This document shows, piece by piece, positions 1 to 64,000 of a DNA stretch of 64,000 nt (the first letter of the stretch is position 1; each line of letters begins with the position of its first letter). The notes below the pieces were generated by a model. That model did not search any database. It was given only the letters and a program-made list of their open reading frames with translations, and was not told the origin of the DNA. This stretch comes from Morinoia aosen (Eukaryota > Arthropoda > Malacostraca > Amphipoda > Talitridae), in assembly GCA_030386875.1 (NCBI GenBank), contig CM059570.1, forward strand, positions 30,619,422 through 30,683,421. Direction: 5' to 3'. The translations under genes and the position numbers were made by a program.

Positions 1-396
1 CTGCTGCTACACCCAAGGAGACGTCTTCGCTACACGTCAAATTCATTGCGCTCTAACTCAGTAACACTTTGACCGCAACGTGCGCCGCCACTAGTGGCCA
101 CGGAGGGGATTTTCATAATGCTGCTGACCGACCAGTAGTCAATTTTCATAAATACTTAATGAAAGCTAAATGAGGGCATGATCCAATTCATGTCCGCTGT
201 TTTCAACATGGCTTAGTACATTTGACTTTAAATTTGAGTCGAATATTGAACTTCAGTTTTACCAATTGCGGTGAAAGTGTTAAGTTAGAACTTCGTTGTA
301 CGTATGACTGTTCACAGATATTCATCATTGAATGGAGCACCTCAGCAAGTTTATTTGGTTTTTGTGTCTTACATAATACCATGCGAACCATAATTT
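1..396. other. unique sequence, no gene recognised
   Basis: This is non-repetitive sequence, GC-richer near 60-120, where there is a CGCCACTAGTGGCC palindrome-like stretch. Short open frames on both strands (about 60-70 codons) have no recognisable family and overlap each other antisense. I see no splice, promoter or RNA-gene signal that I can support. Confidence 0.5.
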
Positions 397-595
397 CTAC
401 GAATGGAAGTGGGTTCTTGTTATTTTACCAACACGGTCCTTGATTCAAGATACAAATAATTGCTATACGAATGAAATTGGGTTCTTGTTATTCAACCAAA
501 ACGATATTCATGTTACGAATAATTGCTATGCGAATGAAATTGGGCTCTTGTTATTCAACCACGACGATGCTTTATTCACGTTACGAATAATCGAG
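397..595. repeat. degenerate tandem repeat, ~63-66 bp unit, 3 copies
   Basis: Three successive blocks share the anchors GAATGAAATTGGG, TCTTGTTATTCAACCA and GTTACGAATAATTG. The first copy is the most diverged (GAATGGAAGTGGG). Unit length differs slightly because of small indels. Confidence 0.75.
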
Positions 596-960
596 ACCAT
601 CTTTTGTCTAGGGATCGCAAGATAACGCATAACTCCGGGGATTGGCTGTGCTTGCTGTTTACGTTCCCCGAAAGTTGACAGCTTGTCAGCAGATGCGGAA
701 GGTAAAGTTTGCTGCGCTGCAGACTAACTCTGAAGTTGACACAACTTTTAAGTTGTCACAGCATTAGGGCGAGAGCTCTGACACACTGAACTGACACAAA
801 GGGCTGTCACCGAAGACAAGTTTGACTTGAACAAGCAAACTGCCAAAGTTCTAAGTTTTATTTTTGTTACGCGATGAGAAAATTTATATTTGTTTCTAAA
901 GTTTTGGGGCGGAGAGCTAAATTAGCCCTGGACGGCGAAGCAGCAGCAAGCACTGGCTCA
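596..960. other. unique sequence with a small palindrome
   Basis: No gene was recognised. ACAACTT and AAGTTGT at 741-756 form a 7-bp-arm inverted repeat with a 2-nt spacer, inside a stretch with several TGACA/TGTCA words. Nothing else is notable. Confidence 0.4.
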
Positions 961-1240
961 CAATTGCGAAACTAAGAATTTTTAAGCCAATTTCGAAACT
1001 GGGAGTTATTTTTAGCCAATTTTGAAACTGATAATTTTTTTAACTAATTACGGAACTGAGAATTATTTTTCGCAAATTCTGAAACTGGGAATTTTTTTAG
1101 CAAATTTTGAAAGTGGGATTTTTTTAGCCAATTTCGAAACTGGTAAAATTCTTTAGCCAATTGCTAAATTTTGAAAAAATTTTAGGCGATAACATAACTG
1201 GTAGAATTTTTTTAGCCAGTTCAAAACTGGGGAGTAATTT
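961..1240. repeat. degenerate tandem repeat, ~35-40 bp unit, about 7 copies
   Basis: The phrases TTTAGCCAATTT and GAAACTGGGA recur every 35-40 bp with variable T-runs. The copies are clearly related but eroded, so this is an old array. Confidence 0.75.
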
Positions 1241-1975
1241 TGTTCGTTGACGAAATTCTGACTTAGCCACTCAAGGTGCAGGTGATTTTCAGACTCCACG
1301 ATTTTGATAGAGAAAAAAAAGTTTCGGAAGAAGGTCACCGTATATGTGTAGGTGTCAATTCTCTGATGACATGGACCGTAGCTGACAAATTCAGTAATTT
1401 CTGTTTTTCTACAATCAGACCAATTCTGAAATAAACAATTTCTGTCATGAGTTTATTCGGATTTTTAGCAAATGACATTATTATCGACTTCATCCATTTC
1501 TTAATTAATGGTGACGCATTAAATGAAGGTGATAGTGAAAGTTCATTGGAACGAAACTATTCCCTTAATCATTATTATTACACCAATTGTTATCACCCTG
1601 ACGTTTTTGTGATGATACCGCATTGATGAAAAACAGCTACGAATTACGCAGCATACACTCAAACTAATACTGAATATAGAAGTATTTAGTCCTCATTCAC
1701 CTTTCACAAAAACAAACCAGTAACAACGACCAGCATTTGCATTATTTATTTCAGGAACAAATCTTATATTTTCTATACCTTATTTCACTGTGTTGCGATA
1801 TAGAAAAATACAAATGTTTCTTGTGGAAGCTATGATTCTTGGCTTGTTTCTTCCGCACCCATCTTGTAAAACATTCCCGCTAATTATTTAGCGTAATTCT
1901 TGAAAAAATGCTCGATTTGCATAAAAATCCTAGCCGAACATAATTTTTTTTAGATTTATGAGAAAACCATTGAAT
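1241..1975. other. AT-rich unique sequence, no gene recognised
   Basis: No repeat, RNA gene or protein family is visible. Open frames are short (61 codons or fewer) and AT-biased. Confidence 0.4.
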
Positions 1976-2590
1976 AACATGAAGTAATCCTTTGCAAACA
2001 TGAAGTAATCCATGACAAACATGATATAATTTTTAACACATATGTTGTAATCCCTGGTAAACATAGATGATTCCAAAAAAAAGTTAGCGTACGCCGTAAC
2101 TTACATAAAGCATTCCTTGACTGACATGAAGCAATTCTTGACAAAGATAAAGTAATTCCTGACAAACATAAAGTAATCCGTGACAAAAATGATGTAATCT
2201 CTGACAAACATGAAGTAATCTCTGATAAACATGAAGCAATCTTCGAGAAACATGAAATAATACCTGCTAAACACTAAGAAATTCCTGAGAAAGACGAAGT
2301 GATCTTTGACAAACATAAAGTAATCCTTGGTACAGATGATGTTATCACTGCAAGACATAGATCAATCCTCAAAAATAGTTAAAGTAATTCATGACTTATA
2401 TGAAGTAACCCCTGAAACACAAAAATTAATCTTTGCCAAACATGAAGTAATCCCTGAAAAACACAAATTAATCTATACCAAACATGGAGTAATCCCTAAG
2501 AAACACCAATTAATCTTTACCAAACACAAAGTAATCCCTAAGAAACACCAATTAATCTTTACCAAACACAAAGTAATCCGTGACAAACAA
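1976..2590. repeat. 21-bp minisatellite, ~29 diverged copies, partly 42-bp dimers
   Basis: The repeated unit is close to CATGAAGTAATCCCTGACAA plus one A. Copies differ at many positions. From about 2400 the copies alternate between a GAAGTAATCCCT type and a CACCAATTAATCTTTACC type, which makes a 42-bp dimer. Because 21 is divisible by 3, open frames persist on both strands; they are repeat artefacts, not genes. Confidence 0.9.
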
Positions 2591-2819
2591 ACACGGATGA
2601 TTAATTGGAATCTCATGGCAAGACGGCAGCAAGACCTCTTTGTTCGGAGACAACGCTGGCTAATTGTGTGCCCTGAACAAAACAGACAGCAGCACGCAGC
2701 GTCTCGGTGGCTGGTGGTGAGGCCCGTGGGCGGGAGATGAAGAGCTGGGCTGTGGCTGTGTGGGAGCGGTTTGACGAAGCTCGGCCAGTGGTAATAAGAC
2801 TGTAGCTTCTGGCGGTCCT
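2591..2819. other. unique GC-richer island, possible conserved non-coding element
   Basis: A homeodomain-type GATTAATTGG core is followed by a GC-rich stretch with GGCTAATTGTG at about 2658 and GGTGGTGAGGCCCGTGGG. It is sandwiched between two arrays and has none of their motifs. A regulatory role is inference from base composition and TAAT cores only. Confidence 0.35.
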
Positions 2820-3895
2820 GGGTGCTGGTTTGCCTGCGTGTTTGATTGTTTGCTTGCTTACTTCCTGGTTTGCCTGCGTGTTTGATTGTTTGCTTGCTTA
2901 CTTCCTGGTTTGCCTGCGTGTTTGATTGTTTGCTTGCTTACTTCCTGGTTTTCCTGCGTGTTTGATTGTTTGCTTGCTTACTTCCTGGTTTGCCTGCGTG
3001 TTTGATTGTTTGCTTGCTTACTTTCTGGTTTGCCTTCGTTTTTGATTGTTTGCTTGCTTACTTTCTGGTTTGCATGCGTGTTTGATTGTTTGCTTGCTTA
3101 CTTTCTGGTTTGAATGCGTGTTTGATTGTTTGCTTGCTTACTTTCTGGTTTGCCTGCGTGTTTGATTGTTTGCTTGCTTACTTTCTGGTTTGCCTGCGTG
3201 TTTGATTGTTTGCTTACTTACTTTCTGGTTTGCCTTCGTTTTTGATTGTTTGCTTGCTTACTTTCTGGTTTGCATGCGTGTTTGATTGTTTGCTTGCTTA
3301 CTTTCTGGTTTGCATGCGTGTTTGATTGTTTGCTTGCTTACTTCCTGGTTTGCCTGCGTGTTTGATTGTTTGCTTGCTTACTTCCTGGTTTGCCTGCGTG
3401 TTTGATTGTTTGCTTGCTTACTTTCTGGTTTGCCTTCGTTTTTGATTGTTTGCTTGCTTACTTTCTGGTTTGCATGCGTGTTTGATTGTTTGCTTGCTTA
3501 CTTTCTGGTTTGCATGCGTGTTTGATTGTTTGCTTGCTTACTTTCTGGTTTGCCTGCGTGTTTGATTGTTTGCTTGCTTACTTTCTGGTTTGCCTGCGTG
3601 TTTGATTGTTTGCTTACTTACTTTCTGGTTTGCCTTCGTTTTTGATTGTTTGCTTGCTTACTTTCTGGTTTGCATGCGTTTTTGATTGTTTGCTTGCTTA
3701 CTTTCTGGTTTGCATGCGTGTTTGATTGTTTGCTTGCTTACTTTCTGGTTTGCCTTCGTTTTTGATTGTTTGCTTGCTTACTTTCTGGTTTGCATGCGTG
3801 TTTGATTGTTTGCTTGCTTACTTTCTTAGTTGCGTGCTTGATTTTTGTTTGCTTGCTTAGTTTCTGGTGTGTTTACTTTCTTGCTTAGTTTCTTG
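2820..3895. repeat. 40-bp minisatellite with 200-bp and 400-bp higher-order repeat
   Basis: There are 25 regularly spaced units (variable decamer at 2831, 2871 ... 3791) of the form TTTGATTGTTTGCTTGCTTA plus CTTTCTGGTT plus a variable decamer. The decamer is TGCCTGCGTG, TGCCTTCGTT or TGCATGCGTG. TGCCTTCGTT falls at 3031, 3231, 3431 and 3631, which is exactly 200 bp apart. A second marker, TGCTTACTTA, occurs only at 3211 and 3611, 400 bp apart. A decayed tail runs to about 3895. Confidence 0.95.
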
Positions 3896-4145
3896 GTCAT
3901 TTAATTTTAAAAAATAAAAGGTGGAAAGTGAACGGGAATAACTGATCAGGGCTACGGTGTCACCAACTTTTGGTGAGAACGCCACTTATAAACTGGCAGG
4001 GTAAACTTATTAAGCATATGCATCTCAATTTATCAGTCCATTTTACAATTACTATTTCTATTTTACATATATCGGTCAATCGATTTTTGTATAGTTCAAT
4101 GTTATAATGACACACGATGGCTCCATTATGGTTTATAAAATGTAG
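3896..4145. other. AT-rich unique sequence
   Basis: No gene, repeat or structured element was recognised between the 40-bp and 37-bp arrays. Confidence 0.4.
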
Positions 4146-4345
4146 AATTTCACAATTATTGAATTAATTTTGCATGAATAATCGAATGCACAATTATTGA
4201 CTATTTTTTCATGAATAATTGAATGTACAATTATTGACTATTTTTTATGAATAATCGAATGCACAATTATTGACTATTTTTTTATGAATAATCGAATGCA
4301 CAATTATTGACCATTTTTTCATGAATAATCGAATGCACAATTGCC
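4146..4345. repeat. 37-bp minisatellite, ~5 copies
   Basis: Each unit carries CACAATTATTGACTATTTTT and CATGAATAATCGAATG. There are small T-run length differences. Confidence 0.9.
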
Positions 4346-5237
4346 AATCATTTCATGTCACAGGTATTGATTATTTCGCCCTTTACAGTCATATGTCACA
4401 CCACTATACCAAAAATCCCACTGGTTTTTAGTTTCTTAGCCTATCTCTTTACGCCTTAACCCACAACCAGTAGGGACTGTGAACCTGTACGTCACACACA
4501 CACACGTAGTTTGTTTAGAAATTCAAGTATCGCACTCAAAACTGAAAAAAAAACAATGAAATCGGCTTGGAGATAACATGTACTTAAGTCGTTTCAATCA
4601 TTTGCTTGAAGTTATGCATACAATTTAGTAAATAAGAAGCTTGTATTTTGTGTGTGACGAATTCAGAATGAATGGCTGAGATGGTGGTATGAGCAAGCTC
4701 AAAGAGCAGGAAGGGTTTCCCCTACAGCCTCTTCTACAGCCTCTTCTTCCCTTGGTTTTAACACTCAGTTCAGTAATTAAAACTAGCTCAAACGTAGAGC
4801 AATGGTGCTGTGATAGAAATGGCTTTCTTGTTATTACCGTTCCGTTTATTTTACCTAGCCAATATAAATTATCATTCTATAATCAACCGTCCAATCTTGA
4901 GTTAACGAATCAATTGATCAGTCTAGAGCGTAACTAGGTTAAGTGAACTACGTTAAACATAATTGCACACCATAGAATAGCGTTGATGATAAGATGCCTT
5001 ATAAGTTGCTGCACTTATCGCGGCCGCAAGAAGCTATACTCAAATATGTCCATTGTACCATTGTTGAGAATCAATCTCCTCTTGTACCGCTTGTGGTAAA
5101 TAAATAATTTAAATTGTTTAAAATTTTTCAAATTTTCCATTACCGCAGCAATCAGTCCTCTTGTTACTGAAACTGAGAAGTCCGAAGGTTTTTCCTCTGG
5201 CTCCTACTTCAAGTTGAATAATTTACTTAAGAAAATT
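4346..5237. other. unique AT-rich sequence with a short CA run
   Basis: A (CA)n run lies at about 4493-4506. An 82-codon open frame at 4689-4937 (+) begins with a low-complexity QPLLQPLLPL stretch. It has no recognisable domain, so I do not call it a gene. Confidence 0.4.
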
Positions 5238-5362
5238 CAATTGACAGTAAATATTCAATTGACAGTAAATATTCAATTGACAGTAAATATTCAATTGACA
5301 GTAAATATTCAATTGACAGTAAATATTCAATTGACAGTAAGTATTCAATTGACAGTAAATAT
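5238..5362. repeat. 18-bp minisatellite, 7 copies
   Basis: The unit CAATTGACAGTAAATATT is repeated almost perfectly. One copy reads AAGTATT and the last decays to ATTTAAAA. Every unit contains the palindrome CAATTG. Confidence 0.95.
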
Positions 5363-5821
5363 TTAAAAACTACTGTTACTTCTAGACTATTTTATATTAT
5401 ACCCATATTTACCCATATTTTATATTATACCTGCTGGATAATAATCGCTCGAATTGATGTCAGAAGAAAAATAAGCAACCAACTTTTGTAGCAAATTTTT
5501 ATGGTTTAATTAGAATGTCCAGCTCGAAGAATACAAGATAGCATCGAAGTAATTCGATCACGTTTGGAAATACCTGCATTTTTTGTAACCTGTTCTCATT
5601 TAGTTCATATTCTAATTTAATGAGGGTTCATATTAATGTCGAAGTAACCTATTTATCAAATTTTACTGACAACACGAAAAATAATTTATACAAAAATTTG
5701 TGATGGTAGATTACAACAAAATGCTGCCGCATATGAAATGAATGACAACAAATTGGAAAAAAATGTTTTATTCATTTCATTCGGCTTCTATCATTCTCTA
5801 GAGCCAAGTGTGCAGTTTCAT
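5363..5821. other. unique AT-rich sequence
   Basis: A short duplicated phrase, TTTTATATTATACC, flanks ATATTTACCC at about 5390-5432. No gene was recognised. Confidence 0.4.
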
Positions 5822-6885
5822 GTTCAGCCACGCGTTTATCCTCAACTTCAAGTTCAACCACGCGTTTAACCTCAACTTCAAGTTCAACCACGCATCTAAC
5901 CTCAACTTCAAGTTCAACCACGCGTTTATCCTCAACTTCAAGTTCAACCACGCGTTTAACCTCAACTTCAAGTTCAACCACGCGTTTATCCTCAACTTCA
6001 AGTTCAACCACGCGTTTATCCTCAACTTCAAGTTCAACCATGCGTTTAACCTCAACTTCAAGTTCAACCATGCGTTTAACCTCAACTTCAAGTTCAACCA
6101 CGCGTTTATCCTCAACTTCAAGTTCAACCACGCGTTTATCCTCAACTTCAAGTTCAACCACGCGTTTATCCTCAACTTCAAGTTCAACCACGCGTTTATC
6201 CTCAACTTCAAGTTCAACCACGCGTTTATCCTCAACTTCAAGTTCAACCACGCGTTTATCCTCAACTTCAAGTTCAACCACGCGTTTAACCTCAACTTCA
6301 AGTTCAACCACGCGTTTAACCTCAACTTCAAGTTCAACCACGCGTTTATCCTCAACTTCAAGTTCAACCACGCGTTTATCCTCAACTTCAAGTTCAACCA
6401 TGCGTTTAACCTCAACTTCAAGTTCAACCACGCGTTTATCCTCAACTTCAAGTTCAACCACGCGTTTATCCTCAACTTCAAGTTCAACCACGCGTTTATC
6501 CTCAACTTCAAGTTCAACCATGCGTTTAACCTCAACTTTAAGTTCTACCTTGCATTTAACGTCAACTTCAAGTTCAACCACGCGTTTAACCTCAACTTCA
6601 AGTTAAACCTTGCGTTTAACCTCAACTTCAAGTTCAACCTTGCGTTTAACCTCAACGTCAAGTTCAACCTTGCGCTTAACCTCAACTTCAAGTTCAACCT
6701 TGCGTTTAACCTCAACTTCAAGTTCAACCTTACGTTTAACCTCAACTTCAAGTTCAACCACGCGTTTAAGCTCAACTTCAAGTTCTACCACGCTCTCAAC
6801 CACAACTTCAAGCATAACCTCGCATTTACCCACAATTTCAAGGATAACCACGAGCTCAACCTAACTTCAAGTTAAACGATGCGTT
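5822..6885. repeat. 30-bp minisatellite, ~35 copies
   Basis: The unit is CACGCGTTTATCCTCAACTT plus CAAGTTCAAC. Two main variants (TTTATCC and TTTAACC) are interspersed; the right third (after about 6540) switches to CTTGCGTTTAACC and then decays. The unit is 30 bp and stop-free in several frames, so long open frames arise on both strands at once (up to 355 codons, 5808-6875). These are period artefacts. Confidence 0.95.
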
Positions 6886-6924
6886 GAATTAACCTTAACT
6901 TCAAATTCAACCTTGTGTTTAACC

Positions 6925-7375
6925 TGAACTTCAAGTTTTAACACACGTTTAACCAGAGTTTAAAATAACACCACGCGTTTAACCTCAAAGTCAAGTTTTA
7001 TCACACGTTTAACCAGAGTTTCAAATAACACCACGCGTTTAACCTCAACTTCAAGTTTTATCACACGTTTAACCAGAGTTTCAAATAACACCACGCGTTT
7101 AACCTCAACTTCAAGTTTTATCACACGTTTAACCAGAGTTTCTAATAACACCACGCGTTTAACCTCAACTTCAAGTTTTATCACACGTTTAACCAGAGTT
7201 TCTAATAACACCACGCGTTTAACCTCAACTTAAAGTTTTATCACACGTTTAACCACAGTTTCAAATAACACCACGCGTTTAACCTCAACTTCAAGTTTTA
7301 TCACACGTTTAACCAGAGTTTCTAATAACACCACGCGTTTAACCTTAACTTCAAGTATAACGATGTGCTTAACTA
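6925..7375. repeat. 60-bp minisatellite derived from the adjacent 30-bp unit, ~7.5 copies
   Basis: Each 60-bp unit holds two diverged 30-mers, one with CACGCGTTTAACCTCAACTT (as in the neighbouring array) and one with CACACGTTTAACCAGAGTTT. Homogenisation is now at the dimer level. Confidence 0.9.
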
Positions 7376-7566
7376 CAGCATCAAGTTTCTAGCACGTATG
7401 CAGTGATGGAAACGCAATTAAATAAATGAATTTCTGAGCCCAGAAAACCTTCATCGTGTGACGTCCTTTCTCATCAGGATCAGGCTTGAAAAATTGGCTT
7501 CTTTATCTGAAAAGATTCATAAGCTGAAATTTTTTTCAAGCCTAATCTGAGCTCAAACCAGTCACA
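7376..7566. other. short unique spacer
   Basis: Non-repetitive sequence between two arrays. It includes a near inverted pair around AGGCTTGAAAAATTGGCTTC and TTTTTTTCAAGCCTAAT (about 7480-7550), which could form an imperfect hairpin. Confidence 0.35.
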
Positions 7567-8172
7567 GAATCTGGCAACCCTGCAGCATTGCAAGCAAGCG
7601 CTCTCAGCATCTGGCATCCCTGCAGCATCGCCAGCAAGTGCTCTCAGCATCTGGCCACCCTGCAGCATTGCCAGCAAGCGCTCTCAGCATCTGGCATCCC
7701 TGCAGCATCGCCAGCAAGTGCTCTCAGCATCTGGCCACCCTGCAGCATTGCCAGCAAGCGCTCTCAGAATCTGGCAACCCTGCAGCATTGCAAGCAAGCG
7801 CTCTCAGCATCTGGCACCCCTGCAGCATTGCCAGCAAGCGCTCTCAGCATCTGGCCACCCTGCAGCATTGCTAGCAAGCGCTCTCAGCATCTGGCCACCC
7901 TGCAGCATTGCCAGCAAGCGCTCTCAGAATCTGGCCACCCTGCAGCATTGCCAGCAAGCGCTCTCAGAATCTGGCACCCCTGCAGCATTCAAGCAAGCGC
8001 TCTCAGAATCTGGCACTCCTGCAGCATTGCCAGCAAGCGCTCTCAGAATCTGGCACCCCTGCAGCATTCAAGCAAGCGCTCTCAGAATCTGGCACTCCTG
8101 CAGCATTGCCAGCAAGCGCTCTCAGAATCTGGCACCCCTGCAGTATTGCCAGCAAGTGCTCTCAGCTGCCGG
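7567..8172. repeat. 40-bp minisatellite, ~15 copies
   Basis: The unit contains CCTGCAGCATTGCCAGCAAG and CGCTCTCAGCATCTGGC. The ATCTGGC/ATCTGGCA and CATTGCCAG/CATTCAAG alternatives are interspersed, and two units are shortened by 1 bp. The overlapping 78-195 codon frames are repeat artefacts. Confidence 0.95.
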
Positions 8173-8754
8173 TAGCCTTGTAGTGTTCTCAGACGCTGAG
8201 TGAGTTCGATGCTTTGACCTAAATCTAGTTCTACATGAAAATCGGAACTTGAGGATATTAGCCAGAAAAAATAAACCTTGTTACGTTGGTCTGAGGATTA
8301 GTTATGCCCAATGGGTCGTTATTTTTTTGAAATGAATGAATTCCAATTTTCAAATTTCAGAAAACCCTCCACATTTCGTTTCGCAGTAAGTTTGCAGTGT
8401 TGTTTATATGTTCCATTAAGTCAAAATTTTTCCTCCATTAATTTGATTGGTTAAAAACCCAACCCAAGCTGCTATCTTTTGGCAACGTTCAACCTCATGC
8501 ATCAAGATAAAAATGTTTTTATGAACGCTTCCCCTAATTAAGAGAAGTGCCAATTAACTTACGTTAATTAAAGGCAAGGGAAAATTAACTGTCTTAATAC
8601 GATAAATGCCGCAAGTTTGTCCTCATGAAATTGCGATTAGTATTTTTTGATATAAAACTGTGAAGCTAAATGATCATCTCCTCTCACTACCATTCAACCT
8701 ACTTCACCTGTCCTTACTCACCTACATCGGACGACTCAGAATTTACATCGCCAG
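8173..8754. other. unique sequence with an AT-rich homeodomain-site cluster
   Basis: At about 8533-8600 there are four TAATTA/TTAATT-type cores in 70 bp (CCTAATTAAGAG, CAATTAACTT, GTTAATTAAAGG, AAATTAACTG). This is compatible with a homeodomain-bound enhancer fragment, but that is inference. No gene was recognised. Confidence 0.35.
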
Positions 8755-9155
8755 TTAACCTACGTTTTAAAGAGAACCAGCCCACCTCAGTGCTTAACCC
8801 CCTTCTTAAAGGGGACCAACCCACCTCAGTGCCTAATCCACTCCCTAAGGGAACCAACCAACCTCATCAGTTAACCGACTTTCTAAAGGTAACCAACCAA
8901 CCTCACCAGTCAACCCACTCCCTAAAGGGAACCAACAAACCTCACCAGTTAACCCACTTTCTAGAGGGAACCAACAAACCTCACCAGTTAACCCACTTTC
9001 TAAAGGTAACCAACCAACCTCACCAGTCAACCCACTCCCTAAAGGGAACCAACCAGCCTCACCAGTTAACCCACTTTCTAAAGGGAACCAACAAACCTCA
9101 ACAGCTAACCCACTTTCTAAAGGGAACCAACAAACCTCAATAGCTAACCCACATC
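8755..9155. repeat. 39-bp minisatellite, ~10 copies
   Basis: The unit contains CTCACCAGTTAACCCACTTT and CTAAAGGGAACCAACAAAC. Left copies are more diverged. The 157-codon frame over it is a period artefact. Confidence 0.92.
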
Positions 9156-9929
9156 CTGGAAACTAAACCTCCTACCCAGCCCACGACAACCCTCAGCTCG
9201 ACGTCACATCTTCGCTTGTAATCTGGAATACGTCGTTGGTGTTGTCTGGAATCTACAATACTTTGTTGGTGTTGTCTGGAATCTTGGACTTTCCTCGGTC
9301 CAGTCTGTCAGGAACTTCTCGCTGGAAGTTTTTATTGACGCTTCGAATGATATCAACTAAGGCTGAGTGCCACACAGAGTATATTGCGTTCCGACGCCAA
9401 CAAGATGGGCATCGTTGCTATGCCCAGCTGGGATAAAGCTCGAAGGTTTTAAGTTTCTTTAGAGTTCCGAAAGTTAGAGTCGTGTCTCGATGTTGGTTTT
9501 CTTCACTGTATATTTTTGGGAGGGCGCAAAGCGTGTCCTGATCTTTCTGGCACTGGAGTGGAAGAGTTTTCATAATTTCGCTTGCCAGACCAACTCGTGC
9601 AAGCGCGAGATCCACTTCCCTAGGCTGATGGTTTATCTGCGAGAACAAAAGCAAGTCAGTCTTGCGCTTCTATCTTGACATGACCCCGACACCGACAGAG
9701 CTGGAAAACCTCTCTTTCTTTAGTAACACATTAAAACACTCGCCTCACTGAATGGAAACTCCTAATCTTGAGAGAAGAGCACAGAACTGGAAAGCCTCTC
9801 CTCCCTTAGTTGCCTAAATAAATGGAAGTTTTCCTAATGTTGAGGGAAAATGCCTTCAATGACGAACACGTTTATTGCCTAACGTTGTACACATAATCGG
9901 GCTTGTCTGAGCATCATCTGATGCAGTAG
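9156..9929. other. unique sequence, no gene recognised
   Basis: A short repeat of GTTGGTGTTGTCTGGAATCT occurs twice at about 9234-9290. Two imperfect copies of a ~55-bp phrase with GGAAAGCCTCTC and AATGGAA..TCCTAAT lie at about 9700-9850. Overlapping sense and antisense frames of 60-78 codons have no recognisable family. Confidence 0.4.
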
Positions 9930-10322
9930 TTTTAAGAATAGCAGTACGTGGTGAAGCAGTATGGTGTACCAGTGTTAGGTATAATAGTCTAGCAGAGCAG
10001 TGCTTGGTAGCACCGTGTCTGGTATAGCAGTTGGTATAGAAGTGTCTAAAATACCAGCGTCTGTTATTTCAGTGTGTGGTATAGGATTGTGTGGTATAGG
10101 ATTGGTATCTAATATAACAATGTCTGGTAGAGCAGTGTGTGGTAGAAGAGAGCCTGGTATACCAATGTCTGGCATAGTAGTTCCAGGTATACTAGTGCTA
10201 GGCATAACAGTACTTGATATAGCAGTGTCTGAAATAGCACTGTCTGAAGTAGTAGTGCCTTATATATCAGTGCTGGGCATAGCTGTAACAGTGCATGATA
10301 TAGCTGTGCCTGATAATGAGCT
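9930..10322. repeat. degenerate 15-bp minisatellite, ~26 copies
   Basis: The phrase TAGCAGTGTCTGGTA recurs every 15 bp with many substitutions. Period 15 keeps a 118-codon frame open with a V/I/G-rich pseudo-peptide, which I judge to be an artefact. Confidence 0.85.
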
Positions 10323-11744
10323 GAAAAAATATCCTCAAAGGAAAATTTTCCGATAGAAGTGAAGTGAAGACGTGAAATGAAGAAGTGTAATGGAAAAAAT
10401 GGAGTGAAGAAATAAATCTCCTTTGAATAACCTGTGTTTCAACCACTCTTTCCAAACATTGCTAAAAAGAGCAATTCTGTCACATTTTTCATACTCTTCT
10501 GTTTACCCATTTTCATACTGGCAGTTAATATTTTCTAGAACTTTCTCCCCCCACATTTAGGTGACTTGCCTAATGAAAGTCGAGCATTAAATGCTTGGAA
10601 GTGGCATGTTCTAAATAGACGAAGTCACCACGGCCAGCTTGGATTATTTGCTGGGGATTTGATTCCTTTTTGTAATAAAATGTTTGGCTTCCCGAAATTT
10701 TTATCAAAGATACTTGTGATGCTTGAAACGCAAAAATTGTTTCTGTTTCTGTAAAAGTGTTAATTAATTCTAAATTTTCATACTCGGTTATATCTTGAAC
10801 CTTGATCTGCTGTAAACTTACTTTTAGTTCTACTTAACTTCTTCAGCCTTGCAGAGACTTTTAAGTACGTCGTTTTTATTGGCTTGTTTTTCTTGTCCAT
10901 GGTATCACGAAAATGATACTATGAAAATACTAACACACGTGTACGATAGTTTCCTTATTTTAAGAGAAGTAATTTTGGAGCGACAAATTCAATGTTCTTC
11001 GTTTTAAGATCATTGAAAAATGGCATAAGTTTGTTTGATTGGTTCTGGATCTCAAGCTTCATAGTTTCATCAACTGATTGTTATTAGTTGAAACTACCAT
11101 TAAATAAGTCTTGCGTTGTTATACTTCTTCTTTATTTTCAACGCAAAAATTAAAACCAACTTAGTTATTTCCAATCCATTTTCTTTAATATGGCTGTAAA
11201 AAAAGAATTTGGGAAACGTGGCTTCAAAATAGCATATGGTTTTCTCTGTGGAGCAATTATTTGTAAGTCGAGAAACACAATGCGACTGATGCTAGTGACG
11301 TCACAAACTCAAACTCGCAAACGGAGTTCATCCACAAAATGGGCAAAAATTCGCGATAGCGAATACGAAAATCTGCAAACGGATCACATTGCGAGCCAAT
11401 TCGGATGTCATTTTTCCTTTCAAAACTGTGCTACATTGAATGTAAAATTCCCTGGCAACTCTTCAGGCAAATGCGCTGTGACAGCCATTTAAAAATATCA
11501 CAGGATCGGTAAAACCAGCACTTTGTACGTGGCACCTGGCTTGTGTGCCATAGCAAAGAGCGTCGAGGGGGAAAGCAGCGAGTCTCGTGTCGCTCTGCAC
11601 TTTTGAGTAGGATTGACCAGAGTTTTAGCGTTGGACAGTCGCTTTCTGCATGCCGCGTGCGCTGAGGTAAAATTGTTGCGTTTCTGAAGCTCGTGGATCA
11701 CGGGAGGTAAAAGTGCGAGACGACCGTAGCTCTACCTGAGCCTT
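10323..11744. other. unique sequence, no supported gene; one CRE-like motif
   Basis: The longest frame (11190-11492 +, 100 codons) matches no family I know. A full TGACGTCA palindrome lies at 11296-11303 and a small ATTCGC-gata-GCGAAT hairpin at about 11349-11364. Confidence 0.4.
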
Positions 11745-12010
11745 TGAAGATCTTCCGACTCTTTGATATCGCTCTGTTAAGCATCGGTCTTTTTGGCATC
11801 GGTGTGTTTGACATCGTTGTGTCAACGGTCTTTCTGTTATCATTTTTTATAGCATTAGTATGTTCGGTATCGTTGTGTCAACGGTCTTTTAAGCATCGTT
11901 TTTTAGCATCAGTCTTTTTGGCATCGGTATGTTTGGCATCGCTGTGTCCTCGGTCTTTTTGGTATCGTTGTTTTTGGCACCGATTTGTTCGGCATCGTTG
12001 TGTCATACAT
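11745..12010. repeat. degenerate short-period repeat (~15 bp)
   Basis: The words GCATCGGTCTTTTTG, GACATCGTTGTGTC and AACGGTCTTT recur with irregular spacing from about 11750 to 12005. This is an eroded short-unit array. Confidence 0.75.
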
Positions 12011-12204
12011 CTTGTCAGTAAACATTTTTACCTTGTATTTTTGTGAACAAGATTTCCTAATGAATTTTCACACGCAAATATTACTTCTACAGCAACTCAA
12101 GTATCAACATTCATATTCGAAACCACATTCACAAAATTATTCTTCGAGGTGAAAATCAAACTGAAAGCTTAAAATCTATCAGTAACTGGAATCAAGACGG
12201 CCAA

Positions 12205-12445
12205 AAAACTAATGGCAGTACAGCCCAAGTGGGGAACACAGCCCAAGTGGGCAGTACAGCCCAAGTGGACAATTGCGGCAAGACGGCCAAAAAACAAGCC
12301 CAAGTGTACCCAAGCCCAAGTGGGACCCAAGTGTACCCAAGCCCAAGTGGGACCCAAGTGTACCCAAGCCCAAGTGGGCAGTACAGCCCAAATGGGCAAT
12401 TGCGGCAAGACGGCCAAAAAACAAATGGAAGTACAGCCCAAGTAG
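12205..12445. repeat. CCCAAGTGGG-type minisatellite, 27-bp core
   Basis: Three exact 27-bp units with CCCAAGTGTACCCAAG and CCCAAGTGGGA lie at about 12298-12375. They are flanked on both sides by a longer shared block carrying GCAAGACGGCCAAAAAAC and AGTACAGCCCAAGTGGG, so the array sits inside a larger duplicated segment. Confidence 0.88.
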
Positions 12446-12522
12446 ACGACCTTGCAGATCAAATCCTTCTCTAATGTTTGGCATCTAAAATTTTGAAACC
12501 TGAACAGGGTTTCGTAAGACCG

Positions 12523-12780
12523 CCACTGCAAGGGGTTGAGCACCTTTACAAGGGGTTGAGCGCCTTTACAAGGGGTTGAGCACCTTTACAAGGGGTTGAG
12601 CGCCTTTACAAGGGGTTGAGCGCCTTTACAAGGGAATGAGAGCCTTTACAAGGGGTTGAGCGCCACTGCAAGGGGTTGAGCGTCGCTGCAAGGGGTTGAG
12701 CGTCACTGCAAGGGGTTGAGCGTCCCTGCAAGGGGTTGAGCGTCACTGCAAGGGATTGAGCGCCACTACAAGAGGTTGAA
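12523..12780. repeat. 20-bp minisatellite, ~13 copies
   Basis: The unit is AAGGGGTTGAGCGCCTTTAC. The left half carries CTTTAC and the right half CACTGC/CGCTGC, so there are two sub-families. Confidence 0.93.
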
Positions 12781-12879
12781 TGGCACAGTAAGTGGTTCAA
12801 AGGCTTCCGGTTTGTTAGCATTGCGATGTTTGGGAACACGTCTCCCGGAAGCGTTAGTGAAGTCCAAACTGAGGTTGGC

Positions 12880-13050
12880 TGGAGTGGGAGGTTGGGGATA
12901 TGGGGTTGGGGAAACGAAATTTAGGATTTGGAGTTGCAGATGGGGGAGTTGGAGATGTGAAATTTGTGAAACGAAATCAAGGATTTGGAGTTGGAGAGGT
13001 GGGAGTTGGTGATGTTAAATTGCGAATATGGAGTTGGGCGTGTGAAATAT
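12880..13050. repeat. degenerate GGAGTTGG-rich repeat
   Basis: The phrases GGGAGTTGGGGATATG, AACGAAAT(TTA/CAA)GGATTTGG and GGAGTTG recur two to four times. It lies immediately before the mariner remnant and may have replaced its 5' end. Confidence 0.7.
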
Positions 13051-13086
13051 GAGAAGTTGAGTAGTGAATGTTTTTAGTTTTCGTAA

Positions 13087-13576
13087 ATGTTGGCATCCAT
13101 GTTTTTTCCCTCTAAACATCTCATGAGACATGTTCTACTGTACGAGTGTCATGAAGGTGCGACAGTAAAATCTATGCAGAACACTTACGGAGGTGATGTA
13201 GTGAATGGAAGAAGTTGCAGGAGATGGTTTCCTCGTTTTCGAAGGGCTGATTTCACTTCAGGAGATGAGCAAAAGAAAGAACACTCGATTTCGATCAGAT
13301 GAATGCTCTTGAGTCTGGTTATCCTGCTGTTACCATTAGGAAAATTGTAAGACAGGTAGAAGCGGCCCATACAACCTACTTCTGATTTCCATTTGTTCCG
13401 ACGACTACAGAACCAATTTAGTGGAATTAATTTAACTACAAGAGATGAGATTGAAAAAAGCGTTGAATTTGTGTGCTGATTTCAAACTAGCAGAATTTTA
13501 CAAGCATGACATTTATAAGCTTGTTGAAAGGTGGAATGATGTCATTGGGAGCGGTGGAGAATGTGTTAATGAATAA
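13087..13576 (+). pseudogene. mariner transposase, internally deleted and frameshifted
   Basis: This is a relic of a mariner DDD transposase. Four frame segments join in order. At 13087-13302 is the N-terminal helix-turn-helix region, with HVLLYE, YGGDVV and the marker CRRWFPRFRRADF. At 13290-13385 comes NALESGYPAVTIRKIV, the second DNA-binding helix region. At 13375-13479 is SDFHLFRRLQN, which carries the third catalytic Asp (codon 13384-13386). At 13475-13576 is LAEFYKHDIYKLVERWND, the typical C-terminus, ending at TAA 13574-13576. The whole catalytic core between the DNA-binding domain and the third Asp, including the first two Asp residues, is missing, and at least three frame breaks are present. 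It cannot encode an active enzyme. Family membership rests on several ordered motifs and on the terminal inverted repeat downstream. Confidence 0.9.
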
Positions 13577-13629
13577 ATATTTTCAAAGTCATTCTCTTAT
13601 TCATTTTAACCCAAGATCTTCAAATCGAA

Positions 13630-13653
13630 CATTACTTTTGCACCAACCTGATA
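13630..13653. mobile_element. 3' terminal inverted repeat of the mariner remnant plus TA target
   Basis: The reverse complement reads TCAGGTTGGTGCAAAAGTAA at the outer end. This is the well-known mariner (irritans-group) terminal type. It is followed by TA (13652-13653), the expected mariner target dinucleotide. No matching 5' terminus was found upstream, where GGAGTTGG-rich repeats occupy the sequence. Confidence 0.88.
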
Positions 13654-14054
13654 GTTTCTGGATAATTTTTTTTTATCGTGCCAGGTTTGCGTTGAAATGC
13701 TTATTTATTGATTTTTTTTCAGTCCAATAAGAAGAGCGGTTATCGTGAGAGAAGTTATCGGGAAGCACGCATTATTATCGGCCATTTTGGGATCACAAAA
13801 CACAATTACATCGTTGGAAAGTTCTAGGAACCGAGTTCTAAGAATGAGAACGCAGTTTGAAATAAAGAATCTTCGCAAGGAGCACCTCAGAAATTCCTAG
13901 GTCAAAAACGTCGGTTCTAAATATTACCTTACTTAGGAAACTGGAGCTTCGACAAAATGAATTTCAAATCTAGTCAGAACAGACACGGTAAAAGTTATAT
14001 TCCGTACTCTTACGAAACACACATACAGTATGAAGACATATTCTTTCAGTGGTT
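13654..14054. other. unique sequence, no gene recognised
   Basis: AT-rich with a long T-run at 13670. No repeat or gene was recognised. Confidence 0.4.
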
Positions 14055-14425
14055 TCCTAATAGTAAATGCTACAATGTACGTATGTTACCTTAAATGTAG
14101 ATGCTACAATGCATGTTGCCTAAAACAGCTTCAAATTTGTAGATGCTACAGTACATATTGCTTAATACAGCTTCAAATTTGTGGATGCTACAATGCATGT
14201 TGCCTAAAACAGCTTCAAATTTGTGGATGCTACGATACATGTTGCCTAAAACAGCTTTGAAACTGAAAATGCAACAATACTTGCTCCATGTATCTCTTCA
14301 TGGTTATTGTATGTAGATGCTATAATACATGTTGCGTAAAGCAGCTTCACAATTGTAGGTGCTATAATACATGTACATGCTACCTTTAACGGCCTCATGA
14401 TTATTGTAGATGCTACAATACATGT
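14055..14425. repeat. degenerate ~40-45-bp minisatellite, ~8 copies
   Basis: The phrase GTAGATGCTACAATACATGT and then TTGCCTAAAACAGCTTCAAA recur with indels. The centre is most regular (14090-14260) and the right side is diverged. Confidence 0.88.
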
Positions 14426-15594
14426 TGCCCAAAGACGTTACCAGTGGTCTATTTCAAAGCTTGCTTTGATCACATCACAAAGAGAGACTGAGCCTTGCGT
14501 AGCTAGGGAATACGAATATAGAGCTTTTGTATCTTGTTCACCATGTTGCATTTTGATTTCTTGCTTTCCTGGGCCCTGCAATAAGAGGACACAGACGTTT
14601 GAAGTGTGGCGGTGCGTAGGAGGATTACTTTCGCCAGAAGTTAGGCCTTGAAGAATATTTGAGAGCTTGGTGTCTTATTTTTAAGCGTGTAGTAGCTCAG
14701 ATGTCCGAGTGAAACTCATGTGTTATTTGACAACGACCAAACAAGCTTTAGCTTTACACGTGGGAGGGGAATTAGCGCTTCAGGAGGAAAACGTGTGGGC
14801 CCAGATGAGGGTTAGGGAGGCTTTCTTTTTTTTAAACGGATTAGTTTATTTTTGGTTTGTTACTAATCTCATTCGGTTCACTGCTGTCCTGTTTATTGGC
14901 ACTTATTAATTTTTTCTTCAACTTTTATCTTGGCTCATATACTTCCTATCTAATTTGCTACATTTATGCCCGGAGTATCTTGAGTGGGGAACACATCTTG
15001 TGTATAGATTTTCGGTCCCATAAACTCCATACGAGCGGTACCTCAATCCTTCTTCTTTTTGAGACCCCTTTGTTTTGGTTAGGAATTCTTAAAATAACTT
15101 TTAATCCAATCTAATCGACATAGAACGAAGTATAGCTCAGTAAATTGACTGGGGTGTATATTCTGAAGAAGTTTTCTTCTTAAAAGCTCGAAATTTAACC
15201 GGCGGATTAGGACCCTTTCTTAAAAGAGTTTCATAACAATTTTATTAAATATCAATATGTATGTCACTACTGTCCTGATAAAAGAACTGGTTAGTTGAAA
15301 CTTTCTTTCAGTGTGCTTTATCCCAGATATATTTTTTGCCCCTGAAATGATAGCCTGAAAGTTAGTTTTATTTTTAAATGAATGTTCAAGATCCGGGTGA
15401 AATGTTCGATTATCTAGAAGAGAGTTTCAAAAAGTACTCTTCAAAATTGGTCGTAATTCGGTGGTCACAAGAGGTTTTCTAGCCCACCACAAAGTTCCCT
15501 AATCAATTGAACTCAGAGAAAGTTTTAACGACATTACGTCGACTTAGTTTCTTCTAATTGAGGACAGACTTGCGCTGAGCCAGCGAAACTGAGC
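14426..15594. other. unique sequence sharing diverged segments with 52.25-52.75 kb
   Basis: GGGAATTAGCGCTTC followed by a GGAAAA run, TTCACTG, and TTTGAAGTGTG..GCCAGA blocks occur here (about 14590-14900) and again near 52390-52720, in a different order. This suggests an old dispersed repeat. No coding family was recognised in the 60-85 codon frames. Confidence 0.4.
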
Positions 15595-15730
15595 GGGTAA
15601 ATCGGAGGTGTTAGTAGAGCTCACAGGGGCTTCTTGTAGCAGAATCTCCTGGTTGGATTACTGGTGGTGAGCGGGTTACTTAGAGGTGTTGGTAGTGCTC
15701 ACAGGGACTTTTTGCAGCAGAACCTTCTAG
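15595..15730. repeat. two-copy direct repeat, ~70 bp
   Basis: The pair shares GAGCGGGT, GGAGGTGTT/AGAGGTGTT, GCTCACAGGG and GCAGAA(T/C)CT in the same order. Divergence is moderate. Confidence 0.75.
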
Positions 15731-15955
15731 TGTGATTTGCGAATTTATTTCGAATGTGTCGATGTACTTGCATGGTCCTAGTTTGCTCGGCTCTTAATTT
15801 TTACATTTCCGAAAATTTGAATTGTTATTTGTTTGTTTCCTTGCTCATACATTGTGCAAATTTGCTCTGATCCTTATTGGTCATAATGTTTTATTTGTTT
15901 ATTCCTGAAATGTTACGTCGTTATTTGTTGATTTAATTGCTTTGAATTTATCCGG

Positions 15956-15968
15956 GTATAAAACTCAT
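15956..15968. repeat. left 13-bp target-site duplication of the LINE
   Basis: GTATAAAACTCAT is identical to 18361-18373, on the far side of the retrotransposon. Confidence 0.92.
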
Positions 15969-18360
15969 AATAAATGAAGGAAGGGAGGGTGAAGAAAGAG
16001 TATGGAGTATGGAGGGTGAAGGAAAGTGAGGTGGGTGGAGTAGAAAGGGAATGGAAGTTGTTTAAAGATGCGGTGGAAAAATGTGCAAGGGAAGTGTGTG
16101 GGGTAAGGAAGGTTGGAGGGGGGATTAGAAAGGGGAGTGAATGGTGGAACGGAGAAGTAGGAGCGGCTGTGAAAAGAAAGCGGGGGGCGTTCGAAAGGTG
16201 GTTGCAACGAGGCAACCAGCAAAATTTTGAAGAGTATAAGGAGAGGAAGAAAGAGGTACAAAGAATGGTAAGGAGAGCGAAGAGGGCGGCGGATGAGGAA
16301 TGGGGGAGGAAGTTGGGAGGGGATTTCATGGAGAGAAGGAAGGTTTTCTGGAAGGAAGTGAAGAGAATTAGGAAGGGTCAGGTGGAGAATGAGGCAAGAG
16401 TGAAGGATACAAATGGTAGGCTGCTAGTGGAGAGTTGTGATGTGAGAAAGAGATGGGCGGAGTATTTTGAGGAACTGCTGAACGTGAGGGATGATAGGAT
16501 TGCGAGAGTAGTAGCTGTTGGAAGTGATGTTAGAATGCCTGTGTTTGGTGAAGTGAATAGAAGTCAAATAAGAAGTGCAGAGGTGAGATGTGCGTTGGAT
16601 GAAATGAAAAATGGGAAAGCTCCAGGTTTGGATGGCTGCACGGTTGAATGTCTAAAGAAAGGAGGAAATGTGGTTATAGAATGGTTGGTGCGTTTATTAA
16701 ATGTGTGTTTCGAGGCTAGTAAAGTGCCGGGTGATTGGAGTAGCGCGTGCGTAGTTCCGTTGTACAAGGGGAAAGGTGACAGGTATGAGTGCAGTAATTC
16801 TAGGGGTATAAGTCTACTAAGTGTCGTTGGGAAGCTGTATGGAAGAGTGTTAATTGGAAGAGTGAGAGTGTTGACGGATCGTGTGCTTGCTGAAGAACAG
16901 TGTGGTTTTAGGTGTGGTAGAGGTTGTGTGGATCAAATGTTTGCTGTGAGGCAGGTGAATGAGAAATACTTAGCAAAGGGAAAGGATGTATATTGGGCAT
17001 TTATGGATCTAGAGAAGGCGTATGACAGAGTGGATCGCGAGGCTTTATGGCAAGTTGTAAGTTTGTATGGAGTGGGTGGGAGACTGTTGAATGCGATCAA
17101 GAGTTTCTACATTGATAGCAGAGCATGTGTGAGAGTAGGGAATGAGGTGAGTGAATGGTTCCCAGTTGTGACAGGTGTGAGACAGGGATGTGTGATGTCG
17201 CCGTGGTTGTTTAATTTGTTTATGGATGGTGTGGTGAGAGAAGTGAATGCCAGAGTGTTGGGAAAAGGTGCGCAGTTGGTGGGACGAAATGGTATGTATT
17301 GGGAAGTGTGTCAGCTGTTGTTTGCAGATGATACAGCGCTTGTGGCTGATTCAGAGGAAAAACTGAGGAGACTGGTTACAGAGTTTGGTAGAGTGTGCGA
17401 AAGGCGGAAATTGAGGGTAAATATGAATAAAAGTAAGGTGATGAGATGTTCAAGAGGTGGAGTGTTTGGAACTTTGGATGTGAGGTTGAATGGGGAAGTT
17501 TTAGAGGAGGTAGAGCATTTTAGGTACCTCGGGTCGGATGTGACTGTTAAGGATAGTATGGAAGTAGAAGTGAAGCATCGAGTGAGTGAAGGTTGTAAGA
17601 CATTGGGTGCAATGAGGAAAGTTTTTGAATGCAGGAGTTTGAGTATGAATGCTAAGAGGGGACTGTATGAAAGTTTGATTGTGCCAGTTTTGTTGTATGG
17701 AGCAGAGTCCTGGGGGTTGAGAGCAGCTGAGAGGAGGAAGTTGGATGTGTTTGAGATGAAGTGTTTGAGGAGCATGTATGGAGTAACTAGAAGAGATAGG
17801 ATCAGGAATGAGTTGGTTAGGGAGCAGACGGGTGTTATCAAAAAGTTGAGCAGGCGAGTGGATGAAAGAGTGCTTGGATGGTTTGGGCATGTAGAAAGAA
17901 TGAATGTTGAGCGGCTGGTGAAAAAGATATATATGTCGGAATTGAGTGGTCTTCGAGCGCGAGGTAGACCACGGATGAGTTGGATGGATGGGGTGCGACG
18001 TGCTTTGTATGAGAGGGGTCTGACTGTGGACGTGGCGAGAGGGATGGCTGCGGACAGAAGTGAGTGGGGGCAGTGTATAAGGAGGTAATTTTATTTTTGA
18101 CGCGTTACTGGAAGCTGCCCGCGTGTGATGGGGTTGACCTGTCATGCGCGGGGGAGGGGCTGCACTCAATGAAGCGGTCGGGGTAAACCAGCTGTTGCTG
18201 TCGGGCCTGACTGTGGAAGGTGGTTGTGCTGGGCTGCTGCTGATCCTGGCAGTTCAGGTGCGGCCAGTGCTGCCTCTCTCGCCTCCTAGTGACTAAGTGT
18301 GGTGATTGTGGCCTGCTGTCGGCTACCCTCCCATGGGGAGGATAAGCCCGGTATATGTAT
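15969..18360 (+). mobile_element. 5'-truncated RTE-like non-LTR retrotransposon insertion
   Basis: The element is bounded by perfect 13-bp direct repeats, the expected result of target-primed reverse transcription. It holds one open reverse-transcriptase ORF, then a 272-bp GC-rich 3' UTR (18089-18360) that ends in TATATGTATGTAT-like short repeats instead of poly(A), as is common for RTE-type elements. The apurinic endonuclease domain expected upstream of the reverse transcriptase is absent, so the copy is truncated at its 5' end. Perfect target duplications and an unbroken ORF point to a young insertion. Confidence 0.92.
15974..18088 (+). CDS. reverse transcriptase of an RTE-like LINE (endonuclease missing)
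   Basis: This 704-residue frame encodes an RNA-directed DNA polymerase that would copy the element's RNA at a nicked chromosomal target. An N-terminal basic linker carries WWN at residues 57-59. The conserved APGLDG lies at 216-221. Palm motif A is FMDLEKAYDRV with Asp345, motif B is GVRQGCVMSP from 401, and the catalytic FADD box has Asp452-Asp453. KSKVMRCS and FRYLGSDV follow. The C-terminal segment has YGAESWGLR, VTRRDRIRN (604-612), GWFGHVERM (635-643) and RARGRPRMSWMDGV, a combination typical of RTE and related LINE tails. No stop or frameshift occurs. The start ATG lies only 5 bp inside the insertion boundary, so it is probably an internal Met of a longer ORF, not the native start. Without the endonuclease domain the copy should not be autonomous. 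The clade assignment is from memory of motifs and needs a phylogeny. Confidence 0.93.
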   Translation: MKEGRVKKEYGVWRVKESEVGGVEREWKLFKDAVEKCAREVCGVRKVGGGIRKGSEWWNGEVGAAVKRKRGAFERWLQRGNQQNFEEYKERKKEVQRMVRRAKRAADEEWGRKLGGDFMERRKVFWKEVKRIRKGQVENEARVKDTNGRLLVESCDVRKRWAEYFEELLNVRDDRIARVVAVGSDVRMPVFGEVNRSQIRSAEVRCALDEMKNGKAPGLDGCTVECLKKGGNVVIEWLVRLLNVCFEASKVPGDWSSACVVPLYKGKGDRYECSNSRGISLLSVVGKLYGRVLIGRVRVLTDRVLAEEQCGFRCGRGCVDQMFAVRQVNEKYLAKGKDVYWAFMDLEKAYDRVDREALWQVVSLYGVGGRLLNAIKSFYIDSRACVRVGNEVSEWFPVVTGVRQGCVMSPWLFNLFMDGVVREVNARVLGKGAQLVGRNGMYWEVCQLLFADDTALVADSEEKLRRLVTEFGRVCERRKLRVNMNKSKVMRCSRGGVFGTLDVRLNGEVLEEVEHFRYLGSDVTVKDSMEVEVKHRVSEGCKTLGAMRKVFECRSLSMNAKRGLYESLIVPVLLYGAESWGLRAAERRKLDVFEMKCLRSMYGVTRRDRIRNELVREQTGVIKKLSRRVDERVLGWFGHVERMNVERLVKKIYMSELSGLRARGRPRMSWMDGVRRALYERGLTVDVARGMAADRSEWGQCIRR

Positions 18361-18373
18361 GTATAAAACTCAT
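18361..18373. repeat. right 13-bp target-site duplication of the LINE
   Basis: This is a perfect copy of 15956-15968 directly after the GTATATGTAT tail. Confidence 0.92.
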
Positions 18374-18989
18374 CGGACTCATTTTTCATCCATGACCTAT
18401 GTGTAAATATAAGAGTTCAATTTAACTCTATTTACATGAGTAAATTATAATTTGATCTATTGATATATTCATTCCAGACTTTAAGTACATTTGGTTATTA
18501 GTTTTAAGCAATTGTCTATAAAAACGAATTCCTTGATGATAGAGTTACTTACTCCTTACTCGTTCGTAAATTGTTCCGTTTCAAGTAATTAGTGAGCTTG
18601 AATTACGGGGTTTGCTTGTATTTTTGAAGCACTTAATCAAGACAAATTACACGGCTTACCTGCATTTTTTAGTATTATCCTGAAATTATCGGTAATCGTA
18701 ATTAAACTACTGTTTAAAAATTAATTAAATAATTAATTCATTCATTAATTGTTCTCTAAAAATTATGGAGAACTTGACGGTATGTGCTAATATCTAAATA
18801 AATTATTTTAACTGACAGAAATGCTAGTTAGTTGCGCCCGAAATTCAAATAATGATCAATGCTCAAGCTGAGCAATTTTAATTTATATTTTTATTCGTTT
18901 ATCGCACACAGCTATATATGGAGGCGAGACGTGGATCGCGAAAAGTGTATTTAAAGAAATGCAGGGACGATCATCGGAAGCAGAGTTAA
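18374..18989. other. AT-rich unique sequence
   Basis: Many TTAATTAA-type words occur (18715-18760). No gene or repeat array was recognised. Confidence 0.4.
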
Positions 18990-19545
18990 AGAAGGACATG
19001 GATGATCAGAAGGGAAGGAAAATAAAAGTATGGATGATAAGAAGTAATGGTAAAGAACGACATGGATGATCAGAAGGGATGGAAAATAAAAGCATAGATG
19101 ATCAGAAGGGAAGGAAAATAAAAGCATAGATGATCAGAAGGGAAGGAAAATAAAAGTATGGATGATAATAAGTAATGGTAAAGAACGACATGGATGATCA
19201 GAAGGGAAGGAAAATAAAAGCATAGATGATCAGAAGGGAAGGAAAATAAAAGCATAGATGATCAGAAGGGAAGGAAAATAAAAGTATGGATGATAATAAG
19301 TAATGGTAAAGAACGACATGGATGATCAGAAGGGAAGGAAAATAAAAGCATAGGTGATCAGAAGGGAAGGAAAATAAAAGCATAGATGATCAGAAGGGAA
19401 GGAAAATAAAAGTATGGATGATAATAAGTAATGGTAAAGAACGACATGGATGATCAGAAGGGAAGAAAAATAAAAGCAAAGATGATCAGAAGGGAAGGAA
19501 AATAAAGGCATGGATGATAAGGGAAGGAAAATACTGGCATGGATG
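18990..19545. repeat. 32-bp minisatellite organised as a 128-bp tetramer
   Basis: Two unit types, AGATGATCAGAAGGGAAGGA plus AAATAAAAGCAT, and GGATGATAATAAGTAATGGT plus AAAGAACGACAT, alternate so that the pattern repeats every 128 bp (4 units). This is seen three times from 19070. Confidence 0.95.
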
Positions 19546-20056
19546 ATCTGCAGTGCAGGAGAGGAGGTATAGAAGAACATGGATGTACCCTTGCATGACC
19601 GACAACAGAGTTCATTCCTATATGGCATGCAACACTGGGCGGAATAAGCGACAGATAATCTCACATTTCCTCTCATTAATTAAGTTCATTTCATTCGAGA
19701 AATTATGAAGAAATTATTAAGAAATTATTAAGAAATTATTATGAAATTATTAAGAAATCATTTCATTAAGTTCATTTCATTCGAGAAATTATAAATACTT
19801 CACCCGACACTTCACGAGCAAGAATTCAATATCCACCTGAACAAATGGAGAAGAGATACATTTGATCTGTAAGATTCTGTCATTTTAATCTTACTCTCCA
19901 ACGTAATGTCCATTGTACTCACTCAAATTAACTCACCATTAAAACGTCGCGCTGAATTACGAATTAGCGCATGCGCCGCTTTTGAAATGAAAAGAGTTAT
20001 CTTGCTTCACGCGGATGCACTTCAAAAGCTGCCGTCATCGCATCCCAGAGTGACCG
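19546..20056. other. unique sequence with a short AAATTATTAAG run
   Basis: At 19697-19795 GAAATTATTAA is repeated several times, with TTCATTTCATTCGAGAAATTAT present twice. The rest is unique and turns GC-richer from 19950. No gene was recognised. Confidence 0.4.
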
Positions 20057-20150
20057 TAGAGGAAACAAGGTAGGGTCATTCCTGTGGGAGAAAATGCACC
20101 TCCTCTTGTTCGGCTAGCCAATAGAACGGCTTTATTTAAAACAAACTTTA

Positions 20151-20158
20151 TGACGTCA
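20151..20158. promoter_or_regulatory. CRE-type TGACGTCA motif
   Basis: A full palindromic CREB/ATF consensus lies close to CCAAT boxes at about 20118 and 20180. Function is inferred from the motif only. Confidence 0.45.
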
Positions 20159-20252
20159 CCATAACGCCATGTCGTTAGGCCAATAGTGGAGCCAGATTTG
20201 GGGTAGCAGTGATGCCAGATGCAATATGAGCGCTGCTATTGGTTCGTTGCCG

Positions 20253-20260
20253 TGACGTCA
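20253..20260. promoter_or_regulatory. CRE-type TGACGTCA motif (mirror copy)
   Basis: The second full consensus in the same inverted-repeat element, near a reverse CCAAT box at 20236-20242. Confidence 0.45.
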
Positions 20261-20417
20261 GCAAAACCACGCCGTCAACAAAAAAAAGACTGGTTGGAAC
20301 CTGCCTTGTTTCCTATACCGTGCCCTGAGTCCAGGAAACAAACAATTCAAATCGTAACGAAGTCGGCAAGGCTTTGATGAATCGTCGCTTTAGCGCTGCG
20401 TCCACGTGTCTAGTCAG

Positions 20418-20442
20418 TCAAATGTACTTAAAGTACATTTGA
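20418..20442. repeat. 25-bp perfect palindrome
   Basis: TCAAATGTACTT and AAGTACATTTGA are exact complements around a single A. It lies 10 bp left of the CCCAGTC element. Confidence 0.9.
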
Positions 20443-20452
20443 CATGACACAA

Positions 20453-20631
20453 CCCAGTCTAACTTCTTCGCCGCCTGCGTGCATGTTTTTCGCCGCCTAA
20501 GCGATTTAACCTTTTAAATCGCTAACTTTTCGCCGCCTGCATGCATGTTTTTTCCGCCTAAGTGATTAAATCGCTTAAATCGCTTAGGCGGCGAAAAACA
20601 TGCATGCAGGCCGTTAAAAAGTTAGACTGGG
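20453..20631. mobile_element. palindromic CCCAGTC element, copy 1 (179 bp)
   Basis: The left arm starts CCCAGTCTAACTT and runs through CGCCGCCTGCGTGCATG, TTTTTCGCCGCCTAAGCGAT. The right arm is its reverse complement, ending GTTAGACTGGG. An extra internal copy of the left-arm sequence (CGCCGCCTGCATGCATG at about 20531) makes three arms in all. There is no coding capacity, so it is a non-autonomous MITE-like element. The flanking dinucleotide is AA on both sides. Confidence 0.85.
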
Positions 20632-21011
20632 AAGTACTTATGCAATCCACAGGTACAAGAATATTTTAATAGCTGGTCCTATTAGGATGGATTTATTTAT
20701 TGGTCATCCACATTGGAAAGATTTATTTGCCAAAATATCGAATTCGCCATTCTTGACGGGACGTGTATGAATAACATTGTATTCTGTATCCATGATACCG
20801 TTTTACAGTTTAATCCCTACATTTTTTAGGATTTAACTCTTCAAGATGCAGGTTAGTGAGCTTCATAGAATGGTATTGATTCTTTGATACTTCGGAATAG
20901 GGGATGCATTTTTTTGTGGACATCTTTCGTCTTCTACACAAAAAGCGAATAAATGACATACGGGAGAATTCATTTTGATTCCTTTATCAACTTCTCGGAC
21001 CCAACATAAAA
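20632..21011. other. unique AT-rich sequence
   Basis: No gene or repeat was recognised between two MITE-like elements. Confidence 0.4.
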
Positions 21012-21409
21012 TATACCGTATGCCCCACAAAAACCCGAACCGAGTATTTATTTTCCCGTATCAGTAATACCATAATAAGAATTTCATAACCATTTAAATT
21101 AAAGTAAAATTATGCGGTAGTACTAATTACAACTGATACGGGAAATAATTACGGGTATTACTGATACGAGAAATAATTACGGGTATTACTGATACGGGAA
21201 ATAATTACGGGTATTACTGATACGGGAAATAATTACGGGTATTACTGATACGAGAAATAATTACGGGTATTACTGATACGGGAAATAATTACGGGTATTA
21301 TTGATACGGGAAATAATTACGGGTATTACTGATACGGGAAATAATTACGGGTATTACTGATACGGGAAAATAGATACAGGTTTCGGGCTTTTATGGGACA
21401 TGCTGTATA
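21012..21409. mobile_element. mariner/Tc1-type MITE with tandemly amplified interior
   Basis: The left end TATACCGTATGCCCCACAAA and the reverse complement of the right end, TATACAGCATGTCCCATAAA, agree at 23 of the first 28 positions. The match continues through CCCGAA and TTTTCCCGTATCAGTAATAC, giving terminal inverted repeats of about 60 bp flanked by TA. There is no transposase. The interior is a 28-bp tandem array whose unit contains the subterminal sequence GTATTACTGATACGGG. Confidence 0.88.
21130..21375. repeat. 28-bp minisatellite inside the MITE, ~8-9 copies
   Basis: The unit is GATACGGGAAATAATTACGG plus GTATTACT. Copies differ only at GATACGAG/GATACGGG and TTACTG/TTATTG, so the expansion is recent. 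Confidence 0.95.
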
Positions 21410-22324
21410 ACGATGGTTAGGGACAAGCGAAAGTTAGCGTAAGCAGCGAAAAAATTTGTGTTATTTGATCTTAAGTGGGAAAAGATGGCAAAGCTATTAC
21501 GCACTACGTAAAGGCGAAAGTCACTGAAACCTTGCTCTCACAATGCACTCTGGGCATCAGACCCTTGCAATCCTTTGAGCCTAATTGAATTTTGATTGCC
21601 GAGACCGGCTTGCACTTAGAGAGATGCGCTCTGTAAGTCAGTGTGTAGCTTTTATGCAACACCCGTGCGTTGCGAACTGTTCAGCTTCATGAGCCACGCA
21701 GTTAACTTGAAGTAATGCTTTAGTTCTGAAATTATCTGGAAAGATTTGATAGTGACTTTTGTATAGCAGGGTATTCTGTGAGGGAACACACGTTGTGCAA
21801 AGATTCCACGTATTCATTTGCCCGTACTCAAATTTTGGTGTCACTTTCCTCTTTGAAAATATTTTTGTATTGAAATCTAAGCCATAAACTCACTGCCATA
21901 CTCACATTTTTTTCTTCCGCTCTGAACGATTCACTACAACTCTCAGATTTTTTTCTGGTTTCGTGATCCACTCACAATATTGTGCTGAGAGTCTCCGTAT
22001 TTTGCGAGTCTCTCGAGCTTTTCTGGCGGTTGGAACTTTGCTCGATCTTATGGCATTTTTACAAGCTTTTCGTGCGTTGTCTTCATCGATTTAAAATGTC
22101 GTCTTGATCGTGAGTTCTAACCGGATTTGAAATGATTTGGGAGTTCATAGAGTTTTTCTACAAGGTTTCTTATTATTCGTTTTTTTATCGTGGTCTAATG
22201 ATTTTTTTGATAAAGGTTTTCAGACTTACGTAACAGTTCTTCCTGTTCTGAAGTTCATAGTGATTTTTTTTTGTTCATGGGTTCTTCTGACCGTTTTTCC
22301 ACATCTCTTTTTTGCTCGTGATCT
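21410..22324. other. unique sequence, no gene recognised
   Basis: Mixed composition with T-rich stretches after 21850. Frames of 63-68 codons carry no recognisable family. Confidence 0.4.
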
Positions 22325-22945
22325 CTGATTTTTATGCAGTAGATTACTTTGCTTGTGGGGTCAGAGCTTTATGCAGTAGATTACTTTGCTCGTGGGGTCA
22401 GAGCTTTATGCAGTAGATTACTTTGCTCGTGGGGTCAGAGCTTTATGCAGTAGTTTACTTTGCTCGTGGGGTCAGAGCTTTATGCAGTAGTTTACTTTGC
22501 TCGTGATCTCTGATTTTCATGCAGTAGATTACTTTGCTCGTGGGGTCAGAGCTTTATGCAGTAGATTACTTTGCTCGTGGGGTCAGAGCTTTATGCAGTA
22601 GTTTACTTTGCTCGTGAGGTCAGAGCTTTATGCAGTAGTTTACTTTGCTCGTGATCTCTGATTTTTATGCAGTAGATTACTTTGCTCGTGGGGTCAGAGC
22701 TTTATGCAGTAGATTACTTTGCTCGTGAGGTCAGAGCTTTATGCAGTAGTTTACTTTGCTCGTGATCTCTGATTTTTATGCAGTAGATTACTTTGCTCGT
22801 GGGGTCAGAGCTTTATGCAGTAGATTACTTTGCTCGTGGGGTCAGAGCTTTATGCAGTAGATTACTTTGCTCGTGGGGTCAGAGCTTTATGCAGTAGTTT
22901 ACTTTGCTCGTGAGGTCTGAGCTTTACGCAGTAGATTACTTTACT
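22325..22945. repeat. 37-bp minisatellite, ~17 copies, with a recurrent variant unit
   Basis: The unit is AGTAGATTACTTTGCTCGTG plus GGGTCAGAGCTTTATGC. A variant with GTGATCTCTGATTTT occurs at about 22319, 22503, 22651 and 22762. The spacings are 5, 4 and 3 units, and each variant is preceded by AGTTTAC, so blocks of units have been copied together. Confidence 0.93.
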
Positions 22946-23220
22946 AGTAGGTCTCATCTTTGTTTAATAACCCACTTTGTTTGAGATTTTTCATCGTTGT
23001 TTAAAAAATCTTTTTACTCCTGATATCTGAACGTTCATCACAGCATACTCTGGTTGCCACAACTCTGCCCTGCGTGTTTACTGTTTTCTGCGCATGGAGA
23101 TGATGAAGACAGACTTCGCCTCTCCCTGCCTAGCCATTTTGCTGGCCACACCCTACGTTCCAACCCACTCGCGGACAATCAGGGCCGTCTTCAGGAATCT
23201 TCTATAAGAACATCTTGAAA
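22946..23220. other. unique sequence with GC-richer island
   Basis: Sequence at 23080-23200 is GC-richer (GCCTCTCCCTGCCTAGCC, CCAACCCACTCGCGGAC) and unlike the flanking arrays. No gene was recognised. Confidence 0.35.
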
Positions 23221-23545
23221 TTTTACTCCCTAATTTTACTCCCTAATTTTACTCACTAATTTTACTCCCTAATTTTACTCACTAATTTTACTCCCTAATT
23301 TTACTCACTAATTTTACTCACTAATTCTACTCAGTAATTTTTCTCACTAATTTTACTCACTAATTTTACTCACTAATTCTACTCACTAATTTTACTCACT
23401 AATATTACTCAGTAATTTTACTCACTAATTTTACTCACTAATTTTACTCACTAATTCTACTCAGTAATTTTTCTCACTAATTCTACTCAGTAATTTTTCT
23501 CACTAATTCTACTCAGTAATTTTTCTCACTAATTTTACTCACAAT
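23221..23545. repeat. 13-bp minisatellite, ~25 copies
   Basis: The unit is TACTCACTAATTT. The left end uses TACTCCCTAATTT and the right half alternates with TACTCAGTAATTT. Confidence 0.93.
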
Positions 23546-24089
23546 TAAAAGGGCGAATTTTTTGAAATCTAATACGTAAAATGAAAAGAAAAACCGATAT
23601 AAAAGGGAAGTTTTTTGTGTTAGACGTATACACATAGCAAGTGTGCGTACACAAGTAGTACACACATGGATATTTGCATAAAAGGTAGATATATAGAAGT
23701 AAGTGTACATGCACACATAGTACATGTAAGGATATTTGTACTACTAAACGTATACACATATCGCAAGTGAGCGTACAAGCTCATACGCGGTGTGTATGAA
23801 TATATATAAATGTTTAGCCTTTTGAATATCCGAATTACCAATAAAAGTGCAAGGAAACAGGTGTTTAATAAGATCAATATCTTATTAAAGAAAGTCACTG
23901 AATGAAATATTAGGAACGTTTCGATCTCGGTATTTATATTTGCCTTAAACGTACACAAATTGCAAGTAAGCGTACACGCTCATACGCTCTCATACACCGC
24001 ATCCGTACGAGAAAAACAACAAAACACGAAGTGTTGTCGAATTCGCCCGGAGGGATATATATGTGCCGCAGCACTTACTGTATGCAGGC
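23546..24089. repeat. three dispersed copies of a ~45-bp segment
   Basis: (A/T)AGACGTATACACAT..GCAAGTG and GCGTACA(C/A)..CTCATACG occur at about 23625, 23752 and 23947 (the last reading TAAACGTACACAAATTGCAA). The intervening sequence is unique AT-rich DNA. Confidence 0.65.
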
Positions 24090-25600
24090 AAACAGCTGGT
24101 GTTGAAGAGCAGGCAAACAGCTGGTGCTGAGGGGCAGGCAAACTGCTAATGCTGAGGTGCAGGCAAACAGCTGATCCTGAGGTGCAGGCAAACAGCTGGT
24201 GCTGAGGTGCAGGCAAACTGCTAATGCTGAGGTGCAGGCAAACAGCTGATCCTGAGGTGCAGGCAAACAGCTGGTGCTGAGGTGCAGGCAAACAGCTGGT
24301 GCTGAGATGCAGGCAAACTGATGATGCTGAGGTGCAGGCAAACAGCTGGTGCTGAGGTGCAGGCAAACTGCTGATGCTGAGATGCAGGCAAACTGCTGAT
24401 GCTGAGGTACAGGCAAACTGCTGATGCTGAGGTGCAGGCAAACTGCTGATGCTGAGGTGCAGGCAAACTGCTGATGCTGAGGTGCAGGCAAACTGCTGAT
24501 GCTGAGGTGCAGGCAAACAGCTGGTGCTGAGGTGCAGGCAAACTGCTGGTGCTGAGGTGCAGGCAAACTGCTGGTGCTGAGGTGCAGGAAAACTGCTGAT
24601 GCTGAGGTGCAGGCAAACAGCTGGTGCTGAGGTGCAGGCAAACAGCTGGTGTTGAGGTGCAGGCAAACTGCTGATGCTGAGGTGCGGGCAAACAGCTGGT
24701 GCTGAGGTGCAGGCAAACAGCTGGTGCTGAGGTGCAGGCAAACAGCTGGTGCTGAGGTGCAGGCAAACTGCTGATGCTGAGGTGCAGGCAAACTGCTGAT
24801 GCTGAGGTGCAGGCAAACAGCTGGTGCTGAGGTGCAGGCAAACTGCTGGTGCTGAGGTGCAGGCAAACTGCTGATGCTGAGGTGCAGGCAAACAGCTGGT
24901 GCTGAGGTGCAGGCAAACAGCTGGTGCTGAGGTGCAGGCAAACAGCTGGTGCTGAGGTGCAGGCATACAGCTGGTGCTGAGGTGCAGGCAAACTGCTGGT
25001 GCTGAGGTGCAGGCAAACAGCTGGTGCTGAGGTGCAGGCAAACTGCTGGTGCTGAGGTGCAGGCAAACTGCTGATGCTGAGGTGCAGGCAAACTGCTGGT
25101 GCTGAGGTGCAGGCAAACTGCCGGTGCTGAGGTGCAGGCAAACAACTGGTGCTGAGGTGCAGGCAAACAGCTGGTGCTGAGGTGCAGGCAAACTGCTGAT
25201 GCTGAGGTGCAGGCAAACTGCTGGTGCTGAGGTGCAGGCAAACTGCTGTGCTGAGGTGCAGGCAAACTGCTGGTGCTGAGGTGCAGGCAAACTGCTGCTG
25301 CTGAGGTGCAGGCAAACAGCTGGTGCTGAGGTGCAGGCAAACAGCTGGTGCTGAGGTGCAGGATAACTGCTGGTGCTGAGGTGCAGGCAAACAGCTGGTG
25401 CTGAGGTGCAGGCAAACTGCTGGTGCTGAGGTGCAGGCAAACTGCTGGTGCTGAGGTGCAGGCAAACTGCTGATGCTAAGGTGCAGGCAAACAGCTGGTG
25501 CTGAGGTGCAGGCATACAGCTGGTGCTGAGGTGCAGGCAAACAGCTGGTGCTGAGGTGCAGGCATACAGCTGGTGCTGAGGTGCAGGCAAACAGCTGGTG
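24090..25600. repeat. 25-bp minisatellite, ~60 copies
   Basis: The unit is GGTGCAGGCAAACTGCTGAT plus GCTGA. The main variants are AACTGCTG and AACAGCTG crossed with GATGC/GGTGC. One 24-bp unit occurs at about 25245. Because 3 x 25 = 75 contains no stop on the minus strand, three overlapping 439-571 codon frames appear there, all with the same rotating peptide (PAPQHQLFACTSAPAVCLHL). They are artefacts. Confidence 0.96.
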
Positions 25601-26267
25601 CTGAGGCAGGCCCCAAAATGTATTGAAATAGTTTTTGGTTTGTACAAAATTTTACATTTAAGCGGCTTACTAATGCATGATACCATCTTGTTCATTATTA
25701 CAAAGTTAAAAAAGGGTGTACAGGTTCATGATGAGACGCCAAATGTTTGAAAATAATTCTGGTGGTAACTTCAAATTTGTTTATATCATCTACATAGTTT
25801 GTTATTTAAAAATTAAGAAAGGGTGTGCAGTTTCTTGATGGCTTGTAAAATGCTGAAAAATCGATTCTGGTGTTTCTTCAACTTCAAATTTATTATACTT
25901 TTACGTGTGTTTAGCATCATCCTATTTAAGCCACGAAGTGAAAATACGTGTTTTGTGCGTTTGTGAAATAAAAAAATAAACTTTTTTCCTCTGTTGTGAT
26001 TGTGTTTATTAATCTCCCGCATAGTGAGGTCAGTGTATAGATGGCTTCTAAAAATTTAAATCCCATGCAAATTATGTGGTTTGAGTTTGAAACTCCTCAT
26101 TTATATGAGTTACTCTACTTGAATCAATTCGATAGAACTTCTCGTTCCAATCACGAATATAAGTCAGATTTCGTTGTATTTTAGTCATAACATTGCAGGC
26201 TTACGTGAGATTCCTGGAAATTTTCAGAAATACAGGAAGCGAAAATTAGAAATTTGTTCTCGTGTCA
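25601..26267. other. AT-rich unique sequence with a two-copy motif
   Basis: AAAAAGGGTGTACAGGTTC...GATG at 25709 and AAGAAAGGGTGTGCAGTTTC at 25815 start two diverged ~105-bp copies (both continue AATGTTTGAAAA/AATGCTGAAAAA, ATTCTGGTG and TTCAAATTT). No gene was recognised. Confidence 0.5.
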
Positions 26268-26465
26268 CACGATAACAGCAACACGATAACAACAACACGA
26301 TAACAACAACACGATAACAACAACACGATAACAACAACAACACGATAACAACAACACGATAACAACAACACGATAACAACATCAACACGATAACAACAAC
26401 ACGAAAGCAACAACAACACGATAACAATAACAACACGATAACAACACGACGATAACAACACACGA
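26268..26465. repeat. CACGATAACAACAA short-period array
   Basis: The unit CACGATAACAAC with one or two extra CAA triplets (12-18 bp) is repeated about 14 times. Confidence 0.93.
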
Positions 26466-27169
26466 GTCCTTGCTGCGTCACGTGTGGTGGTGTGACCTTC
26501 TGGATTTCTCATTAGCAAATCGTAAAAAAATAAAATATTTTTTAAACTCCAGTTGATTTTCAATAGTCCAGTCAGTTTATGGCTTCAAAATACAACATTT
26601 ACTGAACTCCACTAGATTTCTTGCAGTCTCATTAGCGTGTCTCTTTAAAATATATATTTTAATTTTGAGAGTTCAATCGAATTTTCCCAGTGAGTGACTG
26701 GTTATTATGTTATCACTTTCAAAACGCGTGGCTTGCATGGTCGATGCTTTTCACGCGACGCGTACTCAACTTTTTCTCAACTGCAAACAATAAATTATAT
26801 CACCATGGTAAATATTTCCTGAATCACAAATACTTCCTGATTCACAATTATTTCTTTCGTAAATTTCCTGAATCGCATATATAATGGATCGCAAATGTAT
26901 CATGAATTGCAAATAATCATGAATATTTTCCTGAATTGTAAATACTGCTGGAAGTTTTGAGTGAATCCACGTAGTAAAAATATCCAGAGCGGTTGATTCT
27001 CTGACCAAAGTCTAACAGAATTAATTATGCCTTTGTTTCACAAAACTAGTGCCTCCTTCGATCATTTCCTAATGCTCGGCCCGTTTATCTTTATTGGAAC
27101 AAAAATCTTTCAGCTTCGCTCGAGAGAAAATTGACCACTGATTCAGTGCCCCGGTACGTGTTCGACATC
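26466..27169. other. unique AT-rich sequence with degenerate CCTGAATCACAA repeats
   Basis: Between 26815 and 26950 CCTGA(A/T)TCACAAATA-like words recur every 20-30 bp in eroded form. The remainder is unique. Confidence 0.5.
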
Positions 27170-27585
27170 AAGAATAAGAAAGTTCCACTCAAATACATTC
27201 ATATAAGAATAAGTAAGTTCCACTAAAATACATGCATACACGAATAAGTAAGTTCCATTAAAATACATTTACACAAGAATAAGTAAGTTCCACTAAAATA
27301 CATTGATACAAGAATAAGTAAGTTCCATTAAAATACATTTATACAAGAATAAGTAAGTTCCATTAAAATACATTTACTCAAGAATAAGTAAGTTCCATTA
27401 AAATACATTTACACATGAATAAGTAAGTTCCATTAAAATACATTCGCAAAAGAATAAGTAAGTTCCATTAAAATTCATTTACACATGAATGAGTAAGTTC
27501 CACTAAAATACATTTATGCAATACTAAGTAAGTTCCACTTAAATATATTCATCGAAGAATAATTAAGTTCCATTAAAATACATTA
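27170..27585. repeat. 35-bp minisatellite, ~12 copies
   Basis: The unit is AAGAATAAGTAAGTTCCATT plus AAAATACATTTACAC. The edges are more diverged than the centre. Confidence 0.93.
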
Positions 27586-27864
27586 ATTTCCTGCATAATT
27601 ATTAATATATCTTCTTAATGCAGAATAACTATTATATTTTACTTCTTACTCCTATTTTCAAAGTTTCAAGATATTCTTGTCGTAGAACATGTATTCTTTC
27701 ACTTTTTATTCCTTTCTTTCGAGTTTTAAAGGTATTTTAGTCGTAAATATGTATCCGCTTACTTCTTCCTCACTTTTGTTCCAGTTTTCGAAATATTTTT
27801 TAGTATAATATTCTTATTCTTTTTGCATACATACAAGACAGTGTTACATTTATTAACCATAGGA
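27586..27864. other. AT-rich spacer
   Basis: Two diverged copies of a ~80-bp TTTC..GTCGTA..ATGTAT phrase occur. No gene was recognised. Confidence 0.4.
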
Positions 27865-28890
27865 TACATCGTTTACGGGTGCCTGTAACCAACATTTTCT
27901 GTGAGACGTACAGCTTTACGGGTGATTGTAACCAGCATTTTGTGTGAGAGGTACAGCTTTACGGGTGATTGTAACCAGCATTTTGTTTGAGAGGTACAGC
28001 TTTACGGGTGATTGTAACCAGCATTTTGTGTGAGAGGTACAGCTTTACGGGTGATTGTAACCAGCATTTTGTGTGAGAGGTACAGCTTTACGGGTGATTG
28101 TGACCAGCATTTTGTGTGAGAGGTACAGCTTTATGGGTGATTGTAACCAGCATTTTGTGTGAGAGGTACAGCTTTACGGGTGATTGTGACCAGCATTTTT
28201 TGTGAGAGGTACAGCTTTATGGGTGATTGTAACCAGCATTTTGTGTGAGAGGTACAGCTTTACGGGTGATTGTGACCAGCATTTTGTGTGAGAGGTACAG
28301 CTTTATGGGTGATTGTAACCAGCATTTTGTGTGAGAGGTACAGCTTTACGGGTGATTGTGACCAGCATTTTGTGTGAGAGGTACAGCTTTATGGGTGATT
28401 GTAACCAGCATTTTGTGTGAGAGGTACAGCTTTATGGGTGATTGTGACCAGCATTTTGTGTGAGAGGTACAGCTTTACGGGTGATTGTAACCAGCATTTT
28501 GTGTGAGAGGTACAGCTTTACGGGTGATTGTAACCAGCATTTTGTGTGAGAGGTACAGCTTTACGGGTGATTGTAACCAGCATTTTGTTTGAGAGGTACA
28601 GCTTTACGGGTGATTGTAACCAGCATTTTGTGTGAGAGGTACAGCTTTACGGGTGATTGTAACCAGCATTTTGTGTGAGAGGTACAGCTTTATGGGTGAT
28701 TGTGACCAGCATTTTGTGTGAGAGGTACAGCTTTACGGGTACCTAAAACCAGCATTTTGTGTGACATGTATAGCTTTATGGGTACCTATAACCAGCATTT
28801 TGTGCGACAGGTACAGTTTAATGGGTACCTATAACCAGCATTTTGTGCGACAGGTACAGCTTCACGGGTACCTATAACTAGCATTCTGTG
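27865..28890. repeat. 43-bp minisatellite, ~24 copies, partly 86-bp dimers
   Basis: The unit is GGGTGATTGTAACCAGCATT plus TTGTGTGAGAGGTACAGCTTTAC in sequence. From about 28080 to 28440, TTTACGGG-GTGACC and TTTATGGG-GTAACC units alternate strictly, giving an 86-bp dimer. The last four units change to GGGTACCTATAACC. Confidence 0.95.
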
Positions 28891-28894
28891 TGAG

Positions 28895-29135
28895 ATACAA
28901 ATTTCCACACAAACATGGCGGCTTCCAATAAAACCCCGTAACGAAATTAACAGGAAGTGAGGGGAGAAAAATGAAGCTTTAATTAAAAAAGGCCCGCGTT
29001 TCCCTGGTGTTTTTTAACTCAGGCATAAAATTAGACGGAATTAAAGCGGCGGAATTTCAATTAACAAAGCAAAATAACGGACGTCCTAGGCCGCAAGGCT
29101 TCGGCCTACCCGCCGCTAACTGCCTGGTTTGGTGT
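28895..29135. other. unique island with TAAT cores, candidate conserved element
   Basis: High-complexity sequence with GCTTTAATTAAAAAAGG, GGAATTAAAGCGGCGG, TTTCAATTAACAAAGC, and a small hairpin AGGCCG/CGGCCT around 29090. It abuts the 43-bp array. A conserved-enhancer interpretation is inference. Confidence 0.35.
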
Positions 29136-29139
29136 TTTG

Positions 29140-29580
29140 AAAATTTTTACATTGTATTTTTCTGCTGTAATGTTTTCTATGAAGTTTTGAGCCGTAAAGG
29201 TTTTTTACGTTGTATTTTTGGGGCTGTAATGGGTTTCACGTGTGGTATTTTTTTTGCAGAAATGTTTTTGTTTGGAGTACTTTTTGGGATGTAATGTTTT
29301 TATGAGTAGTATTTCTTAGCGACGTAATGATATTTATGTGTTTTTTTTAAACTGTAATGTTTCTTCATGGAGTATTTTTCTACGCCGTCATGTTTTTCAT
29401 GCAACGTTTTTTTGCGCCGCAATGTTATTATACGCAGTACTTTTTGGGTTGTAATGTTTGCAATGAGTGGGATTTTTTGGCTACGTATTGTTCTTTTATG
29501 CATTATTTTTTTGAGCTGTAATGTTTTTGTGTAGTTTTTCCATCGTAATGCTTTTCAATATAGTATGTTTTGTCCTGTAT
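29140..29580. repeat. degenerate T-rich repeat, ~35-45-bp period
   Basis: The phrases GCAGTATTTTTT, GC(C/T)GTAATGTTTT and CATG(A/C)A recur with irregular spacing about ten times. This is an old array. Confidence 0.65.
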
Positions 29581-29739
29581 TGTACTTATTTGGTGAATTT
29601 TCCCAGGCTAACTTAATTCTAGTCTTCTTCGCAGTCTTTTTTTCCCACGTGCTTTTGAGTATACTTTGTTTGATATTTCTTGTTGAAAAAAATAGAATTT
29701 TTGCCCTGCAATGTACTTTTTAATTAAATTTTCTAATAC

Positions 29740-30560
29740 TAAATGGTGTCATTGTGTTGTGTTATTGGCCAGCGTTGGTGTTATTTTGTTGTGTTATTGG
29801 CCAGCGTTGGTGTTATTTTGTTGTGTTATTGGCCAGCGTTGGTGTTATTTTGTTGTGTTATTGGCCAGCGTTGGTGTTATTTTGTTGTGTTATTGGCCAG
29901 CGTTGGTGTTATTTTGTTGTGTTATTGGCCAGCGTTGGTGTCATTGTGTTGTGTTATTGGCCAGCGTTGGTGTTATTTTGTTGTGTTATTGGCCAGCGTT
30001 GGTGTTATTTTGTTGTGTTATTGGCCAGCGTTGGTGTTATTTTGTTGTGTTATTGGCCAGCGTTGGTGTTATTTTGTTGTGTTATTGGCCAGCGTTGGTG
30101 TTATTTTGTTGTGTTATTGGCCAGCGTTGGTGTTATTTTGTTGTGTTATTGGCCAGCGTTGGTGTCATTGTGTTGTGTTATTGGCCAGCGTTGGTGTTAT
30201 TTTGTTGTGTTATTGGCCAGCGTTGGTGTTATTTTGTTGTGTTATTGGCCAGCGTTGGTGTTATTTTGTTGTGTTATTGGCCAGCGTTGGTGTTATTCTG
30301 TTTTGTTATTGGCCAGCGTTGGTGTTATTTTGATGTGTTATTGGTTAGCGTTGGCGTTATTGTGTTGTGTTATTGTCCAGCGTTGGTGTTATTGTGTTGT
30401 GTTTTTGATTAGAGTTGGCGTCATTGTTTTGTATTATTGTTAGAGTTGGTGGCATTGTGTTGTGTTATTGGTTAGCGTTGGTGTTGTAATACTGTGTTAT
30501 TGCTTAGAGTTGGCGTAATTTAGTTGTGTTGTTGGTTGGTGTTGGTGTTGCGTAGCTGCG
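29740..30560. repeat. 32-bp minisatellite, ~25 copies
   Basis: The unit is TTGGTGTTATTTTGTTGTGT plus TATTGGCCAGCG. A TCATTGTG variant recurs at about 29747, 29940 and 30164 (6 and 7 units apart). The right end decays from about 30300. Three overlapping 196-233 codon plus-strand frames (hydrophobic CYWPALVLFCCVIGQRW repeats) are period artefacts. Confidence 0.95.
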
Positions 30561-30716
30561 CAGTATTTTCTTATTGTGTTGGCACAAATTGTTAATGCTG
30601 GTGTGTTGACATAAATTCTCCAGGAGCACTAAATACATTGCAGACCATACTATGGACCCCATCATTACAAAATATACGAGTACAACTGCTGCACAGCACA
30701 CTGAAATGCGCACTAA
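30561..30716. other. unique spacer
   Basis: No gene or structured element was recognised. Confidence 0.35.
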
Positions 30717-30897
30717 TTTCTCATACGAGAACATTTTTAGCATAGATTAATATTAAAAGACACTGAACAACTGCAGTTGTATGTGCTCACTAATTTCAAT
30801 CACGACAACATTTCTAGCATAGATTGATAATTAAAGACACTGAACAACTGCAGTTGTATTTGCTCACTAATTTCACTCACGACAACATTTCTAGCAA
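30717..30897. repeat. 77-bp direct repeat, ~2.3 copies
   Basis: CATAGATTRAT, AAAGACACTGAACAACTGCA and GTTGTATKTGCTCACTAATT recur 77 bp apart. Each unit contains the palindrome CAACTGCAGTTG. Confidence 0.92.
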
Positions 30898-31419
30898 GGA
30901 CTGCCTTCAACCAACCGCGGTTTCTGAAAATCATGGCCAGAGTAAATTGATTGTCGTATTCCCAGTTAGGTGTTCCTTTTTCTTTGTATGTTTGTGATGG
31001 AGTCTGAGGATCCCCTGCGGGATCTCTGGCGCTATTCCGTCCAGCTGTGGAACACAAAACCACTGATTTTGGAAGTGTTTCTTCTCATGCGAGACGCTGC
31101 GGTTTTTTCGGGATAGAATCGCTCAAAGTGTTCCAGTAATGGCATAGATTTGGGTTGCATATTGTTAAGTTTTCAGTTTTAGAAATATTTACCGACAGTC
31201 AGGAAAAAATGAATCATAACTACACTTTAATGGCTTAATTTAAATTGTATACTCTTCCTGACAGTGAGCGCTAGGGATTTTTTCTTGTTTCAAATTCCCC
31301 ACTACTTCTCCACCATTTGATGATTGTGGTTGACGAATTTTTCATGCGCAGACTGAGAGTTTCATGCATCAAATCTGTCAAAAACGAGTTTGGTTTGTAA
31401 TTTTTCCAATCAAACACAA
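30898..31419. other. unique sequence, no gene recognised
   Basis: A small perfect hairpin GATCCC-ctgc-GGGATC lies at about 31009-31024. No repeat or gene was recognised. Confidence 0.4.
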
Positions 31420-31800
31420 TAAGTGATACTTGTGATACTTTCTATCAAAGAAGAGTAGTATTTGTGATACGTTAAATAAAAAAAGAGTGGTATCTGTGAT
31501 ACGTTCAATCAAAGAAGAGTAGTGTTTTTGATACGTTATATCAAAAAAGAGTAGTATCTGTGATACGTTCAGTCAAAGAAGAGTAGTGTTTTTGATACGT
31601 TATATCAAAAAAGAGTAGTATCTGTGATACGTTCAATCAAAGAAGAGTAGTGTTTTTGATACGTTATATCAAAAAAGAGTAGTATCTGTGATACGTTCAG
31701 TCAAAGAAGAGTAGTGTTTTTGATACGTTATATCAAAAAAGAGTAGTATCTGTGATACGTTCAGTCAAAAACCAGTAGTTTCTGTGATACGCTGAAAAAA
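31420..31800. repeat. 32-bp minisatellite organised as a 64-bp dimer
   Basis: The two alternating units are AGTATCTGTGATACGTTCAG plus TCAAAGAAGAGT, and AGTGTTTTTGATACGTTATA plus TCAAAAAAGAGT. The first carries the near-palindrome GTATC-tgt-GATAC that is also found at 32.85 and 57.98 kb. Confidence 0.94.
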
Positions 31801-32413
31801 TTTTTTGTGTACTTTTTCAAAACTTAGAAGCGATTTTTTCCTAGATTTGTCTTTCTAAAAACTTCAATATGATCTGTTCCTAGAAATGCATTTCATGCCA
31901 CTTAGAAGTATTATTTTCTTTCCATCTTTTCGTTTGATTCGATTCATAAACATTTTCAAGATCCTCTGTGTTCCAATCTCGTACTACAATAAAGGATGAA
32001 TTTATTTTCAAAAGCAAACTTTTGCTCTGTATATTTTTAGTGCCAATTTAGCAGCAAAAATATTCCAAAATATCACATTCTATAACACAGAGGATTGAAC
32101 TAAAGAAACTGTCCGTACCAAAACATGATTGCTACACTCTAACGTAAACTTTTAGTTTAAAACTTATTAATACTTTTAAATTATTCAGTTCATTGCTAAT
32201 TCAGCTAATCTCCGGGAGTGATATTCATTTTAATTGTGTCTCTAAGTTCAGATGTTTGATGCGCTCCTGCGTTCATACGCAGCCGTCAAAAACGAAGGCG
32301 TTCTATGATGTTCGATTGGAACCAGAAATATTTCGATTACGTTGGTCATTTTGTTCATATTTTTTAGTAGCGGACGCCAAATACCTGCACCTTTTCTAAC
32401 AACAACCTTGAGT
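31801..32413. other. unique AT-rich sequence
   Basis: No repeat or gene was recognised. The single 68-codon frame at 32193 has no known family. Confidence 0.4.
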
Positions 32414-32790
32414 TAAGTAATATAGTTATTTGAGTCACGTATTAAATTTACACGAGTTAAGTATTATATATACACAAGTTAAGTATTATATTTACACGAG
32501 TTAAGTATTATATTTACACAAGTTAAGTATTATATATACACGAGTTAAGTATTATACTTCGATAATTTAAGTATTATATTTACACGAGTTAAGTAGTATT
32601 TTTAGATAAGTTAAGTTTAATATTTACACGAGTGAAGTATTATATATACACAAGTTAAGTATTATATTTACACGAGTTAAGTATTATATTTACACAAGTC
32701 AAGTATTATATATACACGAGTTAAGTATTATATTTAGATAAGCTAAGTTTAATATTTACACAAGTTAAGTATTATATATACACGAATTAA
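32414..32790. repeat. 22-bp minisatellite, ~17 copies
   Basis: The unit is ACACGAGTTAAGTATTATAT plus TT. ACACAAG/ACACGAG and TTTAGATAAG variants are interspersed. Confidence 0.92.
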
Positions 32791-32810
32791 GACATACATG
32801 CATAAAAATT

Positions 32811-32909
32811 AAATACTGTATATTATATTTATAACCGTGAGGTAGTGGAACCTGTATCTGTGATACAGGCTCCACTACCTTACGGGTATAAATATAATAT
32901 ACAGTATTT
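32811..32909. repeat. 99-bp near-perfect palindrome
   Basis: Two 48-bp arms differ at only three positions around the loop TGT. The outer arm is AAATACTGTATATTATATTT, then ATA(A/C)CCGT, and the inner arm is GAGGTAGTGGA(A/G)CC plus TGTATC. In single-stranded DNA or RNA it would make a ~48-bp stem. Confidence 0.95.
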
Positions 32910-32951
32910 ATACCCGTGAGGTAGTGGAGCCTGTATCACAGATACGCTCAT
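32905..32951. repeat. third arm copy of the palindrome with shared 19-bp core
   Basis: The left-arm sequence (ATACCCGTGAGGTAGTGGAG, CCTGTATC) appears again in direct orientation right after the palindrome. It continues into GTATCACAGATACGCTCAT (32933-32951), which recurs exactly at 57978-57996. Confidence 0.9.
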
Positions 32952-33017
32952 GAAACTTCACGTTATCACAAACGGATGATTCCATGTCAATAGACTCATA
33001 AAATCAAACATATGAAA

Positions 33018-33021
33018 ACAT

Positions 33022-33058
<37 letters not shown>

Positions 33059-33060
33059 GT
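33018..33060. repeat. (TA)n microsatellite
   Basis: AT/TA dinucleotide run interrupted by TATGTA twice. Confidence 0.95.
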
Positions 33061-33834
33061 ACACATTAATCATACATCGTGCATATAAATATGTCCGATA
33101 GCTACTACATAATTCTATTTTGAATCAAATCTAGTTTTCTGGGCTTCTGTACAGTAGAATTTCAGCGCATTATAAATCAATAGTTTAAACAAATTAACTT
33201 CAGTCTTTTTCACAACACAATGTTCACTAAATGAATTTTTATAGCTTTCTGAAGTTAAGTAATACTAGCACACTACGCCTTACCCGATCATTTTGTAAGA
33301 GATATTCTCCACAACTGTCGTTACTAAAGCAACAGCTGCATAGCATCCGGAACAATTTTTAAAGGAACTTATCATGTGATAAAATCACGGAACAACAATG
33401 TTTTACTTTTCACGTTCCTCTTACAGCAAAAATCCTTCAAGGAATCATATTCTAGTTCTTGAAATGCACAAAACCTTTAATAATTTCCTGCTGTTTCTAA
33501 TTTTAGACACAATAGCTGGACGCATCATTTTTCATGGTTGAAACCTTCGCTTCTTCTGATAGAAATTGAAGAGCCTGCGAGCTGTGTGAATCCTTTAACA
33601 AGACCTTCAAGTGTAATAAAACGAAATGAACCCGGTTTATAACCCCGGATCTCTTTTGTTTACGATGTGAAATGGAGGGAAACCTCATCCAACTAATGCG
33701 CGCCTCCAAAGACCTCCATAATCACCCGCAATCATCACGCACGGAACGCCGGCCAGCGCCAGCCTTTGTGGCGCAGGTTACTTGAAAGTTGCCAAGCTGC
33801 GGCGCGTCTTGTTCGCATTTAAATTATTTGATGG
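33061..33834. other. unique sequence with a GC-rich island at 33680-33800
   Basis: The island contains CCAACTAATGCGCGCC, TAATCACCCGCAATCATCAC and GCCGGCCAGCGCCAGCC and directly precedes the next array. It is a candidate conserved non-coding element by composition only. Confidence 0.35.
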
Positions 33835-34610
33835 GAGGGTCTGTTAGAATCGAGATGTCTGCACACTTTTGTAGAGTTTAATTTTGTGTTTTTTGAAGGT
33901 AGGGTCTGTTAGAATCGAGATGTCTGCACACTTTTGTAGAATCTAATTTTGTGTTATTTGAAGGTAGGGTCTGTTAGAATCGAAATGTCTGCACACTTTT
34001 GTAGAGTTTAATTTCAAATTTTTTGAAGATAGTGTGAGTTAGAATCGAATATCTGCAGCCCGTCCTGTTCAGATTTAAATTATTTGATGGTAGGGTCTGT
34101 TAGAATCGACATGTCTACAACTATCTGAAGAGATTAACCATTTAAAGATAGTACCTGCTAGTATCGTTAAATATGTTATGCACGCTTTTGTAGAGTTTAA
34201 TTTTGTATCACTTTTTGATTATTCCTATTAGAACTGATATGTCTGCAGCGCGTCCTGTTCAAATTTAAATAATTTGGTGGTAATGTCTGTTGGAACTGAA
34301 ATGTCTGCGAGCTTAAGAAGACTTCGATTTTGAATTGTTTGAGGGTAGTCTCTGTTAGAATTACGACGTTTGCATGCTTTTGTGAAATTTTAATTTTTAT
34401 CAATTGAAGATAAATTCTCTAAGAAGCGACATGTAATTGTCTGCTAGAATTAAAATGTTAGCACGCTTTTGGAGAGTTTAATTTTGAATCGTTAGATGGT
34501 AGTGTCTGTTAGAATTGAGTTTAATTTTGAGTTTAACTTTGTATGGGCTGGAGACGACATCTATTAGGAAGGAAATGTGTGCACGCATTTAAGTTCGCAG
34601 TGATTACATG
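33835..34610. repeat. 65-bp minisatellite decaying to the right, ~11 copies
   Basis: The unit is AGGGTCTGTTAGAATCGAGA plus TGTCTGCACACTTTTGTAGA plus a GTTTAATTTTGTG segment. The first three copies are nearly identical; copies after about 34100 are strongly diverged. Confidence 0.88.
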
Positions 34611-34834
34611 TAGAATCTCAACCGTGTAGATGTAAAGAAGAGAACCCAAACACGAGCATACAAATGAGCAAGAAAGTTCTGAGGTCGCACATACAGACAC
34701 GCAATGAAACCATTAAACCAACATTCCAACTAAAGTAAAAATTCAAACGAGATTCCCTCGCGCTGACATTTCTACAACAGATAAAAAACTATCACAGCTG
34801 ACACACATTGTAACTCAATCGTTACTAAACAGAT
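34611..34834. other. unique spacer
   Basis: No gene or repeat was recognised. Confidence 0.35.
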
Positions 34835-35528
34835 TGGTGCAATAGGGGTGATTTCGACTTGAAGTAAGCATATGGGGATTGGTGCAATAGGGGTGATTTC
34901 GACTTGAAGTAAGCATATGGGGATTGGTGCAATAGGGGTGATTTCGACTTGAAGTAAGCATATGGGGATTGGTGCAATAGGGGTGATTTCGACTTGAAGT
35001 AAGCATATGGGGATTGGTGCAATAGGGGTGATTTCGACTTGAAGTAAGCATATGGGGATTGGTGCAATAGGGGTGATTTCGACTTGAAGTAAGCATATAT
35101 GGGGATTGGTGCAATAGGGGTGATTTCGACTTGAAGTAAGCATATATGGGGATTGGTGCAATAGGGGTGATTTCGACTTGAAGTAAGCATATGGGGATTG
35201 GTGCAATAGGGGTGATTTCGACTTGAAGTAAGCATATGGGGATTGGTGCAATAGGGGTGATTTCGACTTGAAGTAAGCATATGGGGATTGGTGCAATAGG
35301 GGTGATTTCGACTTGAAGTAAGCATATATGGGGATTGGTGAAATAGGGGTGATTTCGACTTGAAGTAAGCATATATGGGGATTGGTGCAATAGGGGTGAT
35401 TTCGACTTGAAGTAAGCATATGGGGATTGATGCAATAGGGGTGATTTCGACTTGAAGTATGCATATATGGGGATTGGTGCAATAGGGGTGATTTCGACTT
35501 GAAGTAAGCATATGGCGATTGGTGCAAT
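34835..35528. repeat. 45/47-bp minisatellite, ~15 copies
   Basis: The unit is GGGGTGATTTCGACTTGAAG plus TAAGCATATGGGGATTGGTG plus CAATA. Units with an extra AT (CATATATGGGG) are 47 bp. The three minus-strand frames of 228-251 codons are period artefacts. Confidence 0.96.
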
Positions 35529-35820
35529 CAAGCGGGCGTGGTGGCAGCTTGACACGAGCATATAGGGATTGGTCTAATCGAGGGGGTGTGATTGCGACTT
35601 AAATAAGCTGATGGCGGGCGATTCGTGTATTTTTGGGGGCGTGATTGCGACCGAAATAAGCAAATCGCGATTGCTGCAATCGAGGGGACATGATTGCAGC
35701 TGGAAATAAGCATATGGCGGGCTATTGGTGCAATCGAGGGGGCATGATTGCAGCTGGAAATAAGCACATGGTGATTGGCGCAATCGAGGACGCATGATTG
35801 CGACTGAAACAAGCACACGG
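35529..35820. repeat. diverged continuation of the 45-bp array, ~6 copies
   Basis: GGG(C/G)(G/A)TGATTGC..CT(G/T)AAATAAGC and GATTGGTGCAATCGAGG keep the plan of the neighbouring array, but unit sequence and length drift. This looks like the old, unhomogenised edge. Confidence 0.8.
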
Positions 35821-35931
35821 CGATAACGGGTGAGCGCCATACGCAGCACGGTCTGCAGAGCGGGTCTCATCAGCGAGAGAGCGGCGGCGTGAGTACCTCA
35901 TTATGGCAGCCTTGAGATGGCAACACCGCGG
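35821..35931. other. GC-rich unique island between two arrays
   Basis: Contains CACGGTCTGCAGAGCGGG and AGAGAGCGGCGGCGTGAG. It does not resemble the flanking units. Confidence 0.4.
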
Positions 35932-36292
35932 TCACGGTCCATAAGGACACGGTCCATAAGGACACGGTCCATAAGGACACGGTCCATAAGGACACGGTCC
36001 ATAAGGACAGGGTCCATAAGGAGACACGGTCCATAAGGAGACACGGTCCATAAGGAGACACGGTCCATAAGGACACGGTCCATATGGACACGGTCCATAA
36101 GGACATGGTCCATAAGGTCACGGTCCATAAGGACACGGTCCATAAGGACACGGTCCATTAGGACACGGTCCATCAGGACACGGTCCATAAGGACACGGTC
36201 CATAAGGACACGGTCCATAAGGACACGGTCCATAAGGACACGGTCCATAAGGACACGGTCCATAAGGACACGGTCCATAAGGACACGGTCCA
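35932..36292. repeat. 15-bp minisatellite, ~24 copies
   Basis: The unit is CACGGTCCATAAGGA. Three units carry an extra GA (GGAGACACGG) near 36020-36060. Minus-strand frames reading MDRVL repeats are artefacts. Confidence 0.96.
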
Positions 36293-36450
36293 TGTTAGCA
36301 GAGTACACTTGCCCACCATATCATCATGTTAGCTAAGCACACTTGCCCACCATATTATCATGTTAGCAGAGCACACTGGCCCACCATATTATCATGTAGC
36401 AGAGCACACTAGCCCACTATATCATCATGTTAGCAGAGCACACTTGAACA
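36292..36450. repeat. 34-bp minisatellite, ~4.7 copies
   Basis: The unit is CATGTTAGCAGAGCACACTT plus GCCCACCATATTAT. It directly follows the 15-bp array; the shared junction word is CATGTTAGCAGAG. Confidence 0.93.
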
Positions 36451-36464
36451 ACATTAAGTGTTAG

Positions 36465-36512
36465 AAAATAATAATGATAATAATGGTAACAATAATAATA
36501 ATAATGATAATA
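36465..36512. repeat. ATAATGATAATAATGG-type microsatellite
   Basis: Trinucleotide-like AAT/ATG run, imperfect. Confidence 0.85.
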
Positions 36513-36598
36513 GCATGTCATACTGGCTAAGTCCACTAGCTTAGTACACCATCCGCTCGCTGAAGTTCTCCCTAAAGACAAACCAGAGTAGCCACTCA

Positions 36599-36752
36599 AG
36601 TCATTTTTTTTCCGCTATAGCAATCCGCGTTGCTGTGAATTTCTCGAGCTCTCCATTACGATACGATGGAAACCAATCATTTTTTTTGCTACAGTTTCAA
36701 TTCGAGTTGCTGTAAATTTCTCGAGCGTACCATTATGATGCGACGGAAACTT
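36599..36752. repeat. two-copy direct repeat, ~75 bp
   Basis: TCATTTTTTTT, GTTGCTGT(G/A)AATTTCTCGAG and CCATTA(C/T)GAT(A/G)CGA(T/C)GGAAAC appear in the same order twice. Confidence 0.88.
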
Positions 36753-37124
36753 CACGCCTCCCCACACCCTAAACAACCGCACGTCCTTCAGAATTTCACG
36801 TTCCTGCCTAATTTTCCCCTCGCTGCGACCGAGGAATAAAGACTTATTAATTGCCGCAATTTTGCATTCAGGCGTCCATTGTGGCCCGCGAAATCCGGGC
36901 CATCTTTTTCAGCTGGCAAGTTACAATGGTTCGCTGAAAAATTGCCCCGTAATGAGATTAATGACGCGTGGCGGCCGGCGATTATTTCGGCCACTTCAGG
37001 CGTGCTGTGTTCCGGGCGACAATTCCAGTGAGAAAGTCTACGGGAAATGTTTGAATGATTTCATCATTTTGGTTTCCGAGTTCCAGCACTTATTCCCCAC
37101 GAAGCTGTACATTTTTGGTTTTAT
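36753..37124. other. unique GC-richer island, candidate conserved non-coding element
   Basis: At 36840-37020 the sequence contains TATTAATTGCCGCAATTTTG, TAATGAGATTAATGACGCG and GGCGGCCGGCGATTATTTCG. These are TAAT cores in a high-complexity GC-richer context. Overlapping sense (95 codons) and antisense (68 codons) frames have no known family. Confidence 0.4.
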
Positions 37125-37455
37125 TTGCTTCATTATAACCTCAGTGTGATCCTGTAGAGCGTTTTTGTGAGTAGTTGTATATAAAAAACTCTATATGCAT
37201 CATTATAACTTCAGTGTAGGTTGCGTTTGTGATTGTTTAATTGTAAATAAAATACTTTACATGCATCATTATATCCTTAGTATAGAATGTGTTTGTGAGT
37301 GTTTAGTAGTTTGTAAGCAAAACACTTTATATGTAACATTATAGCTTCAGTGTAGAATGTGCTTGTGAGTGTTTAGTAGTTTGTAAACAAACACTTTATA
37401 TGCATCATTATATCCTCAGTATAGGATGTGTTTTTGAGTGTCTAGTCGTGAATAC
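37125..37455. repeat. ~68-bp minisatellite, ~4.5 copies
   Basis: ATGCATCATTATA(A/T)C, TTCAGTGTAGAATGTG, TTTGTGAGTGTTTAGTAGTT and AAACACTTTATATG recur in order. Confidence 0.9.
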
Positions 37456-38484
37456 AAACCTGCTTATTCGAGTAAAAATATCTCAAACTCGCGTTATATT
37501 ATCGAATAAATTTAGGAAAAAAAATCATTGGTACCGTAGAAGTAACTAGCTATGAATGCATTTTTTTTAGTTTCAAGGGTTTCCTTCCGTTAAATTAACA
37601 ATCGTCCCTGATAGAACACCAGCCTCGTGTTGACTATACTTATTCTACAAATCTCCAAAATATAAACTTCTTCTTGCAAGATGTTAACCCATAAACAATC
37701 GTTATGTGGAAAAAAGTTTAGGGCTAGGTTAGGATAGAATAGAATGAGTTATGCTGGGAAAAGTGAGGGTACGTTAGGATAAACTACGTCTACCTGAGGT
37801 GAAATCCATCGATTCTCCTACATTTAGAGTTTTGCAAGACTGGGTCCTCAATTTTTGATGAACGGATAAGTAGTCCAGGAGCCAAGTGTAAGATTTTGTA
37901 ACTAAATTGGAGACGCATAAATTATTCGCAATCTTCATTCTTTATCATTACCAATGAGTAAACGTTAGCTAGAAAACCTTTAAAGCCTATCGTCATGCCG
38001 AGGTACGACGTTTCTTCGTACGTCGGCGTGACACCACGGAATTTGTATAACAGAGTAGCAGAGCATCGGGGTAGAATCTTCCGTAATGGGACGCAATTTG
38101 CACACCCCCTCACTCCGCAGCAATCACGCCGAAAAAGCCAACGTACCAATATCCTCTATTGACTTCAAAATCTTAAACTCTGCCTCAACCCCTTATGAGC
38201 TAAAGATTTTAGTGTTAATGCATTTATAAACGAAAACCAGCCCTTAACAATACTCACAGCTCATTCCCGTTGCAAATATTGAATATAAAGAATCTTTTCA
38301 AATTTTTGCTCTCAAAATTTTTATTTTCGTGATATCTTTTGATGACTCTCACTAACAGTTTTTCTATCTTTTATTTCAGACACAGTGATTTGTACTTGTT
38401 AAACTGATGATGAAGCTGGACTCCAAAACGTTTTCCCATTAAATATGATTAATTGCCGTGGAATTTTTCTCATTTTTAAGTTCT
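37456..38484. other. unique sequence, no gene recognised
   Basis: AT-rich with a GC-richer stretch near 38000-38130. A T-rich tract ending CTTTTATTTCAG at about 38368-38380 resembles a splice acceptor, but no coding exon follows that I can support. Confidence 0.35.
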
Positions 38485-38700
38485 ACGTTCACAATTATTC
38501 CGTGGGTCATAACTCTTTGACCTCCAATTGACCACAGCAATCAAAACTATCACGTGGGTCATAATTTCATGATTTATCATATTGAATACATCATTCACAA
38601 TTATTCTTAGGGTCATAACACTATGACCTTCTCCAGTGGAACACAGCATTCACAATTATTCCGTGAGTCATAACTCTGTGACCTCCACAACGCATTTTAA
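38485..38700. repeat. degenerate ~55-60-bp repeat, 4 copies
   Basis: CACAATTATTC(C/T), GGGTCATAACTC(T)TGACC and CACAGCA recur in order with indels. Confidence 0.85.
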
Positions 38701-38703
38701 AGA

Positions 38704-38726
38704 CCGACGCGCTGCGGCCGCGTCGG
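38704..38726. repeat. GC-rich hairpin, 8-bp arms
   Basis: CCGACGCG and CGCGTCGG are exact complements around CTGCGGC. Confidence 0.85.
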
Positions 38727-39391
38727 AATAAAGCAGAATATCTCGCAGGAACGACTTAATTCCAGCATTTAAGAGCCAGACTCAGAGATTGAAATGTACG
38801 AGACAAGCTCCAGCTTGACGAGGTAAAACTTAAAGCCCAAGGTGAGTGGCATCTAGCACTCGTGAGTGGCGACGGCCCCTCGTAAAGCATGAGAGGCAAT
38901 CGTCGTGTTGTTGCTGTCGTTTCGCCAGCGCAAAGTGCCGTGATTCGTTCACGACCGTGAATAATTTGTAAATTCAATTCTTTGTGAATGCGTTGAGTGT
39001 TAGGGTGGAGATACTCAGGTATACGATTCAGTTGCTCTTTTAAACATGAAGCTGTAGGTAATGGTTTAAAAATTGGAAGAACCAGATTGAAAATAATGCA
39101 TCGTAGCTTTTTTTCGAAGATAAAATATACAGTCAAGTAAAAGAATACGCAGAAGTGCTCATAAACACTCAACTCTTACAGATTTAGGAAATAATGAAAC
39201 CCAAGCATCTGTAAAATGCCTAAGTTTTAACATTAAAAAAGAACGAATGTACTGGTGCTTGTAGATGACAAATTTTTATGTATTTATCAGCTTCAACTTT
39301 GATGCCTGTGCTTGATTGGCGGGTGACGACTCGAGCTTCGGGTGGTAACGCAAAATTAAACCCCTTGGATCGTTCTGTTACTATTTTCGTT
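38727..39391. other. unique sequence, no supported gene
   Basis: A 138-codon minus-strand frame (38756-39172) is not repeat-derived. Its translation has no domain I recognise, no homologous repeat, and an amino-acid composition consistent with chance. Confidence 0.4.
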
Positions 39392-39585
39392 GGTATTCTA
39401 TTCTATTTTACTCAATTCTATTCCATTCCAATCTATTCTATTCAATTCTATTTCGTTACAATCTATTCCATTAAATATTATTCCATTTAATTCTATTCCA
39501 ATTCTATTCTATTTCATTTCAATTTTATTCTAGTCCATTTCATTCTATTTAATTCAGTTTTATTCTGTTTTATTACATTCACAGA
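39392..39585. repeat. ATTCTATTCC-type simple repeat
   Basis: Pentamer-like words (TTCTA, TTCCA, TTCAA) are tandemly arranged over about 190 bp. Confidence 0.9.
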
Positions 39586-39619
39586 GAAATAGGAGATAGC
39601 TCTCGGCTTACAGCAGGCA

Positions 39620-39955
39620 GCCCTTGGTTAACTGGAGCAATGACCACATTTAACAAGGGCACTGCCTTCACAAGCTGGGGCATCTATCCTTTGACTGGGG
39701 CACTTTCCACAGCTAACTGAGCACTCTTCCTGGCTAACTGAGCACTCTTCCCAGCTAACTGGGCACTCTTCCCAGCTAACTGTGGTTCCTAGCTAACTGG
39801 GACTCTGCTCCCAGCAAACTGGGGAACTATTCCAAGCAAACTGAGCACTTCCCTGCTAACTGGGGTTCCCAGCTAATTGGGTTTTCCAGGTAAATGGGGC
39901 GCTTTTCACTGCTAGCTGGGACAATTTTCCTAGCAAACAGGGGCACTATGTGGAT
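39620..39955. repeat. degenerate ~19-25-bp repeat (GCTAACTGGGCACTCTTCC)
   Basis: CAGCTAACTG(G/A)G and CACT(C/A)TTCC recur about 14 times with irregular spacing; the three central copies are near identical. Confidence 0.85.
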
Positions 39956-40214
39956 TTTATGTAAGAGCAGTACATGCACACGCTTTTACGGCTAAATCTC
40001 GAAGTTATTGATTTGTAATGATTTGAAGTAGCTAGTGAAACTTGATCTCTCTGAGAAAGATACAACTGTCTAACAGTTCATTAGCTTACTGAAATAATAA
40101 GGAAGGAAATTTAAAAAATTGCTAGGTCTGAGTGCTCTTACAAATAGATTTAAAGAAATATTTATCGTAAAATTTATATACGTTGAAAGTCGTATGCGCA
40201 TTATTCCGCATGAA
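39956..40214. other. AT-rich unique spacer
   Basis: No gene or repeat was recognised. Confidence 0.35.
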
Positions 40215-41515
40215 AATTTGGAAATACTGCTCTGTGTTATTACTGAAGTTTTGAACTTTGCCCTGTGTTATTACTGAAGTTTTGAGCTCTGCTCTGTGTT
40301 ATTACTGAAGTTTTGAGCTCTGCCCTGTGTTATTACTGAAGTTTTGAGCTCTGCTCTGTGTTATTACTGAAGTTTTGTGCTCTGCTCTGTGTTATTACTG
40401 AAGTTTTGAGCTCTGCTCTGTGTTATTACTGAAGTTTTGAGCTCTGCTCTGTGTTATTACTGAAGTTTTGAGCTCTGCTCTGTGTTATTACTGAAGTTTT
40501 GTGCTCTGCCCTGTGTTATTACTGAAGTTTTGAGCTCTGCTCTGTGTTATTACTGAAGTTTTGAGCTCTGCTCTGTGTTATTACTGAAGTTTTGAGCTCT
40601 GCCCTGTGTTATTACTGAAGTTTTGAGCTCTGCTCTGTGTTATTACTGAAGTTTTGAGCTCTGCTCTGTGTTATTACTGAAGTTTTGAGCTCTGCTCTGT
40701 GTTATTACTGAAGTTTTGAGCTCTGCTCTGTGTTATTACTGAAGTTTTGAGCTCTGCTCTGTGTTATTACTGAAGTTTTGAGCTCTGCTCTGTGTTATTA
40801 CTGAAGTTTTGAGCTCTGCTCTGTGTTATTACTGAAGTTTTGAGCTCTGCCCTGTGTTATTACTGAAGTTTTGAGCTCTGCTCTGTGTTATTACTGAAGT
40901 TTTGAGCTCTGCTCTGTGTTATTACTGAAGTTTTGTGCTCTGCCCTGTGTTATTACTGAAGTTTTGTGCTCTGCCCTGTGTTATTACTGAAGTTTTGAGC
41001 TCTGCTCTGTGTTATTACTGAATTTTTGAGCTCTGTCCTGTGTTATTACTGAAGTTTTGAGCTCTGCTCTGTGTTATTACTGAAGTTTTGAGCTCTGCTC
41101 TGTGTTATTACTGAAGTTTTGTGCTCTGCCCTGTGTTATTACTGAAGTTTTGAGCTCTGCCCTGTGTTATTACTGAAGTTTTGAGCTCTGCTCTGTGTTA
41201 TTACTGAAGTTTTGAGCTCTGCCCTGTGTTATTACTGAAGTTTTGAGCTCTGCCCTGTGTTATTACTGAAGTTTTGAGCTCTGCCCTGTGTTATTACTGA
41301 AGTTTTGAGCTCTGCTCTGTGTTATTACTGAAGTTTTGAGCTCTGCCCTGTGTTATTACTGAAGTTTTGAGCTCTGCTCTGTGTTATTACTGAAGTTTTG
41401 AGCTCTGCTCTGTGTTATTACTGAAGTTTTGAACTCTGCTCTGTGTTATTACTGAAGTTTTGAGCTCTGCTCTGTGTTATTACTGAAGTTTTTAACTCTG
41501 CTCTGTGTTATCACT
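40215..41515. repeat. 31-bp minisatellite, ~42 copies
   Basis: The unit is TCTGCTCTGTGTTATTACTG plus AAGTTTTGAGC. Only two common variant sites exist (GCTCTG/GCCCTG and GAGCT/GTGCT), so it is very homogeneous and probably recent. Confidence 0.97.
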
Positions 41516-41861
41516 AGAGCAGATCGTAGCTAAAATCTAGCAAATAACTCAGATAGGTTTTCAGAGTCTGGTTAGTATTTCTATGGAGTAGAATCCAATA
41601 ATTACACACTATGCACAATTTTGAAATTATTCAGAATTTTACGCGAGCATTCAGAGTGGCAACTTCGCGAGACAAACACTGGACGCATGCTCCGAGAACC
41701 AAAGTTGTGCATCTCACGACGATTGTTTTGAAAAAGTCCTTAACAAACATCAAAGTCCTCGTGAAAATTGAGAATCATTAATACGTTTAAAAGTAACGGA
41801 ATGTCATTCAAACGTTTACATTCATGTGAATATCAAAGAGCATTAGTACGTTTCAGGTAAG
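41516..41861. other. unique spacer grading into the 29-bp array
   Basis: From about 41760, AGAATCATTAATACGTTT and GAATGTCATTCAAACGTTTA prefigure the next array in strongly diverged form, so this is probably its eroded left edge. The rest is unique. Confidence 0.45.
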
Positions 41862-44800
41862 GAGAATATCATTCAAACGAGTAGATACTCGTGAATATCA
41901 TTCAAACGAGTAGATACTCGTGAATATCATTCAAACGAGTAGATACTCGTGAATATCATTCAAACGAGTAGATACTCGTGAATATCATTCAAACGAGTAG
42001 ATCCTAGTGAATATCATTCAAACGAGTAGATCCTAGTGAATATCATTCAAACGAGTAAATACTCGTGAATATCATTTAAACGAGTAGATCCTAGTGAATA
42101 TCATTCAAACGAGTAGATACTCGTGAATATCATTCAAACGAGTAGATCCTAGTGAATATCATTCAAACGAGTAGATCCTAGTGAATATCATTCAAACGAG
42201 TAGATGCTCGTGAATATCATTCAAACGAGTAGATGCTCGTGAATATCATTCAAACGAGTAGATCCTAGTAAATATCATTCAAACGAGTAAATACTCGTGA
42301 ATATCATTTAAACGAGTAGATCCTAGTGAATATCATTCAAACGAGTAGATACTCGTGAATCATTCAAACGAGTAGATCCTAGTGAATATCATTCAAACGA
42401 GTAGATACTCGTGAATATCATTCAAACGAGTAGATCCTAGTGAATATCATTCAAACGAGTAGATACTCGTGAATATCATTCAAACGAGTAGATCCTAGTG
42501 AATATCATTCAAACGAGTAGATCCTAGTGAATATCATTCAAACGAGTAGATCCTAGTGAATATCATTCAAACGAGTAGATCCTAGTGAATATCATTCAAA
42601 CGAGTAGATCCTAGTGAATATCATTCAAACGAGTAAATACTCGTGAATATCATTTAAACGAGTAGATCCTAGTGAATATCATTCAAACGAGTAGATACTC
42701 GTGAATATCATTCAAACGAGTAGATACTCGTGAATCATTCAAACGAGTAGATCCTAGTGAATATCATTCAAACGAGTAAATACTCGTGAATATCATTTAA
42801 ACGAGTAGATCCTAGTGAATATCATTCAAACGAGTAGATACTCGTGAATATCATTCAAACGAGTAGATCCTAGTGAATATCATTCAAACGAGTAGATACT
42901 CGTGAATATCATTCAAACGAGTAGATCCTAGTGAATATCATTCAAACGAGTAGATCCTAGTGAATATCATTCAAACGAGTAAATACTCGTGAATATCATT
43001 TACACGAGTAGATCCTAGTGAATATCATTCAAACGAGTAGATACTCGTGAATATCATTTAAACGAGTAGATCCTAGTGAATATCATTCAAACGAGTAAAT
43101 ACTCGTGAATATCATTTAAACGAGTAGATCCTAGTGAATATCATTCAAACGAGTAGATACTCGTGAATCATTCAAACGAGTAGATCCTAGTGAATATCAT
43201 TCAAACGAGTAGATACTCGTGAATATCATTCAAACGAGTAGATCCTAGTGAATATCATTCAAACGAGTAGATACTCGTGAATATCATTCAAACGAGTAGA
43301 TCTTAGTGAATATCATTCAAACGAGTAGATCCTAGTGAATATCATTCAAACGAGTAAATACTCGTGAATATCATTTAAACGAGTAGATCCTAGTGAATAT
43401 CATTCAAACGAGTAGATACTCGTGAATATCATTTAAACGAGTAGATCCTAGTGAATATCATTCAAACGAGTAAATACTCGTGAATATCATTTAAACGAGT
43501 AGATCCTAGTGAATATCATTCAAACGAGTAGATACTCGTGAATATCATTCAAATTAGTAAATACTCGTGAATATCATTTAAACGAGTAGATCCTAGTGAA
43601 TATCATTCAAACGAGTAGATCCTAGTGAATATCATTCAAATGAGTAAATACTCGTGAATATCAATTAAACGAGTAGATCCTAGTGAATATCATTCAAACG
43701 AGTAGATCCTAGTGAATATCATTCAAATGAGTAAATACTCGTGAATATCATTTAAACGAGTAGATCCTAGTGAATATCATTCAAACGAGTAGATCCTCGT
43801 GAATATCATTCAAATGAGTAAATACTCGTGAATATCATTTAAACGAGTAGATCCTAGTGAATATCATTCAAACGAGTAAATACTCGTGAATATCATTCAA
43901 ACGAGTAGATCCTAGTGAATATCATTTCAAACGAGTAGATCTTCGTGAATATCATTCAAACGAGTAAATACTCGTGAATATCATTCAAACGAGTAGATCC
44001 TAGTGAATATCCATTCAAACGAGTAAATACTCGTGAATATCATTCAAACGAGTAGATCCTAGTGAATATCATTCAAACGAGTAGATCCTCGTGAATATCA
44101 TTCAAACGAGTAAATACTCGTGAATATCATTTAAACGAGTAGATCCTAGTGAATATCATTCAAACGAGTAGATCCTAGTAAATATCATTCAAACGAGTAG
44201 ATCCTAGTGAACATCATTCAAATGAGTAAATACTCGTGAATATCATTTAAAACGAGTAGATCCTAGTGAATATCATTCAAACGAGTAGATCCTAGAGAAT
44301 ATCATTCAAATGAGTAAATACTCGTGAATATCATTTAAACGAGTAGATCCTAGTGAATATCATTCAAACGAGTAGATCCTCGTGAATATCATTCAAACGA
44401 GTAAATACTCGTGAATATCATTTAAACGAGTAGATCCTAATGAATATCATTCAAACGAGTAGATCCTAGTGAATATCATTCAAAACGAGTAGATCCTAGT
44501 AAATATCATTCAAACGAGTAAATACTCGTGAATATCATTTAAACGAGCAGATCCTAGTGAATATCATTCAAACGAGTAGATCCTAGTGAATATCATTCAA
44601 ACGAGTAGATACTCGTGAATATCAGTCAAACGAGTAGATCCTAGTGAAATATCATTCAAACGAGTAATTACTCGTGAATATCATTTAAACGAGTAGATCC
44701 TAGTGAATATCATTCAAACGAGTAGATCCTAGTAAATATCATTCAAACGAGTAGATCCTAGTGAACATCATTCAAACGAGTAGATCCTAGTGAATATCAT

Positions 44801-46010
44801 TCAAACGAGTAAATACTCGTGAATATCATTTAAACGAGCAGATCCTAGTGAATATCATTCAAACGAGTAGATCCTAGTGAATATCATTCAAACGAGTAGA
44901 TACTCGTGAATATCAGTCAAACGAGTAGATCCTAGTGAATATCATTCAAACGAGTAGATCCTAGTAAATATCATTCAAACGAGTAGATCCTAGTAAATAT
45001 CATTCAAACGAGTAAATACTCGTGAATATCATTCAAACGAGTAGATCCTAGTAAATATCATTCAAACGAGTAGATCCTAGTGAATATCATTCAAACGAGT
45101 AGATACTCGTGAATATCAGTCAAACGAGTAGATCCTAGTGAATATCATTCAAACGAGTAGATCCTAGTAAATATCATTCAAACGAGTAGATCCTAGTGAA
45201 TATCATTCAAACGAGTAGATCCTAGTAAATATCATTCAAACGAGTAGATCCTAGTGAATATCAGTCAAACGAGTAGATCCTAGTGAATATCATTCAAACG
45301 AGTAGATCCTAGTAAATATCATTCAAACGAGTAGATCCTAGTGAATATCATTCAAACGAGTAAATACTCGTGAATATCATTCAAACGAGTAGATCCTAGT
45401 GAATATCATTCAAACGAGCAGATCCTAGTAAATATCATTCAAACGAATAGATCCTAGTGAATATCATTCAAACGAGTAAATACTCGTGAATATCATTCAA
45501 ACGAGTAGATCCTAGTGAATATCATTCAAACGAGTAGATACTCGTGAATATCATTCAAACGAGTAGATCCTAGTGAATATCAGTCAAACGAGTAGATCCT
45601 AGTGAATATCATTTAAACGAGTAGATCCTAGTGAATATCATTGAAACGAGTAGATCCTAGTGAATATCATTCAAAACGAGTAAATACTCGTGAATATCAT
45701 TCAAACGAGTAGATCCTAGTGAATATCATTCAAACGAGTAGATCCTAGTGAATATCAGTCAAACGAGTAAATACTCGTGAATATCATTTAAACGAGCAGA
45801 TCCTAGTGAATATCATTCAAACGAGTAAATACTCCTGAATATCATTCAAACGAGTAGATCCTAGTGAATATCATTCAAACGAGTAAATACTCCTGAATAT
45901 CATTCAAACGAGTAGATCCTAGTGAATATCATTCAAACGAGTAGATATACTCGTGAATATCATTCAAACGAGTAGATACTCGTGAATATCATTCACACGT
46001 GTTAATGCTA
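41862..46010. repeat. 29-bp minisatellite, ~143 copies (largest array)
   Basis: The unit is GAATATCATTCAAACGAGTA plus GATCCTAGT or GATACTCGT. The GATACTCGT type makes a palindrome ACGAGTA-ga-TACTCGT across the unit. A third type, AAATACTCGT, is usually followed by a TTTAAACG unit, forming a linked 58-bp pair in the left half. A 27-bp unit (GAATCATTC) recurs at 42357, 42732 and 43165, that is 13 and 15 units apart, showing block duplication. Confidence 0.97.
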
Positions 46011-46074
46011 GGAATTACCACCGTATGATACTCCCGATACTCGGCAGTATCAGATATCATTCATACGCGGAGAT

Positions 46075-46195
46075 AATGGGGAAGTCATCCGCGCATGTAG
46101 ATGCTTTGGAATGTCATCTATGCATGTAGATGCTTTGGAATGTTATCCATGCATGTAGATGCTTTGGAATGTCATCCAAGCATGTAGATGTTTCG
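46075..46195. repeat. diverged 29-bp units at the right edge of the large array, 4 copies
   Basis: The unit GCATGTAGATGCTTTGGAAT plus GTCATCCAT has the same 29-bp length as the main array. It keeps GTAGAT, CT, GAAT, TCAT and CA in register, so it is a diverged branch of the same family. Confidence 0.8.
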
Positions 46196-46478
46196 TCCAG
46201 TTTTTTGTAGCTTTGCTTGTCTAAAACATAACTGAGCTATATTAATTACCTAGTAAATAATTTTGAATTTCTTAACGTCCTATTTTTCAGATGCTATGCA
46301 TTAAAGGGTTAATTCCATGAATCAAGACACCGAGGAAGATTTTGAATAAACCGTTGGCATTCATCACCGCGCGCCGGTCCCGCATCAGCGAGCAGAATAT
46401 GAACGAATGGCCTGGAGCTCCTGAAATATCACGGCCAGCCACACGTGATCTTCATCTTAAATGCTCCATTAGGTGTTG
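46196..46478. other. unique sequence with GC-rich island
   Basis: 46340-46470 contains CCGCGCGCCGGTCCCGCATC and GAATGGCCTGGAGCTCCTG. It is high-complexity and unlike the flanking arrays, a candidate conserved element by composition only. Confidence 0.35.
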
Positions 46479-46595
46479 CCCAGTCTGACTTTTTCGCCGA
46501 CTGCGTGCATGTTTTTCGCCGCTTTAGCGATACAAGCGATTAAATCGCTCTGGCGGCGGAAAACATGCATGCAGGCGGCGAAAAGTTAGACTGGG
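46479..46595. mobile_element. palindromic CCCAGTC element, copy 2 (117 bp)
   Basis: Starts CCCAGTCTGACTTTTTCGCC and ends GGCGAAAAGTTAGACTGGG. The arms are complementary over about 50 bp and match copy 1 at 20453-20631. The centre is reduced to GATACAAGC. The flanking dinucleotide is TG on both sides. Confidence 0.87.
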
Positions 46596-46711
46596 TGGCG
46601 AATCCAGCTCCGCACAGCGGCACTTGTGAGATCGTTTGTGGCTGGTGTGGACCCGTGCGTCTTTAGTCTGTACAAATTATGGTGACTATTTTATCGATCT
46701 CTGATTTTCTG
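46596..46711. other. unique spacer
   Basis: No gene or repeat was recognised. Confidence 0.35.
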
Positions 46712-47270
46712 ATGATCACTGAGAGTGTTGAATGATCACTGACAGTGTTGAATGATCACTGACAGTGTTGAATGATCACTGACAGTGTTGAATGATCACT
46801 GAGAGTGTTGAATGATCCCGGACAGTGTTGAATGATCACTGACAGTGTTGAATGATCACTGACAGTGTTGAATGATCCCTGACAGTGTTGAATGATCATT
46901 GACAGTGTTGAATGATCACTGAGAGTGTTGAATGATCCCGGACAGTGTTGAATGATCACTGACAGTGTTGAATGATCACTGACAGTGTTGAATGATCACT
47001 GACAGTGTTGAATGATCACTGAGAGTGTTGAATGATCCCGGACAGTGTTGAATGATCACTGACAGTGTTGAATGATCAACTGAGAGTGTTGAATGATCCC
47101 TGACAGTGTTGAATGATCATTGACAGTGTTGAATGATCACTGAGAGTGTTGAATGATCCCTGACAGTGTTGAATGATCATTGAGAGTGTTGAATGATCCC
47201 TGACAGTGTTGAATGATCATTGACAGTGTTGAAATGATCACGGACAGTGGTGAATGATCACTGAACTTTG
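46712..47270. repeat. 20-bp minisatellite, ~28 copies
   Basis: The unit is GAATGATCACTGACAGTGTT with an internal CACTG-a-CAGTG palindrome. GAGAG, TCCCG, TCCCT and TCATT variants are interspersed; two 21-bp units lie near 47075 and 47231. Confidence 0.96.
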
Positions 47271-47404
47271 GCTTGAATGGAGTGATGCGTTTGCAACCGA
47301 TTCAAGTTGCGGTGATTTTTGTTTCGTTGGAATGATCACTATTTAATTGTAGGCTTCCTTTGAGCTATTCAATACCAGAAATGTGCGCATGTTCGTGTAG
47401 AAAA

Positions 47405-47690
47405 GCGTTTTCTGAAGTAATCATTCCAAGAAAACGGGCGTTTGTTCTTGTAGAAAACTATCTGTTGAAGTATTCATTCCAAGAAAATACCCGTCTCTTT
47501 ACGTAGCGAAGCATCCCCCGAAGTATTCCTTCCAAGAAAATACACGTATCTTTACGGAGAAAAGCATCCCTTGTATACATGCCGTTAAAAAACGATATTT
47601 TTACATAGAAAAGCATCCCCGAAGTATATATTCCGTAAAAATACCGTATCTCTACGTAAAAAAGCCTCCCCGAACTACATATATATTTCA
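47405..47690. repeat. degenerate ~50-55-bp repeat, ~5 copies
   Basis: GAAGTATTCATTCCAAGAAA, ATAC(C/A)CGT(A/C)TCTTTACG and AGAAAAGCATCCC recur in order. AGAAAAGCA and GAAGTAT are also the anchors of the next array, so the two may be related. Confidence 0.85.
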
Positions 47691-47704
47691 AGAAAATACA
47701 CGTT

Positions 47705-48250
47705 CTGAATATTTAAGTAGAAAAGCACCTTCAGAAGTATCACGTACCGTACATTTAAGTAGAAAGCACCTACATAAGTATCTCGAACTGTATATTGAAG
47801 TACAAAAAACACCTTCAGAAGTATCACATACCGTACATTTAAGTAGAAAAGCACCTTCAGAAGTATCAAATACCGTACATTTAAGTAGAAAAGCACCTTC
47901 AGAAGTATCACATACCGTACATTTAAGTAGAAAAGCACCTTCAGAAGTATCAAATACCGTACATTTAAGTAGAAAAGCACCTTCAGAAGTATCACTTACC
48001 GTACATTCAAGTAGAAAAGCACCTACATAAGTATCACGTACTGTATATTGAAGTACAAAAGCACCTTCAGAAGTATCACGTACCGTACATTTAAGTACAA
48101 AAGCACCTTCAGAAGTATCACCTACCGTACATTTAAGTACAAAAGCACCTTCAGAAGTATCACGTATCGAACATTTAAGTACAAAAGCACCTTCAGAAGT
48201 ATCACGTACCGTACATTTAAGTAGAAAAGCACCTTCAGAAGTATCCACAC
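47705..48250. repeat. 42-bp minisatellite, ~13 copies
   Basis: The unit is AAGTAGAAAAGCACCTTCAG plus AAGTATCACGTACCGTACAT plus TT. Minus-strand frames over it are period-42 artefacts. Confidence 0.95.
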
Positions 48251-48396
48251 GAAGACACCAGCCATCAATTCGCAGGCCGCACGTCAGAGGACGAGGCCGG
48301 ACGGTTGCAGTCCTCAGTCGGCCTCTCATCTGCCGGCGCGGCTTTGATCGCATGTCGGGACACCAATCTAAATGCCTCGAGTTAGTCGCTCCTCAA
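48251..48396. other. GC-rich unique island between two arrays
   Basis: Contains GCAGGCCGCACGTCAGAGG, CCTCAGTCGGCCTCTCATC and GCCGGCGCGGC. No gene was recognised. Confidence 0.4.
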
Positions 48397-48515
48397 TGTT
48401 GCCTGTGTGGCCACAATGTTGCCTGTGTTGCCGCAACATTGCCTGTGTTGCCGTAATGTTGCCTGTGTTGGCACAATGTTGTCTGTGTTGCCGCAAGGTT
48501 GCCTGCCTTACTGCA
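48397..48515. repeat. 20-bp minisatellite, ~6 copies
   Basis: The unit is TTGCCTGTGTTGCCGCAATG with C/T and GCCGC/GGCAC changes. Confidence 0.92.
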
Positions 48516-48735
48516 ATATTAATTTCGGATGAATACCATGTATGATGTTTTCAAACACGTACTCTTTGCTTGCGTATGTGTAAGAAAAAGTTTTGTCCAA
48601 GGTACATCCGCCAAGGCAAGTCTTGACATGTTAAAAGCAAACGTCACTGGCGAGTAAATCATCACATTTTCTTGAAGATCACAGCCTTACGATTTATTGA
48701 TGAAGTTGAAACATGATCCAGAAGCGTAATTTTCG

Positions 48736-48759
48736 CGTTAGATATTATTGTATCTAACG
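48736..48759. repeat. perfect hairpin, 9-bp arms
   Basis: CGTTAGATA and TATCTAACG around the loop TTATTG, 12 bp before the fold-back element. Confidence 0.88.
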
Positions 48760-48771
48760 AAGAGTCTTTTA

Positions 48772-48852
48772 TACAGGGTACGATAGTCAATCCTGCATTT
48801 TTATGCTTCCAGAGCAATCTAAAAAATGCAGGATTGATTGCCGCACTCTGTA
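48772..48852. mobile_element. 81-bp fold-back MITE, hairpin-forming
   Basis: The left end TACAGGGTACGATAGTCAAT and the reverse complement of the right end TACAGAGTGCGGCAATCAAT agree apart from five transitions. Both continue into CCTGCATTTTT, a perfect inner stem. The TA-CAGGGT ending is typical of mariner/Tc1-type MITEs. If transcribed, the same sequence is of pre-miRNA size and shape. Confidence 0.75.
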
Positions 48853-49727
48853 CATGTGAGCACTGAGTACTTGAATAAAAGTTTCATGGAATTGATTTCA
48901 AGTTTTTCTTGTTTAGTAATAAATTGTTGCATGTTTCACTGACAATGTTCTTCTTTAAACACGATTCATTGTTTCTCTTAATAAAAATGAAATTAAATAT
49001 TCCGTGTGGGGAGCACAACGTCATGCTTCGTCAATCTATATTGGGATGATATATTTTTGCTGTACTCGCGCTTGGATACTACATGAATTGTTGACTCGTG
49101 TCTGTGTATTTGTGAAAATCATTTGGTAGTCGAGTAGTGTAACTGTGATAGTTGAATCATATGTTTCTAAACCGTGTATCTATAAAAATCGTGTACTGGC
49201 TGAATCGTGTTCCTGTGATACAAACCTTATCTTACGATACATTCAAAAGGGTGGGCTGCAGACGTGGCTCATGTTATAGAATCGAAATATTTTAATTTTT
49301 AACACACGAGAATCAAATTCACTTCGCCAGTGCTAGTCAGATCAAATTTCACTCCTCGAGTATTTATATTTCGAATAAAGTTTCACGAATTTTTCCAGAA
49401 ATATTTCAAGGCTTATCACAGGCTTGTTTGAGGGAGAGAACTAAACGATTTATCGAACGTTACTCTCAAGATCCGACTTTCAAGGACCATTTTTCGTTGG
49501 TTTATCTGCTTCGTAAAATTGCGGTGATTGCACTTCAGTGCGCGCCACGCGCAAAACTGCAGAAGTTGGACACTCCTGGCGCACATGCAAGCGTAACTCT
49601 GACAGAACAAACATTGTAATTAAACATCAGGGCCCCAACTAGAGTCGGACTGGTACACAGAATGAGACATGAGTTGTGTTTGACGTACAAGTCGTGCAAG
49701 CACTAAATTGGGCAAACGTGCTATAGG
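48853..49727. other. unique sequence, no supported gene
   Basis: A 63-codon plus-strand frame at 49428-49619 and a 64-codon antisense frame overlap; neither has a recognised family. Confidence 0.4.
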
Positions 49728-50035
49728 AAATACGGCTCAATGAACATCGTTTAGATTAGCAGTGATGAATGAATGTTCTTTAGATAAAACAACTTAATTT
49801 ACGCCGGTTAGATTAGTAGTGATGAATGAATGTTTTTTAGATAAAACAACTTAATTTACGCTTGTTAGATTAGCAGTGATAAATCAATGTTCTTTAGATA
49901 AAACCACTTAATTTGCGCTAGTTAGATACGCAGTGATGAATGTTAAACAACTTAATTTAAATGAATGTTCTTTAGATTAAACAACTTGATTTACGCCGTT
50001 TAGATTAGCAGTGATAAATGAATGCTCAATCGTAC
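49728..50035. repeat. ~55-65-bp minisatellite, ~5 copies
   Basis: TTAGATTAGCAGTGATGAAT, GAATGTTCTTTAGATAAAAC and AACTTAATTTACGC recur. The third and fourth copies are rearranged (TTAATTTAAATGAATG at about 49952). Confidence 0.9.
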
Positions 50036-51169
50036 GTCTATCTTTCTTCGATGATAAGAAAGAAGCTTATTAGGTCTGGCTTGTGGACAAATTAGAAGTA
50101 CGAAAATTCATAAAAATAAGCACACTTATAACCTAATTTAATCTAATTAAACCTGATCTAAAATATTTATCTTCGAGATCTTCTACATGACTGCAAGGAC
50201 AGCCATTTTATGAAATATTTATTTTATCTCAGAAAAGAAGCCTTCTGTTTTTATTAATCAGGACTTCGAGTTCATTTGGTTTAATTTACTAGCTTCTCAC
50301 GGATATATCCTTTATTGGAAACGAGTGACTAATTATCATAATTTTAAATATTCCGCTCCGAGATCTACAGCACGATCGCGAGGATGAATATTTTTCGAAA
50401 GATGAATTTTATCTTAGAAAATGAAGCCTTTCAGCTTTCTAACTTCTGGCTATTTTTCTCTATAATGACTGTAAGTCCATCTGGTATCATTTATTTATTT
50501 CTCACGAATATGTAATTTACGGGGCATGGGTGAGCCAGTTCGTGCCCGTGGCTACCGACATTCTCACGGCGTTATAAAAAACAAATAAAAATTCTAGAAA
50601 AAAAATGGGAACGAATGCAAGTGACTTATGAAGTCAACTAATGTGTTTTGGAAGAAAAAAGTTCCCCCGAGTTCAGCTCATTACTTCTTTTCAGGGGATC
50701 AATAATGCGATTTTTTTCTTGTCTCTCGCACGTCAACGTCAACGTGTAGTAAAACTCTCAAGTATAATGTGCATACTTCAAAAGTTCTTTCAAATCAATA
50801 TTTTTATAACCAGTGAAATTATTTATTTTTAAATGGTATATTTTCAGAGTCAGTGACACATCAAGTGATGTTTTCTACAGTCCATGTATTGAAACGAAAA
50901 GATAAATTTCGACAGCCAGAGTGGAAATTTATTTTTTCATATTATGACTTCAAAATGCTCGCAGCAGGCAAGTCACGCTAAATTAACACCACATTTTATT
51001 CATGAGACTCGAATAGTGTGCGTAATTGGGCTGCTGAATAATGAACGAATTTAAAGGTTAATGCGGAAATTGAGTCCCGCTAATTCAGCCCCGTGCAGTA
51101 GCCGGACACATTCAGATAGCGCTGCCGTCATCGCCGTCCTATTTATTTCCCATTCTGTACCATTTACCC
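50036..51169. other. unique AT-rich sequence ending in a GC-richer island
   Basis: Two diverged copies of a ~200-bp segment may exist at about 50150-50290 and 50340-50520 (shared CGAGATCT, AAAGAAGCCTT/AATGAAGCCTT, TTTATCT). At 50980-51135 the sequence is high-complexity with GTGCGTAATTGGGCTGCTGA, GGTTAATGCGGAAATTGAG and CCCGCTAATTCAGCCCCG, a candidate conserved element. Confidence 0.4.
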
Positions 51170-51545
51170 ACCACTTATGTCTCATTTAAATCCGATTTGC
51201 ATCCCATTTATGTCCCATTTGTATCTCATTTGTGACCCATTATGTCCTATTTTGTCCCATTTATATCCATTTATTTCTCATTTATGTCGCATTTATAAAT
51301 ACGACTCAATGAACATCGTTTAGATTAGCAGTGATGAATGAATGTTCTTTAGGTAAAACGACTTAATTTAAATGAATGTTCTTTAGATAAAACGGAGCCA
51401 CTTATGTCCCACTTATGTCTGATTTATATCCCATTTATATCCTGTTTAAATCCCATTTGTATTCCATGTATATCCCATTATATCCCATTTAAATCCCATT
51501 TATATCCCATTATTTTCCGTTTGTATCCCATTTATTCATTATTTA
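51170..51545. repeat. ~12-bp minisatellite (CCCATTTATATC), interrupted
   Basis: Units such as TCCCATTTATGT, TCCCATTTGTAT and TCCCATTTAAAT run from 51170 to 51296 and from 51394 to 51545. The gap is filled by an unrelated inserted segment. Confidence 0.93.
51297..51393. repeat. inserted copy of the 49.73-kb repeat within another minisatellite
   Basis: AAATACG(A)CTCAATGAAC through ACTTAATTTA matches 49728-49801 with three differences. It is then joined to TTAATTTAAATGAATGTTCT, matching 49951-49982. The insert is thus a shortened version of the other array. Confidence 0.93.
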
Positions 51546-51759
51546 TATTATATCGAATACAAGCACATAGTTCAGGCCAGTCATTCCTTTTCCGGAATTT
51601 ACTCATGAAAATCTTCATTTTAACATTTTTATGGAAAAATCGAATAGCATTCTGGGTACAATTCAGTTCACGATCCACGCTCTCCAGGTACACTCATGTG
51701 TCTTTCTGTGCTTCTAAAAGTGTCGCTTGGCAAATCATTTCACTGGGTTTGCTGCATCG

Positions 51760-52215
51760 TTATGACTCAATGAATCGCCACGACCCACTCTGCTCTGCTC
51801 ACTGAATCGCCACGACCCACTCTGCTCTGCTCACTGAATCGCCTCGACCCACTCTGCTTTGCTCACTGAATCGCCTCGACCCACTCTGCTCTGCTCACTG
51901 AACCGCCTCGACCCTCTCTGCTCTGCTCACTGAATCGCCACGACCCTCTCTGCTCTGCTCACTGAATCGCCACGACCCTCTCTGCTCTGCTCACTGAGTC
52001 GCCTCGACCCTCTCTGCTCTGCTCACTGAATCGCCACGACCCTCTCTGCTCTGCTCACTGAATCGCCACGACCCTCTCTGCTCTGCTCACTGAATCGCAA
52101 CGACCCACTCTGCTCTGCTCACTGGATCACCACTACCCACTCTGCTCTGCTCACTGGATCACCACTACCCACTCTGCTCTGCTCACTAGATCGCCACGAC
52201 CCACTCTGCTCATTC
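51760..52215. repeat. 32-bp minisatellite, ~14 copies
   Basis: The unit is ACTGAATCGCCACGACCCAC plus TCTGCTCTGCTC. CCACG/CCTCG and CCCAC/CCCTC variants occur; the right edge uses ACTGGATCACCACTACC. Confidence 0.96.
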
Positions 52216-53315
52216 AGAGTAGGCCAGAGATGCTAAAGCTTTACTTAGTTTTACTCTCACGTCAAGGGCTTTCATTCCACGCCTCTATCGCCCTCACTGA
52301 CCGCTCCGTCTCCTTATGAGGCGTCACTTCAGTCTTGCATGCTTAGCTTCTGGAAGTCCCCTCAGAGGGGCACAACTATTGTACTTATGGGAATTAGCGC
52401 TTCTAGGGGAAAAATGTGAGATCCCGAGCTGGAGGTAAAGTAGGACTGTTTATATTTTTTATTAGAATTTGTTTTACTTTGCTACGACCTTCTTTTTAGG
52501 GTTCACTGATGCAGTTTTTCAGTGCTTTTGACTTTCTTATTTCTTGTTTCATCAAATTTTTCCTAACATATAGGCTCTACGAAGATGAGGTCTTACCGGT
52601 ACCTAAAGATGAGGTCTTCCCGGTGCCTTAAGCTCCTTACTTATAAGTGCTTTCCTCCTTGCTTTTTGGACACATTTGAAGTGTGTAGGGCACCAGTATA
52701 ACTCTTTTGCCAGAGGATCTATAATTGCGCAAAAGGTATACTTGGGCGGTTAATATCATTAACGCACTGGTAAAAACGTTAGACCGGATTTTCTCAAACC
52801 ATCTAATCTAGTTTAATCTGTGTCAGGCCGCACAGGGATTGTCGAGCCTTTTTGTGTTAGTTACCCATAATCTTAAGTATTTTCTTCATGTGTCCAGCTC
52901 TCTGAACGCCGACTTATCTATTTCCCCGCGCTGATGTTGCGTTTGTGCATTTACTTTAGTTAGCCCTTAAATATCATTTGTATTACATGTCGATACTCCA
53001 ATGTTTCTTGTGTTATCTAGCTATATACGACTAATATTTTAAATGCAATTTTGAGTGTTGTACCCTGTTATGCAGTAGCTCACGTCTGTACGCACTACTT
53101 TTGCAATAGAAAATAAATCACTGTCTTTGTTAAAATATATCAGTGTATGTGATAGGGGCTTCAAAGAGATTCAGCATTAAACAAGGCACACCCTGAGGTC
53201 AAAAGAGTTTCCTTTCTCCTTGTTGACACAGGCTTTAGTCTTATACGACACTTCGCCTAATAAGGGGTGTAAGGAGCCACCTCGGAAGGACGAACTATTT
53301 CGCATAGTTTGTCGA
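52216..53315. other. unique sequence with diverged similarity to 14.6-14.9 kb
   Basis: GGGAATTAGCGCTTC..GGGGAAAA and GGACACATTTGAAGTGTG..TTTTGCCAGA match elements near 14770 and 14590. A 28-bp two-copy repeat (GATGAGGTCTTACCGGTACC) lies at 52580-52627. No gene was recognised. Confidence 0.4.
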
Positions 53316-53406
53316 TAGGAAGACGCTGTCGTAGTTCGGCATTAACAGAATTGACTTCTGTTGCCCTAGCGGTCTCATACGGCGCAGACAGTTGCTCGTC
53401 TTCCTA
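53316..53406. repeat. hairpin cassette 1 (outer arm TAGGAAGACG)
   Basis: Outer arms TAGGAAGACG and CGTCTTCCTA are exact 10-bp complements, extended by CTGTC/GACAG. The inner hairpin is AACAGAA-ttgac-TTCTGTT flanked by GGC/GCC. The shared core words are CGTAGTTCGGC, GCCCTAGCGG and ATACGGCG. Confidence 0.9.
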
Positions 53407-53408
53407 AC

Positions 53409-53483
53409 GGTACCACCGTAGTTCGGCACTAACAGAATTTACTTCTGTTGCCCTAGCAGACTTATTACGGCGTAGGTGGTACC
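53409..53483. repeat. hairpin cassette 2 (outer arm GGTACCACC)
   Basis: GGTACCACC and GGTGGTACC are exact complements, with CCGTA/TACGG inside. The inner hairpin is AACAGAA-tttac-TTCTGTT. Same core as cassette 1. Confidence 0.92.
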
Positions 53484-53505
53484 CACACACACACCTCACC
53501 CTAGC

Positions 53506-53581
53506 GGTACCACCGTAGTTCAGCACATAACAGAATTTACTTCTGTTGCCCTAGCGGACTGAATACGGCGCAGGTGGTACC
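53506..53581. repeat. hairpin cassette 3 (outer arm GGTACCACC)
   Basis: Same arms as cassette 2, with small loop changes (GTTCAGCACATAACAGAA, GACTGAATACGG). A CA-rich spacer separates it from cassette 2. Confidence 0.92.
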
Positions 53582-53609
53582 CACACTCACCTCACCCCCC
53601 ACACACAAC

Positions 53610-53684
53610 GGTATCGCCGTAGTTCGGCACTAACAGAATTTACTTCTGTTGCCCTAGCGGACTGATTACGGCGTAGGCGGTACC
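53610..53684. repeat. hairpin cassette 4 (outer arm GGTATCGCC)
   Basis: GGTATCGCC pairs with GGCGGTACC (one G-T wobble). The change from CCACC to CGCC on the left is matched by GGTGG to GGCGG on the right. The inner hairpin is unchanged. Confidence 0.92.
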
Positions 53685-53967
53685 CACACGAACCTCAGGA
53701 AGGGCAGCTGCGAAGAAAAGCTAGCGCCCCGGAAAAGGTAGCTGTACAGAAGACAGCCCCTTTTCCACGAACCCTCACGTCGACCGCACGACGGTATCGA
53801 CAATCTGTTTCTGAAAAGCTTCTACTGATACGAGTACCACCGTATTTGCTTCCCAGACAGTGGACGACTAACATATCCTCCTGATCCTATCACCTTGATT
53901 CTATCGATATATTTGCACCTGAGCGTGGATGTAGAGAGGAGGTTTTTCAAACCCAAGAGCAGTTTTT
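53685..53967. other. unique GC-richer sequence with a decayed cassette trace
   Basis: ACGGTATCGACAATC at about 53790 and CGAGTACCACCGTAT at about 53830 resemble the outer arms of the preceding cassettes without the inner hairpin. No gene was recognised. Confidence 0.4.
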
Positions 53968-55455
53968 GATTCAGTTGCCATGGGAAATTCGGGAAATGCT
54001 TCAGTTGCCATGGGAAATTTGGGAAATGATTCGGTTGCCATGGGAAATTCGGAAAATGCTTCAGTTGCCATGGGAAATTCGGGAAATGATTCGGTTGCCA
54101 TTGGAAATTCGGGAAATGATTCAGTTGCCATGGGAAATTCGGGAAATGCTTCAGTTGCCATGGGAAATTCGGGAAATGATTCAGTTGCCATGGGAAATTC
54201 GGGAAATGATTCGGTTGCCATGGGAAATTCGGGAAATGATTCGGTTGCCATGGGAAATTCGGGAAATGATTCAGTTGCCATGGGAAATTCGGGAAATGAT
54301 TCAGTTGCCATGGGAAATTCGGGAAATGATTCGGTTGCCATGGGAAATTCGGGAAATGATTCGGTTGCCATGGGAAATTCGGGAAATGATTCGGTTGCCA
54401 TGTGAAATACGGAAAATGATTCGGTTGCCATGGGAAATTCGGGAAATGATTCAGTTGCCATGGGAAATTCGGGAAATGATTCGGTTGCCATGGGAAATTC
54501 GGGAAATGATTCGGTTGCCATGGGAAATTCGGGAAATGATTCGGTTGCCATGGGAAATTCGGGAAATGATTCAGTTGCCATGGGAAATTCGGGAAATGAT
54601 TCGGTTGCCATGGGAAATTCGGGAAATGATTCAGTTGCCATGGGAAATTCGGGAAATGCTTCAGTTGCCATGGGAAATTCGGGAAATGATTCAGTTGCCA
54701 TGGGAAATTCGGGAAATGATTCGGTTGCCATGGGAAATTCGGGAAATGATTCGTTTGCCATGGGAAATTCGGGAAATGATTCAGTTGCCATGGGAAATTC
54801 GGGAAATGATTCAGTTGCCATGGGAAATTCGGGAAATGATTCGGTTGCCATGGGAAATTCGGGAAATGATTCGGTTGCCATGGGAAATTCGGGAAATGAT
54901 TCGGTTGCCATGGGAAATACGGAAAATGATTCGGTTGCCATGGGAAATTCGGGAAATGATTCAGTTGCCATGGGAAATTCGGGAAATGATTCGGTTGCCA
55001 TGGGAAATTCGGGAAATGATTCGGTTGCCATGGGAAATTCGGGAAATGATTCGGTTGCCATGGGAAATTCGGGAAATGATTCAGTTGCCATGGGAAATTC
55101 GGGAAATGATTCGGTTGCCATGGGAAATTCGGGAAATGATTCAGTTGCCATGGGAAATTCGGGAAATGATTCAGTTGCCATGGGAAATTCGGGAAATGAT
55201 TCGGTTGCCATGGGAAATTCGGGAAATGATTCAGTTGCCATGGGAAATTCGGGAAATGATTCGGTTGCCATGGGAAATTCGGGAAATGATTCAGTTGCCA
55301 TGGGAAATTCGGGAAATGATTCGGTTGCCATGGGAAATTCGGGAAATGATTCGGTTGCCATGGGAAATTCGGGAAATGATTTAGTTGCCATGGGAAATTC
55401 GGGAAATGATTCGGTTGCCATGGGAAATTCGGGAAATGATTCGGTTGCCATGTCA
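53968..55455. repeat. 30-bp minisatellite, ~50 copies
   Basis: The unit is GATTCGGTTGCCATGGGAAA plus TTCGGGAAAT. Variation is nearly confined to TTCGGTT/TTCAGTT and GAAATGAT/GAAATGCT. Long frames of 343-547 codons exist on both strands and in several phases (NHFPNFPWQ, ATESFPEFPM, MIRLPWEIRE, MGNSGNDSVA). Such simultaneous openness shows they are artefacts of a stop-free 30-mer, not a protein gene. Confidence 0.97.
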
Positions 55456-55564
55456 ACCTAATCAATTCGCGTTTCTCCTATGCCCTTCTCAGAAGTTTCA
55501 ACGAGAAGTGCCTCATTAAATTTGAAGTTTTGCAAGCGTAAGATAATTGCCTGAGATTTTTCAT

Positions 55565-55596
55565 GGAAGACGCTTCCGTAGTTGACCTACGTACGG
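55565..55596. repeat. compact double hairpin resembling the 53.3-kb cassettes
   Basis: GGAAG-acg-CTTCC is followed at once by CGTAG-ttgac-CTACG, with CCGTA/TACGG overlapping. The word GGAAGACGCT, the CGTAGTT start and the TTGAC loop are shared with cassette 1 at 53316. Confidence 0.6.
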
Positions 55597-56148
55597 TCTA
55601 TTGAACGTATTTTACATAGAATTTAGGCCAACTTATTTGGAAGGAATAAAATTTATTTTTTGCTCATCTTATTCACTTAAATCACCTGAGGTTATTTTTA
55701 GAGGAACTGAACATCCGATCGGCTACGAGCTTCATTTTAAAACTACGTATTCAATCCTCATGGGCTTATATTTCTTCAATTTATGAGTAATATAAAATAT
55801 GGCATAGATAAAATTAGTGGTATAAAAATAAAAATTAAAATCGATAGATGAGCATATCGAACGCGAGCATGACTTTGGTTGCACCACTTCAATCCACTCC
55901 AATAATTTACATTATTAACGAGTTAAATAAATTAATAATTTTTCACACAGAAAGCAATTAAATTGATTTCCCGAACAAAATGAGAGGTTGAAAGTCAGAT
56001 GGCCTCACACTGTGCCCTTGCATAATTTAAGACGGCAGAAACAAAAAGTTGTTTCATTAATGCTTTGAAATTCCCCAATTTTTCCTTCGTAAAGTTGGGA
56101 AATTTTTCCTTCGTAACATGTACATATGTTCCACTTAGTTGCAATTGA
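55597..56148. other. AT-rich unique sequence
   Basis: A duplicated TTTTTCCTTCGTAA occurs at about 56078-56120. No gene was recognised. Confidence 0.4.
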
Positions 56149-56345
56149 GGCGTGGCCACCTTGGCCTAGTGGTTAAGAGCGCTCGCTGTTCGTGTGGAGA
56201 GTTCGAGGGTTCGAAAATCGGGAGTTCGTGCCGGGTGTTTGTACCTGTTAGAAAAAGAAAGAAAATCAGCCACAATACTCTACCTGATAAAATAGGAAGC
56301 GGCTCGACCGACAGTAACTTAATCTCAACTCCAACCTGACATCAG
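56149..56345 (+). mobile_element. tRNA-derived SINE (head with A and B boxes)
   Basis: TGGCCTAGTGG (56162-56172, then TTAAGAGC) matches the internal Pol III A box, and GGTTCGAAA (from 56208) matches the B box. They are spaced about 46 nt apart, as in tRNA genes. The sequence does not close a full cloverleaf acceptor stem and continues into a ~120-bp non-tRNA body with GGAGTTCGTGCCGG, so a SINE is more likely than a functional tRNA gene. The 3' end and target duplication could not be fixed. Confidence 0.75.
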
Positions 56346-58257
56346 TTATTCGAAAAATAAGTGTACTTGATGACATGTGTCTGCTTAACATCACTAAATG
56401 TCTGTTGAGACGTTCAATTTCATTGAATCATTTGCCTGGTGTTCGGTGGGAAGAAAATTATGTGCATCTACAAACCAACACGAGACAATGATAGTTTCTT
56501 TTAAAATTATCAGACTTATTCATGTGAGTGGAAATTTAGACTGTTTCATAAGTTGGAAGCTTTATTGCTCGGGTGATTGGGATACAGTTTAATCATTTTA
56601 GGTTATGGCTTCTTGTTTTCATGACTTAAGTGCAGGCGATAACAAATAGTTTACAACACGCGATGTTATAATTTCATCTTACGATGTTAAAAATTTGTTG
56701 AAATAGTTCTTACTGTTTTACCGTCACTGCAATTCGAAATCAACCTCATTTTATTTGACAGAGAAGTACCAAGCCCTGAAAATCGAACGACCCAACTAAG
56801 GAAACACGACATTTGTTTCAAGCGATGACTTCGCTTCCAGGACGTTGGATCCGAACGCGTTTTTCTGGAAGCCCCAGACCAAAACTGACGCCTGCTCACA
56901 AATTCGGAGACGTCAAATACGCCTAGTCGTTGGTATCGAAATTCAGCAAATCATAGGAAAGTCGAGCAGTCTGTCTTTGAATGGCGAGATCCAGGCGCAA
57001 AAGCGTCGTCTCTCTGAGGCGCGATCAGTTGCTGGGCCTGAAATATTGGAAGTCGATGGCCAGTTCAAGTGAGCGAGGCTGCCGTGTTCCAGCCAGCAAA
57101 ATTCGCTGAGACCGAGGGAACCATGAATGGGACTCGGTTTTGTACGTTCCATCATCATTGAGGTGGGTATTGACCTTGCAAGTTTATTGATTGTACGCTT
57201 GTCTCAAAGTCCCGGGCTCGAGACAACGCATTTTGGAATGAAGGATGAGCGAATTCGAAGGACAAGGATTTTTGAATTTGACTTGGGTCTGTGTGTGTGT
57301 GTGGGAGTGGGGGTGGAGTTAAGGGGGTATTTACTCTACAAATTTATTGATTGCCAGTATGTGTGAATATCTGCATATCTAAAGTGCAATGACTTATCTT
57401 AGGTGCCGAGGGCAAAGACAAGTTAAGTTAGTAAACTATCATCGACAGCTTCAATATCTGATTCGATTTTTTGCGCAGTTTTTGTAATTTGAGTATGAAA
57501 GACTGATGATTGAACAGAAAGTCTATAACTTCTAGAGAGATGGATATTCTTTAGAACCAATACAACTTGAAACGATTTCTTCGGAAGAAAACAAAGTATT
57601 TGAATAATTACGCTGAAATTGTAAGGAAAAGAAAACACCAAGCGAGCACATCGACCACGAGCATGTTTTCAGAAATATCAATTTAATCTGCTTCGTTCAA
57701 TAATTTTTCAATTTACCAGTTATATAAAATGAATTACTGAGCAGCAGCAACAATTTTTCTTTTGGTCCTTTAGGCACGCTATATGTTCATGTAAATAAAT
57801 CACAGTGCATATGATCATGCTTCATGCATCTGCATGCTTTGCTCGTCTTTAATATTTATAATAACTAGTCCACCCCCCTTTACATGCAAGAAAAAAGAGG
57901 GCGAAATGAGAGAAAATCCGTCAGCAATTAAAAAATTCAATCTCTCGAGAGTTGATGAGGCCGCGTGCACACGGCCCGTATCACAGATACGCTCATCACG
58001 CACTTTCGGCTGGCTTCGGACAGACTTAGAGACGGACGGACACGGCTCCTGTTATTGTATAGATTGTAACTACGCTAATTATTATATCCTACACAGAAAC
58101 TTATTTCTATGATGAGACATACGTGGACAGCCATGTAATCGAGTTGTCGCTGTTTTCAAGGCATTCGTGGAATCTCAGAAAGTAACTGAACTTTTCAAAT
58201 TTTTGTAAATGCTTGGAATTCAATATTTAAAAATGTGGCAGCCGTCTGAGGCAGACA
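56346..58257. other. unique sequence, no supported gene
   Basis: Frames of 60-92 codons overlap on both strands without known families. (GT)n at about 57287-57303. The 19-bp word GTATCACAGATACGCTCAT at 57978-57996, shared with 32933-32951, is the only recognised link to other parts. Confidence 0.4.
57978..57996. repeat. 19-bp core shared with the 32.9-kb palindrome
   Basis: GTATCACAGATACGCTCAT is identical to 32933-32951. Its left half is the palindrome GTATC-aca-GATAC. Confidence 0.9.
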
Positions 58258-58276
58258 GACAGACAGACAGACAGAC
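58258..58276. repeat. (CAGA)n microsatellite
   Basis: About five CAGA tetramers in a row. Confidence 0.95.
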
Positions 58277-58614
58277 CCGATATTAGAGTTAGAAGAAAAA
58301 CAAGTTTTTGTTTTCCTGTTGTGTGTTTTCCAATTCCAAAAGGTTTGTTTTCCATTTTTTTCCTGTCTAACTAAAGAATCAATTCCCCTTTCAACGTTTA
58401 ATCCACTTCAACAAGTTGTTCTAATGTATTTTATTTTTAATTCAATTTTTACCTAAATATTTTCTTTGAAATTGACCACCGATTGCCAGTTTCACCCTAG
58501 CTCTGATTTCGGTGACAACCTGATGTCAGTGCCTGTATATGACGTTGCAATGAAAAAACTCCGACTGTAAAGATAAACGGGGAGTTTCAACTGGTATAAT
58601 ATAATTTCAAAGGG
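58277..58614. other. unique AT-rich spacer
   Basis: No gene was recognised; GGGGAGTTTCAACT occurs twice (about 58580 and 58614) at the edge of the next array. Confidence 0.4.
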
Positions 58615-60415
58615 GAGTTTCAACTCGCTAGTCTACGAATTAAATTTAAAGCGTTTTAGGCCTGTTTTCTGTTTCACCTGATATGATAAATCCAAAAACA
58701 CATGGGACATTCAGCCTATGATTTAAATTTAGAACGTTTTAGGTTTACTTCCTGTTTCACCTGATATGATAAATCTAAAAACAAATGGGATATTCAGCCT
58801 ATGTTTTAAATTTAGAACGTTTTAGGTCTACTTCCTGTTTCATCTGATATGATAAATCCAAAAACACATGGGATATTCAGCCTATGATTTAAATTTAGAA
58901 CGTTTTAGGTCTACTTCCTGTTTCACCTGATATGATAAATCCAAAAACACATGGGACATTCAGCCTATGATTTAAATTTAGAACGTTTTAGGTCTACTTC
59001 CTGTTTCACCTGATATGATAAATCCAAAAACACATGGGACATTCAGCCTATGATTTAAATTTAGAACGTTTTAGGTCTACTTCCTGTTTCATCTGATATG
59101 ATAAATCCAAAAACACATGGGACATTCAGCCTATGATTTAAATTTAGAACGTTTTAGGTCTACTTCCTGTTTCACCTGATATGATAAATCCAAAAACACA
59201 TGGGACATTCAGCCTATGATTTAAATTTAGAACGTTTTAGGTCTACTTCCTGTTTCACCTGATATGATAAATCCAAAAACACATGGGGCATTCAGCCTAT
59301 GATTTAAATTTAGAACGTTTTAGGTCTACTTCCTGTTTCACCTGATATGATAAATCCAAAAACACATGGGATATTCAGCCTATGATTTAAATTTAGAACG
59401 TTTTAGGTCTACTTCCTGTTTCACCTGATATGATAAATCCAAAAACACATGGGATATTCAGCCTATGATTTAAATTTAGAACGTTTTAGGTCTACTTCCT
59501 GTTTCACCTGATATGATAAATCCAAAAACACATGGGACATTCAGCCTATAATTTAAATTTAGAACGTTTTAGGTCTACTTCCTGTTTCACCTGATATGAT
59601 AAACCCAAAAACACATGGGATATTCAGCCTATGATTTAAATTTAGAACGTTTTAGGTCTACTTCCTGTTTCACCTGATATGATAAATCCAAAAACACATG
59701 GGATATTCAGCCTATGATTTAAATTTAGAACGTTTTAGGTCTACTTCCTGTTTCACCTGATATGATAAATCCAAAAACACATGGGATATTCAGCCTATGA
59801 TTTAAATTTAGAACGTTTTAGGTCTACTTCGTGTTTTACCTGATATAATAAATCCAAAAACACATGGGATATTCAGCCTATGATTTAAATTTAGAACGTT
59901 TTAGGTCTACTTCCTGTTTCACCTGATATGATAAATCCAAAAACACATGGGACATTCAGCCTATGATTTAAATTTAGAACGTTTTAGGTCTACTTCCTGT
60001 TTCACCTGATATGATAAATCCAAAAACACATGGGATATTCAGCCTATGATATAAATTTAGAACGTTTTAGGTCTACTTCCTGTTTCACCTGATATGATAA
60101 ATCCAAAAACACATGGGACATTCAGCCTATAATTTAAATTTAGAACGTTTTAGGTCTACTTCCTGTTTCACCTGATATGATAAACCCAAAAACACATGGG
60201 ATATTCAGCCTATGATTTAAATTTAGAACGTTTTAGGTCTACTTCCTGTTTCACCTGATATGATAAATCCAAAAACACATGGGACATTCAGCCTATGATT
60301 TAAATTTAGAACGTTTTAGGTCTACTTCCTGTTTCACCTGATATGATAAATCCAAAAACACATGGGGCATTCAGCCTATGATTTAAATTTAGAACGTTTT
60401 AGGTCTACTTCCTGT
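58615..60415. repeat. 83-bp satellite-like array, ~22 copies
   Basis: The unit runs TGTTTCACCTGATATGATAA, ATCCAAAAACACATGGGACA, TTCAGCCTATGATTTAAATT, TAGAACGTTTTAGGTCTACT, TCC. Spacing of 83 bp was checked directly (58919 to 59002). Copies differ mainly at GGGACA/GGGATA/GGGGCA. The left-most unit is strongly diverged and the right edge stops abruptly within a unit. Confidence 0.97.
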
Positions 60416-62227
60416 GGATGGCTTCAGTGAGGAGCCTTAAGCTTTAGACCTAAGCGTGAACCCGGAGTGTGTGCCTCGGCAGATGTTTCAAGTTTGCTTA
60501 ACTTTGTGCGGTGACTTCCCTCATGAGAATGCCAATGAGGTTTCACCAAGTTCTTAAATTGATCTGACATTTAAAAATATTTGAATATTAGGCTTATCTC
60601 ATCGTAAAAATTACGTGAGGGCTCAAGACAGAACAACTTACACACTAGTTGCAGCAAATGTAAGTATGTGCAACGCACTGTTTTGCAGCAAGTGTGTGTG
60701 TGCGTGTTTGTGTATGTGCTGGGGTCTAGATTCATCGTGAAACGAATACGCACGTTGTTGCAAATAACTGTAACATAGATTGTAATTTTTTTTATGAAAA
60801 AACACACAGAGTATACACGAGCTAATGCAGCAGCGCCAAGCTACTCTCCATAACACAGATTCTGATGTTTGCAAAGTAAACTTCATGCGCGTAGCGCACT
60901 AAAACTTTACGCGCGTGGTGCAATGAAACAATTACGCGCGAGGGGGTCTGTCAGCGATCGACTCTAATTAAATCGAACTCAACTGAAATGAATGGAAACG
61001 AAAGTAATTACGCTGCTCGAGTGATATCATTGAAGCCGTTTCTGTTCTGTTTTGTTTTCATTCTAGCTCTTAATTTGTAATTTTCTCTTCGTTTGGTTTG
61101 CTAAACGTGAAGCTTTATGTTATTTTGTAGCTCGTTTGCATTCTTCCGACATGAATTGAAGGCTCATGGTATAATTCGACTTTTTATCCTGTCATAATAG
61201 CATCTTGGCGATTATTCACGTTAACGTCAGAATATCTTCCCCATTTATCAAATTATCCTTACATTGTTTCCACAAATGAAATATTTGCTTCACTGATTCC
61301 TGAGTGTTGTCTCGCGCTCATCTTAAATTGTATTGAAAATAGAAATCTTTCCACAGGTTCGTACATAGGCTAGGCCTCGACTTCATGAGGCCTAGCCGGC
61401 AGATTGGAATTATTTCTTTCTTGTGTTCAAGCTGGATAGCGCTTTTCAGAGGACATCTCAATGAATGATCACCGCAAATCTTTAGCTAAAACTGTTTAGT
61501 ATCAAATATTACTATATTTTGCGGAGGCTTCGAAATCAGAAATAAATAATAATCAAATAGTATGAATATTTTGATGTTGAGTTACCACCAGCTACATACA
61601 TTACGTTGCAAAAATAACGACGGAACGCAGAGCACTTCTATTATTAAATATGTAATTAAGTTCTATTAAACCACTAAACGAAACAAACATTGCTAAGATT
61701 CTGCCGAAGTCCCACTCAGAAAAAAGAGGCAACAGCTCACACTGAAATTCACCTAATTTCAAACCAGGGCAGTAATGTAAGTGGACCCAAGTTTAGACGT
61801 GCGCTATTTTCAGACTTATATTCCAAATTATCATCAATTCAAATTTCAAGACGTCCTTGACTTCATAATTAGGTTGATGGCTAATTTTAAATTTCGTGTT
61901 GACGTACGCATGTGTTTGAGGCCAATTCATCGTATTTATTTCGATCTAAATGAGTATCACTGAATGCCATAAACACTCGGATAACCAGACGCTGGGTGTC
62001 ATGATAAAAGTAATATTACGGCTCTTGATGTAATGTTAGAGTACGTTTCTGGTCGGTAAACTGACTACTTCTTGTACGAATTTGGAAATAGGAATTAAGG
62101 CAATTAAGCGGACGTGAGTGGATTTTTGTGACCTGAATTTGTATGTTATGTTCCTCAGGTGATGAGCTTCATTACGTCGAGAGAGCGTCGTTTGAATTTG
62201 CTGAATGAGCTTTGAGGTGAAAACTGC
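60416..62227. other. unique sequence, no supported gene
   Basis: A (GT)n run lies at about 60690-60718. Three imperfect GCGCG(T/C)..GCACT/GCAATGAAAC copies lie at about 60889-60945. A hairpin lies at 61368. Frames of 60-82 codons have no known family. Confidence 0.4.
61368..61397. repeat. perfect hairpin, 11-bp arms
   Basis: GGCTAGGCCTC and GAGGCCTAGCC are exact complements around GACTTCAT. Confidence 0.92.
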
Positions 62228-62562
62228 TCAATGACGTCACGTTTAGTGGACACTTCTGCGTCTTTGAATAATAAATGACGTCACATTTATTCAAGACATC
62301 TGCGTCTTTGGATAAGAAATGGCGAAATGTTTGGTGAAGACTTCTACGTCTTTGGACAATAAATGACGTTATGTTTGGTGTAGACTTCTACATCTTTGGA
62401 CAATAAATGACTTTGTGTTTTGTGTAGACTTCTGCATCTTTGGACAATAAATGACGTCACATTTAGACAAAACTTCTGCGTCTTTGGATAAGGAAAGACG
62501 TCACGTTTGGTGTAGGCTATTTGTGTCTTTGAATAATAAACGACGTCATATTTGGTGTAGAG
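62228..62562. repeat. 44-bp minisatellite with CRE motifs, ~7.5 copies
   Basis: The unit is AATGACGTCACGTTTAGTGG plus ACACTTCTGCGTCTTTGAAT plus AATA. Full TGACGTCA palindromes remain at 62232, 62276 and 62452; GACGTCA remains at about 62498 and 62542, and the motif is lost in the middle units. Confidence 0.94.
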
Positions 62563-63109
62563 TCGTACGCTTTTCGAACAATACTGTGATGTATTCTAAG
62601 TTTATTTTTACTTCAAACTATCGATACATTTTAGTTTATTTTAGCGATCAGTTTTAACTTGAGAAACCCAGCAGTGCTTTGCCACCGCCCAAATTGAGTG
62701 ATATTTTTCTGAGATTTTCTTCCAGTGAGAGAGTGAAGTGGTGAAATATTCGAACATGTTTTGATAAACTGATGTGATCAAGACGAACATGGGCTTGAGT
62801 TTTATTTTCTCTCGACAGTTTTGTAATTTTTTAATCTGAAGAACATAATGAGATTAATCCGTGCAAGTGTTATCAAAAATATTGTGTCAAAAAATTGTGA
62901 GAACTTTCGTATCGTTAGTTTTACTCACTTTTTTTTTACTGAGAATTCTGGTGCATAATGGAGAGGGACTCCATGCGCAAGATGATCACATATGCCTTAT
63001 GATGTGCGATTTGTTCGCGTTATACACAACATAAATGTTTGCTTCACGGTTTTGAATAAAATTTAATCTATATTAGTATGTAAAACGTGAAAACGATTGT
63101 GCAGTATTT
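62563..63109. other. AT-rich unique sequence
   Basis: No gene or repeat was recognised. Confidence 0.4.
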
Positions 63110-63460
63110 TAACTGTCCTTTACCGAGCATACTTGCATAGATGTCAAATGAAAAGTTCCTTCGTTTTAATATATTTTAAAGTATTTTCATGGCATGCCTC
63201 CATAGATGTTAAACAAAAAGTTTCTTCGTTTACATATTTTTTCACGTATTTTCATGTATTTTCATGCCATGTGTACAAATGTGGAGGTCAACTAAAAATT
63301 TCATTTTTTTAACGTATTCTCATGTATTTTCATAGCATACCTACATAAATGTCATATAAAAAGTCTCTTCGTTTTCGGATATTTTCATGTATTTCCATGT
63401 ACTTTCATGGCATGCCTACATAAATGTCATATAGAAAGTACTTTCGTTTTCATGTTTTTT
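63110..63460. repeat. ~65-70-bp minisatellite, ~5 copies
   Basis: CAT(G/A)GCATACCTACATAAAT, GTCATATAAAAAGT, CTTCGTTTTC and ATGTATTTTCATG recur in order with indels. Confidence 0.9.
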
Positions 63461-64000
63461 CCTGAACTTTAAATTTACTGAGATAAGAAAAGCGATACGC
63501 GAGGGGCGGTTCCTTCTTGGCTCCCCTCTGGAGCTTGGAAAAACTTGAATTTCCTGGACATCTCGGGACAGGAAATAAAAACTGAAATATCTCTCTTATA
63601 TGCATTCTTTTTAACGAAGGGGAACGTAACGAAAGCGATGAAAGCGAGAAAGAAAATAATTCAATAGCGGAGCTTTGACGCAGATCTCAGCTTCCTACCA
63701 CACAGGAAGACAAGGAAGTATGGTGTGTTCCTCTCGATATCGTTTAACTTTACGCCGACATTTTCAGTACTTCTGTCCTTAAGTGGTAAATGTTCCAAAT
63801 GTATTCAGAGATGACTTCGGCCGAAATTTTCGAGCGTAAATTTTTCCCTCAATTTTTCGAGCAGATTGACCGCATTTTTCCAAAACGGGTTAAGCGCTCG
63901 CAAAGAAACGTAGGTATATACTAGGACAAATTCGCTCCCGAGTGTCGATGAGAAAAGTTAACGGAGTATCGGTAAAATTTCTGGAGACATTCTTGCATTG
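63461..64000. other. unique sequence, no gene recognised
   Basis: Higher-complexity sequence with GGGGCGGTTCCTTCTTGGC and ACTTCGGCCGAAATTTTCG. It contains no repeat array and runs off the window edge. Confidence 0.4.

Follow-up and report, generated by a model that had tools for sequence, protein, structure and literature searches.

Tandem hairpin modules in the long terminal repeat of a Ty3/Gypsy-type retrotransposon of Morinoia aosen: a probable repeated RNA handle in the transcript leader

The window, by which we mean the whole stretch of 64,000 nucleotides analysed here, contains four tandem hairpin cassettes, whose extent had been given as 53316-53684 in a preliminary description made from the sequence. 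The cassettes are indeed found there, but the unit to which they belong is larger and comprises a whole long terminal repeat (LTR), 52821-53802. The features of this unit are as follows.

52816..52820, plus strand: left target-site duplication ATCTG, 5 bp, read from the sequence
52821..53802, plus strand: solo LTR, 982 bp, TGTCAGG...ATCGACA, with ends common to other genomic copies; contains all four cassettes
53112..53117, plus strand: AATAAA, probable poly(A) signal by its sequence, about 200 bp before the array and followed by a GT-rich stretch
53289..53313, plus strand: simple hairpin GACGAACTAT...ATAGTTTGTC directly preceding the array (fold of 53273-53313: -10.5 kcal/mol, z -1.3)
53316..53406, plus strand: cassette 1, outer arms TAGGAAGACG/CGTCTTCCTA, inner arms CTGTC/GACAG (sequence, folding, covariance model)
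53409..53483, plus strand: cassette 2, arms GGTACCACC/GGTGGTACC (sequence, folding, covariance model)
53506..53581, plus strand: cassette 3, arms GGTACCACC/GGTGGTACC (sequence, folding, covariance model)
53610..53684, plus strand: cassette 4, arms GGTATCGCC/GGCGGTACC, with GGTACCGCC in seven sister copies (sequence, sister loci, folding, covariance model)
53731..53766, plus strand: further hairpin GGAAAAGG...CCTTTTCC, past the array and before the end of the LTR (folding, LTR comparison)
53803..53807, plus strand: right target-site duplication ATCTG, 5 bp, read from the sequence

The ends TGTCAGG...ATCGACA are common to eight compared loci. The left flanks of these loci are unrelated in L001, L002 and L004 and consist of element interior in L003, L005, L007 and L008; L006 is shortened on the left, its match beginning at LTR position 357, and the right flanks differ among all eight except L003 and L008. 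In other copies the same repeat flanks an internal region with a primer-binding site (PBS) and pol, and judged by this, by its TG...CA ends and by the ATCTG on either side, the window copy is a dead solo LTR of a Ty3/Gypsy-type retrotransposon. Two further loci, L009 and L020, have cassettes and a downstream part that are family-like, with the match to the window LTR starting at LTR position 184 in both; the start of U3 appears to have been swapped or lost in them. Directly after the LTR, L003 and L008, which lie 42 kb apart on one contig, carry 32-bp repeats from about 2050 to the end of each locus, and they are probably a duplicated segment. Dense minisatellites of many periods were also found in a tandem-repeat scan of window positions 44000-64000: 29 bp x 69 (44000-45999, at the scan edge), 32 bp x 14 (51766-52211), among others 30 bp x 49.5 (53967-55452, beginning about 165 bp past the LTR) and 83 bp x 21.5 (58633-60415).

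The arms and core words of the preliminary description are present in the sequence where it had placed them, with two corrections. The arm GGTATCGCC, given there for cassette 4, is a change of the window copy, as all seven other loci of the first search have GGTACCGCC/GGCGGTACC, and cassette 3 of the window has GTAGTTCAGC instead of the word GTAGTTCGGC. The arms of the seven sister loci thus indicate a single compensatory exchange, A-T to G-C, between the arms of cassettes 2 and 3 and those of cassette 4. The preliminary argument that both sides of the arms change together holds as far as complementarity is concerned, but its basis within the window comes down to a single base pair and one set of arms that differs altogether; since tandem copies inherit their arms as linked blocks, joint change is a weaker argument than had been claimed. 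A covariance model built from the cassettes gave four full matches in the window (53322-53395, 53409-53483, 53506-53581 and 53610-53684, with E from 1e-22 to 1.6e-26), which locate the cassettes and do not validate them, as the window cassettes were part of the training set; on the minus strand, the same model matched the inner hairpin three times, in part and at E 1.4. Folded singly, cassettes 1-3 of the window copy have z-scores of -3.55, -2.99 and -2.96 and cassette 4, at full length, -2.06, and the cassette hairpins have stabilities of -26 to -33 kcal/mol. In cassette 1, the second inner arm pair CTGTC/GACAG is offset by TTGCT.

The preliminary description had recognised no RNA family here, and we agree: at the Rfam gathering threshold there were 0 matches in the 64,000 bases of the window, so that an Rfam identity was rejected, as was a tRNA or tmRNA identity, none being found by search. 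With the threshold relaxed to E <= 10, the sole Rfam match of the window LTR was mir-6505 on the minus strand (E 0.02; 24.1 bits, with the threshold at 96), which covers 53727-53768 and does not touch the cassettes. CTE-like words, a resemblance to tRNA arms, and pseudoknots were dropped after inspection by eye, and the cassette core gave 0 matches in the prokaryote genomes of GTDB and in IMG/VR, collections without animal genomes.

In the host assembly (1.99 Gb, 29 contigs) the four window cassettes are accompanied by a very large number of relatives, with 7402 cassette cores (20-base query, up to 2 mismatches; control 2) and at least 2317 LTR 3' ends (29-base query, up to 3 mismatches; control 0). 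A gapped cassette pattern, whose count includes the main family, gave 3145 matches (control 0), and a pattern for cassette 1 of the older class, with the main apical stem excluded, gave 161 (control 0). The loci fetched for comparison are not a random sample: they are the best matches from a first search, in which 40 places of 2470 candidates were scored, and the first 30 listed places of each of the two patterns, those of the gapped pattern all lying on C1 and those of the older-class pattern on C1, C2, C4 and C6. Some overlap or belong to the same array (L021/L022, L027-L029, L031/L032, L034-L037, L014/L045), and merging left 203 distinct genomic cassettes in 61 arrays, 30 of them with four cassettes, 19 with three, 10 with two, one with five and one with a single cassette. 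A matching arm pair is absent in 19 of the 203 cassettes (24 by a stricter count), mostly by single changes or truncation; non-complementary arms at a frequency similar to complementary ones, which the preliminary description had named as evidence against its own reading, did not occur.

LTR sequence is present on at least one side of the array in every one of the 60 loci that were fetched by cassette pattern, immediate contact not being required; the other 8 of the 68 loci were left out of this count because LTR sequence was part of their query. The cassettes are thus not independent small-RNA genes or mobile modules, and with this the cluster of small structured RNAs and the self-mobile inverted-repeat modules that had been considered at first both fall away. 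Stand-alone small-RNA modules were rejected on the same count. What looks like a cluster of small RNAs can thus belong to an LTR, and this is a trap for structure-based RNA gene finders. The main array of L031/L032 is preceded, at a distance of about 1.1 kb, by a partial cassette match within another LTR fragment that is ~70-76% identical.

The spacing of the copies supports their identification as LTRs, with seven same-strand pairs spaced 5.5-5.6 kb among the 40 listed places. Directly 3' of the LTR lies the PBS TGGCGCCCGAACAGGGAC, which we take to be of the tRNA-Lys type. The internal region of one copy, examined in two pieces, has the domain order protease, integrase, reverse transcriptase (RT), RNase H: the first piece (L039) has integrase H2C2 and rve domains and the second (L040) rve, RVT_1 and RT_RNaseH in that order, while the aspartyl-protease match is weak and under the Pfam cut-off. 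Integrase before RT is the arrangement described for Ty3/Gypsy elements of the Gmr1 clade (PMC8220671), which the present element also resembles in its TG...CA LTR, 5-bp target-site duplication and tRNA-type PBS. We describe it as a Ty3/Gypsy-type element with a Gmr1-type pol order, putatively of this clade. The reading frames on the gag side and of protease-integrase overlap out of phase in L039, whereas L041 has one long frame. A CCHC zinc knuckle was not found in the internal region examined.

The conservation of the LTR is uneven along its length. When five old LTRs (L012-L016) are compared to L002, the upstream half (first 452 bp) is 72-79% identical, cassettes 2-4 are 85-95% identical (partly deleted in L012) and the last 118 bp are 85-96% identical, so that the segment 53685-53802 is among the best-conserved parts of the LTR. 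Cassette 1 varies from 74 to 92%, with the lowest values in L012 and L014, both of which have the older apical hairpin, and the spacer between cassettes 3 and 4, at 70-84%, is no better conserved than the upstream half. Of 14 aligned LTRs, 11 have an intact AATAAA; it is altered in L013 and L015, and lost in L033. In the stretch that starts at LTR position 346 and runs up to the ATG of gag, L001, L002 and L005 contain 0, 1 and 0 ATGs, compared to 3.4-3.8 in shuffles (P 0.009, 0.087 and 0.021), with the post-LTR leader of L039 used for all three and the start point picked after looking. Among 19 tabulated LTRs, five (L001, L003, L005, L007, L033) have no ATG beyond position 345 and 14 have at least one. 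The ATG deficit is thus modest. Taken together, the position of the AATAAA, the conservation and the small number of ATGs suggest a location for the array in U5, within the leader of the genomic RNA and close before the PBS.

The pairing of the arms was examined in an alignment of 146 cassettes, 83 of them distinct, from 38 loci. Standard pairing was found in 93.6% of 1568 pair cells, which bears out the preliminary claim that the arms are complementary, and slid structures on the same alignment pair in only 35-55%; changes on both sides were observed in 74 cells vs 24.3 in shuffles, though shared ancestry, and the fitting of the alignment to the structure, make all these pairing counts too high. 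The covariation itself is real, although few independent events underlie it. At pair 7 of the outer helix P1, the 129 cassettes of type 2-4 have G-C in 69, A-T in 40, A-C in 11, G-T in 6 and C-C in 3 cases. The outer arms are known in three versions, plus the one A-T/G-C exchange; those of cassette 1 differ from those of type 2-4, and a further version, ACAACTGTC/GACAGTTGT, with 9 bp paired, is found in the older loci L043, L046 and L047, the first two of which are near-identical to each other. A whole helix has also been exchanged at the tip of the fold: in cassette 1 of the older LTR class, the apical stem TCAGG/CCTGA replaces ACAGAA/TTCTGT, in the same place and in a different register. An innermost stem of at least 4 bp is present in 25 of 28 parsed older cassettes 1, including L054 and L070, which pair otherwise, and L049, L063 and L065 fall short of it; the stem TAAGG/CCTTA in L060 and L062 represents one lineage. 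Folding also revealed a second helix, P1b (YAGUUC/GGACUR), that is absent from the preliminary description. At its end, 20 of 29 old cassettes 1 have a C-G pair and 61 of 68 old cassettes 2-4 have U-A instead, and this covarying pair, the only one of the six in P1b, points to an extra helix.

The unpaired core behaves differently from the helices around it. When cassette 1 is compared with the type 2-4 cassette that comes first in LTR order, identity in 24 older-class arrays is 84% in the core and 41% in helices and loops; in 26 other arrays, of which L063 and L066 carry the older hairpin, the values are 83% and 64%. A further 11 arrays offered no usable pair and were omitted. Under a looser sorting, which takes the type 2-4 cassette with the lowest coordinate, the values are 84/42% and 84/66% (25 and 25 arrays). 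This contrast, along with the exchanged but still paired helices, shows that the sequence of the unpaired core and the pairing of the helices are kept separately. Two patterns for other outer arms beside intact young-type core words, with four arm positions changed at once, gave 0 matches; as they demand both these four changes and the young-type core, they say little against other arms, and the version ACAACTGTC/GACAGTTGT did come from older loci.

Some of our observations do not favour a fold in RNA. Single changes at paired positions in 141 type 2-4 cassettes are split between 75 G-U and 65 A-C (p 0.45), and given this balance the dead copies show no preference for which strand folds; the minus strand of three tested cassettes in fact folds equally well or slightly better (z -3.1 to -3.7). 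P1b is weakened in young copies: in cassette 1 it has C-C as its end pair in 16 of 21 and U-U as an inner pair in 20 of 21, while the end pair in young cassettes 2-4 is U-G in 55 of 73 and U-U in 18 of 73. Four strong hairpins would furthermore hinder scanning ribosomes, which counts against placing the array in a leader. A hybrid cassette (1678-1753, minus strand), in which the 5' arm of cassette 1 and the 3' arm of cassette 2 do not match, is present in L025 and L026, whose LTRs are 5.5 kb apart and appear to be both LTRs of one element; cassettes have thus recombined with each other, and an array with one mispaired module was then copied at least once.

We suggest that the cassettes are probably a repeated RNA handle in the transcript leader of the element rather than a cluster of separate small-RNA genes. 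Each module in the genomic RNA would begin with the outer helix P1, in one of its alternative sequences, continue with P1b, and lead beyond it through a 5-nt bulge CUARC and a GGC/GCC step to the apical hairpin, which would have two alternative sequences; the conserved unpaired nucleotides would be AUUACGGCGYA and the bulge. That the array acts as RNA in the 5' leader is what we infer from sequence, and we propose more cautiously that the conserved unpaired core may be a protein site that is used several times over. The module occurs two to four times in 59 of the 61 arrays, and such repetition of a core that stays constant and unpaired while the helices around it are exchanged would be expected of a multivalent protein site on RNA. 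The most likely partner would be the element's own Gag, for selection and dimerisation of the genomic RNA, in which case Gag binding would require a motif other than CCHC; repetition would give avidity and let cassettes replace one another. We put the probability of this reading, in which tandem structured RNA modules occupy the U5/5' leader and their core is perhaps a Gag site for genome selection or pairing, at roughly 0.5. With somewhat less confidence than this, we can speculate that the cassettes represent a family of RNA motifs not described before, modular handles in which the unpaired core is fixed and the helices can be interchanged, set in tandem in U5 as a multivalent genome-recognition array with helix exchange.

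The main alternative is that the structured leader serves translation, as an IRES or ribosome shunt, or the export of unspliced RNA in a CTE-like manner, and not packaging. The leader is long and ATG-poor, with no ATG beyond LTR position 327 in L001, L003, L005 and L007, its hairpins are stable enough to impede scanning, and the transcript would presumably need to be exported unspliced; nonetheless, the plus strand of the LTR has no Rfam match with E <= 10, and a module number that ranges from 1 to 5 in the 61 arrays, though partly a result of decay after insertion, would be odd for a compact IRES, so that we regard control of translation or export as unlikely. We find it less likely still that the cassettes are DNA sites for host or element proteins, such as an enhancer or insulator, with arms that are incidental or form a cruciform. 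The conserved core words, the similar folding of both strands and the balance of G-U and A-C changes would all agree with this, but a site in duplex DNA has no need for the complementarity that is kept when arms and apical stems are replaced, and the less conserved part of the LTR is its upstream half, in which promoter elements would be expected to lie.

Retrozymes have LTRs that carry hammerhead ribozymes (PMC4918200), and by analogy an undescribed self-cleaving ribozyme could be considered, as a conserved unpaired core within variable helices, a location in the LTR and tandem copies are all in line with it. We consider this very improbable, since no hammerhead or other Rfam ribozyme matches, the element encodes integrase, RT and RNase H, unlike the non-autonomous retrozymes, and repeated cleavage of the leader would strip the 5' end from the element's own genome. 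It is just as hard to credit that the cassettes have no function and are tandem duplications whose paired appearance is kept by gene conversion and recent ancestry. The arms do travel as blocks, the hybrid cassette of L025/L026 was copied, independent compensatory events are few, and the arm patterns described above, one for each side, found nothing beside intact young-type cores. Conversion would, however, leave unexplained why each alternative arm and apical stem is complementary to itself, why core and helices differ as 84% vs 41%, and why the cassettes diverge more slowly.

Structured leaders in LTRs are already known as a kind, and it is the tandem design that is unusual. Retroviral 5' leaders have packaging and dimerisation stem-loops upstream of gag, near the PBS, with a fold that is conserved more than the sequence. 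The array resembles these by analogy, having several stem-loops upstream of gag and by the PBS with a fold kept more than sequence, and its location after AATAAA and before the PBS, in a region that is ATG-poor in the youngest copies, may on sequence grounds be that of a packaging signal; it differs in being made mostly of 2-4 homologous copies of one module in U5, and its Gag site and packaging role are putative. Much less is known of cis-acting RNA signals in the LTR retrotransposons of animals than of those in retroviruses. The likeness to retrozymes is that a conserved RNA motif is borne in LTRs (PMC4918200), and the difference is that the window LTR has no hammerhead match at E <= 10 and the element has its own pol. 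The TRIM elements Helenus, Ajax and Cassandra also have a structured segment embedded in the LTR, where it is derived from tRNA or 5S sequence (PMC10886601); the cassette LTR, with no tRNA, 5S or other Rfam match, differs from these TRIMs with their Pol III promoters. For the Gmr1 clade, as far as it is covered by PMC8220671, PMC3601003 and other open-access literature, we found no description of an LTR array of this kind. Since our comparison was with open-access papers, repeat catalogues such as Repbase may already contain the LTR family itself.

With thousands of copies, 1-5 modules per array (61 arrays) and each main helix occurring in at least two versions, the family is a natural mutant series, which could teach us in what way a retroelement labels its genome as its own and what exchange between tandem copies contributes to the evolution of structured RNA.

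Two of the older loci also have a second cassette of the cassette 1 type in one array (L043:1651-1725 and L046:1303-1377), with the older apical hairpin and the arms ACAACTGTC/GACAGTTGT, indicating that cassette 1 itself was duplicated in that lineage.
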